Part shown: piece by piece, positions 1 to 64,000 of the stretch
Layout: every line of letters begins with the position of its first letter
Numbering within the stretch: the first letter of the stretch is position 1
Source of the DNA: a bacterium
Lineage (GTDB): Bacteria > Bacillota > Clostridia > Lachnospirales > Lachnospiraceae
Direction of reading: 5' to 3'
Assembly: GCA_023663725.1 (NCBI GenBank)
Contig: JAMPGX010000002.1
Coordinates: 197,308-261,307 of the forward strand
Length of the DNA: 64,000 nucleotides
Made by a program: the position numbers and the translations under genes
Notes under the pieces: model-generated
Told to the model about the DNA's origin: nothing
Seen by the model: only the letters and a program-made list of their open reading frames with translations
Database searches by the model: none

Positions 1-168
1 GCAAAGCCGACGCCCACAGCGGCTCCGACGGCAAAGCCGACGCCCACGGCAGCACCCACGGCGCAGCCCACAGCGGCTCCGACGGCAAAGCCGACGCCCA
101 CGGCAGCACCCACCGCGCAGCCTACAGCCAAGCCGACGCCCACAGCAGCGCCGACAGTAACTCCATCA
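1..168 (+). repeat. 30-base coding repeats for a Pro/Thr/Ala linker
   Basis: Imperfect tandem units of about 30 bases encode (A-K/Q-P-T-(P-T)-A-A-P-T)n. The repeats extend left out of the window, so copy number is unknown. Such tracts are prone to slippage and usually form an extended wall-spanning spacer. Confidence 0.85.
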
Positions 169-381
169 GGGGATATGGTGACTCTGGTAATCAGCAGGGG
201 AGAGAGCTCGATCACGGTCAGCAAGAATCTGCAGGAATTAGGTCTGGTGGAGGATTATAAGGCGTATGATCGGTTCCTATGCGATAATGGATATGACCAC
301 TCTATCAGCACCGGGTCATACGAGATTCCTATAGGCGCCACCTATGAGGAAATTGCACAGATAATTTCAAAAAAAAGATAA
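1..381 (+). CDS. Proline-rich MltG/YceG-like protein, C-terminal part (5' truncated by window)
   Basis: The reading frame is open from base 1 and stops with TAA at 379-381, so only the C-terminal 126 residues are visible. Residues 1-56 are a low-complexity linker of near-perfect decapeptide units (AKPTPTAAPT, AQPTAAPT), encoded by 30-base DNA repeats. From about residue 59 follows a compact domain (VTLVISRGESS..., then LQELGLVEDYKAYDRFLCDN, then GSYEIPIGATYEEIAQII). It resembles the LysM-like N-terminal part of MltG/YceG endolytic transglycosylases as found in small clostridial proteins: a pattern of turn, 'X-LGLV', 'G-Y-I'. No catalytic glutamate region is present, so this is probably a wall- or membrane-associated protein of the MltG-like type and not a full enzyme. 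The N-terminus, likely with a membrane anchor, lies outside the window. Confidence 0.6.
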   Translation, partial: AKPTPTAAPTAKPTPTAAPTAQPTAAPTAKPTPTAAPTAQPTAKPTPTAAPTVTPSGDMVTLVISRGESSITVSKNLQELGLVEDYKAYDRFLCDNGYDHSISTGSYEIPIGATYEEIAQIISKKR

Positions 382-387
382 AATAGC

Positions 388-416
388 TTGCAAACGGAAA
401 CATTTTGTGATATACT
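388..416 (+). promoter_or_regulatory. sigma-A promoter of rpsB-tsf
   Basis: TTGCAA (388-393), 17-base spacer, TATACT (411-416), with an extended -10 TG at 408-409. It starts just after the upstream stop codon and leaves a leader of about 155 bases before rpsB. Confidence 0.75.
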
Positions 417-422
417 CCCAAT

Positions 423-579
423 GTTGTGAATATGCACGTATTCCCATTTGGCGGCGGTGTCCTGTCAGAAGCAGGATAGCAGTCAGAGTTAACCGGACCT
501 TAACGCAGTCCGGCGGAGAAGGGATGCGGAGGACGACGCCGGAAGACGGTGTCAATCAACCAAACGGAGGTAGACAGAG
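423..579 (+). promoter_or_regulatory. Structured 5' leader of rpsB
   Basis: The transcribed leader contains a small hairpin TCCTG/CAGGA near 459-475 and a perfect CCGGAC (493-498)/GTCCGG (508-513) stem. A G+C-rich segment near 450 could pair with GACGACGCC near 533-541, closing a multibranched structure. Ribosomal-protein leaders are often autoregulatory, but I do not recognise a named S2 leader family here. The SD GGAGG is at 566-570, nine bases before the ATG at 580. Confidence 0.4.
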
Positions 580-1332
580 ATGAGCGTTATTTCCATGAAA
601 CAGTTACTTGAAGCAGGTGTTCACTTCGGACACCAGACCAGAAGATGGAACCCTAAGATGGCTCCTTACATCTTCACCGAGAGAAACGGTATCCACATCA
701 TTGATCTGCAGAAGTCAGTGGTCAAGGTTGACGAAGCGTACAAGGCCGTTTCTGAGATCACGGCTCAGGGTGGAACGATCCTGTTTGTCGGCACCAAGAA
801 GCAGGCGCAGGATGCGGTGAAGACTGAGGCGGAGCGCTGTGGTATGTATTATGTAAATGAGAGATGGCTGGGCGGTATGCTGACCAACTTTAAGACCATT
901 CAGTCCCGTATCGGCAGATTGCGTGCGATTGAGGCTATGTCCACGGACGGCACCTTTGACGTGCTGCCTAAAAAGGAGGTTATTCAGCTGCGCAAGGAGT
1001 GGGAGAAGCTGGAGAAGAATCTGGGTGGCATCAAGGATATGACCAGAATTCCCGATGCGATCTTTGTGGTGGATCCCAAGAAAGAAAGGATATGTGTGCA
1101 GGAGGCTCACTCTCTGGGCATCACGCTGATTGGTATCGGCGATACCAACTGTGATCCAGAGGAGCTGGATTACATCATCCCCGGCAATGACGATGCGATC
1201 AGGGCTGTTAAGCTGATCGTGGCTAAGATGGCGGATGCCGTGATAGAAGCCAACCAGGGCGAGGCCGTGTATACGGAGGCTGACGTGCAGTCTGAAGGCA
1301 CCGATATCGAGGAAGTAGCCGAGGAAAACTAA
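580..1332 (+). CDS. rpsB: 30S ribosomal protein S2
   Basis: 250 residues, the usual length for bacterial S2. The N-terminus has the family hallmark [20 protein letters not shown] (residues 12-31), followed by [16 protein letters not shown] and the [11 protein letters not shown] motif near residue 95. The acidic C-terminal tail ([16 protein letters not shown]) is typical of Firmicutes. S2 binds the 30S head-body junction and is needed for S1 or mRNA docking. The ATG at 580 has a GGAGG nine bases upstream. It is followed after 53 bases by tsf, the standard bacterial rpsB-tsf pairing. Confidence 0.98.
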
Positions 1333-1385
1333 ATAAATCTGTATATTAAAAAGTCTAGGATATATGGGAAAAGAGGTAGAAGAAC

Positions 1386-2324
1386 ATGGCAGAGATTACC
1401 GCGTCGATGGTAAAGGAGCTGCGCGAGATGACAGGCGCAGGCATGATGGATTGTAAGAAGGCCCTGAATGAGACGGGTGGAAATATGGACGAGGCAGTGG
1501 AGGTGCTGCGCAAGAGCGGTCAGGCCAAGGCAGTGAAGAAAGAGGGCAGGATCGCCGCAGAGGGAATCTGCCGCATCGCCATGAAGGGTGATACGGTGGC
1601 CGCTGTGGTGGAGGTGAACTCTGAGACTGATTTTGTGGCAAAGAATGAGACCTTCCAGCAGTTTGTGGAGGCGGTTGCGGAACAGGCGGTTGCTTCTGAG
1701 TCGCAGGATATGGAGGCTTTTCTGGCGGAGCAGTGGAATCAGGAGCCGGGTAAGACAGTACAGGAAGCCCTGGTGGATAAGATCGCTGTGATCGGCGAGA
1801 AGCTGAGCATCCGCAGGTTTGAGAAGGTATCTGCCGCAAATGGATGTGTCGTGTCCTATGTGCATGGCGGCGGACGTATCGGTGTTATTGTGGAGGCGGA
1901 GACTGATGTGGTCAATGACGCTGTGAAGGAGGCCCTGACCAATCTGGCCATGCAGGTAGCGGCGCTGAACCCCAAGTATGTGTCTACCGGAGAGGTATCT
2001 GAGGAGTTCAAGGCTCATGAGCGGGAGATCATCGCGGCACAGATTGCGCAGGATCCCAAGATGGCGGGCAAGCCGGAGAATGTTATCGCGGGCGCCATCA
2101 ATGGCCGTCTGAACAAGGAATTGAAGGAAGTGTGCCTGCTTGAGCAGGTATATGTCAAGGCCGAGGATGGCAAGCAGACTGTGTCTCAGTATGTGGCGCA
2201 GGTGGCCAAGGATAATGGAGCGGCCCTGAAGATCAAGAGATTCGTTCGCTTCGAGACCGGAGAGGGTCTGGAGAAGAAGAACGAGGATTTTGCGGCGGAG
2301 GTTGCCGCACAGATGGGCAAGTAA
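1386..2324 (+). CDS. tsf: Translation elongation factor Ts
   Basis: 312 residues. EF-Ts is the nucleotide-exchange factor that regenerates EF-Tu-GTP. The N-terminal UBA-like segment contains VKELREMTGAGMMDCKKAL (residues 9-27), and the EF-Tu contact motif SETDFVAKNETF occurs near residue 80. The coiled-coil and C-terminal dimer domain follow. SD AAGAGGT lies about eight bases before the ATG. In many bacteria pyrH and frr come next; here a membrane protease gene follows, so the locus has been reorganised after tsf. Confidence 0.98.
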   Translation: MAEITASMVKELREMTGAGMMDCKKALNETGGNMDEAVEVLRKSGQAKAVKKEGRIAAEGICRIAMKGDTVAAVVEVNSETDFVAKNETFQQFVEAVAEQAVASESQDMEAFLAEQWNQEPGKTVQEALVDKIAVIGEKLSIRRFEKVSAANGCVVSYVHGGGRIGVIVEAETDVVNDAVKEALTNLAMQVAALNPKYVSTGEVSEEFKAHEREIIAAQIAQDPKMAGKPENVIAGAINGRLNKELKEVCLLEQVYVKAEDGKQTVSQYVAQVAKDNGAALKIKRFVRFETGEGLEKKNEDFAAEVAAQMGK

Positions 2325-2345
2325 GCGGTTTTACCAGACAACAGA

Positions 2346-2392
2346 CAAGGCAGAGAGAATCCGGCACGACTGGTTTCTTTCTGCCTTTCTTC
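2346..2392 (+). terminator. Hairpin after tsf, probable terminator
   Basis: AAGGCAGAGAGAA (from about 2347) can pair with TTTCTTTCTGCCTT (to about 2387) with one G-U pair; short T-rich tract TTTCTT follows. The U-tract is weak, so read-through into the CPBP gene is possible. Confidence 0.5.
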
Positions 2393-2442
2393 AAAAGGGA
2401 GAATATAAAGAGGGAGAATATTAAAAAGGAGAATAGAGAATA

Positions 2443-3336
2443 ATGGCAAAGAGAATGGGGTGGATAGGTCTGTGTATTCTGGCTCTGGTGGCAGCGCTGT
2501 TTGTGCAGATTATTGCCAGCGTGATGGTCGTTCTGCCGTATATGATTGCGGAGGGGCTGAAAACAGGGATGCAGACGACAACTCAAGGTGTGAATGTGGA
2601 TGAGCTCAGCGCAAATATGATGAGTAATATGGGGGAGATAACGGGCATTATATTAGTGGTGGTAGGTGTGCTGTTGCTGTTTGTTTTTGTCCCCTGGTTT
2701 TATTTTGGCTGCGGCAGGCGCAGGATCACTGGAGAGTCGGCAAAGAGGGTATTTTCCCCCAGGGCGCTGCTGGTGACAGTGGTGCTGGCTATAGGGCTCA
2801 ACTATGGAATTAATTGTATTATGCAGTTGATCTATTTGTCGGCCCCTCAACTGCTGAATGACTATATGCAAATGATGGAGGACTCAGGGTTGGGTGTCAA
2901 CGGCTGGGCCAACGCAGCCGCCGTAATTCTGGCGCCTCTGGGGGAGGAGCTGATCTTCCGCGGTGTGGTATTCTCCTACGCGCGCAGGGCTGTGGCTGGT
3001 ATGAGGAGTCCGAGAGCCGCATTCTGGATTGCCAACAGCATCCAGGCATTGCTGTTTGGCGCTTATCACATGAATGTGGTGCAGGGCTTATATGCCTTTT
3101 TTATCGGGCTGGCGCTGGGGTATCTCTGCCAGAGGTATGACAGTCTGATTCCGGGAATGTTGGCTCATCTGGTGTTTAACGGCATGTCTACGCTGCTGGG
3201 GGAGGGCATCTACACCTGGATACCGGAGGAGATATTCTGGTATGCGCTGGTGAGCATAGTGGCGGTGGCTATTGTGGTGGCTGCCATAGCGCTGAATGGT
3301 CCGGTTGTCCCAAAAGATGAACAGAATGTTGCGTAA
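2443..3336 (+). CDS. CPBP-family intramembrane metalloprotease (Abi/CAAX-like)
   Basis: 297 residues with about eight hydrophobic segments. It carries the CPBP (Rce1/Abi) signature: motif 1 EELIFRG with E168, E169 and R173; motif 2 FGAYH with H209; motif 3 HLVFNG with H242. These residues form the metal site of a glutamate-type intramembrane protease. Substrates of most bacterial members are unknown; some act in bacteriocin immunity or surface-protein maturation. SD AAAGGAG (2425-2431) precedes the ATG. It may be partly co-transcribed with rpsB-tsf through the weak hairpin upstream. Confidence 0.85.
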   Translation: MAKRMGWIGLCILALVAALFVQIIASVMVVLPYMIAEGLKTGMQTTTQGVNVDELSANMMSNMGEITGIILVVVGVLLLFVFVPWFYFGCGRRRITGESAKRVFSPRALLVTVVLAIGLNYGINCIMQLIYLSAPQLLNDYMQMMEDSGLGVNGWANAAAVILAPLGEELIFRGVVFSYARRAVAGMRSPRAAFWIANSIQALLFGAYHMNVVQGLYAFFIGLALGYLCQRYDSLIPGMLAHLVFNGMSTLLGEGIYTWIPEEIFWYALVSIVAVAIVVAAIALNGPVVPKDEQNVA

Positions 3337-3347
3337 TCGTAAAGAAA

Positions 3348-3403
3348 TCTTAAGATTTTTTATGAAGTCTTAAGGTGCAATCTTAATAGAACCGTGATAT
3401 ACT
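3348..3403 (+). promoter_or_regulatory. Promoter and possible direct-repeat operator of the sugar-transport operon
   Basis: An extended -10 TGA-TATACT lies at 3395-3403, with GTGCAA (3375-3380) 17 bases upstream as a poor -35. Three copies of TCTTAA(G/T) occur at 3348, 3368 and 3381, two of them flanking the -35 region. A weak -35 plus direct repeats is the layout of an activator-dependent promoter, for example one using an OmpR-type response regulator. The regulator is not identifiable from the window. Confidence 0.5.
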
Positions 3404-3485
3404 GTATATGGTTGTGGCAGGATACAACAGGGAGTGTACATGATATGTTACATATGTGATTCCCGAGGAAATGGAGGTTAGTTCT

Positions 3486-5792
3486 ATGAAGAAATGTTTT
3501 GTTTATGCTCTTGCGGCGGCGCTGACAATATCGTTGGCGGCATGTGGCAATGGCGAGGAGAATCAACAGGAGCAACAGGAACAACAGCAGGGATATGTCT
3601 ATGTACCAGAGTTCATCTCTCTGAATTCGGAGGGAGAGGCACAGAATATAGGCAGTCCTCAACTGGAGGGAGAGAATCTGTACTATACGAGCTACTACTG
3701 GGATGAAGAGACGGGACAAAGCGGTTACAAGTTCTATCGCCGCGACCTCACAACGGGCGAGGAGACGGAGCTGCCGATTGATTTGAGCATAGAAGGCGCT
3801 ACATACAGCAGTCCGGTAAGTGAGTTGATCTTTGACCAGGAGGGAAATATCGTCTGTCTGGTAAACGCAACGATAATGGAGTCAGAGTCGGATTATAAAG
3901 AGGAATATTATCTGTTCAAATTTGATGCGGACTGCAATCAGCTGTCCAAACAGGATGTCACGGAGGGATTGACTCTTACCAACACAGAGAACAGCTGGGC
4001 GCAGCGAGCTATTCTGGACAGTGAGGGAAGATTGTATGTGATGATCAGCACGGACAACAATGCCTGTATCGTGGTGTTGGACGCGGAGGGCAATAAGTTG
4101 GCGGAGATAGATACCGGCTCCGACTGGGTCAGTGGTCTTGGCGCGACAGGTGATGGAAAAGTGCTGGTAATGCGTTACAGCAACACGGGTGCAGGGATGG
4201 AGTGCCTGGAGGTTGATCTGGCTGGCAAGACGCTGGGGAATCCACATGGCAATATACCGTCTCCCCGCAACAGTGAAGATTTGACATTCACTCTTGACGG
4301 CGGTCTGCTAATCAATGACGGTTCCAAGCTGTGGCGATATGACCTGGAGACCGAAGCTGCGGAAGAGATTCTGGTATGGACGGACAGCAATATCAACGGT
4401 GATTATGTACAGCGGATGCAGATGCTTGAGGATGGCAGGATCGCAGTATACTCTCGGAATTGGAGCAACGATTCACAGGAGATTGCCTACCTCACTCGCA
4501 AGGATGCCTCGGAGGTGACAGAGAAGAAGGTTCTGAACCTGGCTACCATGTGGTCCAATTCTGATCTGCAGGAAGCAGTGGTTAATTTTAATAAGACGAA
4601 TGATACATATAAAATCCGTATTACGACCTATTACGACAATGCTTCAGAGTGGACAGAAACCAAATATCAGGATGCGATAACTGCGCTGAATGCCGCTATT
4701 ACCAGCAGCAATTGTCCGGATCTGATTGATCTGTCCTACGGCAATGTGAAGTCCTATGTGGCAAAGGGCCTGCTGATGGATCTGGCCCCTTTCCTGGAGA
4801 AGAGCTCTGTGAAGCGCGAGGAATTGATCGAATCTGTGTTGGACGCCTATACCTTTGACGGTGTTCTGGTGAGTATTCCCATCTCCTTCTCAGTCAATAC
4901 GATCATGGGGCGGACTTCTCAGCTCGGTGACCGCACTGGTTGGACGATCAAGGACATCATGGAGTTCTCGGCGCAATATCCGGAGGCAAAACTGTTCCAA
5001 TATGCCTCGAAAGCTTCCATGCTGAGCACCTGTCTGCAGTACAGCAGCGACGCGTTTATTGATTACAGCAATGGCAAGTGCAGCTTTGACAGCCAGGACT
5101 TTATGGATATCCTGGAATTCTGTAATACTTTTCCGACGGAAGTGGACTACGACAGCGAGGAGGACAGCTTTCCCAAGCAGATTGCGGACGGCAGAATCCT
5201 GCTCAATAACATGAATCTCTATGATGTGACGGAGATGCAGATGTATTCGCTGATGTTCAATGAGCCGATCACCTTTATCGGATATCCTACGGTGGACGGC
5301 AGCAGCGGCAATCGTCTGAACGGTCAAAGCTGTTATGCCATCACGACAAAATGTAGCAACCCTGACGGCGCATGGGCTTTTATTGAATCGATGCTGCAGT
5401 ACAAGCCGCACCCGGAATGGGGAGGCATGCATAATCTACCGATCCGCAAGGATATGCTGGAGGAAGGGTTTGAGAAAGCGATGGAGGATGAGATGGCGCT
5501 GGATGAGAACGGAGATCCCGCGCTGGATGAGAACGGAGATCCGATAATCTACCCCAAGACTACATGGGGGTATGAGGACTGGGAGGCGGAGATCTATGCC
5601 GCGACGCCGGAGCAGATACAGATGATCAGAGATCTGATTGACAGTGCGTCCGCGTCGACCAACAATGATGAGACGATACTCAATATCATCAACGAGGAGG
5701 CGGCGGCGTACTTTGAGGGGCAGAAGAGCGCCCAGGAGGTTGCAAGCGTGATTCAGAGCCGCGTGCAGACCTATGTAAGTGAGAATAGCTAA
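3486..5792 (+). CDS. Large lipoprotein solute-binding protein (ABC transporter, family 1-like)
   Basis: 768 residues from the ATG at 3486, chosen because GGAGG at 3473-3477 is eight bases upstream and a signal peptide with lipobox LAAC starts there. Residues about 35-365 consist of short repeated beta-type modules (for example 'DSEGRLYVMIST', 'LDGGLLINDGSKLWRYDLET', 'MLEDGRIAVYSR') that suggest a beta-propeller. Residues about 370-760 resemble a family 1 extracellular solute-binding domain (LQEAVVNFNKTN, NCPDLIDL, GAWAFIESML). Typical sugar-binding lipoproteins are about 420 residues, so this is a two-domain version. The 24-base tandem repeat at 5499-5546 encodes ALDENGDP twice. It is followed by two permease genes. 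Confidence 0.85.
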   Translation: MKKCFVYALAAALTISLAACGNGEENQQEQQEQQQGYVYVPEFISLNSEGEAQNIGSPQLEGENLYYTSYYWDEETGQSGYKFYRRDLTTGEETELPIDLSIEGATYSSPVSELIFDQEGNIVCLVNATIMESESDYKEEYYLFKFDADCNQLSKQDVTEGLTLTNTENSWAQRAILDSEGRLYVMISTDNNACIVVLDAEGNKLAEIDTGSDWVSGLGATGDGKVLVMRYSNTGAGMECLEVDLAGKTLGNPHGNIPSPRNSEDLTFTLDGGLLINDGSKLWRYDLETEAAEEILVWTDSNINGDYVQRMQMLEDGRIAVYSRNWSNDSQEIAYLTRKDASEVTEKKVLNLATMWSNSDLQEAVVNFNKTNDTYKIRITTYYDNASEWTETKYQDAITALNAAITSSNCPDLIDLSYGNVKSYVAKGLLMDLAPFLEKSSVKREELIESVLDAYTFDGVLVSIPISFSVNTIMGRTSQLGDRTGWTIKDIMEFSAQYPEAKLFQYASKASMLSTCLQYSSDAFIDYSNGKCSFDSQDFMDILEFCNTFPTEVDYDSEEDSFPKQIADGRILLNNMNLYDVTEMQMYSLMFNEPITFIGYPTVDGSSGNRLNGQSCYAITTKCSNPDGAWAFIESMLQYKPHPEWGGMHNLPIRKDMLEEGFEKAMEDEMALDENGDPALDENGDPIIYPKTTWGYEDWEAEIYAATPEQIQMIRDLIDSASASTNNDETILNIINEEAAAYFEGQKSAQEVASVIQSRVQTYVSENS
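5499..5546 (+). repeat. In-frame tandem repeat (2 x 24 bases) in the binding-protein gene
   Basis: Two adjacent copies of a 24-base unit encode ALDENGDP-ALDENGDP. They differ at the last base only. The motif is acidic and resembles a Ca-binding or surface-loop duplication; it is probably a recent slippage product. Confidence 0.8.
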
Positions 5793-5807
5793 GGAGGCAT
5801 AGGAGCC

Positions 5808-6713
5808 TTGAAGAAGTTAAAGCAGAAAAAGGTCCATGTCAGGATGGGCAAACGGGTAAAGAGGGTAAAGAGAAGCTCGGGGCTGTTTATAGCCCCCAGC
5901 TTCCTGGGAGTCATGACTTTTTTCGTAATTCCCTTTATCGTGATTATCTATTATGCCATGGTGGATAATCCCATCAGCCGGAACTTTGTGTTTCTGGACA
6001 ATTTTAAGAATATTATAGGTAATGCGGCGTTCCGCACGGCGGCATCTAACACGGCGCTGTTTGCTGGTGTCTCCGTGCCGCTCGCAGTGGTGCTTTCTCT
6101 GTTGCTGGCTATTCTGCTGGAGTCCAAGATTCCGTTTCGAAGCCAGTTTCGGACCTTTTTTCTCACTCCGATGATGGTTCCAGTGGCGTCTGTGGTATTG
6201 ATCTGGCAGGTATTGTTCCACTTTAACGGTGTGATCAACGATATGATCGCCGTATTTGGAGCTGGTCCGGTTGACTGGTTGAAGTCGAGTCAGGGGCGTT
6301 TCGTGCTGACGATCCTGTTCCTCTGGAAAAATCTTGGCTACAACATGATTCTGTTTATGGCGGCCCTGTCCAGCATTCCCAAGGATATATTGGAGGTGGC
6401 TCGCATGGAGAGCGCCACGGCGCTGCAGACTTTCTTTTATATAAAGATACGGTATCTGTCCTCCACGATATTGTTTGTGACGATTATGTCAGTAATCAAT
6501 TCCTTTAAGGTGTTCCGTGAGATCTATCTGCTGACAGGAGATTATCCGGTTGACAGTTTCTATATGTTGCAGACTTTTATGAATAATACTTTCCGAAATC
6601 TCGATTATCAGAAGCTTTCCTCGGCGGCAGTGCTGATGTCCATTGTCATGGTGATTATTATCGGCATCCTGTTCCTTGTGGAGAATTACTTCGGAAAGGA
6701 TGTGGAAGGATGA
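5808..6713 (+). CDS. Carbohydrate ABC transporter permease, MalF/UgpA type
   Basis: 301 residues with six predicted membrane segments beginning at about residue 24 (SGLFIAPSFLGVMTFFVIPF). The cytoplasmic EAA-type loop reads IPKDILEVARMESATALQTF near residues 189-208, the site that docks the ATPase. I choose the TTG start at 5808 because AAGGAGG (5791-5797) overlaps the upstream stop and sits ten bases away; the first ATG downstream has no SD. It is translationally coupled to the next permease through an ATGA overlap. Confidence 0.9.
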   Translation: MKKLKQKKVHVRMGKRVKRVKRSSGLFIAPSFLGVMTFFVIPFIVIIYYAMVDNPISRNFVFLDNFKNIIGNAAFRTAASNTALFAGVSVPLAVVLSLLLAILLESKIPFRSQFRTFFLTPMMVPVASVVLIWQVLFHFNGVINDMIAVFGAGPVDWLKSSQGRFVLTILFLWKNLGYNMILFMAALSSIPKDILEVARMESATALQTFFYIKIRYLSSTILFVTIMSVINSFKVFREIYLLTGDYPVDSFYMLQTFMNNTFRNLDYQKLSSAAVLMSIVMVIIIGILFLVENYFGKDVEG

Positions 6714-7666
6714 GCAAGCAAAAAAAGATATTGCAGCCCTGGGAGATAGAGCGGGATAAAATGAAAAAGGCAGCCAAGAGGCGTAAGACTTGGACCTATA
6801 CCAAGCGAGCCATCGGCACACTGTTCGCCGCCTTCTTTGCCATCCTGTTTCTGATGCCGATTGTGCTGACAATCACGAACTCTTTCATGGCCTCGTCGGA
6901 GATCAGTTCCAATTATGGCATGGTATTTGCTACCACCTCCTCCGGCGGCAAGGTGTATATCTCAGAGAAGGTGACATTGAAATTTATACCGGATATCGTA
7001 TCGTTCAGTCAGTATGTGACGGTGTTGTTCAAGAGTCCGGAATATCTGTTGAAATTCTGGAATTCGGTGATTCTGGTAGGGCCGATTGTGATCTTTCAAC
7101 TGACGGTGGCCACGCTCGCTTCCTACGGATTTGCCAGATACAGGGGACGAATCAGGGAAATCATATTTTTCCTGTATATCATATTGATGCTGATGCCCTA
7201 TCAGGTGACGCTGGTGCCCAACTATCTGGTATCAGACTGGCTTAAGATATTGGACACCAGATGGGCGATCTGGCTGCCGGGCATCTTTTCTCCCTTTGCG
7301 GTGTTCCTGCTGACGAAATTCATGCGGCGTATTCCAGAGTCGGTGATTGAGGCGGCGCAGATTGACGGCGCAGGAGAGTGGCAGGTGTTCACAAAGGTTT
7401 GTTTCCCACTCTGCAAGGGGGCCATTGCTTCGGCGGCGATCCTGGTGTTTATCGACTACTGGAATATGGTGGAACAGCCCCTGATCCTGCTTGCGGACGC
7501 TGAGATGCATCCATTGTCCGTATTCTTAAGCAAGATTAACGCGGGCGAGATCGGCCTGGCCTTCGCTGTGGCGACGATCTATATGGTTCCGGGCCTGCTG
7601 GTGTTTCTATATGGAGAAGAATATCTGGTGGAGGGTATTACTTACCAGGGTGGTATAAAAGGATAG
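6710..7666 (+). CDS. Carbohydrate ABC transporter permease, MalG/UgpE type
   Basis: 318 residues. The ATG overlaps the stop of the preceding permease (ATGA). The first membrane segment is at about residues 30-50. An extended extracytoplasmic loop follows, then the permease core with the EAA loop IPESVIEAAQIDGAGEWQVF near residues 207-226. It pairs with the upstream MalF-type subunit to form the channel. No ATPase gene is in the operon, as is usual in Firmicutes that use a shared MsmK-type ATPase encoded elsewhere. Confidence 0.9.
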   Translation: MSKQKKILQPWEIERDKMKKAAKRRKTWTYTKRAIGTLFAAFFAILFLMPIVLTITNSFMASSEISSNYGMVFATTSSGGKVYISEKVTLKFIPDIVSFSQYVTVLFKSPEYLLKFWNSVILVGPIVIFQLTVATLASYGFARYRGRIREIIFFLYIILMLMPYQVTLVPNYLVSDWLKILDTRWAIWLPGIFSPFAVFLLTKFMRRIPESVIEAAQIDGAGEWQVFTKVCFPLCKGAIASAAILVFIDYWNMVEQPLILLADAEMHPLSVFLSKINAGEIGLAFAVATIYMVPGLLVFLYGEEYLVEGITYQGGIKG

Positions 7667-7689
7667 TGTGAGCGGGAGCAATCTCACAC
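7666..7689 (+). other. Intercistronic hairpin before the HlyD-like gene
   Basis: Perfect GTGTGAG (7666-7672) / CTCACAC (7683-7689) inverted repeat without a T-tract, immediately upstream of the SD GGAAAGGG (7690-7697). Possibly an mRNA-processing or translation-modulating element. Confidence 0.5.
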
Positions 7690-7707
7690 GGAAAGGGTAT
7701 GGTTATC

Positions 7708-9438
7708 ATGAACGAGAACGGCACAAAGAAGAGAGAATGGGTGAAAAACGCAGCGATTGTTTTTTTGACTATACTGCTGATTTTGACTTTTTTCTCCAAC
7801 ACGATTCAAAATTACTCTCTGCCTGAGGTGGCAACTCAGTATGTGGAGAGCGGCTCCATCACAGCCAAGATCAGGGGAATGGGAACCGTGGAGAGCGGTG
7901 ATCCCTACAATGTGAAGATCAAGGAAGTCAGGGAAGTTGACAGCGTGGAGGTCAAGACGGGCGACAAGGTGGAGAAGGGCCAGGTGCTCTGCTATCTAAA
8001 AGAGACCGACAGTCAGCAGCTTGATCAGGCCAAGACAGAGCTGGAACAGAAGCGCAAGGCATTAGATGATGCGCGGAACAACTTTGAACTGAATCTGTTG
8101 ACCAAGGACTACGAGAAGTCCGTCATACAGAATGCGGGGAATACTAGCAGTGTGAACACTTATCTGAGTCAGATATATGCAATGAAGAATGCGATTGAAG
8201 CGGCGGAGAAGGAGCAGGCCGACGCGCAGGCGCATGTAAACAAGCAGAAGGACTGGGTCACGGCTCTGGAAAGGCAGATATCCATCACTCCGGCAAACAG
8301 CGCGGATGTGAGCAACGAAACCAAGGCTGTGAATGAGGCTCAGGCAGCGTTGGATGCTGTCAACGCCAATCTGCTCACAGCGGAGAATCAGCTCAAGACA
8401 ATCAAGGCCCAGATTGAGCAGGAGGAGGATCGACTGTCCTCTGTGAGTGACAGTAATTCCGCCGCCCTGTTAGAGAGCCTGAACGCCCAGCGTCTGGCGA
8501 CCAATCAGAATGTAATCAATCTTCAGAGCCAGCAGCGCACTGCCCAGCAGAATCTGGATGTGGCGAAAGCGGCGTTGGAGGCGAAAAAGGCAACCGGAGA
8601 CACGGCGGCAACCATCAATAATCTCAATCAGCAGAAGGCAGTTGCACAGCTTGACCTGGCGAGAGCGGAGGATACACTTTCCCAGAAGACAGCGGCTCTG
8701 GAGGAGCAGAAAGAGAATTATAACAATCTGGTGAAGAATATTGGCGACGCATACGGACTGAGCTCAGCTCAGCAGGCCATTGAGGATGCCCAGAAGGAGG
8801 TAAACAAGGCGCAGGAGGCAGTGGATAAGCTGATGGCGGATGCGATGGGAAGTGAGATCACCGCGCCGATCAGTGGAATTATCACTGCGGTCAATGTGAA
8901 GTCCGGTCTGGAGACTCCCTCCGACGGAATTGTATTTACGATGCAGCCCGAGGGCAAGGGATACACGATGAGCTTCACCGTGACCAATCAGCAGGCTACT
9001 CGTCTGTCCGTGGGAGATCAGGCAGAGCTGGTCAATTCCTGGAGATATGACGATATTCAGGTGACGCTCGCCAGCATTAAGCCCGATCCCAACAGTCCGG
9101 GTCAGAACAAGCTGCTCACCTTTGACGTGTCAGGCGAGAGCGTTATTGCGGGTCAGAGCTTGAGCGTTTCCGTGGGACAGAAGAGCGCCAACTATGATAT
9201 GACGGTGCCCAACAGCGCGATCAGGGAGGATTCCAACGGCAAGTTTATCCTAGTGATCAATTCCAAGAGCTCACCGATCGGCACGAGATATTTTGCAAGC
9301 CGTGTGGATGTGGAGGTGCTGGCTTCGGATGACACTCGTTCAGCCATATCCGGAGGAATTGAATACTATGCGTATGTAATCACCACCTCGACCAAGCCGG
9401 TGGAAGCTGGCAAGCAGGTAAGACTGGCGAATAATTGA
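7708..9438 (+). CDS. HlyD/RND-type membrane-fusion (adaptor) protein
   Basis: 576 residues if started at the ATG at 7708, which is ten bases from GGAAAGGG; the in-frame ATG at 7699 would touch the SD. A single N-terminal membrane anchor (residues about 13-30) is followed by a lipoyl-like half motif (GSITAKIRGMGTVESGDPYN). A very long alpha-helical coiled coil at about residues 100-380 is rich in Q, A, K and E. The second lipoyl half (EITAPISGIITAVNVKSG) and a beta-barrel/MP domain at the C-terminus complete the family pattern. Such adaptors serve ABC or RND exporters. Here it sits between sugar permeases and a MacB-core protein with no ATPase nearby. Confidence 0.85.
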   Translation: MNENGTKKREWVKNAAIVFLTILLILTFFSNTIQNYSLPEVATQYVESGSITAKIRGMGTVESGDPYNVKIKEVREVDSVEVKTGDKVEKGQVLCYLKETDSQQLDQAKTELEQKRKALDDARNNFELNLLTKDYEKSVIQNAGNTSSVNTYLSQIYAMKNAIEAAEKEQADAQAHVNKQKDWVTALERQISITPANSADVSNETKAVNEAQAALDAVNANLLTAENQLKTIKAQIEQEEDRLSSVSDSNSAALLESLNAQRLATNQNVINLQSQQRTAQQNLDVAKAALEAKKATGDTAATINNLNQQKAVAQLDLARAEDTLSQKTAALEEQKENYNNLVKNIGDAYGLSSAQQAIEDAQKEVNKAQEAVDKLMADAMGSEITAPISGIITAVNVKSGLETPSDGIVFTMQPEGKGYTMSFTVTNQQATRLSVGDQAELVNSWRYDDIQVTLASIKPDPNSPGQNKLLTFDVSGESVIAGQSLSVSVGQKSANYDMTVPNSAIREDSNGKFILVINSKSSPIGTRYFASRVDVEVLASDDTRSAISGGIEYYAYVITTSTKPVEAGKQVRLANN

Positions 9439-9448
9439 TGAGGTATAA

Positions 9449-9497
9449 GTTGGAAGTAAGCTTCCAGATTTTGATTGGTGTGCGTGCTGAAGCACAC
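9449..9497 (+). other. Two tandem hairpins between adaptor and MacB-like gene
   Basis: TGGAAG/CTTCCA (9450-9465), followed by GATTTTG, and GTGTGC/GCACAC (9480-9497). The second lies just ahead of the SD AAAGGGG (9498-9504). The first could attenuate; the second could modulate translation. Confidence 0.45.
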
Positions 9498-9511
9498 AAA
9501 GGGGTGTAAGT

Positions 9512-10687
9512 ATGAAAAAATGGTTGAGATCTTTATCTGGCAGACAGATAAAGCTGAGAGCATCAGCCGGTATTTCTGTGATCCTATTCCTGATATTGAC
9601 TGGCGTGATTGCCCTGCTTATCAGCAGGCAGGAGGAACAGCGGGTCAGCCGGCGCTGGAGCAACGAAGGAGGAACGGCCCAGGTCAGCGTCTTCTTTTCG
9701 CCTCAGGCGGGAGTCTCGCAGGACAGTATAGAAACTTTTGAGCATGCGTTGGACAGCGCGCTTAAGGAGGCCTCCATAGAGCAGAAATCTCCCAACCCCG
9801 GAGCGAGGCTTTGGGCAGACGCCTACAGTGCGGACGGTACGATTACCTTGTCTACGGAAATAGGTCGTGTTGAGGCTGATGCCATCGGCATCGGCGGTGA
9901 CTTTTTTCTGTTTCATCAGTTGCAGCTTTTGAATGGATCTTATTTTTCTGGAAATGATCTAATGAAGGACTATGTGATCTTAGATGAGGATGCCGCATGG
10001 CAGCTCTTTGGCTCCAATGATGTAGCGGGCATGAATGTGACGATCGGCGGCAGGCCCCATATGGTGATCGGCGTGGTGCAACGCCCCTCTGGACGGCTCT
10101 ATGAGGCGGCGGGACTGGATGGCATAAGGGTCTATGTGTCATATGAGACCTTGAGCAAATATGGGCAGTGCAATGGCATCAATCATTTTGAGATTGTGAT
10201 GCCCAATCCAGTGCGTGAGTTTGCGGTTAACTATGTCAGAGAGCAGCTGGGAAAACCGGAGAAGGAGGTGGAGGTGCTGGAGAACAGCACCCGCTTCGGA
10301 ATAGGTAGACGCCTGCGTCTGCTGACGGCCTTTGGCACCCGTTCCATGAATGGCAAGGCAATCATATATCCGTATTGGGAGAATGTTGCCAGGGGTTATG
10401 AGGATATTTTGGTTCTGCTCACGCTGTTTCAGATGATCTTCCTGATCTATCCGTCGGTGCTGGCGCTGGTTTGGATCGTGATTCACTGGAAGAATAAGAA
10501 ATGGACAGCCAGGACGGTATGGGTGGCCCTGCAGGATAAGCTGCAGCGAGCGGGAGATAGACGTCGGGCGCGCCGCGCAAGCCGCAGGAATGGAGAGGAA
10601 AAATCCTGGCTGGATGACGAGCCGGCGAAGAAAGCCCGGGGCAAAAAGACGGTGCACAGGGAGAAGAAAGGCCGCGGAGGAAGATAG
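9512..10687 (+). CDS. Membrane protein with MacB-like periplasmic core domain
   Basis: 391 residues. One N-terminal membrane segment (about residues 18-40) precedes a large extracytoplasmic region that resembles a MacB_PCD domain (DFFLFHQLQLLNGSYFSGND, VILDEDAAWQLFGSNDVAGM, VTIGGRPHMVIGVV). A second hydrophobic stretch (about 296-322) and a strongly basic cytoplasmic tail (RRRARRASRRNGEE...) finish the protein. FtsX/MacB permeases normally have four membrane segments; only about two are evident here. It most likely works with the HlyD-like protein upstream. The cognate ATPase is missing from the locus, so the complex may use a distant ATPase or have a non-transport, scaffolding role. Confidence 0.65.
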   Translation: MKKWLRSLSGRQIKLRASAGISVILFLILTGVIALLISRQEEQRVSRRWSNEGGTAQVSVFFSPQAGVSQDSIETFEHALDSALKEASIEQKSPNPGARLWADAYSADGTITLSTEIGRVEADAIGIGGDFFLFHQLQLLNGSYFSGNDLMKDYVILDEDAAWQLFGSNDVAGMNVTIGGRPHMVIGVVQRPSGRLYEAAGLDGIRVYVSYETLSKYGQCNGINHFEIVMPNPVREFAVNYVREQLGKPEKEVEVLENSTRFGIGRRLRLLTAFGTRSMNGKAIIYPYWENVARGYEDILVLLTLFQMIFLIYPSVLALVWIVIHWKNKKWTARTVWVALQDKLQRAGDRRRARRASRRNGEEKSWLDDEPAKKARGKKTVHREKKGRGGR

Positions 10688-10746
10688 TGCGGCGGATTGT
10701 GGCAATAGGCCTGTGAAAACAGGATTGATGCAGAAAAGAGGAGATT

Positions 10747-13098
10747 ATGAAAAAGGGATTGTGGAAAAGGATGGCGGCATTGTCTCTGGCAGCGCTCATG
10801 AGTCTGGGAATTGCTGCCTGTAATGGCGGAGATGAAGGCGATGTAGGTGGCGGTGGCGGCGGCGCCAGCAGCAAGACGAATCAGGCCGGCAAGCAGAATG
10901 TATATTCATTTCAGGAATTTGACCTGTTCAATACAAATAGCAAGGACAGCGGCAGCAATATTCATGAGATGAACTGTCTGGATGATAAGCTGTATCTGCT
11001 GGTCTCCAGCTATGAATATGATGAGGAAGGCAATGAGAAGAACAGCTTTGGCTTTTATAAGTCCAATGTGGACGGCTCGGACAGGAGTTGGGTGGAACTG
11101 GAGCGCCCAGAGAGGGAAGAGAATCACAGTTGGATTAATAACACGCTGATTACCAGTGAAGGATATATCTATGCTGTGGAAAACAGCAGTTATCAAGACA
11201 ATTCTGATCCGGACAATCCGATCTACGAGGACCGGTATTATCTGACCTGCTGGAGTGTGGATGGCGGGCTGCAGTGGTCGGAGCGGATCGACGCTAACAC
11301 GGAGGAAGAGTGGAGCTACTGTCAGGTATTGAGGGATGGCGGCGAAGGCAAGGCCATGGCCTTCATGGGAGGCAGCAAGAATGAGATAGTGCTCTATTCC
11401 CCTCAGGGTGAGGAGCTCAGCAGAAAAGAGTTGACCGGCGATATCTTCGAACGCTCCGGCATGATGTATACCAAGGATGATGGCACGCTGATGGTTATGA
11501 CCTACAATGAGGATTATACCAAGCGTACCCTTGTCAGTTATGATATGGAGACTGGCACTACGGGGGAGGAGTTTGAAATTCCGTTCAGTGAGAGCTATAA
11601 CATTGCCCAGGGCAGCGGGGATACGCTGTTGCTGACCGACTCACTGGGTGTGTACACCTGGAAGCTGGGAGATGCGGAGCCCAAGATGATGATGAACATC
11701 GTGAATTCAGATTTGCCAGCCAGTAATCTGAATTATGTGCAAATCATTGACGATCAGCATTTTGTAGCGCTGTACAACGATCTTGCCGATTGGGAGCAGA
11801 AGGGTGCGTATTTCACCTATGTGGATCCGGCGGATATTCCGGATAAGGAGACATTGGTACTGGGAGGCGTATATATTGATTCCAGTGTCAAGGCTCGGGT
11901 GATCGATTTTAACAAGGCCAGCGACCGTTACAGGATCACGCTGAAGGACTACAGCTCCTACAATACCGGTGAGGATTGGATGGCAGGTCAGAATCGGTTA
12001 AACAGCGATATTATCAGCGGTCAGATGCCGGATATTATGCTGCTGAATGATATGGGCAGCTATGGCAACTATGTTTCAAAGGGAGTGCTTGCGGATATCG
12101 GCAGCCTGCTGGCAGCGGATCCAGAGCTGGGTAAGCTGGAATATCTGCAGAATGTGTGGGATGCATACTCCGTGAACGGCAAGCTGTACGCGGTAGTCCC
12201 CAGCTTCAGCGTGCGTACTATGGTGGCCAAGAAGTCCCTGGTGGGAGAACCTGATTCCTGGACCATGGCTGATGTGGAGGCAGTGCTGGCCACCATGCCC
12301 GAGGGAGCAAAAGCCTTTGGCGAAATGGTTCGGGACACGTATATCTACTATATGATGAGTTATGGCGGACAGGACTTCGTCAATATGGAGACTGGCAAGT
12401 GCAGCTTTGATTCTCAGAGCTTCATGGATATGCTGGAGTACGCCAAGACGTTGCCCAAGGAATATTCCGAGGACTATTGGGAGGACTATGACTACAGCTA
12501 TTATGAGGGCCAGTATCGGGAGAACCGCAGCCTGCTGTACGATCTGTATATTGGCAATATCAGGGACTGCAAGTATCAGCTCAAGGGGTATATAGGCGAG
12601 GAGGTATCCTTTGTGGGCTTCCCCACAGCGGATTCCAACGGCTCGGTCCTGGATTCCGGCAGTTACACCTTCATGCTCTCCGCTAAGTCAAAACAGCTGG
12701 ATGGGGCATGGCAGTTTGTCCGTCAGTTCCTGACCGAGGAGTATCAGACCAGTAACGATATGTACAACCTGCCAGTGCTGAAATCCGCGTTTGTGGCCAA
12801 GGCTCAGGAGGCCATGGAGCGCTCCTACTGGGTGGATGAGGATGGTAATAAACAGTATTATGACGATACCTGGTATATCAACGGGGAGGAGGTTGTCTTA
12901 GAGCCGTTCACACAGGAGGAGGTAGATCGGATCTGCGAATTCATCTATACGGTGCGCCGTACGTCTTATTACAATGAGGATATCCGCAATATCATCACAG
13001 AGGAAGCGGAAGCCTTCTTCACCGGACAGAAGAGTGTGCAGGAGGTTGCGAACATTATTCAGTCCAGAGCGCAGATTTTTGTGAATGAGAACAGATAA
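10747..13098 (+). CDS. Second large lipoprotein solute-binding protein of the operon
   Basis: 783 residues. Signal peptide with lipobox IAAC at about residues 22-25, then a flexible glycine-rich stretch with GGGGGG. It shares the architecture of the 768-residue protein at 3486: an N-terminal repeat/propeller-like half (about 50-380) and a C-terminal family 1 binding half (VIDFNKASDRYRITLKDYSS, MPDIMLLNDMG, LDGAWQFVRQFL). Both proteins end in a similar helix (EAFFTGQKSVQEVANIIQSR here, AAYFEGQKSAQEVASVIQSR there), so they are paralogues. The SD GAGGAG lies just before the ATG. The transcription unit ends at the hairpin directly downstream. Confidence 0.85.
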   Translation: MKKGLWKRMAALSLAALMSLGIAACNGGDEGDVGGGGGGASSKTNQAGKQNVYSFQEFDLFNTNSKDSGSNIHEMNCLDDKLYLLVSSYEYDEEGNEKNSFGFYKSNVDGSDRSWVELERPEREENHSWINNTLITSEGYIYAVENSSYQDNSDPDNPIYEDRYYLTCWSVDGGLQWSERIDANTEEEWSYCQVLRDGGEGKAMAFMGGSKNEIVLYSPQGEELSRKELTGDIFERSGMMYTKDDGTLMVMTYNEDYTKRTLVSYDMETGTTGEEFEIPFSESYNIAQGSGDTLLLTDSLGVYTWKLGDAEPKMMMNIVNSDLPASNLNYVQIIDDQHFVALYNDLADWEQKGAYFTYVDPADIPDKETLVLGGVYIDSSVKARVIDFNKASDRYRITLKDYSSYNTGEDWMAGQNRLNSDIISGQMPDIMLLNDMGSYGNYVSKGVLADIGSLLAADPELGKLEYLQNVWDAYSVNGKLYAVVPSFSVRTMVAKKSLVGEPDSWTMADVEAVLATMPEGAKAFGEMVRDTYIYYMMSYGGQDFVNMETGKCSFDSQSFMDMLEYAKTLPKEYSEDYWEDYDYSYYEGQYRENRSLLYDLYIGNIRDCKYQLKGYIGEEVSFVGFPTADSNGSVLDSGSYTFMLSAKSKQLDGAWQFVRQFLTEEYQTSNDMYNLPVLKSAFVAKAQEAMERSYWVDEDGNKQYYDDTWYINGEEVVLEPFTQEEVDRICEFIYTVRRTSYYNEDIRNIITEEAEAFFTGQKSVQEVANIIQSRAQIFVNENR

Positions 13099-13112
13099 TA
13101 TGTCACTGTGAT

Positions 13113-13148
13113 AAAAAAGGCTGAACTCTACAACAGGTTCAGCCTTTT
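13113..13148 (+). terminator. Bidirectional terminator
   Basis: AAAAGGCTGAAC (to 13126) pairs with GTTCAGCCTTTT (13137-13148), with A-tract and T-tract on the two sides. It ends the plus-strand transport operon. The loop and right arm also hold the stop and last codons of the minus-strand peptidase gene. Confidence 0.9.
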
Positions 13149-13547
13149 CATATGCTCCTCAATATTCAGTTCCTGGCCGTGCTGCTTCAGCCAGGTCCGG
13201 TGTAGTCGATATTCCGGCATGACCTCCTCCACCAGATTCCAGAATTCTCGGGAGTGGTTCATGTGGGTCAGATGGCAGAGCTCGTGTACCACCACATAGT
13301 CCAGCACCCTCGGCGGAGCGAACATGAGGCGGTAGTTGAAGGACAGTGTGCCGCTGGAGGAACAGCTTCCCCAGCGGGTCTTCTGGTCTCGGATCGTGAT
13401 GCGCTCATAGCTGCCGCCAGTGAAAGGCAGATAATATTCGCAGCGCTTGCCAAAATATTCCCGCGCCGCCTGGCGGTAGCGCCGGTCCATGACCTCCATG
13501 CGCCGCAGTGTCTCAGGGGAATATGTAGGATGAGTGCTGTAAGGCAT
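13128..13547 (-). CDS. YgjP/SprT-like zinc metallopeptidase (M48-type, DUF45)
   Basis: 139 residues. The zinc motif VVHELCHLTHMNHSREFW contains HELCH, with a third ligand probably the downstream H, and the family feature QKTRWGSCSSSGTLSFNYRL lies just before it. These are diagnostic of YgjP-like (WLM/DUF45) proteins. Most members are about 230 residues; this one lacks the N-terminal beta-region and keeps the catalytic half. SD AGGAG is nine bases from the ATG. Its physiological substrate is unknown. Confidence 0.85.
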   Translation of the reverse strand: MPYSTHPTYSPETLRRMEVMDRRYRQAAREYFGKRCEYYLPFTGGSYERITIRDQKTRWGSCSSSGTLSFNYRLMFAPPRVLDYVVVHELCHLTHMNHSREFWNLVEEVMPEYRLHRTWLKQHGQELNIEEHMKRLNLL

Positions 13548-13581
13548 ATTTTGTCGCTCCTGTGTATGGTGTAGTAAAAGG

Positions 13582-13610
13582 ACTTGTCAGGGCTTTCCAA
13601 ATCTGACATA
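13582..13610 (+). promoter_or_regulatory. Promoter of thiN
   Basis: TTGTCA (13582-13587), 17-base spacer, CATAAT (13605-13610). It diverges from the minus-strand peptidase gene. Confidence 0.6.
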
Positions 13611-13680
13611 ATTAAGACAGGACCTTCTCCTATTAGTTATAGCGCATCGCGGGAGAAAATGCAAGAAGAGGTGAGGCAGG

Positions 13681-14373
13681 ATGAAGACACAGACAGGGAA
13701 GTGTATCATTGTGGCGGCGGGAGAGATGACTCTTTCAGAGATACCGGTATCGCCGGACGATCTGCTGATCGCAGTGGATGGCGGGTTCGCCCATTGTCAG
13801 CGGTTGGGCCTGACGCCGGATCTGGTGTTGGGAGATTTTGACTCAGCGGGTGAGGAGCAGCTTGCCCATATCGTCCGCTGGGAGGAGCAGTGTCCGGAGC
13901 GGGTAATACGCCTGAAGCCGGAGAAAAACGACACGGACACTCTGGCCTCCCTGCGTGTCGGGCTGGAGCGGGGATATACGTCTTTCCTGATCTATGGGGC
14001 CATCAGAGGGCAGCGCCTGGAGCATACCTTGGCCAATATTCAGTGTCTGCTGTTCTTGAGGCGCAACGGCGCTGTTGGGTATCTGATTGACGCTGATTGT
14101 AGCTGTTTTGTGCTGGAGGACGAGGAGCGGAGCTTCGGGGCGTCTCAGGTCGGCTATCTGTCACTGTTTTCTCTGGGCGGGCAGGCTGTGGGAGTAGATA
14201 TTCAGGGCATGAAGTATGAGCTTGACAACGCCCGAATCACCAATGATTTTCCTATTGGTATCAGCAATGAATTCATCGGCAGGAATGCTTTGATCAGAGT
14301 GCGCAGCGGCGCATTGTTGGTAATCGTTACGCGGAGTGAGGGGCCTGGAAGCCGCATATCCGTAACGGAGTGA
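13681..14373 (+). CDS. thiN: Thiamine diphosphokinase
   Basis: 230 residues, family-typical. The enzyme transfers pyrophosphate from ATP to thiamine, giving TPP. Motifs seen: LLIAVDGGFAHC, PDLVLGDFDSAG (the acidic metal/ATP site), KPEKNDTDT, and GAIRGQRLEHTLANIQ, a variant of the usual GGRxDH motif. The C-terminal thiamine-binding beta-sandwich follows (LSLFSLGGQAVGVDIQGMKY, ending in TNDFPIGISNEF). In many Firmicutes it lies near rpmB or rpe-rsgA; here it stands alone with its own promoter ahead of gpmI. Confidence 0.93.
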   Translation: MKTQTGKCIIVAAGEMTLSEIPVSPDDLLIAVDGGFAHCQRLGLTPDLVLGDFDSAGEEQLAHIVRWEEQCPERVIRLKPEKNDTDTLASLRVGLERGYTSFLIYGAIRGQRLEHTLANIQCLLFLRRNGAVGYLIDADCSCFVLEDEERSFGASQVGYLSLFSLGGQAVGVDIQGMKYELDNARITNDFPIGISNEFIGRNALIRVRSGALLVIVTRSEGPGSRISVTE

Positions 14374-14425
14374 AGCAGGCTTGCGAAAAGAGATAAGATA
14401 AGAGATAAGTAAGTGCAAAATACAG

Positions 14426-14454
14426 TTGCATGTTCTGAAAATAAAGTGTATAAT
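14426..14454 (+). promoter_or_regulatory. Strong sigma-A promoter of gpmI
   Basis: TTGCAT (14426-14431), 17-base spacer, perfect TATAAT (14449-14454). Confidence 0.8.
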
Positions 14455-14520
14455 TTCCACGAAAAGCCAAATACTGGACAGGTAGCCGGTATGGGCGGAA
14501 ATGGAGGAGATGACGGAAAT

Positions 14521-16065
14521 ATGAGCAAAAAACCGACTGTTTTAATGATCTTGGACGGCTATGGTCTGAATGAGAAAAGCGAGGGCAACGCGGTAGCACA
14601 GGCGAATAAGCCCAATCTGGATAAACTGATGCAGGAATGCCCCTGGGTGCGAGGCAATGCCAGTGGTATGGCCGTAGGTCTGCCGGAGGGACAAATGGGC
14701 AACTCCGAGGTGGGACATCTGAATATGGGTGCAGGCCGTATCGTATATCAGGAGTTGACTCGTATCACCAAGGAGATCATGGATGGAACCTTTTTCGAGA
14801 ATCCGGCTCTGCTCATGGCAGTGGAGAACTGTAAGAAGAATGACAGCTCTCTTCATCTGATGGGCCTGTTATCTGACGGCGGTGTCCACAGTCACAATAC
14901 GCATCTGTATGGTCTGTTGGAGCTGGCCAAGAGACAGGGACTTAGCAAGGTTTATGTACACTGTTTTCTGGATGGGCGCGATACGCCGCCTGCCAGTGGC
15001 AAGGGCTTCGCGGAGGCATTGACCGAGGAGATGGAGAAGCTCGGCGTAGGCAAGATCGCCACAGTCATGGGCCGCTACTATGCCATGGACCGAGACAACA
15101 ATTACGACCGAGTGAAGCTGGCCTACGATGCCCTGACCAGGGGCGAGGGGTTGACTGCCGACTGCGGCGTCTGCGCGATCCAGCAGTCATACGACAGGGA
15201 TGAGACCGATGAGTTTGTGAAGCCCACTGTGGTGGTGGAGGATGGCAGACCTGTGGCCACTGTGCAGGACGGAGATTCCATCGTGTTCTTTAACTTTCGG
15301 CCGGACCGCGCCAGAGAGATCAGCAGGGCTTTCTGTGATGACGATTTCAAGGGCTTCGACCGGGGGCCGAGGAAGAAGATCACCTATGTCTGCTTCAGCG
15401 ACTATGATCCCACGATCCCCAACAAGGAGGTGGCATTCCACAAGGTGGCGGTGACAAATACCTTCGGCGAGTGGCTGGCCGCCAACCATATGACGCAGGC
15501 CAGAATTGCCGAGACCGAGAAGTACGCCCATGTGACCTTCTTCTTCAATGGCGGTGTGGAGGAGCCCAACCCTGGAGAGGACAGGGTGCTGGTGAATTCG
15601 CCCAAGGATGTGGCAACCTATGACCTCAAGCCTCAGATGAGCGCTTATGAGGTGTGCGACAAGCTCTGCGAGGCTATTCGCAGCGGCAAGTACGATGTGA
15701 TTATCATCAACTTCGCCAACCCGGATATGGTGGGACACACCGGCGTAGAGGAAGCTGCGATCAAGGCTGTGGAGGCAGTGGACAGCTGTGTGGGCAGAGC
15801 AGTAGAGGCGATTAGAGAGGTTGACGGAGTCATGTTTATCTGCGCTGACCATGGCAATGCGGAACAGCTGGTGGACTATGAGACCGGAGCGCCCTTCACG
15901 GCACACACCACCAATCAGGTTCCTTTTATCCTGGTGAACGCGGACCCTGCATACGGTCTGCGCGAGGGCGGTTGTCTGGCGGATATTGTTCCCACCCTGA
16001 TCGAGCTCATGGGCAAAGAGCAGCCCGCAGAGATGACAGGCAAGAGCCTGCTGGTCAGAAAGTAA
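14521..16065 (+). CDS. gpmI: 2,3-bisphosphoglycerate-independent phosphoglycerate mutase
   Basis: 514 residues, the normal length of iPGM. It interconverts 3- and 2-phosphoglycerate with a di-manganese phosphoserine mechanism. The N-terminal metal motif is VLMILDGYGLNE, and the catalytic Ser lies in MGNSEVGHLNMGAGR. LLSDGGVHSH and the C-terminal metal set (ADHGNAEQ, GAPFTAHTTNQVPF) are intact. The ATG at 14521 starts the conserved sequence; the upstream in-frame ATGs overlap the promoter and are discounted. The next glycolytic gene, eno, is about 2.8 kb downstream. Confidence 0.97.
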   Translation: MSKKPTVLMILDGYGLNEKSEGNAVAQANKPNLDKLMQECPWVRGNASGMAVGLPEGQMGNSEVGHLNMGAGRIVYQELTRITKEIMDGTFFENPALLMAVENCKKNDSSLHLMGLLSDGGVHSHNTHLYGLLELAKRQGLSKVYVHCFLDGRDTPPASGKGFAEALTEEMEKLGVGKIATVMGRYYAMDRDNNYDRVKLAYDALTRGEGLTADCGVCAIQQSYDRDETDEFVKPTVVVEDGRPVATVQDGDSIVFFNFRPDRAREISRAFCDDDFKGFDRGPRKKITYVCFSDYDPTIPNKEVAFHKVAVTNTFGEWLAANHMTQARIAETEKYAHVTFFFNGGVEEPNPGEDRVLVNSPKDVATYDLKPQMSAYEVCDKLCEAIRSGKYDVIIINFANPDMVGHTGVEEAAIKAVEAVDSCVGRAVEAIREVDGVMFICADHGNAEQLVDYETGAPFTAHTTNQVPFILVNADPAYGLREGGCLADIVPTLIELMGKEQPAEMTGKSLLVRK

Positions 16066-16089
16066 GCGCGCTATAGCAAAGAGGATTGC

Positions 16090-16130
16090 CAAAGGGTAAG
16101 TAGGGATACGGAGCTTACCCTTTGTTTGTT
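16090..16130 (+). terminator. Rho-independent terminator of gpmI
   Basis: Perfect 11-base stem CAAAGGGTAAG (16090-16100) / CTTACCCTTTG (16114-16124) followed by TTTGTT. Confidence 0.85.
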
Positions 16131-16137
16131 ACTGCGA

Positions 16138-16600
16138 AGCGAGAGCGTGCCTACGTTGGAATATATAAGGTGCACAATGACACTAGCATAGCAACTGGGG
16201 TTTCGCAAACGTCTAGGTGGCTTATAGACGATTGTGAAACTATTTCCGCGAGTGACGGAATTGACCAATATAACCAAAACGGGCGCCAGATGCGGTGGCA
16301 GGGCGGCCCTTATTTGGTTATATTGTCCAATTCCTGTTCCAGAAAAGAGTCGTTTTACAATCAACTAAGGTAGCATATAGTCAATTGCGAAACTGTCTTT
16401 TGCTAGTACCGAATTGTGCAAATTGTATATTCCATAAGCTGGCCTTCCGCAGCCGTCGGTACTTAGATGCCGTATTTTGGCATCTTATGTACCGCTACGG
16501 TGAGGACAGAGCGAGAGCGTGCCAGCGTTGGAGTATACAATTTGCACAATGACACTCGCAAAGTAACTGGCTTTCGCAAACGACTAGGTGGCTTAGATCG
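16138..16600. repeat. Three-copy palindromic repeat cluster, MITE-like
   Basis: This gene-free stretch holds three related units of about 85-100 bases. Unit A (16139-16240) and unit B (16510-16600) are direct copies sharing GCGAGAGCGTGCC, TGCACAATGACACT, TTTCGCAAACG and CTAGGTGGCTTA. Unit A' (16350-16433) is an inverted copy of A. A and A' bracket a long inverted repeat (16257-16278 / 16313-16334, two mismatches in 22). A' and B also form an inverted repeat (16413-16433 / 16530-16550, one mismatch). A further hairpin GGTACTTAGATGCC/GGCATCTTATGTACC sits at 16458-16493. The short open frames inside are not coding. The structure suggests a non-autonomous mobile element or a repeated structured RNA. 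Confidence 0.75.
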
Positions 16601-16615
16601 AAAGGAGAGGATGGA

Positions 16616-17638
16616 ATGGCGAAGGTTACATTGGGTAAAACAGGAATTACAGTGGAGAAAAATGCTTTTGGGGCGCTGCCGATTCAGCGTGTCGACAGGC
16701 AGGAGGCGGTGCGTCTGCTGCGCAAGGCCTATGAGCACGGTGTGACATTTTTTGACACGGCCAGATGGTATACGGACAGTGAGGAAAAGCTGGGAGAAGC
16801 CTTTGAGGGGATGCGGGACAAGGTTTTTATAGCCACCAAGACAGGAGCCACCACGGTGGAGCAGTTCTGGAGCGATCTGGAGACATCTCTGAGCAATCTG
16901 CGGACTGAGTATATAGATATTTATCAGTTTCACAATCCCTCGTTCTGTCCCAGACCGGAGGACGGCACAGGGCTGTACGAGGCCATGCTGGAGGCTAAGG
17001 CCCAGGGAAAGGTGCGTCATATCGGCATCACCAACCACCGCTTAAATGTGGCCACGGAAGCAGTGGAAAGCAGCTTGTATGAGACATTGCAGTTTCCGTT
17101 CTGTTATCTGGCCACGGACAAGGACATTCTTCTGGTGCAGAAGACTGCGGAGGCGGATATGGGCTTTATCGCGATGAAAGCGTTGTCAGGCGGACTGATC
17201 ACCAACTCTGCGGCGGCGTACGCATTTCTGGCCCAATATGAGAATGTGCTGCCTATCTGGGGTGTGCAGAGGGAGTCCGAGCTGGATGAATTTCTGTCCT
17301 ATATCGATCATCCTCCGGTGATGAACGAGGAGTTGGAGGCTGTGATCGCCCATGACAGGCAGGAGCTTTCAGGAAACTTCTGCAGGGGCTGCGGCTATTG
17401 TATGCCCTGTCCAGTGGGCATCGAGATTAACAATATGGCCCGCATGAGCCTGATGATTCGCAGGGCGCCTTCCGAGGCGCATCTGACTCCGCAGGCGCAG
17501 GAGAAGATGCACAAGATCAGGGAGTGCCTGCACTGTGGCAAATGCAGCAGCAAATGTCCCTACGGTCTGGACACCCCTGCATTGCTGGAAAAGAATTATC
17601 AGGATTATCTGGAGATTCTGTCTGGGAAAACGTGCTGA
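16616..17638 (+). CDS. Aldo/keto reductase with C-terminal 2[4Fe-4S] ferredoxin domain
   Basis: 340 residues. The N-terminal TIM barrel has family features: GVTFFDTARWYTDSEEKLGE with the catalytic Tyr, then IDIYQFHNP and GKVRHIGITNHR. Residues about 255-325 carry two cysteine clusters, CRGCGYCMPCPVGI and CLHCGKCSSKCPYGL, of the ferredoxin type. The family is common in anaerobes and likely couples carbonyl reduction to ferredoxin, but substrates are unassigned. The SD AAAGGAG (16601-16607) begins exactly at the end of repeat unit B, so the repeat cluster forms its 5' region. Confidence 0.9.
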   Translation: MAKVTLGKTGITVEKNAFGALPIQRVDRQEAVRLLRKAYEHGVTFFDTARWYTDSEEKLGEAFEGMRDKVFIATKTGATTVEQFWSDLETSLSNLRTEYIDIYQFHNPSFCPRPEDGTGLYEAMLEAKAQGKVRHIGITNHRLNVATEAVESSLYETLQFPFCYLATDKDILLVQKTAEADMGFIAMKALSGGLITNSAAAYAFLAQYENVLPIWGVQRESELDEFLSYIDHPPVMNEELEAVIAHDRQELSGNFCRGCGYCMPCPVGIEINNMARMSLMIRRAPSEAHLTPQAQEKMHKIRECLHCGKCSSKCPYGLDTPALLEKNYQDYLEILSGKTC

Positions 17639-17770
17639 CAGGCGTGAAGCGCAAGCTGAAAAAAGTATAATATAGAGAAGTTGGATACAATTTCGTGACA
17701 GAGCAGCGTGAAAATAGAACCGATGAGGGAGGGAGCGGAGATACGCCGCCTGAAAACGGAGGATAGTGTT

Positions 17771-18823
17771 ATGCAGGAAAAAAGAGTGAGTAGAAAATCT
17801 GAGAAAAAGACGATTATTGGGCTTGCGGTTGTCGGGGTCTGTATCGTATTGTGCGTCATACATATCATTCAGACCATGCAGCTTCAAGCTCAGTTGCGGG
17901 AGCAGGAAGAGCAGATGCTCCACACCTACAATATGGTACAGCTATTGTACAATGAGATGCAGGACAGTGGGGACAATTTGGAGACACTGAGAGGAGTCGG
18001 CGAGGAGAGCAGAGGTGAATTGAAGCCTGTGGACGCTCAGCCGCGTGCCGTACAAGTGGAGGAGATGGTATCTCAGCCGCAATCCTATGCGGAGCAATGT
18101 GGCCTGGACTATGTGGACAAGCCACAGGAGCGCAGTCCTCTTCAGGTGTTAGAGCGATTGGAGGAGCTGGGTATATGGGATACAAGGATTGCGGAGATCT
18201 TTCAAAACAGCAAGGTTTATCCGGAGAGATTGCTGGAGGCGTTGGCCAACAATCCGGAGATGGCAGATTTTGTGGAAGGTTATCCTGAGTCTAAGCATAA
18301 GGCTGTCGGGGGACTGACTGACAGTGAAAAGCAGGAGAGATATCCCTTGTTTTTACAGTGGGATCCCCGCTGGGGATACGCGTCTTATGGGGATAACAGC
18401 TGCATTGCTCTGTCTGGCTGCGGCCCGACATGTCTGTCCATGGTGTTATACTACCTTACTGGCGATGAGAGTCTGACACCGGATGTAATCGGCGAGTACA
18501 GTATGCAAAACGGATATTATCTGTCAGGAACCGGCACGCTTTGGGCTCTGTTTGAGGACACGGTGCCGAAGTACGGCGTGAAGGTGGGTCAGCCTGACGC
18601 ATCGGAATGGGAGATGAAGGAAGCTCTGGATCAGGGGGCTGTGCTGGTCTGCTCCATGGGGCCGGGAGACTTTACGGTAGGAGGACATTTCATCGTGGTC
18701 TATGGCTATGATGAGAATGGTTTTCTGATCAATGATCCCAACTGTGTGGCCCGCAGCCGCCAGACTTGGACCTATGACCAGATTGACAGACAGATTAAGC
18801 ATCTATGGGTCTTCGAGGGATAA
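17771..18823 (+). CDS. Membrane-anchored C39-like cysteine peptidase
   Basis: 350 residues from the ATG at 17771, chosen because GGAGGA (17758-17763) is seven bases away; the longer GTG-start frame from 17708 has no SD. An N-terminal membrane segment (IIGLAVVGVCIVLCVIHII) is followed by a coiled, acidic linker. The C-terminal papain-like C39_2 domain starts near residue 195 with FLQWDPRWGYASYGD. The catalytic Cys lies in LSGCGPTCLSMVLYYL, the His in VGGHFIVVYGYD and the Asn/Asp in LINDPN. These proteins face outside the cell and cut peptides or wall material. No exporter domain is fused, so this is not a bacteriocin-processing ABC transporter. Confidence 0.85.
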   Translation: MQEKRVSRKSEKKTIIGLAVVGVCIVLCVIHIIQTMQLQAQLREQEEQMLHTYNMVQLLYNEMQDSGDNLETLRGVGEESRGELKPVDAQPRAVQVEEMVSQPQSYAEQCGLDYVDKPQERSPLQVLERLEELGIWDTRIAEIFQNSKVYPERLLEALANNPEMADFVEGYPESKHKAVGGLTDSEKQERYPLFLQWDPRWGYASYGDNSCIALSGCGPTCLSMVLYYLTGDESLTPDVIGEYSMQNGYYLSGTGTLWALFEDTVPKYGVKVGQPDASEWEMKEALDQGAVLVCSMGPGDFTVGGHFIVVYGYDENGFLINDPNCVARSRQTWTYDQIDRQIKHLWVFEG

Positions 18824-18844
18824 AGAGACAGGTAGAGCGCATAA

Positions 18845-20215
<1,371 letters not shown>

Positions 20216-20266
20216 GACGATGGCGCGGAAGGCTTGATTTTCAGTATAAATTTCAGGAAAAAGTAC

Positions 20267-20295
20267 TTGCATATCAGGGACAGCTATGCTATAAT
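20267..20295 (+). promoter_or_regulatory. Promoter of secG
   Basis: TTGCAT (20267-20272), 17-base spacer, perfect TATAAT (20290-20295). Confidence 0.8.
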
Positions 20296-20325
20296 TATTA
20301 ATGCTTGGCACTGGGAGGTATTGAA

Positions 20326-20565
20326 ATGGGAACATTGAGATTCATTTTGACAGTCTTATTTATCTTTGATTGTATAGCATTGGTGATTGTAGTTTTGATG
20401 CAGGAGGGCAAGGCGGCAGGCCTTGGCGCGATCAGTGGTGCGGCGGAGTCATATTGGGGCAAGAATAAGGGGCGTTCCATGGAAGGAATGCTGGTAAAGG
20501 TTACCAAGTTGCTTGCCGTGGCATTTATTCTCCTTGCCGTAGTATTGAATCTGAATATATACTGA
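20326..20565 (+). CDS. secG: Preprotein translocase subunit SecG
   Basis: 79 residues with two membrane segments (LRFILTVLFIFDCIALVIVVLMQ and LAVAFILLAVVLNLNIY), separated by the conserved cytoplasmic loop LMQEGKAAGLGAISGAAESYWGKNK with the LGAISG motif. SecG is the small accessory subunit of SecYEG. The ATG at 20326 has GGGAGG seven bases upstream; an alternative TTG start at 20305 adds seven residues without benefit. Confidence 0.93.
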   Translation: MGTLRFILTVLFIFDCIALVIVVLMQEGKAAGLGAISGAAESYWGKNKGRSMEGMLVKVTKLLAVAFILLAVVLNLNIY

Positions 20566-20575
20566 TGTAGACTGA

Positions 20576-20606
20576 AAACACCCTTGCTTGTCAAGGGTGT
20601 TTTTTA
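20576..20606 (+). terminator. Rho-independent terminator of secG
   Basis: ACACCCTTG (20578-20586) / CAAGGGTGT (20592-20600) followed by a run of T. Confidence 0.92.
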
Positions 20607-20667
20607 TATATAGGACAATTTGATGTCATGCAGTCTGTTCTGAATGTTAGTAATGGAGGAAAATAAG

Positions 20668-21138
20668 ATGACAAAGCAGAAGGAATCACAGAAGCTGATT
20701 GCCAATAACAAGAAGGCGTATCATGACTACTTTATAGAGGAGAATTATGAGGCGGGTATTGCTCTTCACGGTACGGAGGTCAAATCCATGCGGCAGGGCA
20801 AATGCAGCATCAAGGAATCCTTTATCCGTATTGAAAATGGGGAAGTGTATGTATATGGCATGCATGTGAGCCCTTATGAGAAGGGGAACATCTTTAATAA
20901 GGATCCCCTGCGGGTTAAAAAGCTTCTGCTGCACAGGCAGGAGATCAATAGGCTGGCGGGTAAGGTGGCGGAGAAAGGGCTGACATTGGTACCCCTGCAG
21001 GTATATTTCAAGAATGGCAAGGTAAAGGTGGAAATTGGCCTGGCGAGAGGCAAAAAGCTCTATGACAAACGGCAGGATATTGCCAAGAAGGATCAGCGCA
21101 GGGAAGCGGAGAAAGAGTTCAAGGTTAGAAATTTATAA
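20668..21138 (+). CDS. smpB: SsrA-binding protein SmpB
   Basis: 156 residues. SmpB delivers tmRNA to stalled ribosomes. The typical core is present: [60 protein letters not shown], and the basic tail [20 protein letters not shown] that helps decode. The start at 20668 is eight bases from GGAGG (20655-20659). The partner RNA gene ssrA follows after 65 bases. The RNase R gene usually found between secG and smpB in Firmicutes is absent. Confidence 0.96.
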
Positions 21139-21203
21139 AATAGTGACCGGTCTACTTGCCAAAAGTTTTCAGGAATGCTATAATGAGTTTGCGTAAGAGT
21201 TCA

Positions 21204-21591
21204 GGGGCAGTAAAGGTTTCGACAGGGGTCTTGCAGCTGGAGAAGCTATCCGTTGCGACACGTTAATCGCACAATTAAACTAAACGCTGAAGACAATAAT
21301 CAGTTAGCATTCGCAGCTTAATCGGCTGTGGATGACGTCGCCTCAGGCGGCTTGTCCGGTCCAAAGCACCCACACTTTGGAGTCCGGGCATCGACTTTGT
21401 GGGAAACGACTTGCGGTAAGCTTTGCCCGCATGGGCGTATTATGAAGCTACTGTCTCGGAGGGTGAGTCTGTTCGCCAGCCGATGACAGGAAATGCAGTT
21501 CGCCATAGTGTGAACCGCGCAACAACAGACTATGATAGTAGAAGGACAGGGAATGGGCTTTTGGACACGGGTTCGACTCCCGTCTGCTCCA
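21204..21591 (+). ncRNA. ssrA: Transfer-messenger RNA (tmRNA)
   Basis: The 5' end GGGGCAGTAAAGGTTTCGACAG and the 3' end with T-arm GGGTTCGACTCCCGTC and acceptor TGCTCCA form the tRNA-like domain. The acceptor GGGGCA pairs with TGCTCC. The tag reading frame at about 21284-21319 encodes AEDNNQLAFAA followed by TAA. The 3' CCA is not encoded (the sequence reads ACTT). The terminator is about 150 bases downstream. Confidence 0.95.
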
Positions 21592-21694
21592 CTTTAACCC
21601 ATATATGGCGGAGTCGAACCCGCAGGTTCAGACTCCCGTCTGCTCCACTTTAACCCAGATATGGCGGAGTCGAACCCGCAGGTTCAGACTCCCA
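21575..21694 (+). repeat. 56-base tandem repeats containing copies of the tmRNA 3' end
   Basis: Period 56: units begin at 21575, 21631 and (partial, GACTCCC only) 21687. Each full unit contains GACTCCCGTCTGCTCCACTT, which is the 3' end of ssrA, and then GGCGGAGTCGAACCCGC, whose reverse complement looks like a tRNA T-arm. Duplicated tRNA/tmRNA 3' ends are typical attachment-site scars of integrative elements. Confidence 0.8.
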
Positions 21695-21739
21695 GGAGTG
21701 TATTAGCATTTGTTTATTGCAAGCGGTCATGGATCGCTG

Positions 21740-21782
21740 AAAAAGGAACTTGGGATGGAATATCGTCCCAGGTTCCTTTTTA
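21740..21782 (+). terminator. Terminator downstream of ssrA
   Basis: AAAAAGGAACTTGGGA (21740-21755) pairs with TCCCAGGTTCCTTTTT (21766-21781) with one G-U pair. Confidence 0.9.
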
Positions 21783-21844
21783 ACTTGTATTCACTAATAC
21801 AAAAACAAAAATTTAAATTTATTTTGATAAATATAAAATTACAC

Positions 21845-21873
21845 TTGAAAATTTGCTGATGCAATGATATAAT
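21845..21873 (+). promoter_or_regulatory. Strong promoter of the AT-rich mini-operon
   Basis: TTGAAA (21845-21850), 17-base spacer, TATAAT (21868-21873) with extended TGA. Confidence 0.8.
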
Positions 21874-21902
21874 TAGAACCAGAATTGGAGGTGTGATATT
21901 AT

Positions 21903-22070
21903 ATGGACAGAAAAATTATATCTAAAATAGTTAAAGCCAGCGGCATAATGTGTGACACTTTCCACATTGCAGTTGGCGCAAATCATATGTTTGGCGGTAC
22001 AAATGTGGCTTCTGATCATATTGATTTTTGTGAGACATGGCATCGTGGTTTTATAATGGAGGAGCAATGA
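21903..22070 (+). CDS. Small unknown protein, 55 residues
   Basis: The frame runs ATG at 21903 to TGA at 22068-22070. SD GGAGGTG (21887-21893) lies nine bases upstream, under a strong promoter. It encodes a 55-residue protein beginning MDRKIISKIVKASGIMCDTF, with a His/Cys/Asp-containing C-terminal half (SDHIDFCETWHRGF) but no clear zinc motif and no membrane segment. The last codons contain the SD of the next gene (GGAGGAG), indicating coupling. I do not recognise the family. Confidence 0.65.
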   Translation: MDRKIISKIVKASGIMCDTFHIAVGANHMFGGTNVASDHIDFCETWHRGFIMEEQ

Positions 22071-22071
22071 T

Positions 22072-22440
22072 ATGAATGAACAACAACGAAAAATGGAATT
22101 GTGTCTTGATGAACAGATTGCAGCCAGTAAACAACGTAGTATGCTACTTGCTGCGGATGATCGCGCAGACGAAGCAAACCTAGAAAAAGTCCGAATAAAT
22201 GTCTACGGCATTTTCAAAACGATTCTTTCTGCTGCGGAAAGGGTCTGTGGAGAAGACGACCTGGCTAAGAAGCGCTTTTTCTTACAAAAAGCTGAGCAGA
22301 TTCCGACGAGCTGGATGACTTCCTATGAAAAGGCCAAAAAGCACGGAGATATCGAGAAAATGCACATTGAAAGCATTAAACTGGACACTATTCAAGAAAT
22401 AAAGGATATGTATATGCAAATTTGGGAGGAAACTATATGA
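22072..22440 (+). CDS. Unknown helical protein, 122 residues
   Basis: The ATG is one base after the stop of the 55-residue gene, with GGAGGAG seven bases upstream. The protein is charged and almost wholly alpha-helical by composition (KRSMLLAADDRADEANLEKV, RFFLQKAEQIPTSWMTSYEK). No membrane segment or metal motif is visible. It overlaps the regulator gene downstream by ATGA, so the three genes form one translationally coupled unit. Such small partners next to ArsR-DUF2087 genes are known in Firmicutes, without an assigned function. Confidence 0.75.
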   Translation: MNEQQRKMELCLDEQIAASKQRSMLLAADDRADEANLEKVRINVYGIFKTILSAAERVCGEDDLAKKRFFLQKAEQIPTSWMTSYEKAKKHGDIEKMHIESIKLDTIQEIKDMYMQIWEETI

Positions 22441-22994
22441 CAGAAGTAGAAGCAATCAGCCTATTCAAGTGCTTGGCAGATAAGTCGCGCATACAAATAT
22501 TGAAATCCCTTGCTATTGAGGATATGTATGTTGAGAGATTGGCAGAGCGCTTGGGCCTTACCGCACCTACGATTTCTTTTCATCTGAAAAAGCTATTGGA
22601 TGCTGGTGCTGTATCTGCATACAAAAATCAGTATTACATGATGTATTCCCTGAACAAAGAGATATTTCAGATCAGCATATTGGAAATATTGCAGCAAGAA
22701 TCTGACGAAGCACAGAAACAGGCACAGCGTGATGCAGATTATCGGCAAAGGGTAATAGATGCCTTTTTTGAATATGGCAAATTGAAGTCAATTCCAACTC
22801 AGCTCAAAAAGGAACGCATTGTTTTGGAAGTGATAGTTGAGGCGTTTGAGTTTGATAGGACGTATTCCGAGAGAGAAGTGAACATCATTATTGCTGATTT
22901 TTATGATGATTTCTGTACCATCCGCCGTGATATGATCGGCGCACGGCTTTTAGGCAGAAATGGTACAGAGTATTGGCGAATTAGAAACGATTGA
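22437..22994 (+). CDS. ArsR-type winged-helix regulator with DUF2087 domain
   Basis: 185 residues. Residues 1-80 form an ArsR-like helix-turn-helix (FKCLADKSRIQILKSLAIED, then LGLTAPTISFHLKKLLDAGA). Residues about 100-180 match the DUF2087 pattern (RVIDAFFEYGKLKSIPTQLK, ILEVIVEAF-type helix, EREVNIIIADFYDDFCTIRR, then GARLLGRNGTEYWRI). No cysteine metal-sensor pair is seen in the HTH part. It probably autoregulates the operon it closes. The start at 22437 has GGAGG seven bases upstream. Confidence 0.88.
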   Translation: MTEVEAISLFKCLADKSRIQILKSLAIEDMYVERLAERLGLTAPTISFHLKKLLDAGAVSAYKNQYYMMYSLNKEIFQISILEILQQESDEAQKQAQRDADYRQRVIDAFFEYGKLKSIPTQLKKERIVLEVIVEAFEFDRTYSEREVNIIIADFYDDFCTIRRDMIGARLLGRNGTEYWRIRND

Positions 22995-23010
22995 TAGGAA
23001 CAGATAGGAT

Positions 23011-23050
23011 AAAAGGCGGATTTCATTGATAAGTGGAATCCGCCTTTTTT
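23011..23050 (+). terminator. Terminator of the ArsR-DUF2087 operon
   Basis: AAAGGCGGATT (23012-23022) / AATCCGCCTTT (23037-23047) followed by T residues. Confidence 0.92.
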
Positions 23051-23129
23051 AAATTACTCTGCCTTCTTCTGGGACAAATTTATATTCAACAAAATTTTCA
23101 AATTATTTAGTGAAAATAAACTCCAGATA

Positions 23130-23159
23130 TGGACACACAGGGCAAATATAGTATATAAT
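23130..23159 (+). promoter_or_regulatory. Promoter of the 89-residue protein gene
   Basis: TGGACA (23130-23135), 18-base spacer, TATAAT (23154-23159). Confidence 0.6.
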
Positions 23160-23237
23160 AAAGAAAATGACGCAAATATTTTATTTTCACATAGGCGCTT
23201 TGGATGCATAGCCTGTGATATGCAGAAGGAGGATAAT

Positions 23238-23507
23238 ATGAGTGGAGATGTACTAAACCTGGTGACCCCTTGTCTGACAGAGAGATTGGTTGAGGTCTAT
23301 GAAGCAAATGAGGAGTATCAGGAATTGTCAAAGAAAGAAGATATATTGTTGGAGCAGTTGAATGGCGTTCTCACCAGAGAGCAGGTGGAGGCGTTAAATA
23401 AGTATATGACAGCAGTAAATTCCACCTATGCATTTTGTGAAAAGCTGGCATATCAGCAGGGCATGCGCGACTGCGCTTCACTTTTTACCACACTTGTTTC
23501 CAGCTAA
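23238..23507 (+). CDS. Small helical protein, 89 residues, unknown
   Basis: Started at the ATG at 23238, five bases after AAGGAGG (23226-23232); a longer frame from 23220 would include the SD. The protein is acidic and helical (LVEVYEANEEYQELSKKEDILLEQL), ending in a C-terminal segment YAFCEKLAYQQGMRDCASLF. This layout (helical hairpin, then 'F..G...G..L') is common in small gut-Firmicutes DUF families, such as DUF6809, but I cannot assign it firmly. It has its own promoter and a convergent terminator downstream. Confidence 0.7.
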   Translation: MSGDVLNLVTPCLTERLVEVYEANEEYQELSKKEDILLEQLNGVLTREQVEALNKYMTAVNSTYAFCEKLAYQQGMRDCASLFTTLVSS

Positions 23508-23540
23508 GTGAATTTTTCAGAGAAATAAAAAAACGGTAAT

Positions 23541-23582
23541 TAAAAACTGCACTGGCGAAAAACATTCGTCAGTGCAGTCTAT
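23541..23582 (-). terminator. Convergent terminator of the left Opp operon
   Basis: ACTGCACTGGCGAA (23546-23559) / TTCGTCAGTGCAGT (23565-23578). On the minus strand it is followed by TTTTTAATT, giving a good U-tract for the Opp operon; it also faces the 89-residue gene. Confidence 0.85.
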
Positions 23583-24002
23583 TTATCCCATGGGGGAATA
23601 CAGTTGATAAAATCGAATGTAAAAATATAACGATACAATCAGAGAGCACCCCCCGACTACAAACAAAAAGCCATATCCCCGTAAGCGGTTTTTGCGCTTT
23701 CTCTCTATATAGTCATAGAATTTCTCCTCCCGTATTTTCAGTCCAGGAATAAGCATGGATATTGCTCTTCCGGCCATATAAGAGATACCGTCCAGCGCTC
23801 CCTCATTAGTGATCATGATCAGCAGCGCAAAAAGGATGAAAAGTAGTCCAGGTATCAAAAAGGCATCGCTGAGCATGCGGCACCGCTCCAGCTCCGGCGC
23901 TGCCGTAAAATCCCTCAGCGAAAGATACAAGTAGGCTACCGCAGCGCAGGATGCATATCCGATCACATATTTTAGAATAGATTTTTTTGACGGCTTTTTC
24001 AA
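23583..24002 (-). CDS. DUF3899-like membrane protein at the end of the left Opp operon
   Basis: 139 residues with three to four hydrophobic segments (YVIGYASCAAVAYLYLSL, FLIPGLLFILFALLIMI, YGFLFVVGGCSLIVSLYFYI). The pattern of a central 'R-LSDAFLIPGLLFIL' followed by a Lys/Arg-rich loop matches DUF3899 proteins, which are often found beside oligopeptide ABC operons in Lachnospiraceae. Its ATG overlaps the stop of the oppF-like gene (ATGA). The function is unknown; accessory or stabilising subunit is a guess. Confidence 0.75.
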   Translation of the reverse strand: MKKPSKKSILKYVIGYASCAAVAYLYLSLRDFTAAPELERCRMLSDAFLIPGLLFILFALLIMITNEGALDGISYMAGRAISMLIPGLKIREEKFYDYIERKRKNRLRGYGFLFVVGGCSLIVSLYFYIRFYQLYSPMG

Positions 24003-25255
24003 AGGTTAAGCTCCTTCTTATACTGAAGCTCCTCCGCGTCATTGCAATAGACAAAATGGCCCGGAAGGATTTCCCGCATGGTGGGTTTATCCACACTGTA
24101 GTCGTGCTCGGCAAGCGCGTTGTAGGTGATACGCGTGCGCTTTTTTTCCGAGTGCGGATCGGGAAGCGGTATGGCGGACAGGAGAGAGCGGGTATAGGGG
24201 TGTAACGGATGTGCAAAGAGCTCATCCGATGAAGCAAGCTCCACCATCTTACCGAAGTACATGACCCCGATTCTGTCTGAGAAATATTTTACCACCGACA
24301 GGTCATGTGCGATAAACATGATTGTCAGGTTCAGGCTGGCGCGAAGCTCATTGAGCAAATTGATTACCTGCGCCTGGATTGAGACGTCCAACGCAGAGAT
24401 GGGCTCGTCAGCGATGAGCAGGTCCGGTGACATAATTACAGAGCGGGCGATGCCGATACGCTGTCTCTGTCCGCCGGAAAACTCATGGGGATAGCGCCCT
24501 GCGTGCTCGCGCACCAGTCCTACCAGCTCCAGCAGTTCATATACCTTCTGGTCGATATATTCCTTGTCTTTGATGCCATTGATGACCAGTCCCTCGGAGA
24601 TGATCTCACGGATGGTCATACGGGGGTCCAGAGAGGCGATGGGATCCTGGAAAATCATCTGAATCTTGGTAATCAGTTTGGTCTTCCTGGCGACGCGAAG
24701 CTCATCGCGATACTTTCTTTTCAGCTCTGAAAGCTTGTCGGGAGAGTCCTTGGCGGCTTCAAACAACGGCTTGTAGCGTTCCTCCGTCTCCTTGACAAGA
24801 CGCTGTGCATATTCTCGGTCGGAATATTTGTGATCGTATTTGGCCTCGCTGATTTTCCTGCGGTTCTCATCGACAGTTTTTTTCAGTTCCTCCCTAAGTC
24901 TGGCGATCTCTGCGTCATTCTTTCCCTTTAGCTCCGGCTGCTCGGCAGACTGCTTATTAAGCTGCTTGATGGCCTCATCAGTATCCCTGCGAGCCTGGCG
25001 GATCGCTTCCCGGTAGGAAGCAGTACCGGCACAGATGCGCTGTCCCTTAAAATAGATGCTGCCGGAGGTGATATCGTATATTTTTATGATGGAACGTCCG
25101 GTGGTAGTTTTTCCGCAACCGGACTCGCCAACCAAACCGAAGACTTCCCCCTTCATGATCTCGAAGCTGACGTCGTCCACAGCCTTGACTTTGCCGAAAT
25201 GCTGACTTAGATGTTCGACACGCAGCAATATCTCCTGCTTATTCTCATTTCCCAC
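23999..25255 (-). CDS. Oligopeptide ABC transporter ATP-binding protein, OppF-type, with coiled-coil insertion
   Basis: 418 residues from the GTG at 25255, which is eight bases from GGAGG; a GTG three codons earlier touches the SD. Walker [10 protein letters not shown] is near residue 45, Q-loop [17 protein letters not shown] near 200, signature [13 protein letters not shown], Walker [13 protein letters not shown], and the C-terminal OppF motif [16 protein letters not shown]. Between Walker A and the Q-loop is an extra charged helical segment of about 120 residues (rich in K, E, R) not found in standard OppF. It energises the leftward peptide importer with the OppD-like protein. Confidence 0.92.
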
Positions 25256-27458
25256 TCTGATCACCTCCCTCTGTCAGTTCCTTATCCTTCTCAGCCTGTT
25301 CCTTAGCCTTCATTCGTTCAATACGGTTTGTGATGATCTGAGGAATCTCAACCTTTGGCGCATCCGGGTGTAAGAGCCAGGTTGCCGCCCAGTGGCCCGG
25401 TGAAACCTCGAACATCGGAGGCTGTCTCTCGAAATCAATCTTGAGGGCGTATTTGTTACGCTGCGCAAAAGCATCGCCCTCAGGCGGATAGATCATATTG
25501 GGCGGTGTGCCCGGTATCGCATCCAGCTTTTCATTGGTGTCGAGATCTGGCATGGACGATAAGAGAGCCCATGTATAGGGATGGCGCGGGTTATAAAAAA
25601 TATCTTCCACAGAGCCATATTCCACGATCTTGCCAGCATACATCACGGCGATATCGTCCGCCATATTTGCGACGACTCCCAGATCATGTGTGATAAAGAT
25701 AACGGAGAGATTGCGCTCCTGCTTCAGACGGTTGATCAGCTCCAATATCTGTGCCTGAATCGTCACATCCAGGGCAGTGGTAGGTTCATCGCAGATCAGG
25801 ATCTCCGGATTGGCGGACAGGGCGATGGCGATCACAATACGCTGGCGCATACCTCCAGAGAATTCAAAGGGGTATTGCTTGTAGCGCATGCGAGGCTCAT
25901 TGATGCCCACCTCCTCCATAAGCTTGATGGCCTTCTCCTTTGCCATGCTCTTGGTGACGCGGTATACCACGTCGGAAGCCTTTGTCTTGAGATAATCCAC
26001 AATATCAATGCTTCTCTTGCGGAAATCCGCTTCCGAAGCGGCGCGGATATAGGCCTCATAATGCTTTTCGAGTCTGTCTATATGCCGAATAATATCGGCC
26101 TTCAGATCCTCCAGAGCATAGACTCTCTTGGGGATTACCTTCCAGTCTGCCGCCCGTCCTCTGGCGAGCAATGCCTGCTGTCTCCTCGACTGTCTGGCAT
26201 AGCGCGCCTCCTCCTTGGGATTGTGCGCTTTATAGTAGAAGTACTTATCTATGGCGCCCTTCAGACTGCTGTGGAAGGTGTAGGCAGTGCTGTCCTTAAT
26301 TATTTCCAACTGATCGATGCTCTGCATCGTCTTGACAGAGAGCGTCTTGCAGAGCTTGTAGGCGGTAGATTTATCGAAATCTCCGCTATAGAACCTCTTG
26401 GCGTCCTCAAGCTCTGATAGCAGCTTTTTCTTAAGCTCAAGGGCAGCCTCGAAGGAATATCTGACGCCCTTTTCCTCCGCCTCCAGAAAGCTGTCCATAA
26501 AACTGCTGTTCAAGTCCTCCAGAGCAGCTTGATTGAGCTCCTCAATGGGGCGGCTGTGTAGATCCTCTGCTGGATGACGCAGCTTATAATAGCCGATTCG
26601 GAAGAAATTGGGCCGTTCCTGAGCTATCATTTCCTCCAGAAGTGTCTCCAGGCTCTTGAGAGAGGCCGTGATCACCTGGGGTAGAAGAGCAGTCTTGCCG
26701 TCCTTGTCCTTTTCGGGCTGATATGACAGCAGCGCCTTCTGCAATTCCTCAGCGCAGTTGTTCAGGCGCTCGCCGTAGCGGGCTGTATAGAAGGCATCGT
26801 CTATCTTGCGGATACGGCTGATATAATCTCTCAGCGTTCCTCTGGCATCCACCTTCTGTTTCTTTTCCGCTTTGAACAGAAAATCCTGAAGAGAGTCCAG
26901 CAGATATCCGGCCTTGGAATCAGACAGATTGTAGTTGTTCTCCAGACGGTTTGCCTCGATGCAGAACTTGTCAAAGGTGGCGGTCATCTGTTTGATAGCA
27001 GCCGCACTGTCAGCTCCGGCCGCCGCCGTCATATTTTTGCGCAATGTCTCCAACAGGCCGTTAAATTCTGCCCTGGCCTCTCGGCGATTCGCTTTGTTTT
27101 TCAGGAGCATGGCCTCTGTGATCTGTTTGCCGATCTTCACGATCGGATTGAGAGAGGAGAGAGGGTCCTGAAAGATCATGGAGACCTTGTCGCCTCGGAG
27201 CTTATACATCTCCTCCTCGTCAATCTTCAGCAGATCTTTTCCATCATAGAGAATTTCTCCGCCCTCGATGATGGAGTTGCCCGCCAGTATTCCCAGGATT
27301 GCCTTGGAGGTCACGGATTTGCCGGAGCCGGATTCCCCCACGATGGCAAGAGTCTTGCCGCGCTCCAAATCAAAAGAGATATCCCTGACCGCCTTTAATG
27401 TGCCGCCGGAAGTGCGGAAAGAAATTTTTAAATTTTTAACTTCCAATATTTTATCCAT
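25245..27458 (-). CDS. Oligopeptide ABC transporter ATP-binding protein, OppD-type, with about 380-residue insertion
   Basis: 737 residues, more than twice a normal OppD. Walker A GESGSGKS is at 41-48 and the Q-loop IFQDPLSSLNP at about 95-105. The conserved core then stops near residue 125 and resumes near 515 with KEKAIKLMEEVGINEPRMRY. Signature SGGMRQR is at 534-540 and Walker B ILICDEP at 553-559; the C-terminal [14 protein letters not shown] and GTPPNMIYPPEGDAFAQRN are intact, though the usual Fe-S-like Cys cluster is reduced. The inserted block is highly charged and helical (many K, E, L, R and Y). All ATPase motifs are present, so it should be active. Its end overlaps the oppF-like gene. 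Confidence 0.92.
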   Translation of the reverse strand: MDKILEVKNLKISFRTSGGTLKAVRDISFDLERGKTLAIVGESGSGKSVTSKAILGILAGNSIIEGGEILYDGKDLLKIDEEEMYKLRGDKVSMIFQDPLSSLNPIVKIGKQITEAMLLKNKANRREARAEFNGLLETLRKNMTAAAGADSAAAIKQMTATFDKFCIEANRLENNYNLSDSKAGYLLDSLQDFLFKAEKKQKVDARGTLRDYISRIRKIDDAFYTARYGERLNNCAEELQKALLSYQPEKDKDGKTALLPQVITASLKSLETLLEEMIAQERPNFFRIGYYKLRHPAEDLHSRPIEELNQAALEDLNSSFMDSFLEAEEKGVRYSFEAALELKKKLLSELEDAKRFYSGDFDKSTAYKLCKTLSVKTMQSIDQLEIIKDSTAYTFHSSLKGAIDKYFYYKAHNPKEEARYARQSRRQQALLARGRAADWKVIPKRVYALEDLKADIIRHIDRLEKHYEAYIRAASEADFRKRSIDIVDYLKTKASDVVYRVTKSMAKEKAIKLMEEVGINEPRMRYKQYPFEFSGGMRQRIVIAIALSANPEILICDEPTTALDVTIQAQILELINRLKQERNLSVIFITHDLGVVANMADDIAVMYAGKIVEYGSVEDIFYNPRHPYTWALLSSMPDLDTNEKLDAIPGTPPNMIYPPEGDAFAQRNKYALKIDFERQPPMFEVSPGHWAATWLLHPDAPKVEIPQIITNRIERMKAKEQAEKDKELTEGGDQSGK

Positions 27459-27460
27459 AG

Positions 27461-29035
27461 TTATTCCTCCACACCGCGTAATGCAGGGTTAAATGCGTCC
27501 CGCAGGCCGTTGCCAAACAGATTGAAGCATATCATCAAAAGGGCAAGGAACAGCGCGGGGTAGATCATCAGATGCGGGTAATTTGTCCATATACCGCTGG
27601 CATCCGAGAGCAGTGTTCCCAGCGAAGTGGTCTGGGCGGTGCTGAATTTAACGATGCCCAGAAAGCTCAGAGTGCTCTCCTGATTGATGACGCCCGGAAT
27701 GACCAATGCGCAGGAGGTGATGATCGTGCCGAGGGAATTCGGGAAAATATGTTTCCAGATGATTCGTCGGTCCCTGGCGCCAAGCGTCCTTGCTGCCATG
27801 ACATACTCCTGATTCTTGAAGCGGTAGAACTGACTTCTGACGCGGTATGCTGTGCCGAGCCAGCCCGTCATGACAAAGGCGAAGAGCAGGCTGGGGATCG
27901 CCCCCACCTTCTGGGACAGATGGATCTGGAACAGTGTAGCAACCACGATAAAGGGGACACCGTTTAAGATATCGGAGATACGCTCCATCACGATATCGAT
28001 AGTGCCTCCGTAATATCCTTCGATGGCGCCGTAGATCGCGCCGATGAAGAAATTGATCGCCGATACGCACAGTGCGACAAAGATGCTCAGCTTGATACCG
28101 TCCGCCATGCGGACAGCCAGATCATAGCCCTGGCTGTCTGTGCCAAGGAGATAGTCAGGTTCCTCGCCGTACAGATAGCGGTAGTAGTTATAGTAGAGAA
28201 TCCGAACCTTGTACAGAGCGGTCTCCAGCGTGCCTCCGCCCGCGTATTCATAGTAGATCAGATTCCCCTCGGAGTCTCTTTTATAATTGTCCTCCAGCAC
28301 CATGCCCGGACCATACTCAATGGCTTTGGCTCTGCCGCTGTCTGATATGGTGACGGGCGAGCTTTTTCTCGTCTTGTACCAGTTGTTGGCGTCTGCGGGG
28401 TCCATATTCCACTCGTTATTTTCTACGAGAGGATAGAGTACATGGATGCCGGTCTCTTTCTCCCAGGATATGATATTTTCATATTCGGGCTGTTCTATGG
28501 TGATATACATAAAACCGGTTTCCAGGTAGGAGTCGATTCTGCCAGAGTAGATCATGGATTCCTTCTTGCCTGTGGTGGTGGCAAGCGTTCCCTCATCCAC
28601 AGCCAGTATGGGCTGATAGTAGCTGGCCATACCCTCCTCAAGGGTAACGCCGCGGCCGTCGTAATCCTCGGCGCCGATGCCAATGGCGATGGCTTTGATC
28701 AGACTTTTCTCGGTAAAGCTGCGGTCCATGCCGCCGTCGCAGATGCCGATATCGCGCAGAGCGGCAATGCGGGGAGGCTTCTTGGCATAGAAGGCCACCA
28801 TGAAGGTAGATTCATGGGAGAGCAGCAGTGGCGCCAGAAAAGCGTACAGCACTACGAGTACAATGATAACGGCCGCAATAACGGAAGCCCTGTTCTTGCG
28901 AAAGCGAATCCAGGCGTCCTTAAAATATCCGATAGGCTTATCGTCAAATTTCTGATCGGTAAGCTTCTCGCCGCTGTGGGCAAATTCAAATTTTTCCTTG
29001 GGGATATCCCCGTATAATTTTGTGTTTTCTGCCAT
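27461..29035 (-). CDS. Oligopeptide ABC transporter permease, OppC-type, with large external loop
   Basis: 524 residues against about 300 for typical OppC. The N-terminal cytoplasmic part and TM1 (ASVIAAVIIVLVVLYAFLAP) are standard. Residues about 72-312 form a 240-residue extracytoplasmic insertion rich in Tyr and acidic residues. The conserved OppC motif LGTDSQGYDLAVRM (297-310) then leads into the five remaining membrane segments and the EAA loop AARTLGARDRRIIWKHIFPN. The stop of the OppB-type gene is directly adjacent to its ATG. The loop may contact the large binding protein. Confidence 0.92.
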   Translation of the reverse strand: MAENTKLYGDIPKEKFEFAHSGEKLTDQKFDDKPIGYFKDAWIRFRKNRASVIAAVIIVLVVLYAFLAPLLLSHESTFMVAFYAKKPPRIAALRDIGICDGGMDRSFTEKSLIKAIAIGIGAEDYDGRGVTLEEGMASYYQPILAVDEGTLATTTGKKESMIYSGRIDSYLETGFMYITIEQPEYENIISWEKETGIHVLYPLVENNEWNMDPADANNWYKTRKSSPVTISDSGRAKAIEYGPGMVLEDNYKRDSEGNLIYYEYAGGGTLETALYKVRILYYNYYRYLYGEEPDYLLGTDSQGYDLAVRMADGIKLSIFVALCVSAINFFIGAIYGAIEGYYGGTIDIVMERISDILNGVPFIVVATLFQIHLSQKVGAIPSLLFAFVMTGWLGTAYRVRSQFYRFKNQEYVMAARTLGARDRRIIWKHIFPNSLGTIITSCALVIPGVINQESTLSFLGIVKFSTAQTTSLGTLLSDASGIWTNYPHLMIYPALFLALLMICFNLFGNGLRDAFNPALRGVEE

Positions 29036-30001
29036 TTATTTTTCCCCCATTCTGATCCGAGGATCAATAAAGCCGTAACTGATATCAACAAGGATGCCGC
29101 CTAACAGTCCGATAAATGTATAGAACATGGAGTCAACCATGAACACATCGAAATCCCGCAGGTTGATGGAGGTCAGGAACAATTGTCCAACGCCGGGGAT
29201 ACCGAAAATTTTCTCAATGATAAAGGAACCTCCTAGAATACTCAGAAAGCTGGAGATTACCATGGGCAGGATCGGAACCATGGCATTTTTCAACGCGTGG
29301 CGCGTGGTCGCCTGCCCTCTGGTCAGACCTTTGGTTCTGGCCAGCAGCATGTATTCGCTCGTCAGCGTCTCTGTGAGCTCTGCCCTGGTGAAGCGGCACA
29401 GGCCAGCGATCTCACCGAAGGACAGTGCAAGAATGGGCGCTATCATGCTGTGAAACATTTTTAATGTAAAGTAGGAGCCTCCCGCATCTGCGACAGAATA
29501 CATCTGCAGCGGAAGCCAGCCCAATTTGAAGTAGAATGTGTACTGTACCAGAAATGCGTACACGTAGCTGGGCACGGACACGAATATCATAACGGCCGTG
29601 CTGATCAGGGAATCCTGCCATTTGTTCTTCTTGATGGCAGCAAAAATACCCAGGGCGATACCCAGGGGAACTGAAAGAATCAGAGAGTAGAAATTCACCA
29701 GGACGGTGGGAAGCAACCGGCTGGTCAAGGTCTCCATCGCAGGCTGGCGGAAGGATATATACCAGGAAGTGCCAAAATCCCACTCGGTAACGATATTTTT
29801 CCAATAAATGATATACTGGGTGAGCAGCGGCTCATTGTAGCCCAGCGCGTCCCAGCGCGCTTCAATCAGAGCAGCCATAACCTTTTCCTGGGGCAGCTCT
29901 CTGGGAAGAATCCTGATGAGGATGAAGCAGATGGTAGTGATGATAAAGAATGTAAAAAACATCAGGATGATTCGTTTGATTACATATTTGGCCATTCTCA
30001 T
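29036..30001 (-). CDS. Oligopeptide ABC transporter permease, OppB-type
   Basis: 321 residues from the ATG at 30001 (AAGGAG nine bases upstream; an upstream TTG is ignored). Six membrane segments start with MAKYVIKRIILMFFTFFIIT. OppB features: ILIRILPRELPQ, the permease core SLILSVPLGIALGIFAAIKK, EAA-type loop LLARTKGLTRGQATTRHALK, and the ending GGILVDISYGFIDPRIRMGE. Standard length, in contrast to the OppC-type partner. Confidence 0.93.
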   Translation of the reverse strand: MRMAKYVIKRIILMFFTFFIITTICFILIRILPRELPQEKVMAALIEARWDALGYNEPLLTQYIIYWKNIVTEWDFGTSWYISFRQPAMETLTSRLLPTVLVNFYSLILSVPLGIALGIFAAIKKNKWQDSLISTAVMIFVSVPSYVYAFLVQYTFYFKLGWLPLQMYSVADAGGSYFTLKMFHSMIAPILALSFGEIAGLCRFTRAELTETLTSEYMLLARTKGLTRGQATTRHALKNAMVPILPMVISSFLSILGGSFIIEKIFGIPGVGQLFLTSINLRDFDVFMVDSMFYTFIGLLGGILVDISYGFIDPRIRMGEK

Positions 30002-30036
30002 GTATAGTCTCTCCTTCGACAACCGGTTAAACGTCA

Positions 30037-30068
30037 GCGGCGGGAGACGGAAATCCGCCTCCCGCCGC
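30037..30068 (-). other. Strong intercistronic hairpin between the binding-protein and oppB-type genes
   Basis: GCGGCGGGAGACGGA (30037-30051) pairs with TCCGCCTCCCGCCGC (30054-30068), one mismatch, no T-tract in the minus direction. Such stems after binding-protein genes protect the upstream mRNA and raise binding-protein over permease output, as in other transport operons. Confidence 0.7.
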
Positions 30069-30109
30069 CGGTAAGGGACTATAGTTGCCCATAGTCGTTT
30101 GATCAGACA

Positions 30110-32662
30110 TTATTCATAGTTCAGAGCGCCGTTCTGACTCTTCACATATTCTGCCCATTCAGCATCTGTGTAATCGTACTGCATCAGGCGTAAGCCGCCG
30201 AAGCCATACATGATATTGTACTCGTCGGTGTAGTAATCGCACTGCCAGGAGAGCAGAGTACTTACTGTGGTAGCGCACAGAGGAATACGGTAATACTTCT
30301 TCAGGTATTCCTCCTCCATCTGAGCGGTGACGGAGAGCTTCAGGTCAAAATCGCTGTTGCTGTATACGCCGGAGCCGGTCAGAGCGTTGGACCATTCCTT
30401 CCAGGTCATGGTCACAGGCTCACCCTTTACATCCAGGGTCAGAGTCTCTGTCGAAGGATCCCAGCAGCCAGCCTCGTGGATCTGCACATAGTCGTCATCG
30501 CAGTACACGCGGAAGGTACGGAACGGATAGAACGCCGCGCCGCCCCATGCGCCGTAGCCGATAGCATATTCTCCGTTTGAGACATCCGCATACCGGTTTG
30601 TCAGGTTGCCGATAGGCTCTAACGTGATAGGACCGAAGCCGGACCCCTCAGCGGCAGCGTTGATATATTTGTTCATCAGCTCGCACTGCTGGGTATCAGC
30701 GGATTCAATTGCGCCGGCAGCCCAGGCGATACGGATGGAGATAGGATCTCCCTCGGTGTAGAGACCGTCAGCCACCAGCTCCTGGCAGGCCTGCGCCATC
30801 AGGTTCTTGGCCTCAGTCAGATTGTAGCCGTTGATGGACTCATAGGCGTCCTTCAGGGTAGCGTAAGGAGTGCCGTCGCCGTATTTTACCTCATACAGAT
30901 TGCAGATTGCCTGCATCGCCTCCTCGGAGCTCCGGTACATGGAGTTAGGATCATTGTACACATCATAGTAGTAGAGGCTGTTGAGCAGTGAATAAGCGGG
31001 CTTGTAGCCAGCGGTTGCAGACACATACTCGTTTCGGTCGATGCCAAGGCTGAGAGCCTTGCGGAAATTCACGTTGGACAGCACGACAGAGTTGGTGTTG
31101 CCCTTGGAGGCATCCATGGTCTTCAGGTTATCCAGACCGCAGTTAAAGAAGAAGGACATGGTGTAAGTCTCGTCCTGCTTGTACAGCTTGTCGCTGGTAG
31201 AGTAAGCCACCAGGTCGTCTGCCTCAGGGGACCAGTTGGAGAGCTCGCCCTTCAGGAACGCCTGCTTTGCCGTGGCGTTATCCATGACATTGATAATCAC
31301 CTTGTCGGTCAGATACTGCTGTCTTTTCTCACCGTCCACCTCGAAGTTGGTGTAGGAGACCAGGTTGCCGTTCTCGTCCTTCTCATAGCCGTACCAGTTC
31401 TCGTTCCGCACGAACACCATCTGTTTGTCCTGCTGCATGGACTCCAGCCGGTAAGGGCCGTAAGACTTGGTGGTCTCCGCGCTGCTGCCATAGTTGGTGG
31501 TCACCAGACTGCCGGAGGTATCCTTGCCAGCCTCGTAGAGATCCTCGGCAACTAGCCAGGTGGCTCCCGAGAGGGATACCAGGAAGTAATTCTTGTCAAT
31601 GTAGAACTGATTTACATAGCGGATGGTATAGTCGTCCACCTTGTAGCAGCCTACAACATCATCATAGTTAACAGTAGGGAACTCCTTGCTGTATGCCAGA
31701 TAGCTCGGTGCGTCGGCTTCGCTTTCGCCCCAAGCGGCCTGAGTGCTGATCACGCTGACAAGCAGCGCCAGAGACTCCTCAGTCAGAGGAGCGCGTCCCT
31801 CCTCGTCAGCCAGAGCTGCCAGCTTCTCATAATCCTCTACGTTGAAATACTGGTCGCCATAGTTTTCCACATATGCGCCCAATGAGTCGCCGCCCAGATA
31901 AGCGGACGCCGCATTCACCAGAATACTCACGGCTGCGCCGTCGGGAGTGGTGTAAGTGCCATCCTCGCCCAGAACCAGATCCGCTACAGTATAGCCGCCG
32001 GAGGTGGAATTATCCATCCACACGGTTGAGCCCTGGAAGTAATAGGCCTCGCCGCCGGCAACGGCGGACTCGCCGGAATAGTAGAGGTTCGCTCTGTAAT
32101 TCTTCATGCCGGGGTCAAGCAGCTGCTTCATGGAGTAGATGTAGCTGTCCGCGTTGATGGCGGTGCCGTCCTCCCACTTGGCGTTGGGATTGAGCTTGAT
32201 CTCAAACACAAAGCCCTCGGTAGTGTCCTCGGCGGTCTGACCTTCCTGCAATGTGACATTGTACTTGGTCAGGTCATCCTGATGCTGTGCGGTCACATCC
32301 TCCACGGAAGTGGCCATCTCGTATGTCCACTGGTACAGCATCTCCTCGGAATCCAGAATGGATATGTCCACAAAACCGGATGCCAGATAGGTGCTTAAGA
32401 TGGCGTCATCCGCATTCATCTCCCAGGTGTGGGGATTCCAGTTGGTGGCAAGCGCGGGCGCATAGTCATAAAAGGTGTAGGTATCCGCTGCTGCCGGTGT
32501 TTCGGCATTGCCGCTTTCTGAGTTTTCCACAGTGCTGCTGTCTGTGGAGTCTGTGCTGCTGGTATCCCCTGGGGTGCCAGGAGTATCATTGTTGCCGCAT
32601 GCCGTCATGGACATTGCCGTGGCAAGGGCCAGCACAAGAGCAAGTAGCTTTTTTCTTTTCAT
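30110..32662 (-). CDS. Oligopeptide-binding lipoprotein (OppA-like), left operon
   Basis: 850 residues from the ATG at 32662 (AGGAGGAG upstream). Signal peptide LLALVLALATAMSMTAC ends in the lipobox MTAC, followed by a Thr/Ser/Asp-rich linker. The body is a family 5 solute-binding protein: ATNWNPHTW near the start, FEIKLNPNAKWEDGTAINAD, SYGPYRLES, NVNFRKALSLGIDRNEYVSA, and the C-terminal ADVSNGEYAIGYGAWGG. Typical OppA is about 540 residues; this one carries additional internal segments. It is only distantly similar to the binding protein of the right operon. Confidence 0.92.
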   Translation of the reverse strand: MKRKKLLALVLALATAMSMTACGNNDTPGTPGDTSSTDSTDSSTVENSESGNAETPAAADTYTFYDYAPALATNWNPHTWEMNADDAILSTYLASGFVDISILDSEEMLYQWTYEMATSVEDVTAQHQDDLTKYNVTLQEGQTAEDTTEGFVFEIKLNPNAKWEDGTAINADSYIYSMKQLLDPGMKNYRANLYYSGESAVAGGEAYYFQGSTVWMDNSTSGGYTVADLVLGEDGTYTTPDGAAVSILVNAASAYLGGDSLGAYVENYGDQYFNVEDYEKLAALADEEGRAPLTEESLALLVSVISTQAAWGESEADAPSYLAYSKEFPTVNYDDVVGCYKVDDYTIRYVNQFYIDKNYFLVSLSGATWLVAEDLYEAGKDTSGSLVTTNYGSSAETTKSYGPYRLESMQQDKQMVFVRNENWYGYEKDENGNLVSYTNFEVDGEKRQQYLTDKVIINVMDNATAKQAFLKGELSNWSPEADDLVAYSTSDKLYKQDETYTMSFFFNCGLDNLKTMDASKGNTNSVVLSNVNFRKALSLGIDRNEYVSATAGYKPAYSLLNSLYYYDVYNDPNSMYRSSEEAMQAICNLYEVKYGDGTPYATLKDAYESINGYNLTEAKNLMAQACQELVADGLYTEGDPISIRIAWAAGAIESADTQQCELMNKYINAAAEGSGFGPITLEPIGNLTNRYADVSNGEYAIGYGAWGGAAFYPFRTFRVYCDDDYVQIHEAGCWDPSTETLTLDVKGEPVTMTWKEWSNALTGSGVYSNSDFDLKLSVTAQMEEEYLKKYYRIPLCATTVSTLLSWQCDYYTDEYNIMYGFGGLRLMQYDYTDAEWAEYVKSQNGALNYE

Positions 32663-32764
32663 AATACTTTTCTCCTCCTTATATATATTCGGATGCACAC
32701 TTTTGCGCTTTATTGTGTAAAAAACCAAGTTAACAAAAAAGGATTGAAAATAGCCTTTCACTCC

Positions 32765-32833
32765 TTTGTGAATACCTGTATACAATCAACGCAGTATGCA
32801 GTTCGTGTAATTTAGTATAAATTACACTTGTCA
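32765..32833 (-). repeat. Left copy of the 70-base inverted repeat (IR-L) around the Opp/integrase locus
   Basis: Reverse complement of the right copy at 34423-34493, with four substitutions and two one-base indels by hand alignment. It contains the -10 of the left operon and the start of its leader, including CATACTGCG and TATACAGGTATTCAC, which form an imperfect palindrome that could be a recombinase core. Confidence 0.9.
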
Positions 32834-32842
32834 AAATGTCAA
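32814..32842 (-). promoter_or_regulatory. Promoter of the left Opp operon
   Basis: Minus strand: consensus TTGACA (32842-32837), 17-base spacer, TATACT (32819-32814). The -35 lies just inside the segment bounded by the inverted repeats; the -10 lies in the repeat. The -10 is the centre of a perfect palindrome GTGTAATTT-N5-AAATTACAC, a likely operator. Confidence 0.8.
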
Positions 32843-33046
32843 TATTTTTTTGCTTATGCCCAGAAAGCGTTTTTTTGGTCGGTGGATAAATATTTTTATA
32901 TATTGTACATTGTCGCCAAATCCCTGACTTATTTCAGGGTATTTATGTGCAAGTTGCATCAATCTAATATCTTTGACCGTTATTTGAATTCAAAATGACA
33001 AACTGTCACAAAAAATAGCAATTAAAAACCACATATTGACAAAAAG
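32843..33046. other. AT-rich gap between the left promoter and the integrase gene
   Basis: No coding capacity. Contains a small hairpin CCCTGA/TCAGGG (32922-32939) and, on the minus strand, TGACA-TTG-TGTCA-like inverted repeats near 32990-33010 that may loosely end the integrase transcript, plus several TTGAC/GTCAA copies. Confidence 0.5.
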
Positions 33047-34324
33047 TCAAAGACAATGCCCAGGTATGCCGAAAGTATGATTTGTCTGAATAAACTCATT
33101 CAGCTTATTACATGTCGCCTGCTTTTGCGCCGCGAAACTGTGCGCGTATATGTCCATAGTGGTGGAGCAGTTTGCATGTCCCAGATATTTGGAGATATCG
33201 ACAATGTTTACCTCCAGATAATTTAACAGAGTTGCGCAGGAATGACGCAGCCCATGCAGTGGGATCACAGGCAACATCTCTAACCCCTGATCCCTGGCCT
33301 GCTGGGAGTGATCCTGCACCCATTGGTTATAGTGTTCCAGATGCCTGACAAAATGTTGATAGGGAGTATTAGGTCCCATAAGCTTCCCATCGGCCTGAAT
33401 GAACAGGTTGCCCTTTCCTGACCATTTGTCGCCCAGATTATGCTGCAGAGCATCATATTCCATACGGTAAATATTTAATAATGTAAGAACACAGTCAGGA
33501 AACGGAACTTTTCTCACGGAGGCCATGTTTTTTGGTGCCTTATAGTCAAATCCATTCTCTGTCCTGCCTATGGATTTGTTGATGGATATCTCCTGTGTGC
33601 GATAATCTATGTCCTCCCAGCGCAGAGCAAGAGTTTCCCCTTTTCTGAAACCGCAGAACAGGGACAGGGCATAGAATACTTTGTATTGCCCGGATACCAC
33701 ATATCGTCTTCCTGATCTGGACGTGTCATAGGTCAGATCCAGGGATCTGAGAAACATCAAAACCTGCGACGGCGTAAAATACCGCAGATCCTCGCTATCC
33801 CGTATCCCTTTTGGCTTTTGTGCGTAACGGCAGGGATCATCTTCAATGAGATTCCACCGCCGGGCTGTCTTGAAAATGCAGCTCAATACACTGCCATACC
33901 GTCTGATGGTTCCCGGGGCATACTCTTGCGCCAACACCCGGTAGAATGCCTCGATATCCGCTGTCCGAATATGCGAAACCCTGTAGCCCTTGAAATAAGG
34001 AATAATCCGGTCGATCAGCAGATGTTCATATCCCACATAGGTGCCGTAGGCAAGATCACTTTTAACATTTGCCAGCCATTGACGGGCAAAATCCTCAAAT
34101 AATTCTTTATTAGGGCCTGTGCTGTAACCATATTTAATTCTGTCCTCCATGATCATGGCAAATCTCAAGGCTTCCTTTTTCTGCTGTCCGGGTGTGGCAG
34201 ACTGATCCACCGGACAGGTCATGTTTTTGACCAACTTGTTTCCGCTGCTGTCATAACCCATGCAGATCGCAATGCGGTATACGACTCTCCCGCTTTTGTG
34301 TGTAACTCGTTTTATTGATGCCAT
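33047..34324 (-). CDS. Tyrosine site-specific recombinase (phage-type integrase)
   Basis: 425 residues. An N-terminal arm-binding-like domain (residues 1-65) is followed by a SAM-like core-binding domain (70-175, EDFARQWLANVKSDLAYGTY) and the catalytic domain. The catalytic set appears complete: R227 in GFRKGETLALRW, K near 263, H357 and R360 in HGLRHSCATLL, H383 in LGHANCSTTMDIYAHSF, and nucleophile Y393. It is therefore likely active. No excisionase, relaxase, capsid or conjugation gene is nearby. It is flanked on both sides by the 70-base inverted repeats and sits between two divergent transporter operons, which suggests a local inversion role and not element integration. Confidence 0.93.
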   Translation of the reverse strand: MASIKRVTHKSGRVVYRIAICMGYDSSGNKLVKNMTCPVDQSATPGQQKKEALRFAMIMEDRIKYGYSTGPNKELFEDFARQWLANVKSDLAYGTYVGYEHLLIDRIIPYFKGYRVSHIRTADIEAFYRVLAQEYAPGTIRRYGSVLSCIFKTARRWNLIEDDPCRYAQKPKGIRDSEDLRYFTPSQVLMFLRSLDLTYDTSRSGRRYVVSGQYKVFYALSLFCGFRKGETLALRWEDIDYRTQEISINKSIGRTENGFDYKAPKNMASVRKVPFPDCVLTLLNIYRMEYDALQHNLGDKWSGKGNLFIQADGKLMGPNTPYQHFVRHLEHYNQWVQDHSQQARDQGLEMLPVIPLHGLRHSCATLLNYLEVNIVDISKYLGHANCSTTMDIYAHSFAAQKQATCNKLNEFIQTNHTFGIPGHCL

Positions 34325-34374
34325 TTTCTACCTCTTTTCTTCGTTTTCCAGAATCCATATCCGACCAAGGAAAC

Positions 34375-34420
34375 ACCTGTTTGCAAGTGGATTATAACAG
34401 GTAACTCAATGAAATGTCCA
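34375..34420 (-). promoter_or_regulatory. Promoter and operator of the integrase gene
   Basis: Minus strand: TGGACA (34420-34415), 18-base spacer, TATAAT (34396-34391). An inverted repeat ACCTGTT (34375-34381) / AACAGGT (34396-34402) brackets the -10. The same ACAGGT word recurs in both 70-base repeats, so the recombinase may repress its own gene. Confidence 0.65.
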
Positions 34421-34443
34421 TGTGACAGAGTGTAATTTATACT
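34415..34443 (+). promoter_or_regulatory. Promoter of the right Opp operon
   Basis: TGTCCA (34415-34420), 17-base spacer, TATACT (34438-34443). The -10 is in the repeat, the poor -35 just inside the invertible segment; it overlaps the -35 of the integrase promoter on the other strand. Confidence 0.65.
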
Positions 34444-34493
34444 AAACTATACAAATTGCATACTGCGTTTGATTGTATACAGGTATTCACAAA
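34423..34493 (+). repeat. Right copy of the 70-base inverted repeat (IR-R)
   Basis: Inverted partner of 32765-32833. It covers the -10 region and the first part of the right operon's leader. The palindrome around the -10 is degenerate here (AAACTATAC instead of AAATTACAC). Confidence 0.9.
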
Positions 34494-34593
34494 TGGATGG
34501 AGGTAATAACTCAATCTGTTTGTGTTGTCAGTTTATAAATTTAGTGCAATAGAGTAACAGAGTATGCAATAAAAAAGAAGGAGGAGAAAAGTT

Positions 34594-36900
34594 ATGAAAA
34601 AGAAATTGTTGGCATTGCTGTTGACAGCTGCTATGACGGTTTCTCTGGCTGCCTGCGGCGATAATAACAACCCTAACACTGGCAGCAGCGATAACTCGAC
34701 GCCGGGCACGGAGAGCCAGACGCCAAGTGATGAGAGCCAGACGCCCAGCGCTGACAACAGTAACAATGGAGGCGCGGCGGCCGAAGACACCACCCCGCTT
34801 ATGGTCGAGGTGAATAAGCAGGACGGTATCGATGTGGCTGCTCATGATGCCGCTTCCGACGAGATCTATAACACCGTCTTTGGCGAGTATCAGACCAAAT
34901 ATGACGAGGCGCTTGCCGAGACCAACGTGAGTATGCGTCTGGCTAAGATGGCTATTGCCGAGGCAAAGCTTCTGGAGGCCGGAGCTATTACGCCTTATGT
35001 GAATGACGCCGGCAACTATGCCATCAGCGCCATTGTGCCCCACACGATTCCCGCTGTTGAGTGGGGATTTGACGGTGAGACCCGCGCATACAGCAATTTG
35101 CTTATTGCCGACCGCCTGTTGACACCGGAGGAGCGCACCGAGCTCACCACGAAGTGGAGTGAGCTGAAGGGAACCGGTACATGGGAGGATTACGCCAAGC
35201 AGTGGGCAGCAGACAACGGCATCACTCTGGCGGACAGCTATACCTTAAGCTCCACTTCCAACGACGAGCCTACCACCTGGGATTATCTGTCCTCTTCCAA
35301 GACTGCTGACGGAAAGACCCTTTCTGTCACCTGGGACGGTCTGCTTCGCTATGACTCCGAGAACATTCAGCAGCCTGCCCTTGCCGAGAGCTATGAGATT
35401 TCGGACGATAACCTGACCTACACCTTCCATCTGCGCAAGGGCGTGAAGTGGGTTACTTATCAGGGCACTGAAGTGGCAGAGCTGAAGGCCGACGACTTTG
35501 TGGCGGCCATGCAGCACATCGGCGACACGCCTACCGGCGGTCTGTATGCCGTGGTTTCCTGTATCGAGAATCTGGCTGCCTATGCCACCGGTGAAATTAC
35601 TGATTTCTCCGAGGTTGGCGTCAAGGCTCTCGATGACTATACCGTTCAGTATACCTTAAGCGAGCCTACCCCGTGGTTCTTGTCCGTGGTTGGATATTCC
35701 GCGATGGCTCCTCTGTGCCGCAGCTATTACGAGTCTCAGGGAGGTAAATTCGGCGAGGAATTTGATTCCGCCGCAGCCGACTATACTTTCGGCTCGGATG
35801 CGCAGCACATCGTTTACTGCGGGCCTTATCTGGTGAGCAACTATACCTACCAGAATACCATCGTGCTTACGGCTAACCCCAGTTATTACAACGCAGACAA
35901 GGTTCAGATCAAGACCATCACCCTGAAGTACAATGATGGAACGGATGAGTTGTTCTCCTGGAACAATTTTATGAACGGCACCTTCAACGGCGGCTTAGGA
36001 TTGGGCTCCGCTGCACTGGAGCAGGCTAAGGCCACGACCGTGCCCGATGATCCCGATGGCAAGAATTACTTTGAGAAGTATGCATATGTTGTTTCCGACA
36101 GTGCTACCTCTTACCTGAATTTTGTCAATCTGAACCGTTATGCTTACGCGAACTACAATGATGAAACCCAGGTAATGTCCGGTAAGACACAGCTACAGGC
36201 TGAGCGCAGCCATACTGCCATGATGAATCAGAATTTCCGTCTGGCGCTGGCGTTTGCCAATGACCGCGGCACAGTGAACGCTCTCAGTAGGGGCGAGGAA
36301 CTGCGGTATGCCCGTCTGACCAACTCCTATGTGCCCGGCAACTTCATCAGCACCTCCGAGGAGATTACCGTTGATATTAACGGCACTGCCACAACCTATC
36401 CGATCGGAACCTTCTATGGGGAGATTCTGCAGGATCAGATTACTGCGGACGGTTATCCCATGAAGGTTTGGGATCCCAGCGGCGCTGACGGCGCAGGCTC
36501 CAGTCTTGGATTTGACGGCTGGTATCTGCCCGAGGAAGCAGTAAAGTATCTGGATAAGGCTATTGAGGAGCTTGCAGCAGAGGGCGTTGAGATCAGCGAG
36601 ACCAACCCTATTTATCTCGATATGCTTTACGAGGACTACAGCACCGTTGGTTCCGCTATGAATCAGGCTCAGAAGCAGAGCCTTGAGTCGGTTCTCGGCG
36701 GCAAGGTAATTATCAACCTGGTTCCTGTCGTGTCCTCTGACAATGAGTCCTATGCTGCCTATTACGGAGAGTTTGGATATCAGATGAACTATGATTACGG
36801 CGGAAATACCGGTTGGGGTCCCGACTATGGCGACGCTCAGACCTATCTGGACACTCTGGTGGCCGGCGGTTACATGGGCTATGCTCTGGGGCTTTGGTAA
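34594..36900 (+). CDS. Oligopeptide-binding lipoprotein (OppA-like), right operon
   Basis: 768 residues. Signal peptide LLALLLTAAMTVSLAAC with lipobox LAAC, then an Asn/Ser/Thr-rich linker. Residues about 75-190 form an extra N-terminal region. The family 5 binding fold starts near residue 210 with PTTWDYLSSSKTADGK and continues with LTYTFHLRKGVKWV, YCGPYLVSNYTYQNTIVLTA and FRLALAFANDRGTVNA, ending at NYDYGGNTGWGPDYGD. AAGGAGGAG precedes the ATG. It differs greatly from the left binding protein, so the two importers probably take different peptides. Confidence 0.92.
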   Translation: MKKKLLALLLTAAMTVSLAACGDNNNPNTGSSDNSTPGTESQTPSDESQTPSADNSNNGGAAAEDTTPLMVEVNKQDGIDVAAHDAASDEIYNTVFGEYQTKYDEALAETNVSMRLAKMAIAEAKLLEAGAITPYVNDAGNYAISAIVPHTIPAVEWGFDGETRAYSNLLIADRLLTPEERTELTTKWSELKGTGTWEDYAKQWAADNGITLADSYTLSSTSNDEPTTWDYLSSSKTADGKTLSVTWDGLLRYDSENIQQPALAESYEISDDNLTYTFHLRKGVKWVTYQGTEVAELKADDFVAAMQHIGDTPTGGLYAVVSCIENLAAYATGEITDFSEVGVKALDDYTVQYTLSEPTPWFLSVVGYSAMAPLCRSYYESQGGKFGEEFDSAAADYTFGSDAQHIVYCGPYLVSNYTYQNTIVLTANPSYYNADKVQIKTITLKYNDGTDELFSWNNFMNGTFNGGLGLGSAALEQAKATTVPDDPDGKNYFEKYAYVVSDSATSYLNFVNLNRYAYANYNDETQVMSGKTQLQAERSHTAMMNQNFRLALAFANDRGTVNALSRGEELRYARLTNSYVPGNFISTSEEITVDINGTATTYPIGTFYGEILQDQITADGYPMKVWDPSGADGAGSSLGFDGWYLPEEAVKYLDKAIEELAAEGVEISETNPIYLDMLYEDYSTVGSAMNQAQKQSLESVLGGKVIINLVPVVSSDNESYAAYYGEFGYQMNYDYGGNTGWGPDYGDAQTYLDTLVAGGYMGYALGLW

Positions 36901-36949
36901 GTCGTCGGGTTTAAAAAGCCCAGAGTCAGTTTTTCTTTCATAACAACTA

Positions 36950-36981
36950 AAAGGGGGGCGAGGAATTCCCCGCCTCCCTTT
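36950..36981 (+). other. Strong intercistronic hairpin between right binding-protein and oppB-type genes
   Basis: AAAGGGGGGCGAGGAA (36950-36965) pairs with TTCCCCGCCTCCCTTT (36966-36981), with one mismatch and one G-U. It occupies the same place as the hairpin in the left operon, though the sequences differ. Confidence 0.7.
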
Positions 36982-37028
36982 GTCTTATCTATATTTTTAT
37001 CCATTATTGCGAGAGAGTTGGATATCTT

Positions 37029-38609
37029 ATGGGAAAATACGTATTCAAGAGACTGTTACACGGAGTTGTATCCATTATTCTGGTGGTTTTCATTGTCATG
37101 GTGCTGGTCTACGGACTGATGAACCGTGATCTTGTGTTTGCCAAGGATGGTAACTTTGGCAAACAGGCCAACAATAACAGACGTACTTATATGCTTCAGC
37201 AGTGGGAACTGTTCGGTTACCTCGATTATGTCCCCTATGCTGATTATATGTTGATGCTCCGGCAGAACGGAGAGATTGACGAGGAGACCCGTGCCGATGC
37301 CGTAAAGCTTGGAAGAGAAGCGGACGGAAGCAAGGATTCGGAGCTCACTGCACAATATATCAAACAATTTACCGAATATTATGAGTCGAAAGGGTATACG
37401 GTGGAACGCTTAGGCGCCGTGTTATCCAGAGGCAAGATAGCTCCGGGCGGCCAGCCCGCACTGTTTGCCCATAAGGATAATTCCCTGCTGGAACGGCTCT
37501 GGAAATATTTTGTCGGCCTCGTTCAGGTGGACAATATTCACTATGTGCCGGAATACGATGACATCGGAGAGAGAGGTCTCACCTTCACTCTTCACGATCC
37601 GCTGTACGGCGGAGAAAAGTTTTCACCTGCCATCATCGGCAACGGAACCAAGCATAAATATCTTCTCTATGTTGATAATATGTTTCCTTACATCCATCAG
37701 AATCTGGCCACTATCAATCTGGGCGCCAGTTTCTCCATCAGTCGGGGCGTGGATGTGTTCACGACCATGACGCAGAGTCAGGGCTCCTGGATGCAATCCA
37801 TGATCACCTATCCCACAGGTCTTTGTGAGATAAGCGCTGACAATCTGCACACAGCTACTTATATTGCGGGATCCAGGGACACCAGCGATATGCTTCAGGC
37901 CCGCTTCACGGATGATTATACCAATATTATGACGGTAAGGGGCAGCTATTCCCGTCTGGGTTATTCCTTCCTGATCGGTATTATCGCTTCCATTGTGACC
38001 TACATTCTGGGTCTGCCCATTGGCGTGCTGATGGCGCGTTTTAAAGAAGGACTTTTCGATAAGATCGGTACGGTGTATATCATGTTCATATCCGCCGTTC
38101 CATCTCTGGCGTATATTTTCCTGTTTCGAGGCATTGGCAACGCCATGGGGATGCCGACGATGTTCGATATGGATAACGCGACGAAAGCCATGTATATATT
38201 ACCGATTATTTCTCTTGCGCTACCATCAGTGGCCAGTATGATGAAATGGATGCGTCGGTATATGATTGATCAGATGAATTCCGACTATGTGAAATTCGCC
38301 CGGTCCGGCGGTATGTCGGAGACGGAGATTTTCTTCAAGCATGTGATGAAGGTGGCCGCCATTCCCATTGTGCAGGGTATTCCCGGTACCATTCTCTTTG
38401 CCATGACGGGAGCCCTCATCACTGAGCGTGTCTATCTGGTCCCCGGCGCGGGTGGCCTGTTAATTGACGCCATCAATCAATATGACAACTCGGTTATTGT
38501 GGGTGTGACACTGTTTTATGCCGCTCTGTCGGTGCTGTCACTGATCTTGGGCGATGTGTTGATGGCCATGGTAGATCCCAGAATTTCCTTTACGGATAAA
38601 GCGAGGTGA
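37029..38609 (+). CDS. Oligopeptide ABC transporter permease, OppB-type, with large external loop
   Basis: 526 residues, about 200 more than typical OppB. TM1 (LLHGVVSIILVVFIVMVLVYG) is followed by an extracytoplasmic region of about 280 residues (residues 31-310) before the permease core (YSFLIGIIASIVTYILGLPI). EAA-type loop: KFARSGGMSETEIFFKHVMK. It ends with VLMAMVDPRISFTDKAR, as usual for OppB. In the left operon the large loop is in the OppC-type subunit instead. Confidence 0.92.
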   Translation: MGKYVFKRLLHGVVSIILVVFIVMVLVYGLMNRDLVFAKDGNFGKQANNNRRTYMLQQWELFGYLDYVPYADYMLMLRQNGEIDEETRADAVKLGREADGSKDSELTAQYIKQFTEYYESKGYTVERLGAVLSRGKIAPGGQPALFAHKDNSLLERLWKYFVGLVQVDNIHYVPEYDDIGERGLTFTLHDPLYGGEKFSPAIIGNGTKHKYLLYVDNMFPYIHQNLATINLGASFSISRGVDVFTTMTQSQGSWMQSMITYPTGLCEISADNLHTATYIAGSRDTSDMLQARFTDDYTNIMTVRGSYSRLGYSFLIGIIASIVTYILGLPIGVLMARFKEGLFDKIGTVYIMFISAVPSLAYIFLFRGIGNAMGMPTMFDMDNATKAMYILPIISLALPSVASMMKWMRRYMIDQMNSDYVKFARSGGMSETEIFFKHVMKVAAIPIVQGIPGTILFAMTGALITERVYLVPGAGGLLIDAINQYDNSVIVGVTLFYAALSVLSLILGDVLMAMVDPRISFTDKAR

Positions 38610-38614
38610 GAGGC

Positions 38615-39595
38615 GTGGAAGATTTCAGTAAAAAATATAATCTGTCGGATGCGGAGCTCTTTGCTCCCGCCAATCATGATGAACTGGCCTCCGAGAAGAT
38701 CACTGCGCCAAGGTATTCCTACTGGAAATCCGTGTTCCGTGTGTTCTTCCGGAATCGGGTCAATATTGTCGTGCTTTCGCTGCTGGCCATTCTGATTGCC
38801 TTTGCCTTTATCTATCCGGTGGTCATCGGCTATGATCCGGAGGTGAATCCTTATCTTAACCTGACGGATATGGCCGCGCAGCACCTGAATCCCAAGAAGG
38901 CTATCGAGCATTTCGGCTTTAACATCAAGTGGCTTTTCGGCACCAGCGGTCAGGGAGCGTCCACCTTTGACTCCATCTGGCATGGCTCGCGTCTGTCCAT
39001 CATGCTGGCTGTGGTCTGTGCTGCCATCAACATGACCATCGGCATTATCCTGGGTGCTGTCTGGGGCTTTTCACGGAAGGTGGATATTGTCATGAACGAG
39101 GTTTATAATGTGCTGGGCAACATTCCCATGACCCTGCTGATCTCCGTTATGGTGCTGGTCTTTTCCCCCAGCTTCTGGACGCTGGTCTTTGCCATGACGG
39201 TCATCGGATGGCTGGGCATGGCCTATTATATCCGCACCCGAGTTATCATTATCCGCGACCACGAGTACAATTTGGCATCTCGGTGCCTGGGTACCAATAT
39301 TTTTAAGATTGCCATCAAGAACATTCTGCCGTTTATGACTTCCGTGATTGTGCTGGAGATTGCCAGTGCTATCCCAGGCTACATCTCCTATGAGGTGTTC
39401 TTGAGTTATATTGGACTGGGTATCAACCAAGCTACTCTGGGCCGCTTGATCCAGGAGGCTCAAAATGCCATGTCCACTCCCGGATGGGGGTGGGAGTTCT
39501 GGTCTCCCGTGGCGGTGGCATCCGTGATCACCGTGGTTCTGTATGTTGTTGGTCAGAATCTGGGCGATGCATCCGACCCCAGAACACATATGTAA
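38615..39595 (+). CDS. Oligopeptide ABC transporter permease, OppC-type
   Basis: 326 residues if started at the GTG at 38615, six to eight bases after GAGGTGA; a GTG at 38606 overlapping the upstream stop would add three residues. TM1 NIVVLSLLAILIAFAFIYPV; OppC motif FGTSGQGASTFDSIWHGSRL; core IMLAVVCAAINMTIGIILGA; EAA loop ASRCLGTNIFKIAIKNILPF. Standard length. It forms the channel with the OppB-type subunit. Confidence 0.92.
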   Translation: MEDFSKKYNLSDAELFAPANHDELASEKITAPRYSYWKSVFRVFFRNRVNIVVLSLLAILIAFAFIYPVVIGYDPEVNPYLNLTDMAAQHLNPKKAIEHFGFNIKWLFGTSGQGASTFDSIWHGSRLSIMLAVVCAAINMTIGIILGAVWGFSRKVDIVMNEVYNVLGNIPMTLLISVMVLVFSPSFWTLVFAMTVIGWLGMAYYIRTRVIIIRDHEYNLASRCLGTNIFKIAIKNILPFMTSVIVLEIASAIPGYISYEVFLSYIGLGINQATLGRLIQEAQNAMSTPGWGWEFWSPVAVASVITVVLYVVGQNLGDASDPRTHM

Positions 39596-39608
39596 GGAGG
39601 ACACATCA

Positions 39609-41366
39609 GTGGAAGATAAGAAAGTATTGCTCTCCGTTCGCGACCTCCATGTCAAGTTTCGTGTCCGCGGCAGAGTGTTGACCGCAATCCGCGGTATTGA
39701 CCTCGATATCTATGAAAATGAATCCATTGCCATCGTGGGCGAGTCGGGCTCCGGCAAGTCTGTCTTTACCAAGACTTTTGCGGGAATGCTGGATTCCAAT
39801 GGATTCATCTCCGAGGGGCGTCTCATATTCTCCGATGATGAACTGGCGGATACTCATGTCCGCAACGGTTCTGTGGCACAGAATTTTATCAGATATGCCA
39901 GGGCCAGATTGGATGAGTATTCCAGATATGAGTTTGGAGCAGAGACCTGGCAGGCTATGGAAAAGCTGAAGACCGAGCGCAGGGAACGCATGGGACTGTC
40001 CCGCGAGGAGCAGGAGACTGCTGACAAGGCGCTGAGGAGCCTTATCGATGAACGTGTCAGTGCCTTCAATCTGAAGCAGACACTGGATCCCAGAAATCAG
40101 AAGCAGGAGATTCTGGAAGCCACCAGAAAAATGAAGGAATATGATCAAAAGATCAAGGAATTAAAAGCGGCTAATGCCCAGAAAGCCAAGTCTCACAAGG
40201 CTGCCGCTTCCAGTGATATGGCTTATCAGCATGAATATGAGAAGAAGATGGCCGAGCTGAAGGCCCGCTACGCGAAGGAGATCACAGGCACCCCTGATAA
40301 AAAGACGCTGGAACGCAATGAAATCCTGGCAAAAGAAATCTATCTTTCCATTGGACGCTATGGCTTCAACAAGCGTCTGCAGTTGATGAGCGGTCTTTTG
40401 AAAGCCTTAAAGAAGGCGATGATAATGGGCGTGGAGCTGGATGATGAGACGCAGAGAAATAAGGTGTTTGACACCGTGGCTTTCCGTGTGAAGTACTTGG
40501 ATGAAACGCCGGAAAAGCTCCATGGCACCTGCATTTTGAATCTTGCCAATGTGAAATTTGCCGGCGATTGGAACCAGATTCGCGGACGGCGTATTGCCAC
40601 GGTTTTTCAGGATCCGATGACGAGCCTGAATCCCATTGTTACTATCGGTAAACAGATTACCTCAGTTATCGTGCGGCATCAGGGCTGCTCGGAGGCAGAG
40701 GCCAGACGCCGTGCGATCGAGCTCATGCATAAGGTGGGCATTCCCAAGGCGGAGAGCAGGTTCGACGATTATCCGTTCCAGTATTCCGGCGGTATGCGCC
40801 AGAGGATTGTCATTGCCATTGCGCTTTCCTGCCAGCCGAAGATTCTGATCTGTGATGAGCCTACTACGGCTCTGGACGTGACGATCCAGGCACAGATACT
40901 TAAGCTCATCAAGGATTTGCAGAGGGAGTTCGGGTACACTATTGTATTTATTACTCATGATCTGGGCGTTGTAGCCAATATCGCGGACCGTGTGGCAGTG
41001 CTGTACGCCGGTCAGGTGATCGAATTGGGCAGTGTGGAGGAGGTCTTCTACGATCCGCATCATCCCTATACCTGGGCGTTGCTTTCCAGCCTTCCGCAGC
41101 TCGCGCAGAGCGGCAGCAAGCTTTATTCCATTACCGGCACGCCGCCGTCTCTCTACAACAGTATTACAGGAGACGCTTTTGCGCCCCGCAATCCGTTCTG
41201 CCTGAAAATTGATACTCTGGAAGAGCCGCCCATGTTCAAGATAACGGATACGCATTATGCGAAGACTTGGTTACTTGATCCAAGAGCGCCGAAGATCGAT
41301 AAACCCGAAGGTATCCAGAATATTCATGAGAAGATTCTGGGCGCTTACAATGTGGAAGAAATATGA
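39609..41366 (+). CDS. Oligopeptide ABC transporter ATP-binding protein, OppD-type, with about 230-residue insertion
   Basis: 585 residues from the GTG at 39609, eight bases after AAGGAGGA; the longer frame overlaps the oppC-type gene. Walker A GESGSGKS is near residue 44, but the Q-loop [16 protein letters not shown] only near residue 330. The extra segment between them is charged and helical. Signature [16 protein letters not shown], Walker [13 protein letters not shown] and C-terminal [14 protein letters not shown] are intact. In the left OppD-type protein the insertion lies after the Q-loop, so the two insertions arose at different points of the fold. Confidence 0.92.
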
Positions 41367-42679
41367 GAGAGGGGGCGAATAAGTTGAGAAAGATGATAAA
41401 AAAGAGCCTCCTTGGAGATTGTCCGGTGGATGCAAAGGGCAGAGAGATCCTACTGAGTCTGAAAAATGTGGATATTACTTTCGGCAAAGGCGATAATGCT
41501 GTTCACGCTGTTACCGATGCCTCCTTTGATATTTACAGGGGAGAAACTTTCTCGCTGGTAGGTGAATCCGGTTCCGGTAAGACTACCATTGGCCGTGCTG
41601 TGATCAGGGTTAATCCTCTGGCCGGCGGTGAGATAGATTATCGGGGGACAAGGATTTCCGGGAAAATACCCCATGCGTTGGACAGAGAAGTGATCAGGAA
41701 CATCCAGATGGTGTTTCAGGACCCCGCCGCATCCTTAAATGAGCGGGCCACGGTTGACTATATCATTTCCGAGGGACTTTACAATTTTCATCTGTTTGAG
41801 AACGAAGCCGACAGGATTCACAAGGTGGAGAAGATGATTGAAGAAGTCGGTCTGCTGCCCGAGCATCTGACCCGTTACCCGCATGAGTTCTCAGGCGGGC
41901 AGAGACAGCGTATCGGCATTGCCCGCGCTATGGTTATGGAGCCTGAGCTGGTGGTGGCGGATGAGCCTATTTCCGCTCTGGATGTGTCTATCCGCGCCCA
42001 GGTGCTGAATCTGATGAAGAAGTTTCAGGAGGAAAAGCATCTGACTTATCTGTTTATTGCCCATGATTTGTCTGTGGTACGCTTTATTTCCGACAGGATT
42101 GGGGTGATTTACAAGGGACGGATTGTTGAGGTGGCTTCCGCGGAGGAACTTTTTAACTTTCCGCTTCATCCGTATACTCATTCTCTCATTTCTGCGATCC
42201 CGATTCCGGATCCGCAGCTTGAGAAGAATAAGGTGCTTTACACTTATGATCCGTCCATTCATGATTACTCTGAGGATAAGCCGGAGTTTGTGGATATCGG
42301 CCATGACCACTGGGTCTATGGAAACAAGGAGGAGATTGAAAAATACAAGGCTCTGCGGGAGAAGGGCGAGCCGGTGAAGGCGATCACCATCACTAGCGAT
42401 CCGGAGAAGCTGAAGATGTCAACAGAGCAGAAGGAGGCGCAGGATGCAGCTTTGGAAGCGGAGTTCCTGGCAGCTCCGGTGCATGATACAGGCAGCAAGT
42501 TCTATGCTGTGGTATCATTTTTCCTGCCGATTCTGGGACTGATCGTGGGATTCGCTTTCAGGCATTTTCATTATATGCGCAACTACAGGATGTGCAAAAA
42601 AGGCGCCATTGCGGGATTCCTAGTCCTGGGTGTGATACTGCTCCTCTTCCTGATATTGATTCTGCTGGCGGTTATTTAG
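41363..42679 (+). CDS. Oligopeptide ABC transporter ATP-binding protein, OppF-type, with C-terminal membrane segments
   Basis: 438 residues from the overlapping ATG (ATGA). A TTG at 41384 after GAGGGGG is a good alternative start. Walker [11 protein letters not shown]-loop [20 protein letters not shown], signature [15 protein letters not shown], Walker [13 protein letters not shown] and [16 protein letters not shown] are standard. After residue about 340 comes a linker and then two hydrophobic helices ([18 protein letters not shown]; then [20 protein letters not shown]), which is unusual because OppF is normally a peripheral cytoplasmic protein. No internal insertion is seen, unlike the left OppF. 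Confidence 0.9.
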
Positions 42680-43948
42680 ATGGGACGTCGGACACGAAAG
42701 GGAAGCGGTTCATTCGCCCCGGATATTTTCAAGATTGAAGTCTCGGACAAGCATGTGAAGGCCCGACTCATAGCGGCAGTTATATTTTTTGTGATAAGCG
42801 TGGTCTCACTGGGATATGCGGTCAGTGTACTGACAGGGACGGATAAAGGATGGCAGTTTATCGCTGCCTCCGGCGATGGCAGGGAATATGCGGCTCAGTT
42901 TGTGTTGTCCTATGAGCTGGGTGCGTCAGACCGATCAGCCAGGAGCGAGAACAGAGAGATTAAGCAGATTTATTCGGGGGCCTGTCTGACTGCCGGAAGA
43001 GCTTTTGATACCTATGTGGTAAGTTCCGGCAACATACGTGTGCTGAACGATTCTCCCAATGAAGTTGTGGAGCTGGATTCAGTGCTGTATGAGGCTTTGG
43101 AGCTTATGGAACAGTATGGGAACAGGGCAGTGTATCTGGGGCCTGCCTTTCGGCTCTATGAGAATGTATTTTCCTGCACGGAGGACTGGCAGCTGGAGGA
43201 TTTTGATCCGGCAGGCAATGAGGAACTGGGCAAACTGTTTGAACAGATTGTCGCCTTTGCACGGGATCCGGACAGCGTGAGGGTAGAGCTCCTGGGTGAA
43301 AACAAGGCCAGGCTGTGTATGTCGGAGGAGTATTTATCCTTTCTTGAGTATGAGGAGCTGAGTGGAGCTTTGGATTTCGGGTGGATGAAAAATGCTTTTA
43401 TCACCGATTTCATTGCGGATTCACTTATCAGCGCCGGCTACACTCGGGGGAGTATATCAAGCTATGACGGCTATACCCGAAACATGGATGGCAGCAGCGG
43501 CACAATGTATAGCCTGAATATCTTCGATGATGTGGACGGCGTGGCGGCAGTGGCGGCGCGTCTTGACTATCGGGGGGCCATGACCTTTGTCTCGTATCGG
43601 GATTTTCCGGTGACCGCTATGGATTCCCAGCGCATCTATGTCGCTGCGAACGGGGAGCGAAAGACATTGTATCTGTCTATGGAGGACGGATTGCCCTGTG
43701 CGGGGGCGGATAGTCTGACGGTGCATTCTGATACGCTGGGGTGTGCGGAAATACTGCTTTTGTCCTCGCCGGTCTTCCTGCGGGAAAAAGTTTCGGACGC
43801 AGACTTGGCACAGCTTGCAGAGCATGGAGTTGAGGCTGTTTTAGCGGGAGACCGCAGATTGTTTGTAACGGATGCCCAGGATACACTCGCAGGCATATAT
43901 GATGGGTATGAAGTGGAATATATGAGTTCTCAGAACATGTCGGAGTGA
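42680..43948 (+). CDS. Membrane-anchored protein at the end of the right Opp operon, possibly ApbE-related
   Basis: 422 residues. The ATG follows the oppF-type stop directly. One membrane segment (LIAAVIFFVISVVSLGYAV) near residues 32-50 precedes a large extracytoplasmic part. Two stretches are reminiscent of FAD:protein FMN transferases (ApbE): residues about 118-155 (IRVLNDSPNEVVELDSVLYE and following helix) and the C-terminal YLSMEDGLPCAGADSLTVHS segment, in the place of ApbE's HIIDP-TG-P motif. The key acidic and His residues are not evident, so an active enzyme is doubtful. The alternative is an unrelated secreted accessory protein of the importer. Confidence 0.5.
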   Translation: MGRRTRKGSGSFAPDIFKIEVSDKHVKARLIAAVIFFVISVVSLGYAVSVLTGTDKGWQFIAASGDGREYAAQFVLSYELGASDRSARSENREIKQIYSGACLTAGRAFDTYVVSSGNIRVLNDSPNEVVELDSVLYEALELMEQYGNRAVYLGPAFRLYENVFSCTEDWQLEDFDPAGNEELGKLFEQIVAFARDPDSVRVELLGENKARLCMSEEYLSFLEYEELSGALDFGWMKNAFITDFIADSLISAGYTRGSISSYDGYTRNMDGSSGTMYSLNIFDDVDGVAAVAARLDYRGAMTFVSYRDFPVTAMDSQRIYVAANGERKTLYLSMEDGLPCAGADSLTVHSDTLGCAEILLLSSPVFLREKVSDADLAQLAEHGVEAVLAGDRRLFVTDAQDTLAGIYDGYEVEYMSSQNMSE

Positions 43949-43970
43949 TGGCGTGGTCGAATTTTCCATA

Positions 43971-44016
43971 AAAAACAGGCAAAGAGCAAGGATGTTTGCT
44001 TTCTGCCTGTTTTTTA
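43971..44016. terminator. Bidirectional terminator between the right Opp operon and gltA
   Basis: AAAAACAGGCA (43971-43981) / TGCCTGTTTTT (44004-44015) with further partial pairing (AGCAA/TTTGCT) inside; A- and T-tracts serve both strands. Confidence 0.9.
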
Positions 44017-44021
44017 ACAGA

Positions 44022-45386
44022 TCAACGCTTTTCCATTGGTATGTAATCCCTGTCCTCGCAGATAGGCTTGTAGGCGGGGCGGATGATCTTGCCATTGTTG
44101 GCCAGCTCCTCCAGCCGGTGCGCGCTCCAGCCGGAAATACGGGCGATGGCAAAGATTGGGGTGTACAGCTCCATGGGGAGCCCTAACATATCGTAGACAA
44201 AGCCGGAGTAGAAGTCCACATTGATGCTGACGCCCTTGTACATCTGGCGTTCCGCCTCAATGATTTGCGGAGCGAGTCTCTCCACCAGAGAGTAGAGGGC
44301 AAATTCTTTTTCCAGGCCTTTTTCCAGGGACAGCTTCTCCACAAAGCTCTTGAATACCACAGCCCTGGGGTCTGACTTGGAGTACACTGCGTGGCCCACG
44401 CCGTAGATCAGACCGGCGTGGTCGAATGCCTCCTTGTGGAGCAGGCGCTTCAGGTATGCGCTCACCTCCTCCTCATCGGTCCAGTCCTTGACCGTCCGCT
44501 TCATCTCATCGAACATCTTGACCACTTTGATGTTGGCGCCACCGTGACGGGGACCCTTCAGGGAGCCGATGGCGGCGGCTATGGTGGAGTAGGTGTCTGT
44601 CAGTGAGGAGGTCACCACATGAGTGGTGAAGGTGGAGTTGTTGCCGCCTCCATGCTCCATGTGCAGGATCAGCGCGATGTCCAGAATCTTGGCCTCCAGA
44701 GGGGTGTAGGAGCTGTCAGGGCGGAGGATATGTAAGATATTTTCCGCAGTGGACAGTTCCGCCACCGGCTGGTGGATAAAGAGACTGTTGCCATCATGGT
44801 AGTGGCTGTACGCCTGATAGCCATAGATACTCAGCAGCGGGAACAGGCTGATGAGCTGCAGGCACTGGCGCAGCACATTGGGCAGGGAGGTGTCGTCCGC
44901 CCTGTCGTCATAGGAGTAGAGCGTCAGCACGCTGCGGGCCAGAGTGTTCATCATGTCTCGACTGGGTGCCTTCATGATAATATCCCGCACGAAGCTGGTG
45001 GGCAGCGTGCGGTAACCGGCCAACATCTGTTTGAAGCGTTCCAGCTCGTCATGGTTGGGAAGCTTGTCAAACAGTAGCAGATAAGTGGCTTCCTCAAAGC
45101 CGAATACCTGATCTCTGGGCAGGCCGTTTACCAGATCTTTGACGTCATAGCCGCGGTAGAACAGACGGCCATGGTCGGGAACGGATACGCCGTTCTCCAT
45201 TCTGGTGGCGCGGACATCGGAGATGTTGGTCAGACCGGCCAGCACACCCTTGCCGTTTAAGTCGCGCAGGCCGCGCTTCACATCATATTTTATAAATAGT
45301 TCGGTGTCGATGATTCCAGCCTGTTCCGACATGGCGGCGAGCTTTAGAATCTCAGGTGTGATTTCACAATAATTATGGTTATCCAT
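44022..45386 (-). CDS. gltA: Citrate synthase
   Basis: 454 residues from the ATG at 45386 (AAGGAGG eight bases upstream); a longer upstream frame is discounted. It condenses acetyl-CoA and oxaloacetate. The active-site regions are present: LILHMEHGGGNNSTFTTHVV with catalytic His, GSLKGPRHGGANIKVVKMFD, and YGVGHAVYSKSDPRAVVFKS with the third region His and Asp. The N-terminal extension of about 40 residues is typical of the clostridial type. It stands alone, probably feeding glutamate synthesis in an incomplete TCA cycle. Confidence 0.95.
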   Translation of the reverse strand: MDNHNYCEITPEILKLAAMSEQAGIIDTELFIKYDVKRGLRDLNGKGVLAGLTNISDVRATRMENGVSVPDHGRLFYRGYDVKDLVNGLPRDQVFGFEEATYLLLFDKLPNHDELERFKQMLAGYRTLPTSFVRDIIMKAPSRDMMNTLARSVLTLYSYDDRADDTSLPNVLRQCLQLISLFPLLSIYGYQAYSHYHDGNSLFIHQPVAELSTAENILHILRPDSSYTPLEAKILDIALILHMEHGGGNNSTFTTHVVTSSLTDTYSTIAAAIGSLKGPRHGGANIKVVKMFDEMKRTVKDWTDEEEVSAYLKRLLHKEAFDHAGLIYGVGHAVYSKSDPRAVVFKSFVEKLSLEKGLEKEFALYSLVERLAPQIIEAERQMYKGVSINVDFYSGFVYDMLGLPMELYTPIFAIARISGWSAHRLEELANNGKIIRPAYKPICEDRDYIPMEKR

Positions 45387-45560
45387 AAGGGAATCCTCCT
45401 TTCCAAGATGGATGGCAATAAAAGATATCGCAGAGCAATTTACCATCATAAACAAGGGAATTAACGGGCCATCTTACTGCAGAATTGTTACGGTCATAAG
45501 AGCGCCTTCTCGGATGGAGAACATCCAACGGCAGGATGACGTGTAACGAAATATATTTAC

Positions 45561-45590
45561 AGTGTAGCATGGGACAGGCATAAATTGCAA
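45561..45590 (-). promoter_or_regulatory. Promoter of gltA
   Basis: Minus strand: TTGCAA (45590-45585), 18-base spacer, TACACT (45566-45561). A leader of about 165 bases follows. The rest of the 385-base gap to deoC is AT-rich, with no further gene seen. Confidence 0.5.
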
Positions 45591-45770
45591 GAAAAAAACA
45601 TGGATTTAGAATTTTTTAATATTTATAAACAAATTTTCCATTAGGAATAAATAATTATGCACTGTGGTTTTTTTGTGGGAAAGTATGGATTTTTGTGAGT
45701 GGAAGAGGTAAAATAACAATAAATGTGTTTCGGTTGCCGCGGAACAAAAGATCAGGGAGGAGTAGAGGAT

Positions 45771-46433
45771 ATGGATGTCAGAGCGATGCTGGAGAGGGTG
45801 GATCACACCCAATTGAAGCCCTATTGTACCTGGGAGGATATACAGACACTTTGTGAGGAGGCAATCGCCTATCATACGGCCAGTGTGTGCATTCCCCCCT
45901 GTTATGTGCAGCGTGTGCGAGAGACTTATGGAGATCAGGTGAAAATCTGTACCGTGATCGGTTTCCCTTTAGGTTATCAGGTGACTGCGGCCAAGGTCTG
46001 CGAGGCCAAGGAAGCCGTTGCTCAAGGCTGCGAAGAGGTGGACATGGTGATCAATATCACCGACGTGAAAAACAGACGCTATGATCTGGTGGAAGAGGAG
46101 ATTCGCCAGGTGAAGGAGGCCTGCGACGGGCATATTCTGAAAGTGATCATTGAGACCTGCTATCTGACTGAGGAAGAAAAGGTTGCCATGTGCAGAGCGG
46201 TGACCGCGGCGGGGGCGGATTATATCAAGACCTCCACCGGCTTTGGCACCGGCGGCGCCACCCGCGAGGATGTGGAGCTGTTTAAGGCCAATATCGGACC
46301 GGAGGTGAAGATCAAGGCGGCGGGCGGCATTTCTACGCTTGAGGATCTGGAGGATTTTATCTGTCTTGGCTGCGAGCGGGTGGGAACTTCACGGGCAGTA
46401 GGTCTGGCAAAGAGAGGTAAGGAGGAGCAGTGA
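45771..46433 (+). CDS. deoC: Deoxyribose-phosphate aldolase
   Basis: 220 residues from the ATG at 45771 (GGGAGGAG eight bases upstream). It splits deoxyribose 5-phosphate to glyceraldehyde 3-phosphate and acetaldehyde. VDHTQLKPYCTWEDI at the start, TVIGFPLGYQ, EVDMVINI, the Schiff-base Lys in YIKTSTGFGTGGATREDV, and KAAGGISTLED are all present. The aminopeptidase gene starts at its stop codon. Confidence 0.96.
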   Translation: MDVRAMLERVDHTQLKPYCTWEDIQTLCEEAIAYHTASVCIPPCYVQRVRETYGDQVKICTVIGFPLGYQVTAAKVCEAKEAVAQGCEEVDMVINITDVKNRRYDLVEEEIRQVKEACDGHILKVIIETCYLTEEEKVAMCRAVTAAGADYIKTSTGFGTGGATREDVELFKANIGPEVKIKAAGGISTLEDLEDFICLGCERVGTSRAVGLAKRGKEEQ

Positions 46434-48253
46434 TGGAGAACAAAGTAATTCAGCAGAGATTGGCGGCGCTGCGGCAGAGGCTGCGACAGGAGGGGATCGA
46501 CTATTATCTGATTCCGACAGCAGATTTCCACAATTCCGAATATGTGAACGCCTATTTTGCGGTGAGAGAGTATTTCTGCGGGTTTACCGGTTCCAATGGC
46601 ACCCTTGTGGTGTGGCAGGAGGGAGCGGCGCTGTGGACCGACGGGCGGTATTTTATCCAGGCGGAGCGCGAACTGGCTGGCACCACAGTGGAACTGATGC
46701 GGATGCAGCAGGAGGGTGTACCCACCATCGAGGAGTTCCTGACTCAGCGGATGGAGCAGGGACAGACGCTGGGCTTCGACGGCAGAGTGCTGTCCGCAGG
46801 CGACGGTCTGCGCTACGAGAAGGCGCTGAAGGATAAGGAGATTCATTTTACCTACGATCAGGATATCGCCGGCAGCCTGTGGGAGGGACGGCCGAGTTTG
46901 CCGGCGGGTCCGGTGACAGTGCTACCGCCGGAGGTGGCAGGCAGCACTACGCAGGAGAAGCTTGCCTATGTGCACAGCGCCATGAAAAAGGAGAAGGCCG
47001 ATGGATTCCTGCTGAGCAAGCTGGATGATCTGATGTGGCTGTTCAATATCAGGGGATGCGATGTGGAGTGTAATCCAGTGGCGCTGTCCTATGCATATAT
47101 TACGGAAAAAGAAACCCATCTGTTCATCCAGGAGCAGGCGCTTGACCAGCGGGTGAGGGACGATCTGGCACAGAAGCAGGCGCAGCTTCACCCTTACGCT
47201 TCGGTGGTCGATTTCCTGAGGGCGCTCCCTGAGGGCGGCTCTGTGCTGGTGGACCGGCGACAGGTCAGCTATGCCTTGTACAAGGCTGTCAGCGCAAGGC
47301 AGCGCACAGTGGAGGTAGCCAATCCCACGGAGCTGCTCAAGGCCATCAAGAATCCGGTGGAGCTGGCCAATATGGAGAAAATCTATCTCAAGGACAGCGT
47401 GGCTCTGACCAAGTTCATCTACTGGGTCAAGACCAATATCGGCAAGATCGAGATCACGGAGATCAGCGCCGCAGATTATCTGGAACAGCTGCGGAGGGCT
47501 ATTCCCGAATTCCTGGATCTGTCCTTTCCCACCATATCCGCCTATGGTCCCAATGCGGCCATGATGCATTACGGGCCCACGCCGGAAAGTCATGCCGTAT
47601 GTAAGCCGGAGGGAATGCTGCTGGTGGACAGCGGCGGGCAGTATCTGGGCGGCACCACGGATGTGACCCGCACCATCGTGCTGGGCCCCATCACAGAGGA
47701 GCAGAAGATGCATTACACTTTGGTGGCCGGGGCCATGCTGCAGATGTCGGCGGCCAGATGGCTCTACGGTTGTACCGGACGGAATCTGGATATCCTGGCC
47801 AGGCAGCGCCTGTGGAATGCGGGGCTGGATTATCGTTGTGGTACAGGACATGGTGTGGGATATATTCTGAACGTGCATGAGGGGCCTCAGAGCCTGCGCT
47901 GGCAGTATGTGAAGGGCTTGGAGGAAACGCCGTTTGAAGAGGGAATGGACGTCACCAACGAGCCGGGAGTCTATGTGCAGGACAGCCATGGTATCCGTAT
48001 TGAGAATGTGATGGTGGCCAAAAATGATGTGAAAAACGAGTACGGTCAGTTCATGCACTTCGAGACCCTGACCTGGGTGCCAATCGACAGGGATGGCATT
48101 GACGAGCGCTATCTCACAGAGGAGCAGAGGGTGTTGCTGCGCGCGTATCAGAGGGAAGTGTACGACCGCATCTCCCCCTATCTGACCAGGGAGGAGGCCG
48201 CATGGCTGTGGGAGGAGACTGAGGCCGCAAGTACTTCTATTCTGAAAAAATAA
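46433..48253 (+). CDS. M24-family aminopeptidase P (Xaa-Pro aminopeptidase)
   Basis: 606 residues. The long three-domain aminopeptidase P type: two N-terminal creatinase-like domains (from RQEGIDYYLIPTADFHNSEY) and a C-terminal pita-bread domain. Metal ligands are visible: the two Asp in LLVDSGGQYLGGTTDVTRTI, His in GTGHGVGYILNVHE, Glu in NEPGVYV and Glu in GIRIENVMVA. It cleaves N-terminal residues before proline and is probably cytoplasmic. The ATG overlaps the deoC stop, with AAGGAGGAG upstream. Confidence 0.94.
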   Translation: MENKVIQQRLAALRQRLRQEGIDYYLIPTADFHNSEYVNAYFAVREYFCGFTGSNGTLVVWQEGAALWTDGRYFIQAERELAGTTVELMRMQQEGVPTIEEFLTQRMEQGQTLGFDGRVLSAGDGLRYEKALKDKEIHFTYDQDIAGSLWEGRPSLPAGPVTVLPPEVAGSTTQEKLAYVHSAMKKEKADGFLLSKLDDLMWLFNIRGCDVECNPVALSYAYITEKETHLFIQEQALDQRVRDDLAQKQAQLHPYASVVDFLRALPEGGSVLVDRRQVSYALYKAVSARQRTVEVANPTELLKAIKNPVELANMEKIYLKDSVALTKFIYWVKTNIGKIEITEISAADYLEQLRRAIPEFLDLSFPTISAYGPNAAMMHYGPTPESHAVCKPEGMLLVDSGGQYLGGTTDVTRTIVLGPITEEQKMHYTLVAGAMLQMSAARWLYGCTGRNLDILARQRLWNAGLDYRCGTGHGVGYILNVHEGPQSLRWQYVKGLEETPFEEGMDVTNEPGVYVQDSHGIRIENVMVAKNDVKNEYGQFMHFETLTWVPIDRDGIDERYLTEEQRVLLRAYQREVYDRISPYLTREEAAWLWEETEAASTSILKK

Positions 48254-48281
48254 AAATCGTATTAAAAATGGATTTGGTTTC

Positions 48282-48310
48282 TTGACTTTTATCTAAAGGT
48301 TTGAGATAAT
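48282..48310 (+). promoter_or_regulatory. Promoter of pckA
   Basis: TTGACT (48282-48287), 17-base spacer, GATAAT (48305-48310). The leader includes a small ACCGGTTATCCGGT hairpin before the SD AAAAGGAGG. Confidence 0.75.
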
Positions 48311-48374
48311 GGTAGCGATTGTTGAGGTCATACCGGTTATCCGGTAAAAATACATTAAAAGGAGGACATATTTC

Positions 48375-50102
48375 ATGTCGACAAAAGCTTATTATCCGAT
48401 TAGCGAAATCGGCGCTGGCAAGCCCGGTTTCAGCAAGACCCGTTCCATCATTGAAGCCGCATTCTACGGCAACAATGTGGTCAAGGTCAATACCGTGAGA
48501 GAGGCCTATGAGATGGCCAAGAATTCCCCTGGCACCATTGTTACCGATATGCCTGTATACAGGGCTGAGGAGCAGGGCTTGGAGAAGGATGCCAAGGTGC
48601 TGCTGTTCAACGATGGCGCGGTGACCGGCCGTTATGCCGCCGCCCGCAGAATCAAGGGAGAGCCCGGCGTTGATGCCACCAAGCTGGACAAGGTCGTGAT
48701 GGACGCGATCTACAGAACACGCTGGATGACCATGTATCATGCAGAGTGCTTCATCGGCCTGGACCCTGAGTTCATGGTTAAGGCGCATCTGTTGATTCCC
48801 GAGGGAGAGGAGAACCTCCTGTACAACTGGATGTTGAACTTCCAGTATATGTCTGACAAGTATGTACAGATGTACAAGGAGTCCAAGCCCGTCGGCGATG
48901 GCAAGGAGCCGGATATCTATATCTTCTCCAATCCCCAGTGGACACCGGAGGAGGCTCCCGATGTGGACTACAGCTGCTTAAGCGACCCTCTGACTCTGTG
49001 CTATTTTGACACAAATCAGAACTGCGCCGCGATCTTAGGCATGAAGTATTTTGGAGAGCACAAGAAGGGCACCCTGACCATGGCATGGGCTCTGGCCAAC
49101 AGAAACGGTTATGCATCCTGCCACGGCGGACAGAAGGAGTACAGTCTGGAGGGCGGCAAGAAGTTCGTTGCCTCCGTGTACGGTCTGTCAGGTTCCGGCA
49201 AGTCCACGCTGACCCACGCGAAACATAATGGCAAATATGACGCATTCGGCGGCATCAAGGTGCTGCATGACGACGCATTCATCATCAACACTGATACCTG
49301 CTCCTCCGTTGCACTGGAGCCTACCTATTTTGATAAGACCGCAGATTATCCTACCGGCTGTCCGGATAACAAGTTCCTGCTGACCGCTCAGAACTGTTCC
49401 GCAACCTTGGATGACGAGGGACATATCCAGCTGGTGACCGAGGACATCCGCAACGGCAACGGCCGTGCGATTAAGTCCAAGCTGTGGAGCCCTAACCGTG
49501 TGGATAAGATTGATGCACCTGTAAACGCAATCTTCTGGATTATGAAAGATCCCACCATCCCTCCTGTAGTGAAGCTGAAGGGCGCTGCTCTGGCATCCGT
49601 GATGGGCGCAACTCTGGCAACCAAGACTTCCACGGCGGAGCGTGTGGCTGCCGGCACCGATATGAATGCACTGCGTATCGTTCCCTATGCCAACCCGTTC
49701 AGAACCTATCCTCTGGTGAACGACTACGAGAAGTTCAAGAAGCTGGTGGATGAGAAGAATGTGGACTGCTATATCGTAAATACCGGTGACTTCATGGGAA
49801 CGAAGTGTAAGCCCGCCGATACTCTGGGTATTCTGGAGACTATTGTTGAGGGTAAGGCTAAGTTCGAGCAGTGGGGGCCCTTTGAGGATATCGAGATCAT
49901 GTACGACTGGTCCGGTAAGACCTCTGACGCGTTCAAGCCCGATCTGTCTGACAAGAGCTATACTGAGGCACTGAAGAGCGCCATGCAGAATCGTGTGGAT
50001 GCAGTGGAAGGCTTTGCTACCAAGAAGGAAGGCTATGACAAGTTGCCCGACGAGGCATTGGCAGCACTGAAGAAGATCGTGGACGAGGCTGCTTCTCTGT
50101 AA
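48375..50102 (+). CDS. pckA: Phosphoenolpyruvate carboxykinase (ATP)
   Basis: 575 residues. Interconverts PEP, CO2 and ADP with oxaloacetate and ATP. The P-loop YGLSGSGKSTLTHAKH (kinase-1a motif), HDDAFIINTDT, and ATLATKTSTAERVAAGTD identify the ATP-dependent class. The N-terminal extension, with GAGKPGFSKTRSIIEAAFYG, is longer than in the Escherichia coli enzyme (540) and is seen in clostridial forms. In fermenters it often works in the carboxylating direction, towards succinate or amino-acid synthesis. Confidence 0.96.
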   Translation: MSTKAYYPISEIGAGKPGFSKTRSIIEAAFYGNNVVKVNTVREAYEMAKNSPGTIVTDMPVYRAEEQGLEKDAKVLLFNDGAVTGRYAAARRIKGEPGVDATKLDKVVMDAIYRTRWMTMYHAECFIGLDPEFMVKAHLLIPEGEENLLYNWMLNFQYMSDKYVQMYKESKPVGDGKEPDIYIFSNPQWTPEEAPDVDYSCLSDPLTLCYFDTNQNCAAILGMKYFGEHKKGTLTMAWALANRNGYASCHGGQKEYSLEGGKKFVASVYGLSGSGKSTLTHAKHNGKYDAFGGIKVLHDDAFIINTDTCSSVALEPTYFDKTADYPTGCPDNKFLLTAQNCSATLDDEGHIQLVTEDIRNGNGRAIKSKLWSPNRVDKIDAPVNAIFWIMKDPTIPPVVKLKGAALASVMGATLATKTSTAERVAAGTDMNALRIVPYANPFRTYPLVNDYEKFKKLVDEKNVDCYIVNTGDFMGTKCKPADTLGILETIVEGKAKFEQWGPFEDIEIMYDWSGKTSDAFKPDLSDKSYTEALKSAMQNRVDAVEGFATKKEGYDKLPDEALAALKKIVDEAASL

Positions 50103-50133
50103 GTCATAGATAGAAGCGTAGAGAACACAAATA

Positions 50134-50174
50134 AAACAGGGGTCAGACTTTTGGGTCTGGCCCCTGTTATTATT
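50134..50174 (+). terminator. Terminator of pckA
   Basis: AACAGGGGTCAGAC / GTCTGGCCCCTGTT stem followed by ATTATT; very stable. Confidence 0.9.
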
Positions 50175-50211
50175 TACGAGCTCTAAGATATTTCAGATTC
50201 CTGATCCAGTC

Positions 50212-51111
50212 TCACATATCGCTGGAATCGCGGGAATACAGTTCTGTGCCGTCCGCATTGCGGAAGGTCAGACGGACATCGTCCAGAATCAGGCCGTAGC
50301 TGGAATCAAAGGTGTCAAACAGATTGGAGGCTACCGAAGAGAAGGAGGACAGCAGTGCGTCAAACTGACTGTCGATCTGCTCCTGGCTCATTCCACTCAG
50401 ATCCACAGGCTCTGTGTAAGTGAAATCCAGAACCAAAATATTGCCGTCCGCATAGAGATCTACGGACATCCCGGAGGACTCCAACTGTTCGTTGAGCATG
50501 TTGGCGATCAGCGTCTTCTGGTCACTGCTAATCCATTCTTCCAGACTGGCATAGGAGGTGGTCCCAGAGTTATCTGCCGGCACATAATTCTCATCGTAAT
50601 CTGCGCTGTAGAGCTCGGTGTCATCCGCGTTGATGTATCTGACACGGAGCGTTGTCACAGGCAGATCATACGCATCACGGAAATTCTGGATATCCTGTAT
50701 GAAAGCGCTGTACTGGGAATCCAATGTCTGCTGGAAATAAGCTTTCACGGCTTCGCCGCCATCTGCATCAAGCTCCTGGAGCTCGTTATACTTGTAGTTA
50801 TAGATGATGGTTTCAGGCTCCTCTACCGTTACGGAGAAGGTCAGGCCAGAACTGGCGAATATGTTGTTGATCTGATTCTCCAGGGCAGTGCGGTCGCTGC
50901 TGTCGTACCATTTGGTCAAGGCGTCTGAGTTCTCCGTATCCTCCGCAGTATCTTGCGTCGAGGAATCGCTGTCGGAATTATCCATGGATGTATCAGTGCT
51001 TGACTGCACGTTGTCCCTCTCCACAGGGCCGGAAGCGGCGGGGCTGCCACAGGCAGCCAGGCTGAAAGCCAGCGCCAGGGCGAGTGTGGTTGTAACTAAT
51101 TTCTTTTTCAT
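50212..51111 (-). CDS. Secreted lipoprotein of unknown function
   Basis: 299 residues from the ATG at 51111 (GAGGAG upstream). Signal peptide LVTTTLALALAFSLAAC with lipobox LAAC, then an acidic Ser/Asp/Thr linker. Two similar modules of about 110 residues follow: ALTKWYDSSDRTALENQINN ... YNADDTELY-type end, and ASLEEWISSDQKTLIANMLN ... FRNADGTELYSR at the end. The internal duplication, about 30 to 40 percent similar by eye, resembles DUF4854-like lipoproteins of Firmicutes, but I cannot confirm the family. Confidence 0.75.
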   Translation of the reverse strand: MKKKLVTTTLALALAFSLAACGSPAASGPVERDNVQSSTDTSMDNSDSDSSTQDTAEDTENSDALTKWYDSSDRTALENQINNIFASSGLTFSVTVEEPETIIYNYKYNELQELDADGGEAVKAYFQQTLDSQYSAFIQDIQNFRDAYDLPVTTLRVRYINADDTELYSADYDENYVPADNSGTTSYASLEEWISSDQKTLIANMLNEQLESSGMSVDLYADGNILVLDFTYTEPVDLSGMSQEQIDSQFDALLSSFSSVASNLFDTFDSSYGLILDDVRLTFRNADGTELYSRDSSDM

Positions 51112-51206
51112 AATTTTCTCCTCTCTATCAATATATTTAGATAAGCGTTTGCGCAACTCCCATCTCAATTCCGTCATTTGTACAAGGTAGTCAGGCAAAC
51201 AGCGTC

Positions 51207-51235
51207 ATTATAGCACAATATGGAGAGACTTACAA
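51207..51235 (-). promoter_or_regulatory. Promoter of the lipoprotein gene
   Basis: Minus strand: TTGTAA (51235-51230), 17-base spacer, perfect TATAAT (51212-51207). Confidence 0.75.
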
Positions 51236-51280
51236 CCTGTTTTTACTGTCAAATATTTTTAGGTATGGCAAAATTTTCAG

Positions 51281-51309
51281 TTGCCAAATCTGTCGATATT
51301 GGTTATAAT
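51281..51309 (+). promoter_or_regulatory. Promoter of 6S RNA
   Basis: TTGCCA (51281-51286), 17-base spacer, TATAAT (51304-51309). Confidence 0.8.
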
Positions 51310-51315
51310 AAAGTT

Positions 51316-51506
51316 ACCTGAAATGTTCGATAACTCTTGTTGTTTTTGAACCTACATTTACTTTAAAAGGGATTCCTATATTGCCAAGTGGCTGTCAAGC
51401 CTCCACTCATGCGAGGATTGCAGGGGAAGGCAAAAGCTTGGTTGCGGTCACCCACCTAGCGCTGCTAGGAGTCAAAAGGCAAGAGTCGGCATTTCGGGGT
51501 CATTAC
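51316..51506 (+). ncRNA. ssrS: 6S RNA
   Basis: An RNA of about 190 bases with its own promoter and terminator. The 5' end ACCTGAAATGTTCG pairs with the 3' end CGGCATTTCGGGGT, and ACTCTTG (near 51333) pairs with CAAGAGT (near 51480), giving the long closing stem typical of 6S RNA. The TGAAATGTTCG and GTCGGCATTTCGGGG words match the conserved ends seen in E. coli 6S RNA (GAGATGTTCG and GCGGCATCTCGG). It sequesters sigma-A RNA polymerase in stationary phase. The exact ends are inferred from the promoter. Confidence 0.85.
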
Positions 51507-51511
51507 GAAGG

Positions 51512-51538
51512 AAAGAGCAGTCCAGGGGACTGCTCTTT
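51512..51538 (+). terminator. Terminator of 6S RNA
   Basis: AAAGAGCAGTCC (51512-51523) / GGACTGCTCTTT (51527-51538), perfect stem. Confidence 0.92.
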
Positions 51539-51626
51539 ATATATTGAAAAATATCGCGGCTTGGAGAGCGTGGGGAAGCGAGGGGGATTGCGGGAATTGT
51601 GGAACTTGCCGAGAATCTGGAGAGAT

Positions 51627-53552
51627 ATGAATCGGTCGGAACGTATGCAGATCAAGGCGTTTATCTGTCTGCTGGGGATATTTCTATTGCTGGTTCTGAT
51701 TGTTGTGAGGGTATTTACAGGCAGCGGAGAGGAGGAGCCGGAGCAGGAGAGTGAGGTACATATACCTGTGGTGGAGTATCTGCGCAATGTCTGGGTTATG
51801 GAGGCGAACCAGGAGGGGGTTTTGTGCCATACGGGAGAGGAACAGCGACTGTTGCAGTTGGCGGTTCCCACAGGTAGCGACGCGCAGTGGCTTCTGGGAA
51901 TCAGGGAGCAGGTGGCTGATTTGGAACTGACGGACGGCCTGATCACGGCTGTGCGTGTTAAGGCACAGAAAATCAGCGGAAAGGTGTTGGCTGCGGATCG
52001 GGATGGAGTATGGCTGGAAGGCCAGGCAAGGCTGGAATTTACGGAGGACGTACAGGGATATCGGTTGTACGGGGAGCTCGGGACTGCGGATTATCGGGAT
52101 CTGTGTATTGGTTATGACTTTGCCGATTTCTGTCTGGAGGATGGGAGAATATGCGCCATACTGCTGGCCCGCGAGGAGGCCATGGAGAATATCCGAGTGT
52201 TGCTGAAAAACAGTGACTATCAGGGAATCTACCATGACAGGGTAGAGTTGACCTGCGACACGGACTACACGGTACAGGTATTGAGCGCCGTGGAGCCACA
52301 GGAGACTGTCACCAACTACTCTGCAGGGGAGAGCGTGGAGCTGACGGCGCAGTGTGGAGCGAGGCTGTTGGTGACTCCCACTGCCCAAACTGGTAAGCTC
52401 ATCCTGCAGAGCGTTCATCGCAGCCAAGGTATACCGGCGTACAGGGGCAGCCTGGAGCTGTGGTGGATGGAGGAGGGGATCTTGATAATCAACGAGCTTC
52501 CGCTTGAGGAGTATCTTTACAGCGTTGTACCGAGTGAAATGCCGGCCTCTTATCCCACGGAGGCGTTGATGGCTCAGGCCATATGCGCTCGTACATATGC
52601 ATATACACATATGAGGAGGGCGGGCTATGAGGCCTTGGGCGCTCATGTGGACGACAGCTCTTCCTACCAGGTGTATAACAATATTCTGGAGCAGGAGACC
52701 GCCACCTCAGCAGTGAAAGCCACCTATGGCATGCTGCTGATGCGGGAGGACGGTGTGACGCCGGCGGAGACCTATTATTATTCCACTTCATGGGGATACG
52801 GGAGCGACGCGCATGTATGGAAGACGGAGAATGCGGACGATTACAGCTATATTGTGCCCAGACATCTGAGCAGGGTGGAGATGAGTCAGGTGTTGTCGGG
52901 GAGCGCAGAGACGGCCGCTGGCACAGCGGCATCGGAGGAGCTATCAGGGGAGGAAGCCTTCGCTGAGGCCATTCGAAATGTGGATCAGGGAGATTTTGAA
53001 GCCGGAGAGGGGTGGTATCGCTGGACTTATACGGTGAAGACGCTGCATCCAGACAGAGTGCGGGAGCGCCTGCAAAGCCGCTATGAGGCCAACGACCGAC
53101 TCATTCTGACTCGGGACGGGGAGGACTATGTCGGCAATCCGATTGGCGCCTTCAAGGAGATTCGCGGACTGAGCATTCTCGCCAGAGGTGCGGGCGGTGT
53201 GGCGGATGAATTGCTGATTGAGACGGATAAGGATACATATAAAGTGATCTCGGAGCATAATATTCGATATGTTCTGTGCGATGGAGAGACTAAAGTGCGG
53301 CGTCAGGACGGCAGTGATGTGGCTATGAGCAGTTTATTGCCCAGCGCTTTTTTTACGATAGAGATTGCAAAAGAAGGGGAGAATGTGGTAGGATATAATC
53401 TGATTGGCGGCGGCTTCGGTCATGGCGTGGGCATGAGTCAGAACGGTGCGCGGGCCATGGCGACTGCCGGATATAGCGCGGGGGATATTCTGCGGTTCTT
53501 CTATGAGGGCTGCAGTGTGAAGGAGATTTATGGCGATGCGAAAGCTGATTAA
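51627..53552 (+). CDS. SpoIID/LytB-domain protein
   Basis: 641 residues from the ATG at 51627; the upstream extension overlaps 6S RNA and is not coding. One membrane anchor (FICLLGIFLLLVLIVVRVF), a long beta-rich extracytoplasmic part, then the SpoIID domain: INELPLEEYLYSVVPSEMPA, YPTEALMAQAICARTYAY, and the C-terminal GGGFGHGVGMSQNGARAMA. SpoIID-type proteins are lytic transglycosylases that cut glycan strands, classically in engulfment during sporulation; stand-alone homologues also occur in non-spore formers. The end overlaps the next gene by 23 bases. Confidence 0.9.
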   Translation: MNRSERMQIKAFICLLGIFLLLVLIVVRVFTGSGEEEPEQESEVHIPVVEYLRNVWVMEANQEGVLCHTGEEQRLLQLAVPTGSDAQWLLGIREQVADLELTDGLITAVRVKAQKISGKVLAADRDGVWLEGQARLEFTEDVQGYRLYGELGTADYRDLCIGYDFADFCLEDGRICAILLAREEAMENIRVLLKNSDYQGIYHDRVELTCDTDYTVQVLSAVEPQETVTNYSAGESVELTAQCGARLLVTPTAQTGKLILQSVHRSQGIPAYRGSLELWWMEEGILIINELPLEEYLYSVVPSEMPASYPTEALMAQAICARTYAYTHMRRAGYEALGAHVDDSSSYQVYNNILEQETATSAVKATYGMLLMREDGVTPAETYYYSTSWGYGSDAHVWKTENADDYSYIVPRHLSRVEMSQVLSGSAETAAGTAASEELSGEEAFAEAIRNVDQGDFEAGEGWYRWTYTVKTLHPDRVRERLQSRYEANDRLILTRDGEDYVGNPIGAFKEIRGLSILARGAGGVADELLIETDKDTYKVISEHNIRYVLCDGETKVRRQDGSDVAMSSLLPSAFFTIEIAKEGENVVGYNLIGGGFGHGVGMSQNGARAMATAGYSAGDILRFFYEGCSVKEIYGDAKAD

Positions 53553-54390
53553 GATCAGTATCAATTTCAGCAGGAAGATGAGTGAAAAGAATATCAGCGC
53601 GTATGCGGCCAGCACAGCGTTCTTTATCTTCCTGTCGCTGGTGCCTATGTTGATGGTCATCTGTACCATGATCCCCTACACTCCTCTGACCGAGGAGAGT
53701 CTGGTTCGGGCGATCACGGAGGTGACGCCCAGACAGATTGACTCCATGGTGACGAGCCTGGTTCACGATGTGTATCAGCGAGCGTCCACTATCCTGCCAC
53801 TGGCCGCGCTGTTGATGATCTGGACCGCGGCCAAGGGGCTGATGGCTCTGATGGGAGGGCTGAACGCGATCAATGATGTGCAGGAGCGCCGCAATTATTT
53901 TGTGGTGCGCTTTGTGGCGGCTGTATATACGGTGGTGATGCTGATTGCCACCGTGATTTCTCTGGTGATCATGGCGCTGGGCAGCAGACTGGTGGATGTG
54001 GTGTTGGCCAGGGTTCCACAGCTGCAGTTTTTGTTTTCCCTGATCGTGAATCTGCGCTTCATCTTCTCATGGATTGTACTCACGCTGCTGTTCGCAGCCG
54101 TATATACCTATGTGCCCAGCCGGAAGCTGCGTTTTCGGGAGCAGATACCGGGCGCCAGCTTCACGGCGGTGGTGTGGAGCATTTTCTCCTGGGGATTCTC
54201 CATCTATTTGAATCTCAGTGGCTCATTCAGCATCTATGGCAGTCTGTCCCTGATTATCATCGCCATGATCTGGATGTATTTCTGCATGTATATCATTTTG
54301 GTGGGCGCTTATCTGAATTGCTTTTTCAACCCTGTGAACAAGGTGCTGACAAGCCGCATAGGACGGCAGCCGGAGAGTCTGGAGGAGTAG
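53530..54390 (+). CDS. YihY/virulence factor BrkB family membrane protein
   Basis: 286 residues with six membrane segments. Family features: KNISAYAASTAFFIFLSLVP, the 'IWTAAKGLMALMGGLNAIND' helix, and the C-terminal FSIYGSLSLIIIAMIWMYFC. The family was once thought to be RNase BN; its role is unresolved and probably lies in envelope transport or lipid flipping. AAGGAG is five bases from the ATG at 53530. It overlaps the SpoIID-like gene, so the two are coupled. Confidence 0.9.
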   Translation: MAMRKLIKISINFSRKMSEKNISAYAASTAFFIFLSLVPMLMVICTMIPYTPLTEESLVRAITEVTPRQIDSMVTSLVHDVYQRASTILPLAALLMIWTAAKGLMALMGGLNAINDVQERRNYFVVRFVAAVYTVVMLIATVISLVIMALGSRLVDVVLARVPQLQFLFSLIVNLRFIFSWIVLTLLFAAVYTYVPSRKLRFREQIPGASFTAVVWSIFSWGFSIYLNLSGSFSIYGSLSLIIIAMIWMYFCMYIILVGAYLNCFFNPVNKVLTSRIGRQPESLEE

Positions 54391-54394
54391 TAAG

Positions 54395-55246
54395 TCACGG
54401 GGATTCTGTACTGTCCGATACCCTGTTCAGGTAGAAGGAATAGGACGCCGTTCCCCCATAACCGTTCTCCACGTTCCATCCAGCACACACTTCATAGATA
54501 TATCCGCCCGGTTTAAGCGCAATGACATTGCCGTCAACTGAGACATCCTCGCTCTCGGCGGACGGATCGGACCAATGCTCATCACTCCAGCACCGGACGC
54601 TGACGGTATCAGGCTTTTCCCAGAACCTCAATGTAGCGGTATGATCCGTTGTCTCTTCCAGGGAAAATTCCAGGGATAATAAATCCTTGCAGTCTAAGGG
54701 ATGAGCGCTGTCGGCATCTATAGAGCGGGATGATCCATCCCAGTTTCTGCTCCGCCAGGAGTATGTGCCCAGCAATGTGCTGCAGACTGTCTCATCGCTT
54801 GTGACGGTTAGAATGGGTGGCGTCTCCAAGATGATGACGGCGTCATCTGCGTCCAGTAAGTGATTTGCATATTGATTCAGGTCCTGGCATGGCTCGTATT
54901 TGGTTCTGTATCCGACGCCGTCAATCACCAGGAATGGGTTGTAAGCCATGATGGTTGTCTGTGTGCCATCCGCCATGAACAGTGTAAAGATCACACCCTG
55001 TCCGTCGTATTCGGTATAAGAGTTATCCTTCTGGTAGATGACCACATTTCTCAGATATTCCACCAATTTTTCCATGTCGGCAATCTCAACGGTTTTATCT
55101 GGCGGTGTTAAATGTACGGTCGCATATGCAAGCTGCGACGCGTCCAGAGCCTTATAAGGTCTTTTTCCGCTGGCGGCGTAAACGACGGCGATGACGCCGA
55201 ATAACAAAACGCAGGTTAATAATACAATCAGTGTTTTTTTCTTCAT
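54395..55246 (-). CDS. Secreted protein of unknown function
   Basis: 283 residues, AAGGAG eight bases before the ATG. A signal peptide or anchor (TLIVLLTCVLLFGVIAVVYA) has no lipobox Cys. The body is beta-rich: a first half with KLVEYLRNVVIYQKDNSYTE and GYRTKYEPCQDLNQYANHLL, and a second with CWSDEHWSDPSAESEDVSVD and GGYIYEVCAGWNVENGYGGT. The last part resembles the Ig-like ends of secreted Firmicutes proteins. I do not recognise the family. It converges on the YihY gene with only four bases between. Confidence 0.7.
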   Translation of the reverse strand: MKKKTLIVLLTCVLLFGVIAVVYAASGKRPYKALDASQLAYATVHLTPPDKTVEIADMEKLVEYLRNVVIYQKDNSYTEYDGQGVIFTLFMADGTQTTIMAYNPFLVIDGVGYRTKYEPCQDLNQYANHLLDADDAVIILETPPILTVTSDETVCSTLLGTYSWRSRNWDGSSRSIDADSAHPLDCKDLLSLEFSLEETTDHTATLRFWEKPDTVSVRCWSDEHWSDPSAESEDVSVDGNVIALKPGGYIYEVCAGWNVENGYGGTASYSFYLNRVSDSTESP

Positions 55247-55359
55247 GGCGGGTTCTCCTTTTTTTCGTTTTATTTCCCTATGTTTATATTTATAGACAGA
55301 AAAAATCCGGAGGTGTTACAGGAGATGCGACCTTTGTGAATTTGGCTCTTGAAAATTTA

Positions 55360-55388
55360 TTGACTTTTAACGGTTCATATGATATGTT
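55360..55388 (+). promoter_or_regulatory. Possible promoter of the broken Rpn-family gene
   Basis: TTGACT (55360-55365), 17-base spacer, TATGTT (55383-55388). The remainder of the 300-base gap shows nothing else. Confidence 0.35.
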
Positions 55389-55542
55389 TACTACAAAGCA
55401 ATGATTCTAACCGTCTTTTGAAGGCTATTTTATCTTTTCCCGTGTGGGATGTCGAGACAGATTCATGCTTTTATTTCACCAATAATCAGGAATAAGGCAG
55501 GAGGCTTTGTCAGAGGCGATCTTTCTGCGGGAGGAGGTACGA

Positions 55543-56122
55543 TTGGGAAAGAAGGATTTGATGTTGAAATCCTATCTGTCTGACCCAATGCGCTATGCAG
55601 ATTCCAAGGAGCCTGCACGAGCTGTTGGACTATGGAGGGGCTTCGCCGGAGGTGATCCGGCAGCTTGAGAGGCTGGTGCCAGAGTGTCCGCTGCATATAT
55701 TGGATTTGAATCAGGAGAATGATTACTCAGGATTTCGGACGTCATTGCGGACCGTGTTTGAACTGTATGCCTGCAGAACGGACAAGAAGCGGTTTCGGGA
55801 GTATGTGGAATCGCATGAGGAATGTCGCCATCTGGACGAAGAAACCTATGCGGTCATAGGGCAGATGGTCAGGTCGGAGGAATTGCTTGAAGTGGCGAAT
55901 GACAGAGGAAAAGCAAAGGAGGAGAGAGATATGTGTAAGGCGATAAAGGACTTGATTGCAGATGGAAGGGCGGAAGAAAGAACTGCTATCATTGGCAGTG
56001 TGATGCAAAAACTGCACTGCTCATTGGAGGAGGCGTGTGAGATAGCGGGGATATCTGTGCAGGAATACCGTCAGGCGCAATCCTGCCTGACGCTTGCCAC
56101 AATAGGGAGCAGGACAGACTGA
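55543..56122 (+). pseudogene. Rpn/transposase-like (PD-(D/E)XK) gene, deleted and frameshifted
   Basis: A good start remains: GGGAGGAGG then TTG at 55543, giving GKKDLMLKSYLSDPMRYAD, the usual N-terminus of Rpn-type proteins. The frame then continues into a stop near 55665. The C-terminal part is in another frame (55595-56122): LHELLDYGGASPEVIRQLER, VPECPLHILDLNQEND, FRTSLRTVFELYACRTDKKR, and the common tail MCKAIKDLIADGRAEERTAI. The nuclease core between these parts (about 80 to 100 residues) is missing. An internal deletion plus frameshift is the simplest reading. Confidence 0.75.
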
Positions 56123-56170
56123 AAGAAAATGCAGAAATGAAAATTCAAGATGTCAAAATCGAAAAATCCC

Positions 56171-56199
56171 TTGACATTTTCAGGGGAAGACTCTACAAT
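56171..56199 (+). promoter_or_regulatory. Promoter of the T-box/pheST operon
   Basis: Consensus TTGACA (56171-56176), 17-base spacer, TACAAT (56194-56199). Confidence 0.85.
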
Positions 56200-56205
56200 A
56201 GTCAC

Positions 56206-56496
56206 AGCGAATAAAAAGGCGATGAAGGTGCATAGTAGGGCGTCATTTCCGCACAGAGAGGGGGAGCCACCGGCTGCAAGCTTTCCTGCGTTCAGATGAT
56301 GGCATGAATTTCCCACCGGAGCCGCCGGGGTGAAACCTGTCTTAGTGTTGTAGCAGGCAGTAGCTTTGGCCGTAGGCGCGCGTTAGGCGCATCAGAGAGT
56401 CCCGTCGGTGACGGACGGGGAATATGGGTGGTACCGCGGAAAGAGAGATTTCGTCCCATGTGCAGGAGGCTGTGCATGGGATTTTTTATGCCCAGG
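56206..56496 (+). promoter_or_regulatory. T-box leader of pheST
   Basis: The invariant T-box sequence GGGTGGTACCGCGG lies at 56426-56439, followed by an attenuator hairpin CGTCCCATG...CATGGGA with TTTTTT (56452-56487). The upstream part, beginning GCGATGAAGGTGCATAGTAGG near 56219, is consistent with stem I. A specifier codon (TTC expected for Phe; TTTCCC occurs near 56309) cannot be fixed without folding. Uncharged tRNA-Phe would favour antitermination. Confidence 0.92.
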
Positions 56497-56532
56497 GCAG
56501 CATACGCGGAATTTATATAGGAGGATATGAAC

Positions 56533-57567
56533 ATGAGTGACAGGTTAGCGAGCATCAGACAGGAGATCCTGGACGGCATTAAAGAGCGCGCGAACTCCAG
56601 GGCGGAGGCATATGAGCTTCGCAAGCAATTCCTGGATTCCAAGGCTGGCAAGATCGGCCAACTGATGAAGGAGATGAAGAGCATTGCCCCGGAGGAGAGG
56701 GCCAGCTTCGGCAAGAGCGTCAATGAGCTGAAGGAGTGGGCGCAACAGCGCTTTATGGAGCTGGATGAGAAGATGAAGGATAGGGAGCTGCAGCGGAGAT
56801 ACGAGTCTGAGCGCATTGATGTGACGATGCCGGCTCAGAGCGTGGGGACAGGCAATCTGCACCCTGTCACCCAGATTCGCAATCAGCTCATGGATATTTT
56901 TGTGGGTATGGGCTTTGAGGTGGCCCAGACCAGAGAGATTGAGAACGATTATTACAATTTTGAGGCGTTGAACATTCCCAAGGATCATCCCGCCAGAGAT
57001 ATGCAGGATACCTTTTATCTGTCCCCTGAGTTCCTGTTGGCTACGCAGACCAGTGCGGCCCAGATTCACACCATGGAGAAGAAAAAACCTCCGATCAAGA
57101 TTGTGGCGGCGCCGGGCAAGGTTTTCCGCTCGGATGACGACGCTACTCACTCTCCTATGTTTCATCAGATGGAGGGGCTGGTGGTGGATAAGAAGATTAC
57201 GCTCTGCGATCTGAAGGGCATGCTGGAGCTGTTTGTGAAGAAAATATTTGGGGAGGATACTACTACCCGTCTGCGTCCCTCCTATTTCCCTTTCACGGAA
57301 CCCTCCGTGGAGGTGGATGTGAGTTGCTTTTCCTGCGGCGGCACGGGCTGCAAGCTGTGTAAGGGCACAGGCTGGATCGAGCTTCTGGGCGCGGGTATCG
57401 TGAACAAAAAAGTGCTGGAAAACTGTGGCATCGACTCGGAGCAGTACAGCGGGCTGGCCTTTGGCATTGGTCTGGACCGCACCGCTATGCTGAAATATGG
57501 CATTAACAATGTCAAGCTGCTGTTTGAGTCCGATCTGCGGGTATTGCGGCAGATCGACGACAACTAA
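56533..57567 (+). CDS. pheS: Phenylalanyl-tRNA synthetase alpha subunit
   Basis: 344 residues from the ATG at 56533, eight bases after AGGAGG (56519-56524); an ATG two codons earlier is too close. An N-terminal coiled coil (1-85) is followed by the class II core: motif 1 [20 protein letters not shown], motif 2 region [20 protein letters not shown], and motif 3 [18 protein letters not shown]. The Cys-rich loop [17 protein letters not shown] is typical. It works as alpha2-beta2 with PheT. Confidence 0.97.
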
Positions 57568-57593
57568 GCTTATAGAGAAAATGGAGGGATATT

Positions 57594-60014
57594 ATGTTAG
57601 TACCTTTGAGTTGGTTAAAGGATTATGTGGAGATTGATGTGACGCCTCAGGAGCTGGAGGAAAAGCTTTTTTCCTGTGGTTTTGAGGTGGAGGAGCTGCA
57701 CGAGGTGGGTGAGGCTGTCAGCAATGTGGTGGTGGGGCTGGTGGAGACCTGTGAGGCCATTCCCGACACGCATTTGCATGTGTGCAGGGTGAACGCCGGT
57801 GTTCACGGCGTTTTTCAGGTGTGTTGCGGCGCGGACAATGTGCAGGCGGGAGGGAAGTATCCTCTGGCGCTGGTGGGCGCTTCTGTGTATATGACAGCCA
57901 AAGACCACAAGACTGTGGAGGGCATCATGACGATCAAGAAGGGGAAGCTGCGCGGCTATGAGTCTGAGGGTATGCTTTGCTCCGGCGTTGAGTTGGGAGT
58001 GAGCGAGAACATGTTCCCAGGCGCGGGCTACAATGGCCTGCTGGTGCTGCCCGCAGACTGCGAGCCCGGCGTGGATGTGAAGCCGATTTTAGGGCTGGAC
58101 GATTGGATTTTTGATATCTCCATTACGGCAAACCGGCCTGACTGCCAGAGCATCGTGGGCATCGCCCGCGAAGTGGCTGCGGTGCTGAACCGCGAGTTCA
58201 AGATGCCTGCTTTGGACTATGTAGAGACGGAGGTGCAGAAGCAGGGCTTTACAGTGGCAGTGGATGCCCCAGATTTGTGCCCTCGGTATATCGGTCACTA
58301 TGTGTATGATGTGGAGATCGGGGAGTCGCCTGTGTGGATGAAGCGCAGACTGGCATTGATGGGTCAGGACGCCATCTCCAATATTGTCGATATCACCAAC
58401 TATGTGCTGCTGGAAATGGGGCAGCCTATGCATGCCTTTGACTGTGATTACCTGGAGGGTAATGCGATCAATGTGCGCAGAGCGGGACAGGGCGAAAAGC
58501 TTACCACACTGGACGGCCAGGAATATGCGCTCGATTCCAGCAATCTGGTGATCTGTGACGGCGTAAAGCCGGTGGCCTTGGCAGGGGTTATGGGCGGCCT
58601 GAACTCCGAGATACGGGAGAGTACCACGGAAGTATTGTTTGAGTCGGCGAAGTTCGCTCGGGATAATATCCGCAAGACCTCCCGCGGGTTGGGAAAGCGC
58701 ACGGACGCCAGCGCGAGATATGAGAAGGGAGTGGATGAGTTCTCGACGGTGCATGCGATGGAGCGCGCCCTTCATCTGGTACAGGAGTTAGGGTGCGGCA
58801 AGGTGTCCTGTACCCATGTGGATGTGAACACGGGCAACAGCATAGAGCCCAGAGAGATGCGTGTCAGCGTCAGAAAAGTGGAGGATGTGCTGGGCATCGA
58901 CGTACCCGATCAGGAGATTCTGCGGATTATGAGGAATCTGGATTTTGCACCCGTCCTTGACGGGGATCAACTGACTCTGCAGGTGCCTGCCTACAGGGAA
59001 GATATGGACGACTATCCGGATGTCGCCGAGGAAGTGATCCGCATGTACGGTTACGACCATGTGGTTCCCGCTTTCATGCCCCAGGCCCAGGTGACTATGG
59101 GAGGCGTGCCTCAGAATATGAAGAAGGAACTGAAGCTCAAGAGAGCCCTGTGCGGTGTGGGGGCATATGAATGCATTCATTACAGCTTTTTCTCCCCCTC
59201 GGACCTGGATCTGCTGCGTCTGCCCCAGGATGCGCCGCAGCGTCAGGCCATCCGCCTGATCAACCCGATCAATGAGGAGTTGTCTCTTATGCGGACGACT
59301 TTGGTGCCCTCCATGCTCAATGCCATCTCCCGAAATCAGAAAAAGGGGAATCTGGAGGGCAGGCTCTATGAGAGTGCCAGGGTGTTCATCCCCAAGGCGC
59401 TGCCGCTGTCCGAGTATCCGGAAGAGCGGGAGACGCTGTGCATCGGTGTGTTTGGAGAAAAGGAGAGCTTTTTCACCCTCAAGGGCATGGCGGAGAAGGT
59501 GGCGGATACACTGTTTATCCAGTTTGCCTATGTGCCTGAGACGCAGCCCTATCTGCACCCCTATCAGGCTGCCGCTGTCTATTTTGAGGGTGTCAGAGTG
59601 GGTTATATGGGCAAGGTGGCCTACGAGGTGGCGGAGCAACTCGATCTGCGCGTGGACGCCTATGTGTTGGAGCTTGATCTGCGCAGTCTTGAGGAGGCTT
59701 ACAACAGGCAGGCCAACTTCACTCCTCTGCCCAAATTCCCAGAGGAGAGCAGAGATCTGGCGCTGGTGATGGACAAGGCTGTGACCTGCGGCCAGGTGGA
59801 GGAGATCATCCGCAGATCCTGCAATTACATCAAGAGTCTCCGGCTCTTTGACGTATATGAGGGCGGACAGATCGCTGAGGGTAAGAAGAGTATGGCGTTT
59901 ACCGTGGAGTTTACGCCGCGTGAGGAGGCGTTCGAGCCGGATTCGGTGGATCGCTTTGTGAAAAAAATATTGAAGAATCTGAAGAATGAACTGGATATTG
60001 AACTGAGAAGCTAA
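57594..60014 (+). CDS. pheT: Phenylalanyl-tRNA synthetase beta subunit
   Basis: 806 residues, full length. It starts MLVPLSWLKDYVEIDVTPQE and contains a tRNA-binding OB domain (about 40-150), the B3/B4 editing region (ITANRPDCQSIVGIAREVAA), B5, the inactive class II-like core (AYRPED-type: VPAYREDMDDYPDVAEEVIR), and the FDX-ACB anticodon-binding domain at the end (FPEESRDLALVMDKAVTCGQ). The operon ends here or continues through the repeat region into the M18 gene. Confidence 0.97.
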   Translation: MLVPLSWLKDYVEIDVTPQELEEKLFSCGFEVEELHEVGEAVSNVVVGLVETCEAIPDTHLHVCRVNAGVHGVFQVCCGADNVQAGGKYPLALVGASVYMTAKDHKTVEGIMTIKKGKLRGYESEGMLCSGVELGVSENMFPGAGYNGLLVLPADCEPGVDVKPILGLDDWIFDISITANRPDCQSIVGIAREVAAVLNREFKMPALDYVETEVQKQGFTVAVDAPDLCPRYIGHYVYDVEIGESPVWMKRRLALMGQDAISNIVDITNYVLLEMGQPMHAFDCDYLEGNAINVRRAGQGEKLTTLDGQEYALDSSNLVICDGVKPVALAGVMGGLNSEIRESTTEVLFESAKFARDNIRKTSRGLGKRTDASARYEKGVDEFSTVHAMERALHLVQELGCGKVSCTHVDVNTGNSIEPREMRVSVRKVEDVLGIDVPDQEILRIMRNLDFAPVLDGDQLTLQVPAYREDMDDYPDVAEEVIRMYGYDHVVPAFMPQAQVTMGGVPQNMKKELKLKRALCGVGAYECIHYSFFSPSDLDLLRLPQDAPQRQAIRLINPINEELSLMRTTLVPSMLNAISRNQKKGNLEGRLYESARVFIPKALPLSEYPEERETLCIGVFGEKESFFTLKGMAEKVADTLFIQFAYVPETQPYLHPYQAAAVYFEGVRVGYMGKVAYEVAEQLDLRVDAYVLELDLRSLEEAYNRQANFTPLPKFPEESRDLALVMDKAVTCGQVEEIIRRSCNYIKSLRLFDVYEGGQIAEGKKSMAFTVEFTPREEAFEPDSVDRFVKKILKNLKNELDIELRS

Positions 60015-60026
60015 TATTAGGGAATA

Positions 60027-60170
60027 CGTGAAGTGACTCTGGGAGGGTCGCAGCGGAACTTATATTATAACAGCAAGGCCCGTACAGAGTCCAGAGAATT
60101 TGGGGACAGCGGAGCGGCCCCAAATTACTCTGCGTGAAGTGACTCTGGGAGGGTCGCAGCGGAACTTATA
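60027..60170 (+). repeat. 38-base direct repeats flanking a hairpin, between pheT and the M18 gene
   Basis: Two identical 38-base copies (60027-60064 and 60133-60170), beginning CGTGAAGTGACTCTGGGAGG. Between them is a perfect stem AATTTGGGG (60097-60105) / CCCCAAATT (60118-60126). The second copy abuts the SD of the M18 gene. Confidence 0.85.
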
Positions 60171-60188
60171 ATAAGGAGAGTGGAGATT

Positions 60189-61616
60189 ATGGCTAAAAAG
60201 AGCGCATGGGAGAACTATGATGAGAAACAGCTGAAGAAGCTGGAGAAGCTGTGCAAGGAATACAGAGAGTTCCTGGATCAGGGCAAGACGGAGCGGGAGT
60301 GTATTGACACAATTGTCAATATGATTGAAAAAGAGGGGTATCGAGAGCTGGAGGCTCTGGTTAAGGCTGGGGAGACCTTGAAAAAAGGCGACAAGGTGTA
60401 CAGTGTGTGGATGAACAAGTCCATAGCCATATTCCGTATTGGCAGAAGACCTTTAGCGGAGGGCATGAACATTCTGGGCGCCCATATTGACAGCCCCAGA
60501 CTGGATGTAAAGCAGAACCCGCTGTTTGAGGATATCGATCATGCCTTTGCCTATCTGGACACCCACTACTATGGCGGTGTGAAGAAATACCAGTGGGTGA
60601 CGTTGCCTCTGGCGATTCATGGCGTGGTAGTCAAAAAGGACGGCTCCACGGTAGAGCTGAATGTTGGGGAAAATGAAGACGATCCGGTATTTTTTGTGTC
60701 TGATCTGTTGATTCACCTGGCCGGCGAACAGTTGGAGAAGAAGGCGGCCAAGGTAATCGAGGGCGAGGCGCTGGATCTGATTGTCGGCTCCAAACCCCTG
60801 ATAATAGGCAAGGAGGAGAAGGAGACTGAGGAGGGCAAGGAGAAGGCAAAGAGCGTCCTCAAGTCCGGTGTGCTGGATATTCTGAAGAATACCTACGACA
60901 TAGAGGAGGAGGACTTCGTCTCCGCGGAGCTGGAGATCGTGCCAGCAGGAAAGGCTCGTGAGGCCGGTTTTGACCGAAGCATGATTCTGGCCTATGGGCA
61001 TGACGACAGAGTGTGTGCATTCACCTCCCTGAAAGCGATGTTGGATGTCAAGAATACAGACAGGACCCTGTGCTGTATATTGGTGGATAAGGAGGAGATA
61101 GGCTCAGTGGGCGCCACGGGTATGCAGTCCCGCTTCTTCGAGAATTCCCTGGCGGAACTGATGAATCTGACAGGGGAGTACAGCGAGCTGAACCTGCGCA
61201 GATGTCTGGCGGGTAGCGCCATGCTTTCCTCCGATGTGAGCGCGGCGTTTGACCCTGGCTTCAGGAGCAGCTTTGAGCTGAAGAATGCGGCTTTTCTGGG
61301 TTATGGTATGGTGTTCAACAAATTTACCGGCTCCAGAGGCAAATCGGGCTCCAATGACGCCAACGCCGAGTATATCGCACATCTGCGTCAGGTTATGGAT
61401 GAGGGCAAGGTGCAGTGGCAGACTGCGGAACTTGGTAAAGTGGATGTGGGCGGAGGCGGCACCATCGCTTACATCCTGGCTCTGTATGGCATGAATGTCA
61501 TTGACAGCGGCGTTCCCGTGCTCAATATGCACGCGCCCTGGGAGGCTGTGAGCAAGGCGGATGTCTATGAGGCGTACAGGGGATATAAGGTATTTGCGGA
61601 AAATGTGAGTATGTGA
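60189..61616 (+). CDS. M18-family aminopeptidase
   Basis: 475 residues from the ATG at 60189; AAGGAG is about ten bases upstream. Zinc ligands and motifs of M18: GAHIDSPRLDVKQNPLFED, YGHDDRVCAFTSLKAM, LVDKEEIGSVGATGMQSR, SSDVSAAFDP, and the final LNMHAPWEAVSKADVYEAYR. The enzyme removes N-terminal, often acidic, residues and forms large cytoplasmic dodecamers. Together with the M24 and Opp genes it fits peptide use. Confidence 0.95.
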   Translation: MAKKSAWENYDEKQLKKLEKLCKEYREFLDQGKTERECIDTIVNMIEKEGYRELEALVKAGETLKKGDKVYSVWMNKSIAIFRIGRRPLAEGMNILGAHIDSPRLDVKQNPLFEDIDHAFAYLDTHYYGGVKKYQWVTLPLAIHGVVVKKDGSTVELNVGENEDDPVFFVSDLLIHLAGEQLEKKAAKVIEGEALDLIVGSKPLIIGKEEKETEEGKEKAKSVLKSGVLDILKNTYDIEEEDFVSAELEIVPAGKAREAGFDRSMILAYGHDDRVCAFTSLKAMLDVKNTDRTLCCILVDKEEIGSVGATGMQSRFFENSLAELMNLTGEYSELNLRRCLAGSAMLSSDVSAAFDPGFRSSFELKNAAFLGYGMVFNKFTGSRGKSGSNDANAEYIAHLRQVMDEGKVQWQTAELGKVDVGGGGTIAYILALYGMNVIDSGVPVLNMHAPWEAVSKADVYEAYRGYKVFAENVSM

Positions 61617-61640
61617 CAGCGAGCTGTCATGGAGAATACA

Positions 61641-62672
61641 ATGGAATTAAAAAAATCTGATTTCTATTTTGATCTGCCTCAGGAATTGATTGCCCAGGAC
61701 CCTCTGGAGGACCGTTCATCCTCCAGGCTTCTGGTGCTGGACAGGAAAACGGGACAGGTCAGGCATGATGTGTTTTACCACATCACCGGCTATCTGCAGC
61801 CCGGAGACTGTCTGGTGCTGAACGATACCAAGGTGATTCCCGCCCGCCTGCTGGGAGAGAGGGCGGATACGGGGGGCCATGTGGAGGTGTTGCTTCTCAG
61901 ACGGCGGGAGAAGGACGTGTGGGAGACGCTGGTAAAGCCGGGCAAAAAGTGCAGGCCTGGCACTTGGCTGGTGTTTGGAGACGGGCTTTTGAAGGCGCAG
62001 GTGTTGGAGACCGTCGAGGAGGGCAATCGCCTGATTCGATTTGTCTACGAGGGCATATGGGAAGAGGTGCTGGATAAGCTGGGAGAGATGCCTCTTCCCC
62101 CCTATATCACACATCGTCTGCAGGATAAAAATCGCTATCAGACCGTCTATGCCAGATACGAGGGCTCGGCGGCCGCTCCCACGGCAGGATTACATTTTAC
62201 CAGAGAGCTTCTGACGCAGATCGAGAAGATGGGAGTGGAAGTCGTCTATGTGACGCTGCATGTGGGCCTGGGGACATTCCGTCCAGTCAAGGAGGAGAAT
62301 GTGCTCGAGCACCATATGCACTCGGAATATTATCAGGTCACAGAGGAGGCTGCTAAGCGGATTAACGCGGTCAAAGCAGCCGGCGGCAGGGTGATCTGTG
62401 TGGGCACCACGAGTTGTCGCACGCTGGAGAGCGCTGCGGACGGGGATGGCCGGGTACAGCCGGGGTGCGGCGACACAGAGATATTCATCTATCCCGGCTA
62501 TCATTTCAAGGTCCTGGACGGCCTGATCACCAATTTCCATCTGCCGGAGTCCACGCTGGTGATGCTGGTCAGCGCTCTGGCAGGGCGGGAACAGGTGTTG
62601 GCGGCCTATGAGGAGGCCATTTTGAAGAGATATCGCTTTTTCAGCTTTGGGGATGCGATGTACATTGGGTGA
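61641..62672 (+). CDS. queA: S-adenosylmethionine:tRNA ribosyltransferase-isomerase
   Basis: 343 residues from the ATG at 61641, about six bases after TGGAGA; a start four codons upstream would include the SD. QueA adds the epoxycyclopentane part of queuosine to tRNA. Motifs: [59 protein letters not shown]-type [17 protein letters not shown], and [14 protein letters not shown]. No tgt gene follows inside the window. Confidence 0.96.
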
Positions 62673-62686
62673 GTAATATTTGGAGG

Positions 62687-62728
62687 AAGTCCGCGAGAAC
62701 ACAGAACACAGTGCGACCGTGGACTTTT
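62687..62728 (+). terminator. Weak terminator after queA
   Basis: AAGTCC (62687-62692) / GGACTT (62721-62726) with TT following; long loop. Confidence 0.35.
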
Positions 62729-62790
62729 GACGTTTATTTCAAGCTGAAAGAATAAAATTGGGCAGCGCGCCGACTTTGTTCCGAATGTTG

Positions 62791-62819
62791 TTGATTTCGT
62801 TCTGATATAGTGGTACACT
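62791..62819 (+). promoter_or_regulatory. Promoter of the HTH-AAA gene
   Basis: TTGATT (62791-62796), 17-base spacer, TACACT (62814-62819). Confidence 0.55.
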
Positions 62820-62846
62820 ATGTCTATAAAGCTTGGAGGTGCTAAA

Positions 62847-64000
62847 ATGAGTGATACCATAACGGTAAAGGAAGCAGCAAAGCTTTGGGGAATCACGGAG
62901 CGTCGGGTAACTGTCCTGTGCAAAGAAGGACGGATAGAGGGAGCCTATAAAAAGAGCCGCAATTGGGCAATTCCTATCGATGCCGTAAAGCCTGCGGACA
63001 GCCGGATTAAAACCGGTGCATATAGAAAAATCAGAACATCGCCTGACCTACCGCTGCCAGTTGGAATTTCCGATTATCGTCTGGCTTCGTCCGAGTACTA
63101 CTATGTCGATAAAACTATGATGATCAAGGATTTTCTGGACGAGAGGCCACTGGTGTCTCTGTTTACCCGTCCGCGTCGTTTTGGTAAGACCTTAAATATG
63201 GATATGATACGCACCTTCTTTGAAAAGACAGACGAAGATACCTCTGTTTATTTCAGAGATAAAAAAATATGGTCCTGCGGTAAAAAATATCGTGATTATC
63301 AGGGAAAATACCCGGTGATTTTCATCACCTTTAAAGATGTAAAACGGGACACTTGGGAAGAGACCTATGATCAAATCTCAAAGATTCTGAGACAGGAGTT
63401 TGATCGACACAGCGGGCTCTTGGAAAGCGAACAGTGCAGCAAATACGAGAAATTATATTTTAAAAATGTTCTGGAAGAGAAGGCGGACAGCACGGACATG
63501 ATAATGTCTCTGCAAAGGCTCTCACAAATGCTGGACGAGCATTACGGTATTCCACCAGTCATTATTATTGACGAGTATGACACACCGATCCAGCAGGGAT
63601 ATATGAGGGGATTTTATGATAAAGTGATTCTCTTTATGCGCAACCTCTTTTCGGGTGGCCTGAAGGATAATCGGCACATTTCCTTTGGCTTTTTAACGGG
63701 TATTCTCCGTGTGGCCAAAGAGAGTATTTTCAGTGGCCTAAACAATTTAAAGGTGAATTCTATTTTAGACAACCGATATAGTGAATATTTTGGCTTTACC
63801 CCAGAAGAGGTAAAAGCGATTGCCCGCTATTACTGTGCGGAGGAGAAATACGAGGAGATCTGCGCCTGGTACGACGGGTATCGGTTTGGAGATTCGGAAA
63901 TATTTAACCCATGGTCTGTAATCAACTATTTTAGTAGTAGCTGCCAGCCACAGGCCTTTTGGCAGTCAACCGGCAGCAATGAGATAATCGGTGAAGTTTT
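62847..64000 (+). CDS. HTH-AAA-ATPase-like protein (PD-(D/E)XK nuclease family), 3' truncated by window
   Basis: The frame is open from the ATG at 62847 (SD GGAGGTG 62835-62841) to the window end, 384 codons. Residues 1-50 are a MerR/excisionase-like HTH (ITVKEAAKLWGITERRVTVL) followed by the AAA-ATPase-like domain: LPVGISDYRLASSEYYYVDK, Walker A FTRPRRFGKTLNMDMI, Walker B VIIIDEYDTPIQQGY, GFLTGILRVAKESIFSGLNN, and WYDGYRFGDSEIFNPWSVIN. The C-terminal DUF1703-type nuclease domain lies beyond the window. This family expands widely in gut Firmicutes and Bacteroidetes; the biological role is not settled, with defence or element maintenance proposed. Confidence 0.88.
   Translation, partial: MSDTITVKEAAKLWGITERRVTVLCKEGRIEGAYKKSRNWAIPIDAVKPADSRIKTGAYRKIRTSPDLPLPVGISDYRLASSEYYYVDKTMMIKDFLDERPLVSLFTRPRRFGKTLNMDMIRTFFEKTDEDTSVYFRDKKIWSCGKKYRDYQGKYPVIFITFKDVKRDTWEETYDQISKILRQEFDRHSGLLESEQCSKYEKLYFKNVLEEKADSTDMIMSLQRLSQMLDEHYGIPPVIIIDEYDTPIQQGYMRGFYDKVILFMRNLFSGGLKDNRHISFGFLTGILRVAKESIFSGLNNLKVNSILDNRYSEYFGFTPEEVKAIARYYCAEEKYEEICAWYDGYRFGDSEIFNPWSVINYFSSSCQPQAFWQSTGSNEIIGEV

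Follow-up and report, generated by a model that had tools for sequence, protein, structure and literature searches.

A candidate selector between two importer operons in gut Lachnospiraceae: a recombinase-bearing segment whose inversion may reassign a shared −35 element

The stretch of Lachnospiraceae DNA analyzed here (64,000 nucleotides, hereafter the window) contains a tyrosine recombinase gene between two divergent Opp-type importer operons, and recombinase-associated inversion of the segment between them is well supported by comparison with related loci. We consider it probable, at roughly four chances in five, that the locus works as an exclusive selector, in which inversion at a recombination core exchanges promoter halves and leaves one operon ON and the other fully or nearly OFF. 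The invertible cassette would be the 1.6 kb from core to core, with the recombinase gene and a single good −35 inside it, and each operon would permanently own a −10 box and leader, the −10 lying inside the core. Whichever operon lies next to the recombinase 3′ end would borrow the cassette's TTGACA, which is located there. Because a −10 within the crossover site is combined with a good −35 inside one end only, inversion would give the −35 to one operon and take it from the other, so that the operon at the 3′ end would be ON and the operon at the 5′ end, having lost its −35, fully or nearly OFF. Transcribed in both states from a promoter of its own within the cassette, the recombinase would bind two half-sites and exchange strands around TTTATACTAAA.

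Each operon comprises five genes, encoding a family 5 substrate-binding protein (SBP), two permeases, and two ATPases, and the two operons are paralogous. On the reverse strand, the left operon consists of the substrate-binding lipoprotein gene (30110..32662, start codon picked by eye) and the permease and ATPase genes (23999..30022); the corresponding parts of the right operon, on the forward strand, lie at 34594..36900 and 37029..42679. The recombinase gene (33047..34324, reverse strand, 425 aa) reads leftwards and is the sole open reading frame (ORF) of at least 100 aa on the coding strand of the segment; no mobile cargo or transfer genes of the Tn916/Tn1549 type occur among the segment's ORFs of that length on that strand. 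The corresponding segment in genome G104 has one extra ORF, AAA_14 + DUF4143 (L051 10707-11918), between the recombinase and the 3′ core. Two further peculiarities concern the importers themselves: the OppD-type ATPases of both window operons are very long (737 aa, 25245-27458; 607 aa, 39543-41366), with the ABC match in two stretches, and the OppC-type permease of one importer in G019 (L036 7730-9679) has an inserted RCC1-like repeat domain.

An earlier note on this DNA had described a complete tyrosine recombinase lying between inverted repeats, and the protein analysis bears this description out. The gene product matches the phage integrase domain (PF00589, E 5e-15) and a SAM-like domain (PF14659, E 4e-12), and the residues R227, H357, R360, H383, and Y393 are invariant in all 15 aligned proteins, as expected of a tyrosine recombinase of the phage integrase type. 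By profile, the closest solved chains are the “Int protein” of PDB entry 6emy and its kin (E 3.9e-13 for 6emy). Twelve switch recombinases group together as a single clade (100/99), from which the G062 protein was left out as broken, its frame being interrupted into ORFs of 165 and 237 aa. Outside this clade, a serine resolvase gene precedes the recombinase in G159 and G308. The gene appears to have its own promoter, with a −35 TGGACA (34415..34420, reverse strand; TGTCCA on the opposite strand), a spacing of 18 bases, and a −10 TATAAT (34391..34396, reverse strand), an 11/12 match. Since the scan as a whole returned 4 promoter-like sites where 4.8 were expected, one match on its own says little unless it is conserved across loci. 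A candidate promoter is found in 12/12 loci scanned, a scan run without a shuffle control and leaving out G131, which is cut; nine have TGGACA or TGGACT with TATAAT, G106 (TGGATT) and G104 (TGGTCT) have variants each with TATAAT, and G102 has a weaker, more distant TAGACT/TACAAT. The recombinase is thus probably expressed in both orientations.

The two inverted arms, each holding the leader, −10, and core of its operon, lie at 32765..32833 (left, reverse strand) and 34423..34493 (right, forward strand). These copies of about 70 bases carry the −10 elements of the two operons. Gapped alignment recovers them and confirms the count of differences in the earlier note, four substitutions plus two one-base indels, with 25/25 identities between 32765-32789 and 34469-34493 and 37/41 (90%) between 32788-32828 and 34429-34469. 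Inverted similarity continues at lower identity into the starts of the SBP genes (263 columns, 66%), because the operons are paralogous. When a 74-base arm query was compared with its own genome, good matches were returned at the two arms only, and two others were 14-base matches with E 2.8. The presumed crossover sites are a perfect 10-bp palindrome around GTA containing the left −10 (32805..32827) and an imperfect palindrome containing the right −10 (34430..34452). Around the −10, the core is near-palindromic, with a mean of 6.0 of 8 pairs in 30 switch-type arms, 5.0 in nine others, and 2.5 in random AT-rich sequence. For scanning, loci were turned so that the recombinase reads rightwards, and a core was taken as a sequence like AGTTTAGTATAAATTAC with up to 3 mismatches, a pattern derived from some of the arms later counted as having a core. 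Genome-wide, this pattern at 2 mismatches gives 89 matches against about 93 in a reversed-pattern control (hand count), which is chance level, so only place and context define a core.

Within each arm, the leader motif TGAATACCTGTATACAAT (left copy, 32769..32786; right copy, 34472..34489, reverse strand) may serve the operon as an operator. Allowing one mismatch at most, it is present in 47/138 genus genomes (four in the reversed-pattern control), and in 14 such regions that were read it precedes an SBP operon in 12, L197 and L198 being the other two. The motif belongs to the operon side and occurs independently of the recombinase. Given how widespread it is before SBP operons, the idea that the entire repeat is the recombinase site was rejected.

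Only one end of the segment has a good outward −35. At the left end, TTGACA (32837..32842, reverse strand) stands 17 bases from TATACT, the −10 of the left operon (32814..32819, reverse strand), forming a leftward promoter at 32842-32814; at the right end, the −10 TATACT (34438..34443, forward strand) has no recognizable −35, the sequence at that position (TGTCCA-17-TATACT, 34415-34443, forward strand) matching at three of six bases where shuffled inner sequence averages 2.6. Of the two −35 elements originally placed just inside the segment, TTGACA therefore stands for the left operon, whereas TGTCCA matches about as well as shuffled sequence and, read on the opposite strand, is the −35 of the recombinase itself. 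Across loci, outward TTGACA-17-TATACT is found in 13/13 arms on the recombinase 3′ side and, at spacings of 16-18, in 0/9 on the 5′ side. The 5′-side arms score 2-4 of 6 at the −35 (mean 2.6, the level of shuffled sequence), and TTGACA is attained by shuffled inner sequence in 0.14% of cases. The difference between the sides is large (Mann-Whitney p 1.2e-5), a value that overstates independence, as the species are kin.

These counts come from a table of 40 arms, 23 at recombinase loci (13 3′, nine 5′, and one alternative junction in G061) and 17 elsewhere. Eleven of the 17 have TTGACA at spacing 17: the right arm of G066, the third site of G061, and all nine single promoters in genomes without the switch (G099, G107, G110, G001, G140, G159, G069, G134, and G021). 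It is absent from the other six (the far arm of G014, the left arm of G066, G101, G102:C50, G020, and G136), and the occurrence of arms lacking a −35 in G101, G020, and G136, where no recombinase was found, counts against the switch reading. The table leaves out core-pattern matches in unrelated settings (L129, L138, L140, L142, and L143) and arms truncated at the core (G101:C90, G134:C435, two in G100, and two in G064); L139 and L141 showed no core. In six genomes (G099, G107, G110, G001, G140, and G159; L190-L195), an enolase gene is found close to the lone TTGACA promoter that serves the SBP operon. In G021, which gave no match to the recombinase at 1e-10, the closest orthologue of the window's right operon (88-96% protein identity) carries a full TTGACA promoter; the lack of a −35 is therefore not inherent to the right operon. 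The window is presumed, from its promoter sequences, to have the left operon ON and the right operon OFF.

The asymmetry also bears on the best surviving alternative, a graded switch in which neither operon is ever silent and inversion swaps their strong and weak levels of expression. Such an arrangement would fit the retention of a −10 on both sides, as well as the −35-like sequences on the 5′ side in G062 (TTGAGG at spacing 16) and G130 (TTGACA at spacing 15), whose OFF sides may leak. It sits poorly with 5′-side scores at the shuffled level and with the assignment of the window's TGTCCA to the recombinase promoter, and we regard it as unlikely. The original proposal that both sides always keep a promoter, trading strong for weak, is likewise not supported, given the 0/9 count, with G130 a possible exception.

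An exchange of the upstream promoter halves of the two operons by inversion, as first proposed, is supported by comparison of relatives. Between G019 and G062 there is a clean 1.8-kb inversion: the recombinase segment aligns in the plus orientation (1881 columns, 84%), and the flanks align in the minus orientation (5469 + 2573 nt on one side and 2516 nt on the other, 85-89%). All four arms of this pair share TAACGTAGTTTAGTATAAATTA (22 bp), which places the breakpoints in the core; outside this stretch each has the letters of its own operon, and inside it those of the segment. Since the flanks differ by 11-15%, this inversion may be old, and the interrupted recombinase frame of G062 also counts against the switch reading. 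Orthologous operons (grouped at a minimum of 62% over at least 300 codons) are likewise found in both states, as judged from promoter sequence: the L type is ON in G000 and OFF in G104, the G019_a type ON in G019 and OFF in G062, the G019_b type OFF in G019 and G130 and ON in G062, and the L037 type ON in G014 and G026 and OFF in G101. G026 and G101 have both operons in common (88% and 95%), and no recombinase was found in G101. Both orientations therefore exist between species, which answers the earlier suggestion to compare the locus in relatives; the assembly of the window's own genome holds one orientation only. On a G061 scaffold, a 388-bp outer flank occurs twice (100%), one copy meeting the 3′ inner end and the other the 5′ inner end across a gap of 11 N, as expected from two coexisting orientations, an assembly error or strain mixture being possible. 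At a third core in this genome (L137 6550-6728; G061:C8 near 218547), another importer operon adjoins 175 bp from the 3′ inner end (100%), followed by unrelated DNA. Contig ends at or near arms (in G061, G106, G101, and twice each in G102, G134, G100, and G064) were considered as evidence of flipping and given no weight, as a static repeat also breaks short-read assemblies.

Inversion of this kind might instead be an evolutionary product of ordinary homologous recombination between the arms, each species now being fixed and the recombinase inactive on these repeats. In favor of this, some arms are long and closely similar (143 nt at 94% in G036), a single orientation is seen in most assemblies, and two genomes keep promoters with recombinase remnants only: in G066 the arms are kept 0.9 kb apart around a remnant (residues 1-61 and 390-414), and in G069 a remnant adjoins an intact TTGACA promoter. 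Yet the 22 bp common to the four arms at the G019/G062 breakpoint is short for homologous recombination, the catalytic residues are kept throughout, the recombinase is retained with its own promoter inside the segment in every locus scanned, and G061 shows the double junction; on balance we find this explanation improbable, more so than a graded switch. The association and its conservation instead suggest that this recombinase makes the inversion, which would be frequent and reversible, with the OFF operon silent.

The distribution of the locus was examined in 138 genomes of Acetatifactor-type Lachnospiraceae, with a recombinase cut-off of E at most 1e-60. The recombinase is found in 14 of these, the window's own included, and a core with a −10 box lies 3′ of it in 13 (12 by pattern, plus G061, whose contig ends inside the same core), G159 being the one without; inverted cores on both sides are present in 9/14. 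A 5′-side core near the recombinase is absent in G014, G102, and G106, where an enolase gene lies on the 5′ side. By comparison, no core lies close to the gene at any of 17 loci where recombinase homologues occur in a different context, and a family sample of 397 genomes gave 15 matches outside the window's genome, with no core near the recombinase in the 16 loci fetched; a 3-mismatch core match 1.9 kb from the recombinase in L078 is attributed to chance. Related loci were also sought in the genome contigs, where no relative was found; the core scan of these contigs gave 33 stretches, of which 19 match genus contigs by length, and a brief look at three of the other 14 (L154, L164, and L165) showed no leader motif. 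The remaining alternative, that the repeats are shared promoter or operator regions of paralogous operons under one regulator, that the recombinase is a stray integrase gene, and that nothing flips, has in its favor the paralogy of the operons, the similarity running into the genes, and the leader and −10 before similar operons without a recombinase, but is very improbable given the clean G019/G062 inversion, the two G061 junctions, the confinement of the −35 to the 3′ side, and the same recombinase clade beside cores in 13/14 genomes though the flanking operons belong to different groups. The earlier concern that the repeats might prove widespread without a recombinase is thus half realized: leader and −10 do recur elsewhere, yet as single TTGACA promoters, and the inversion evidence stands.

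One layout departs from the usual one. In G014, the arrangement is inside out, with a second core 18.3 kb away (L132 8884 and L037; G014:C77:11884 and 30149); two entire convergent operons stand between the cores, and the recombinase sits immediately outside this pair of cores. A separate case comes from a different genus, where a distant homologue of the recombinase (L080 of G538, 35%) is flanked by long inverted repeats (364 columns at 74%). These extend to the starts of two divergent genes (484 and 546 aa, no Pfam match), and the locus may be an independent second switch.

In classical invertons, a whole promoter within the segment turns one side on or off, whereas here the segment supplies only the −35, the core contains the −10, and either of two operons would be selected. 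Inverted repeats do surround a segment beside the regulated genes in our case; the segment does not hold a complete promoter, only the −35 being inside it and the −10 in the repeat core, which makes the locus a variant of the invertible-promoter switch. At the sapA locus of Campylobacter fetus, one invertible promoter segment serves either of two flanking genes; that switch is RecA-dependent and larger, moves a whole promoter, and acts on S-layer genes. The likeness lies in one promoter segment with either of two flanking targets, and the differences in the half promoter, the dedicated recombinase, and the importers seen here. The Hin gene of Salmonella resembles ours in lying inside its invertible segment, but encodes a serine rather than a tyrosine recombinase. 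The Int of 6emy, which we take to be the Tn1549 integrase, is the nearest solved recombinase by profile; that enzyme moves a transposon, whereas our segment lacks mobile cargo and has promoters as its sites. Xer1 of Mycoplasma agalactiae is a tyrosine-type recombinase. In the vpma system, one unique promoter has alternative partners, single lipoprotein genes that change places (PMC5634654). One promoter, alternative partners, and recombinase type are common to that system and ours; in ours whole importer operons are involved and stay put in the usual layout, the G014 layout coming nearer to vpma. An 844-bp invertible segment at a fimbrial locus of Providencia stuartii encloses its recombinase (PMC5903667), as the segment here does. 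Studies of invertible-promoter switches describe short inverted repeats, a tyrosine recombinase, and inversion that sets the promoter (PMC11892184, PMC5903667), features common to the fim, C. difficile RecV, and Bacteroides types and to the present locus. Among the papers listed by literature searches, none describes a switch of this kind in Acetatifactor or acting on Opp operons, an absence that carries little weight.

We lean, with some caution, toward a broader reading in which Acetatifactor-type gut bacteria have a modular importer selector, with a −10 box taken as the crossover site and a shared −35 serving one of two operons at a time. The cassette would have been re-paired with different operons in evolution and would also work inside out, flipping two whole operons (18 kb in G014). 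Perhaps selection extends to several operons by exchange with further sites, as the third G061 site hints. Most inversion switches described so far act on surface traits; here the choice would be between two nutrient importers, and crossing over inside the −10 box would keep one promoter complete at any time, giving a compact two-output toggle. If so, bet-hedging on diet would become testable in common gut Lachnospiraceae, with relatives whose recombinase is lost or absent as natural locked controls.
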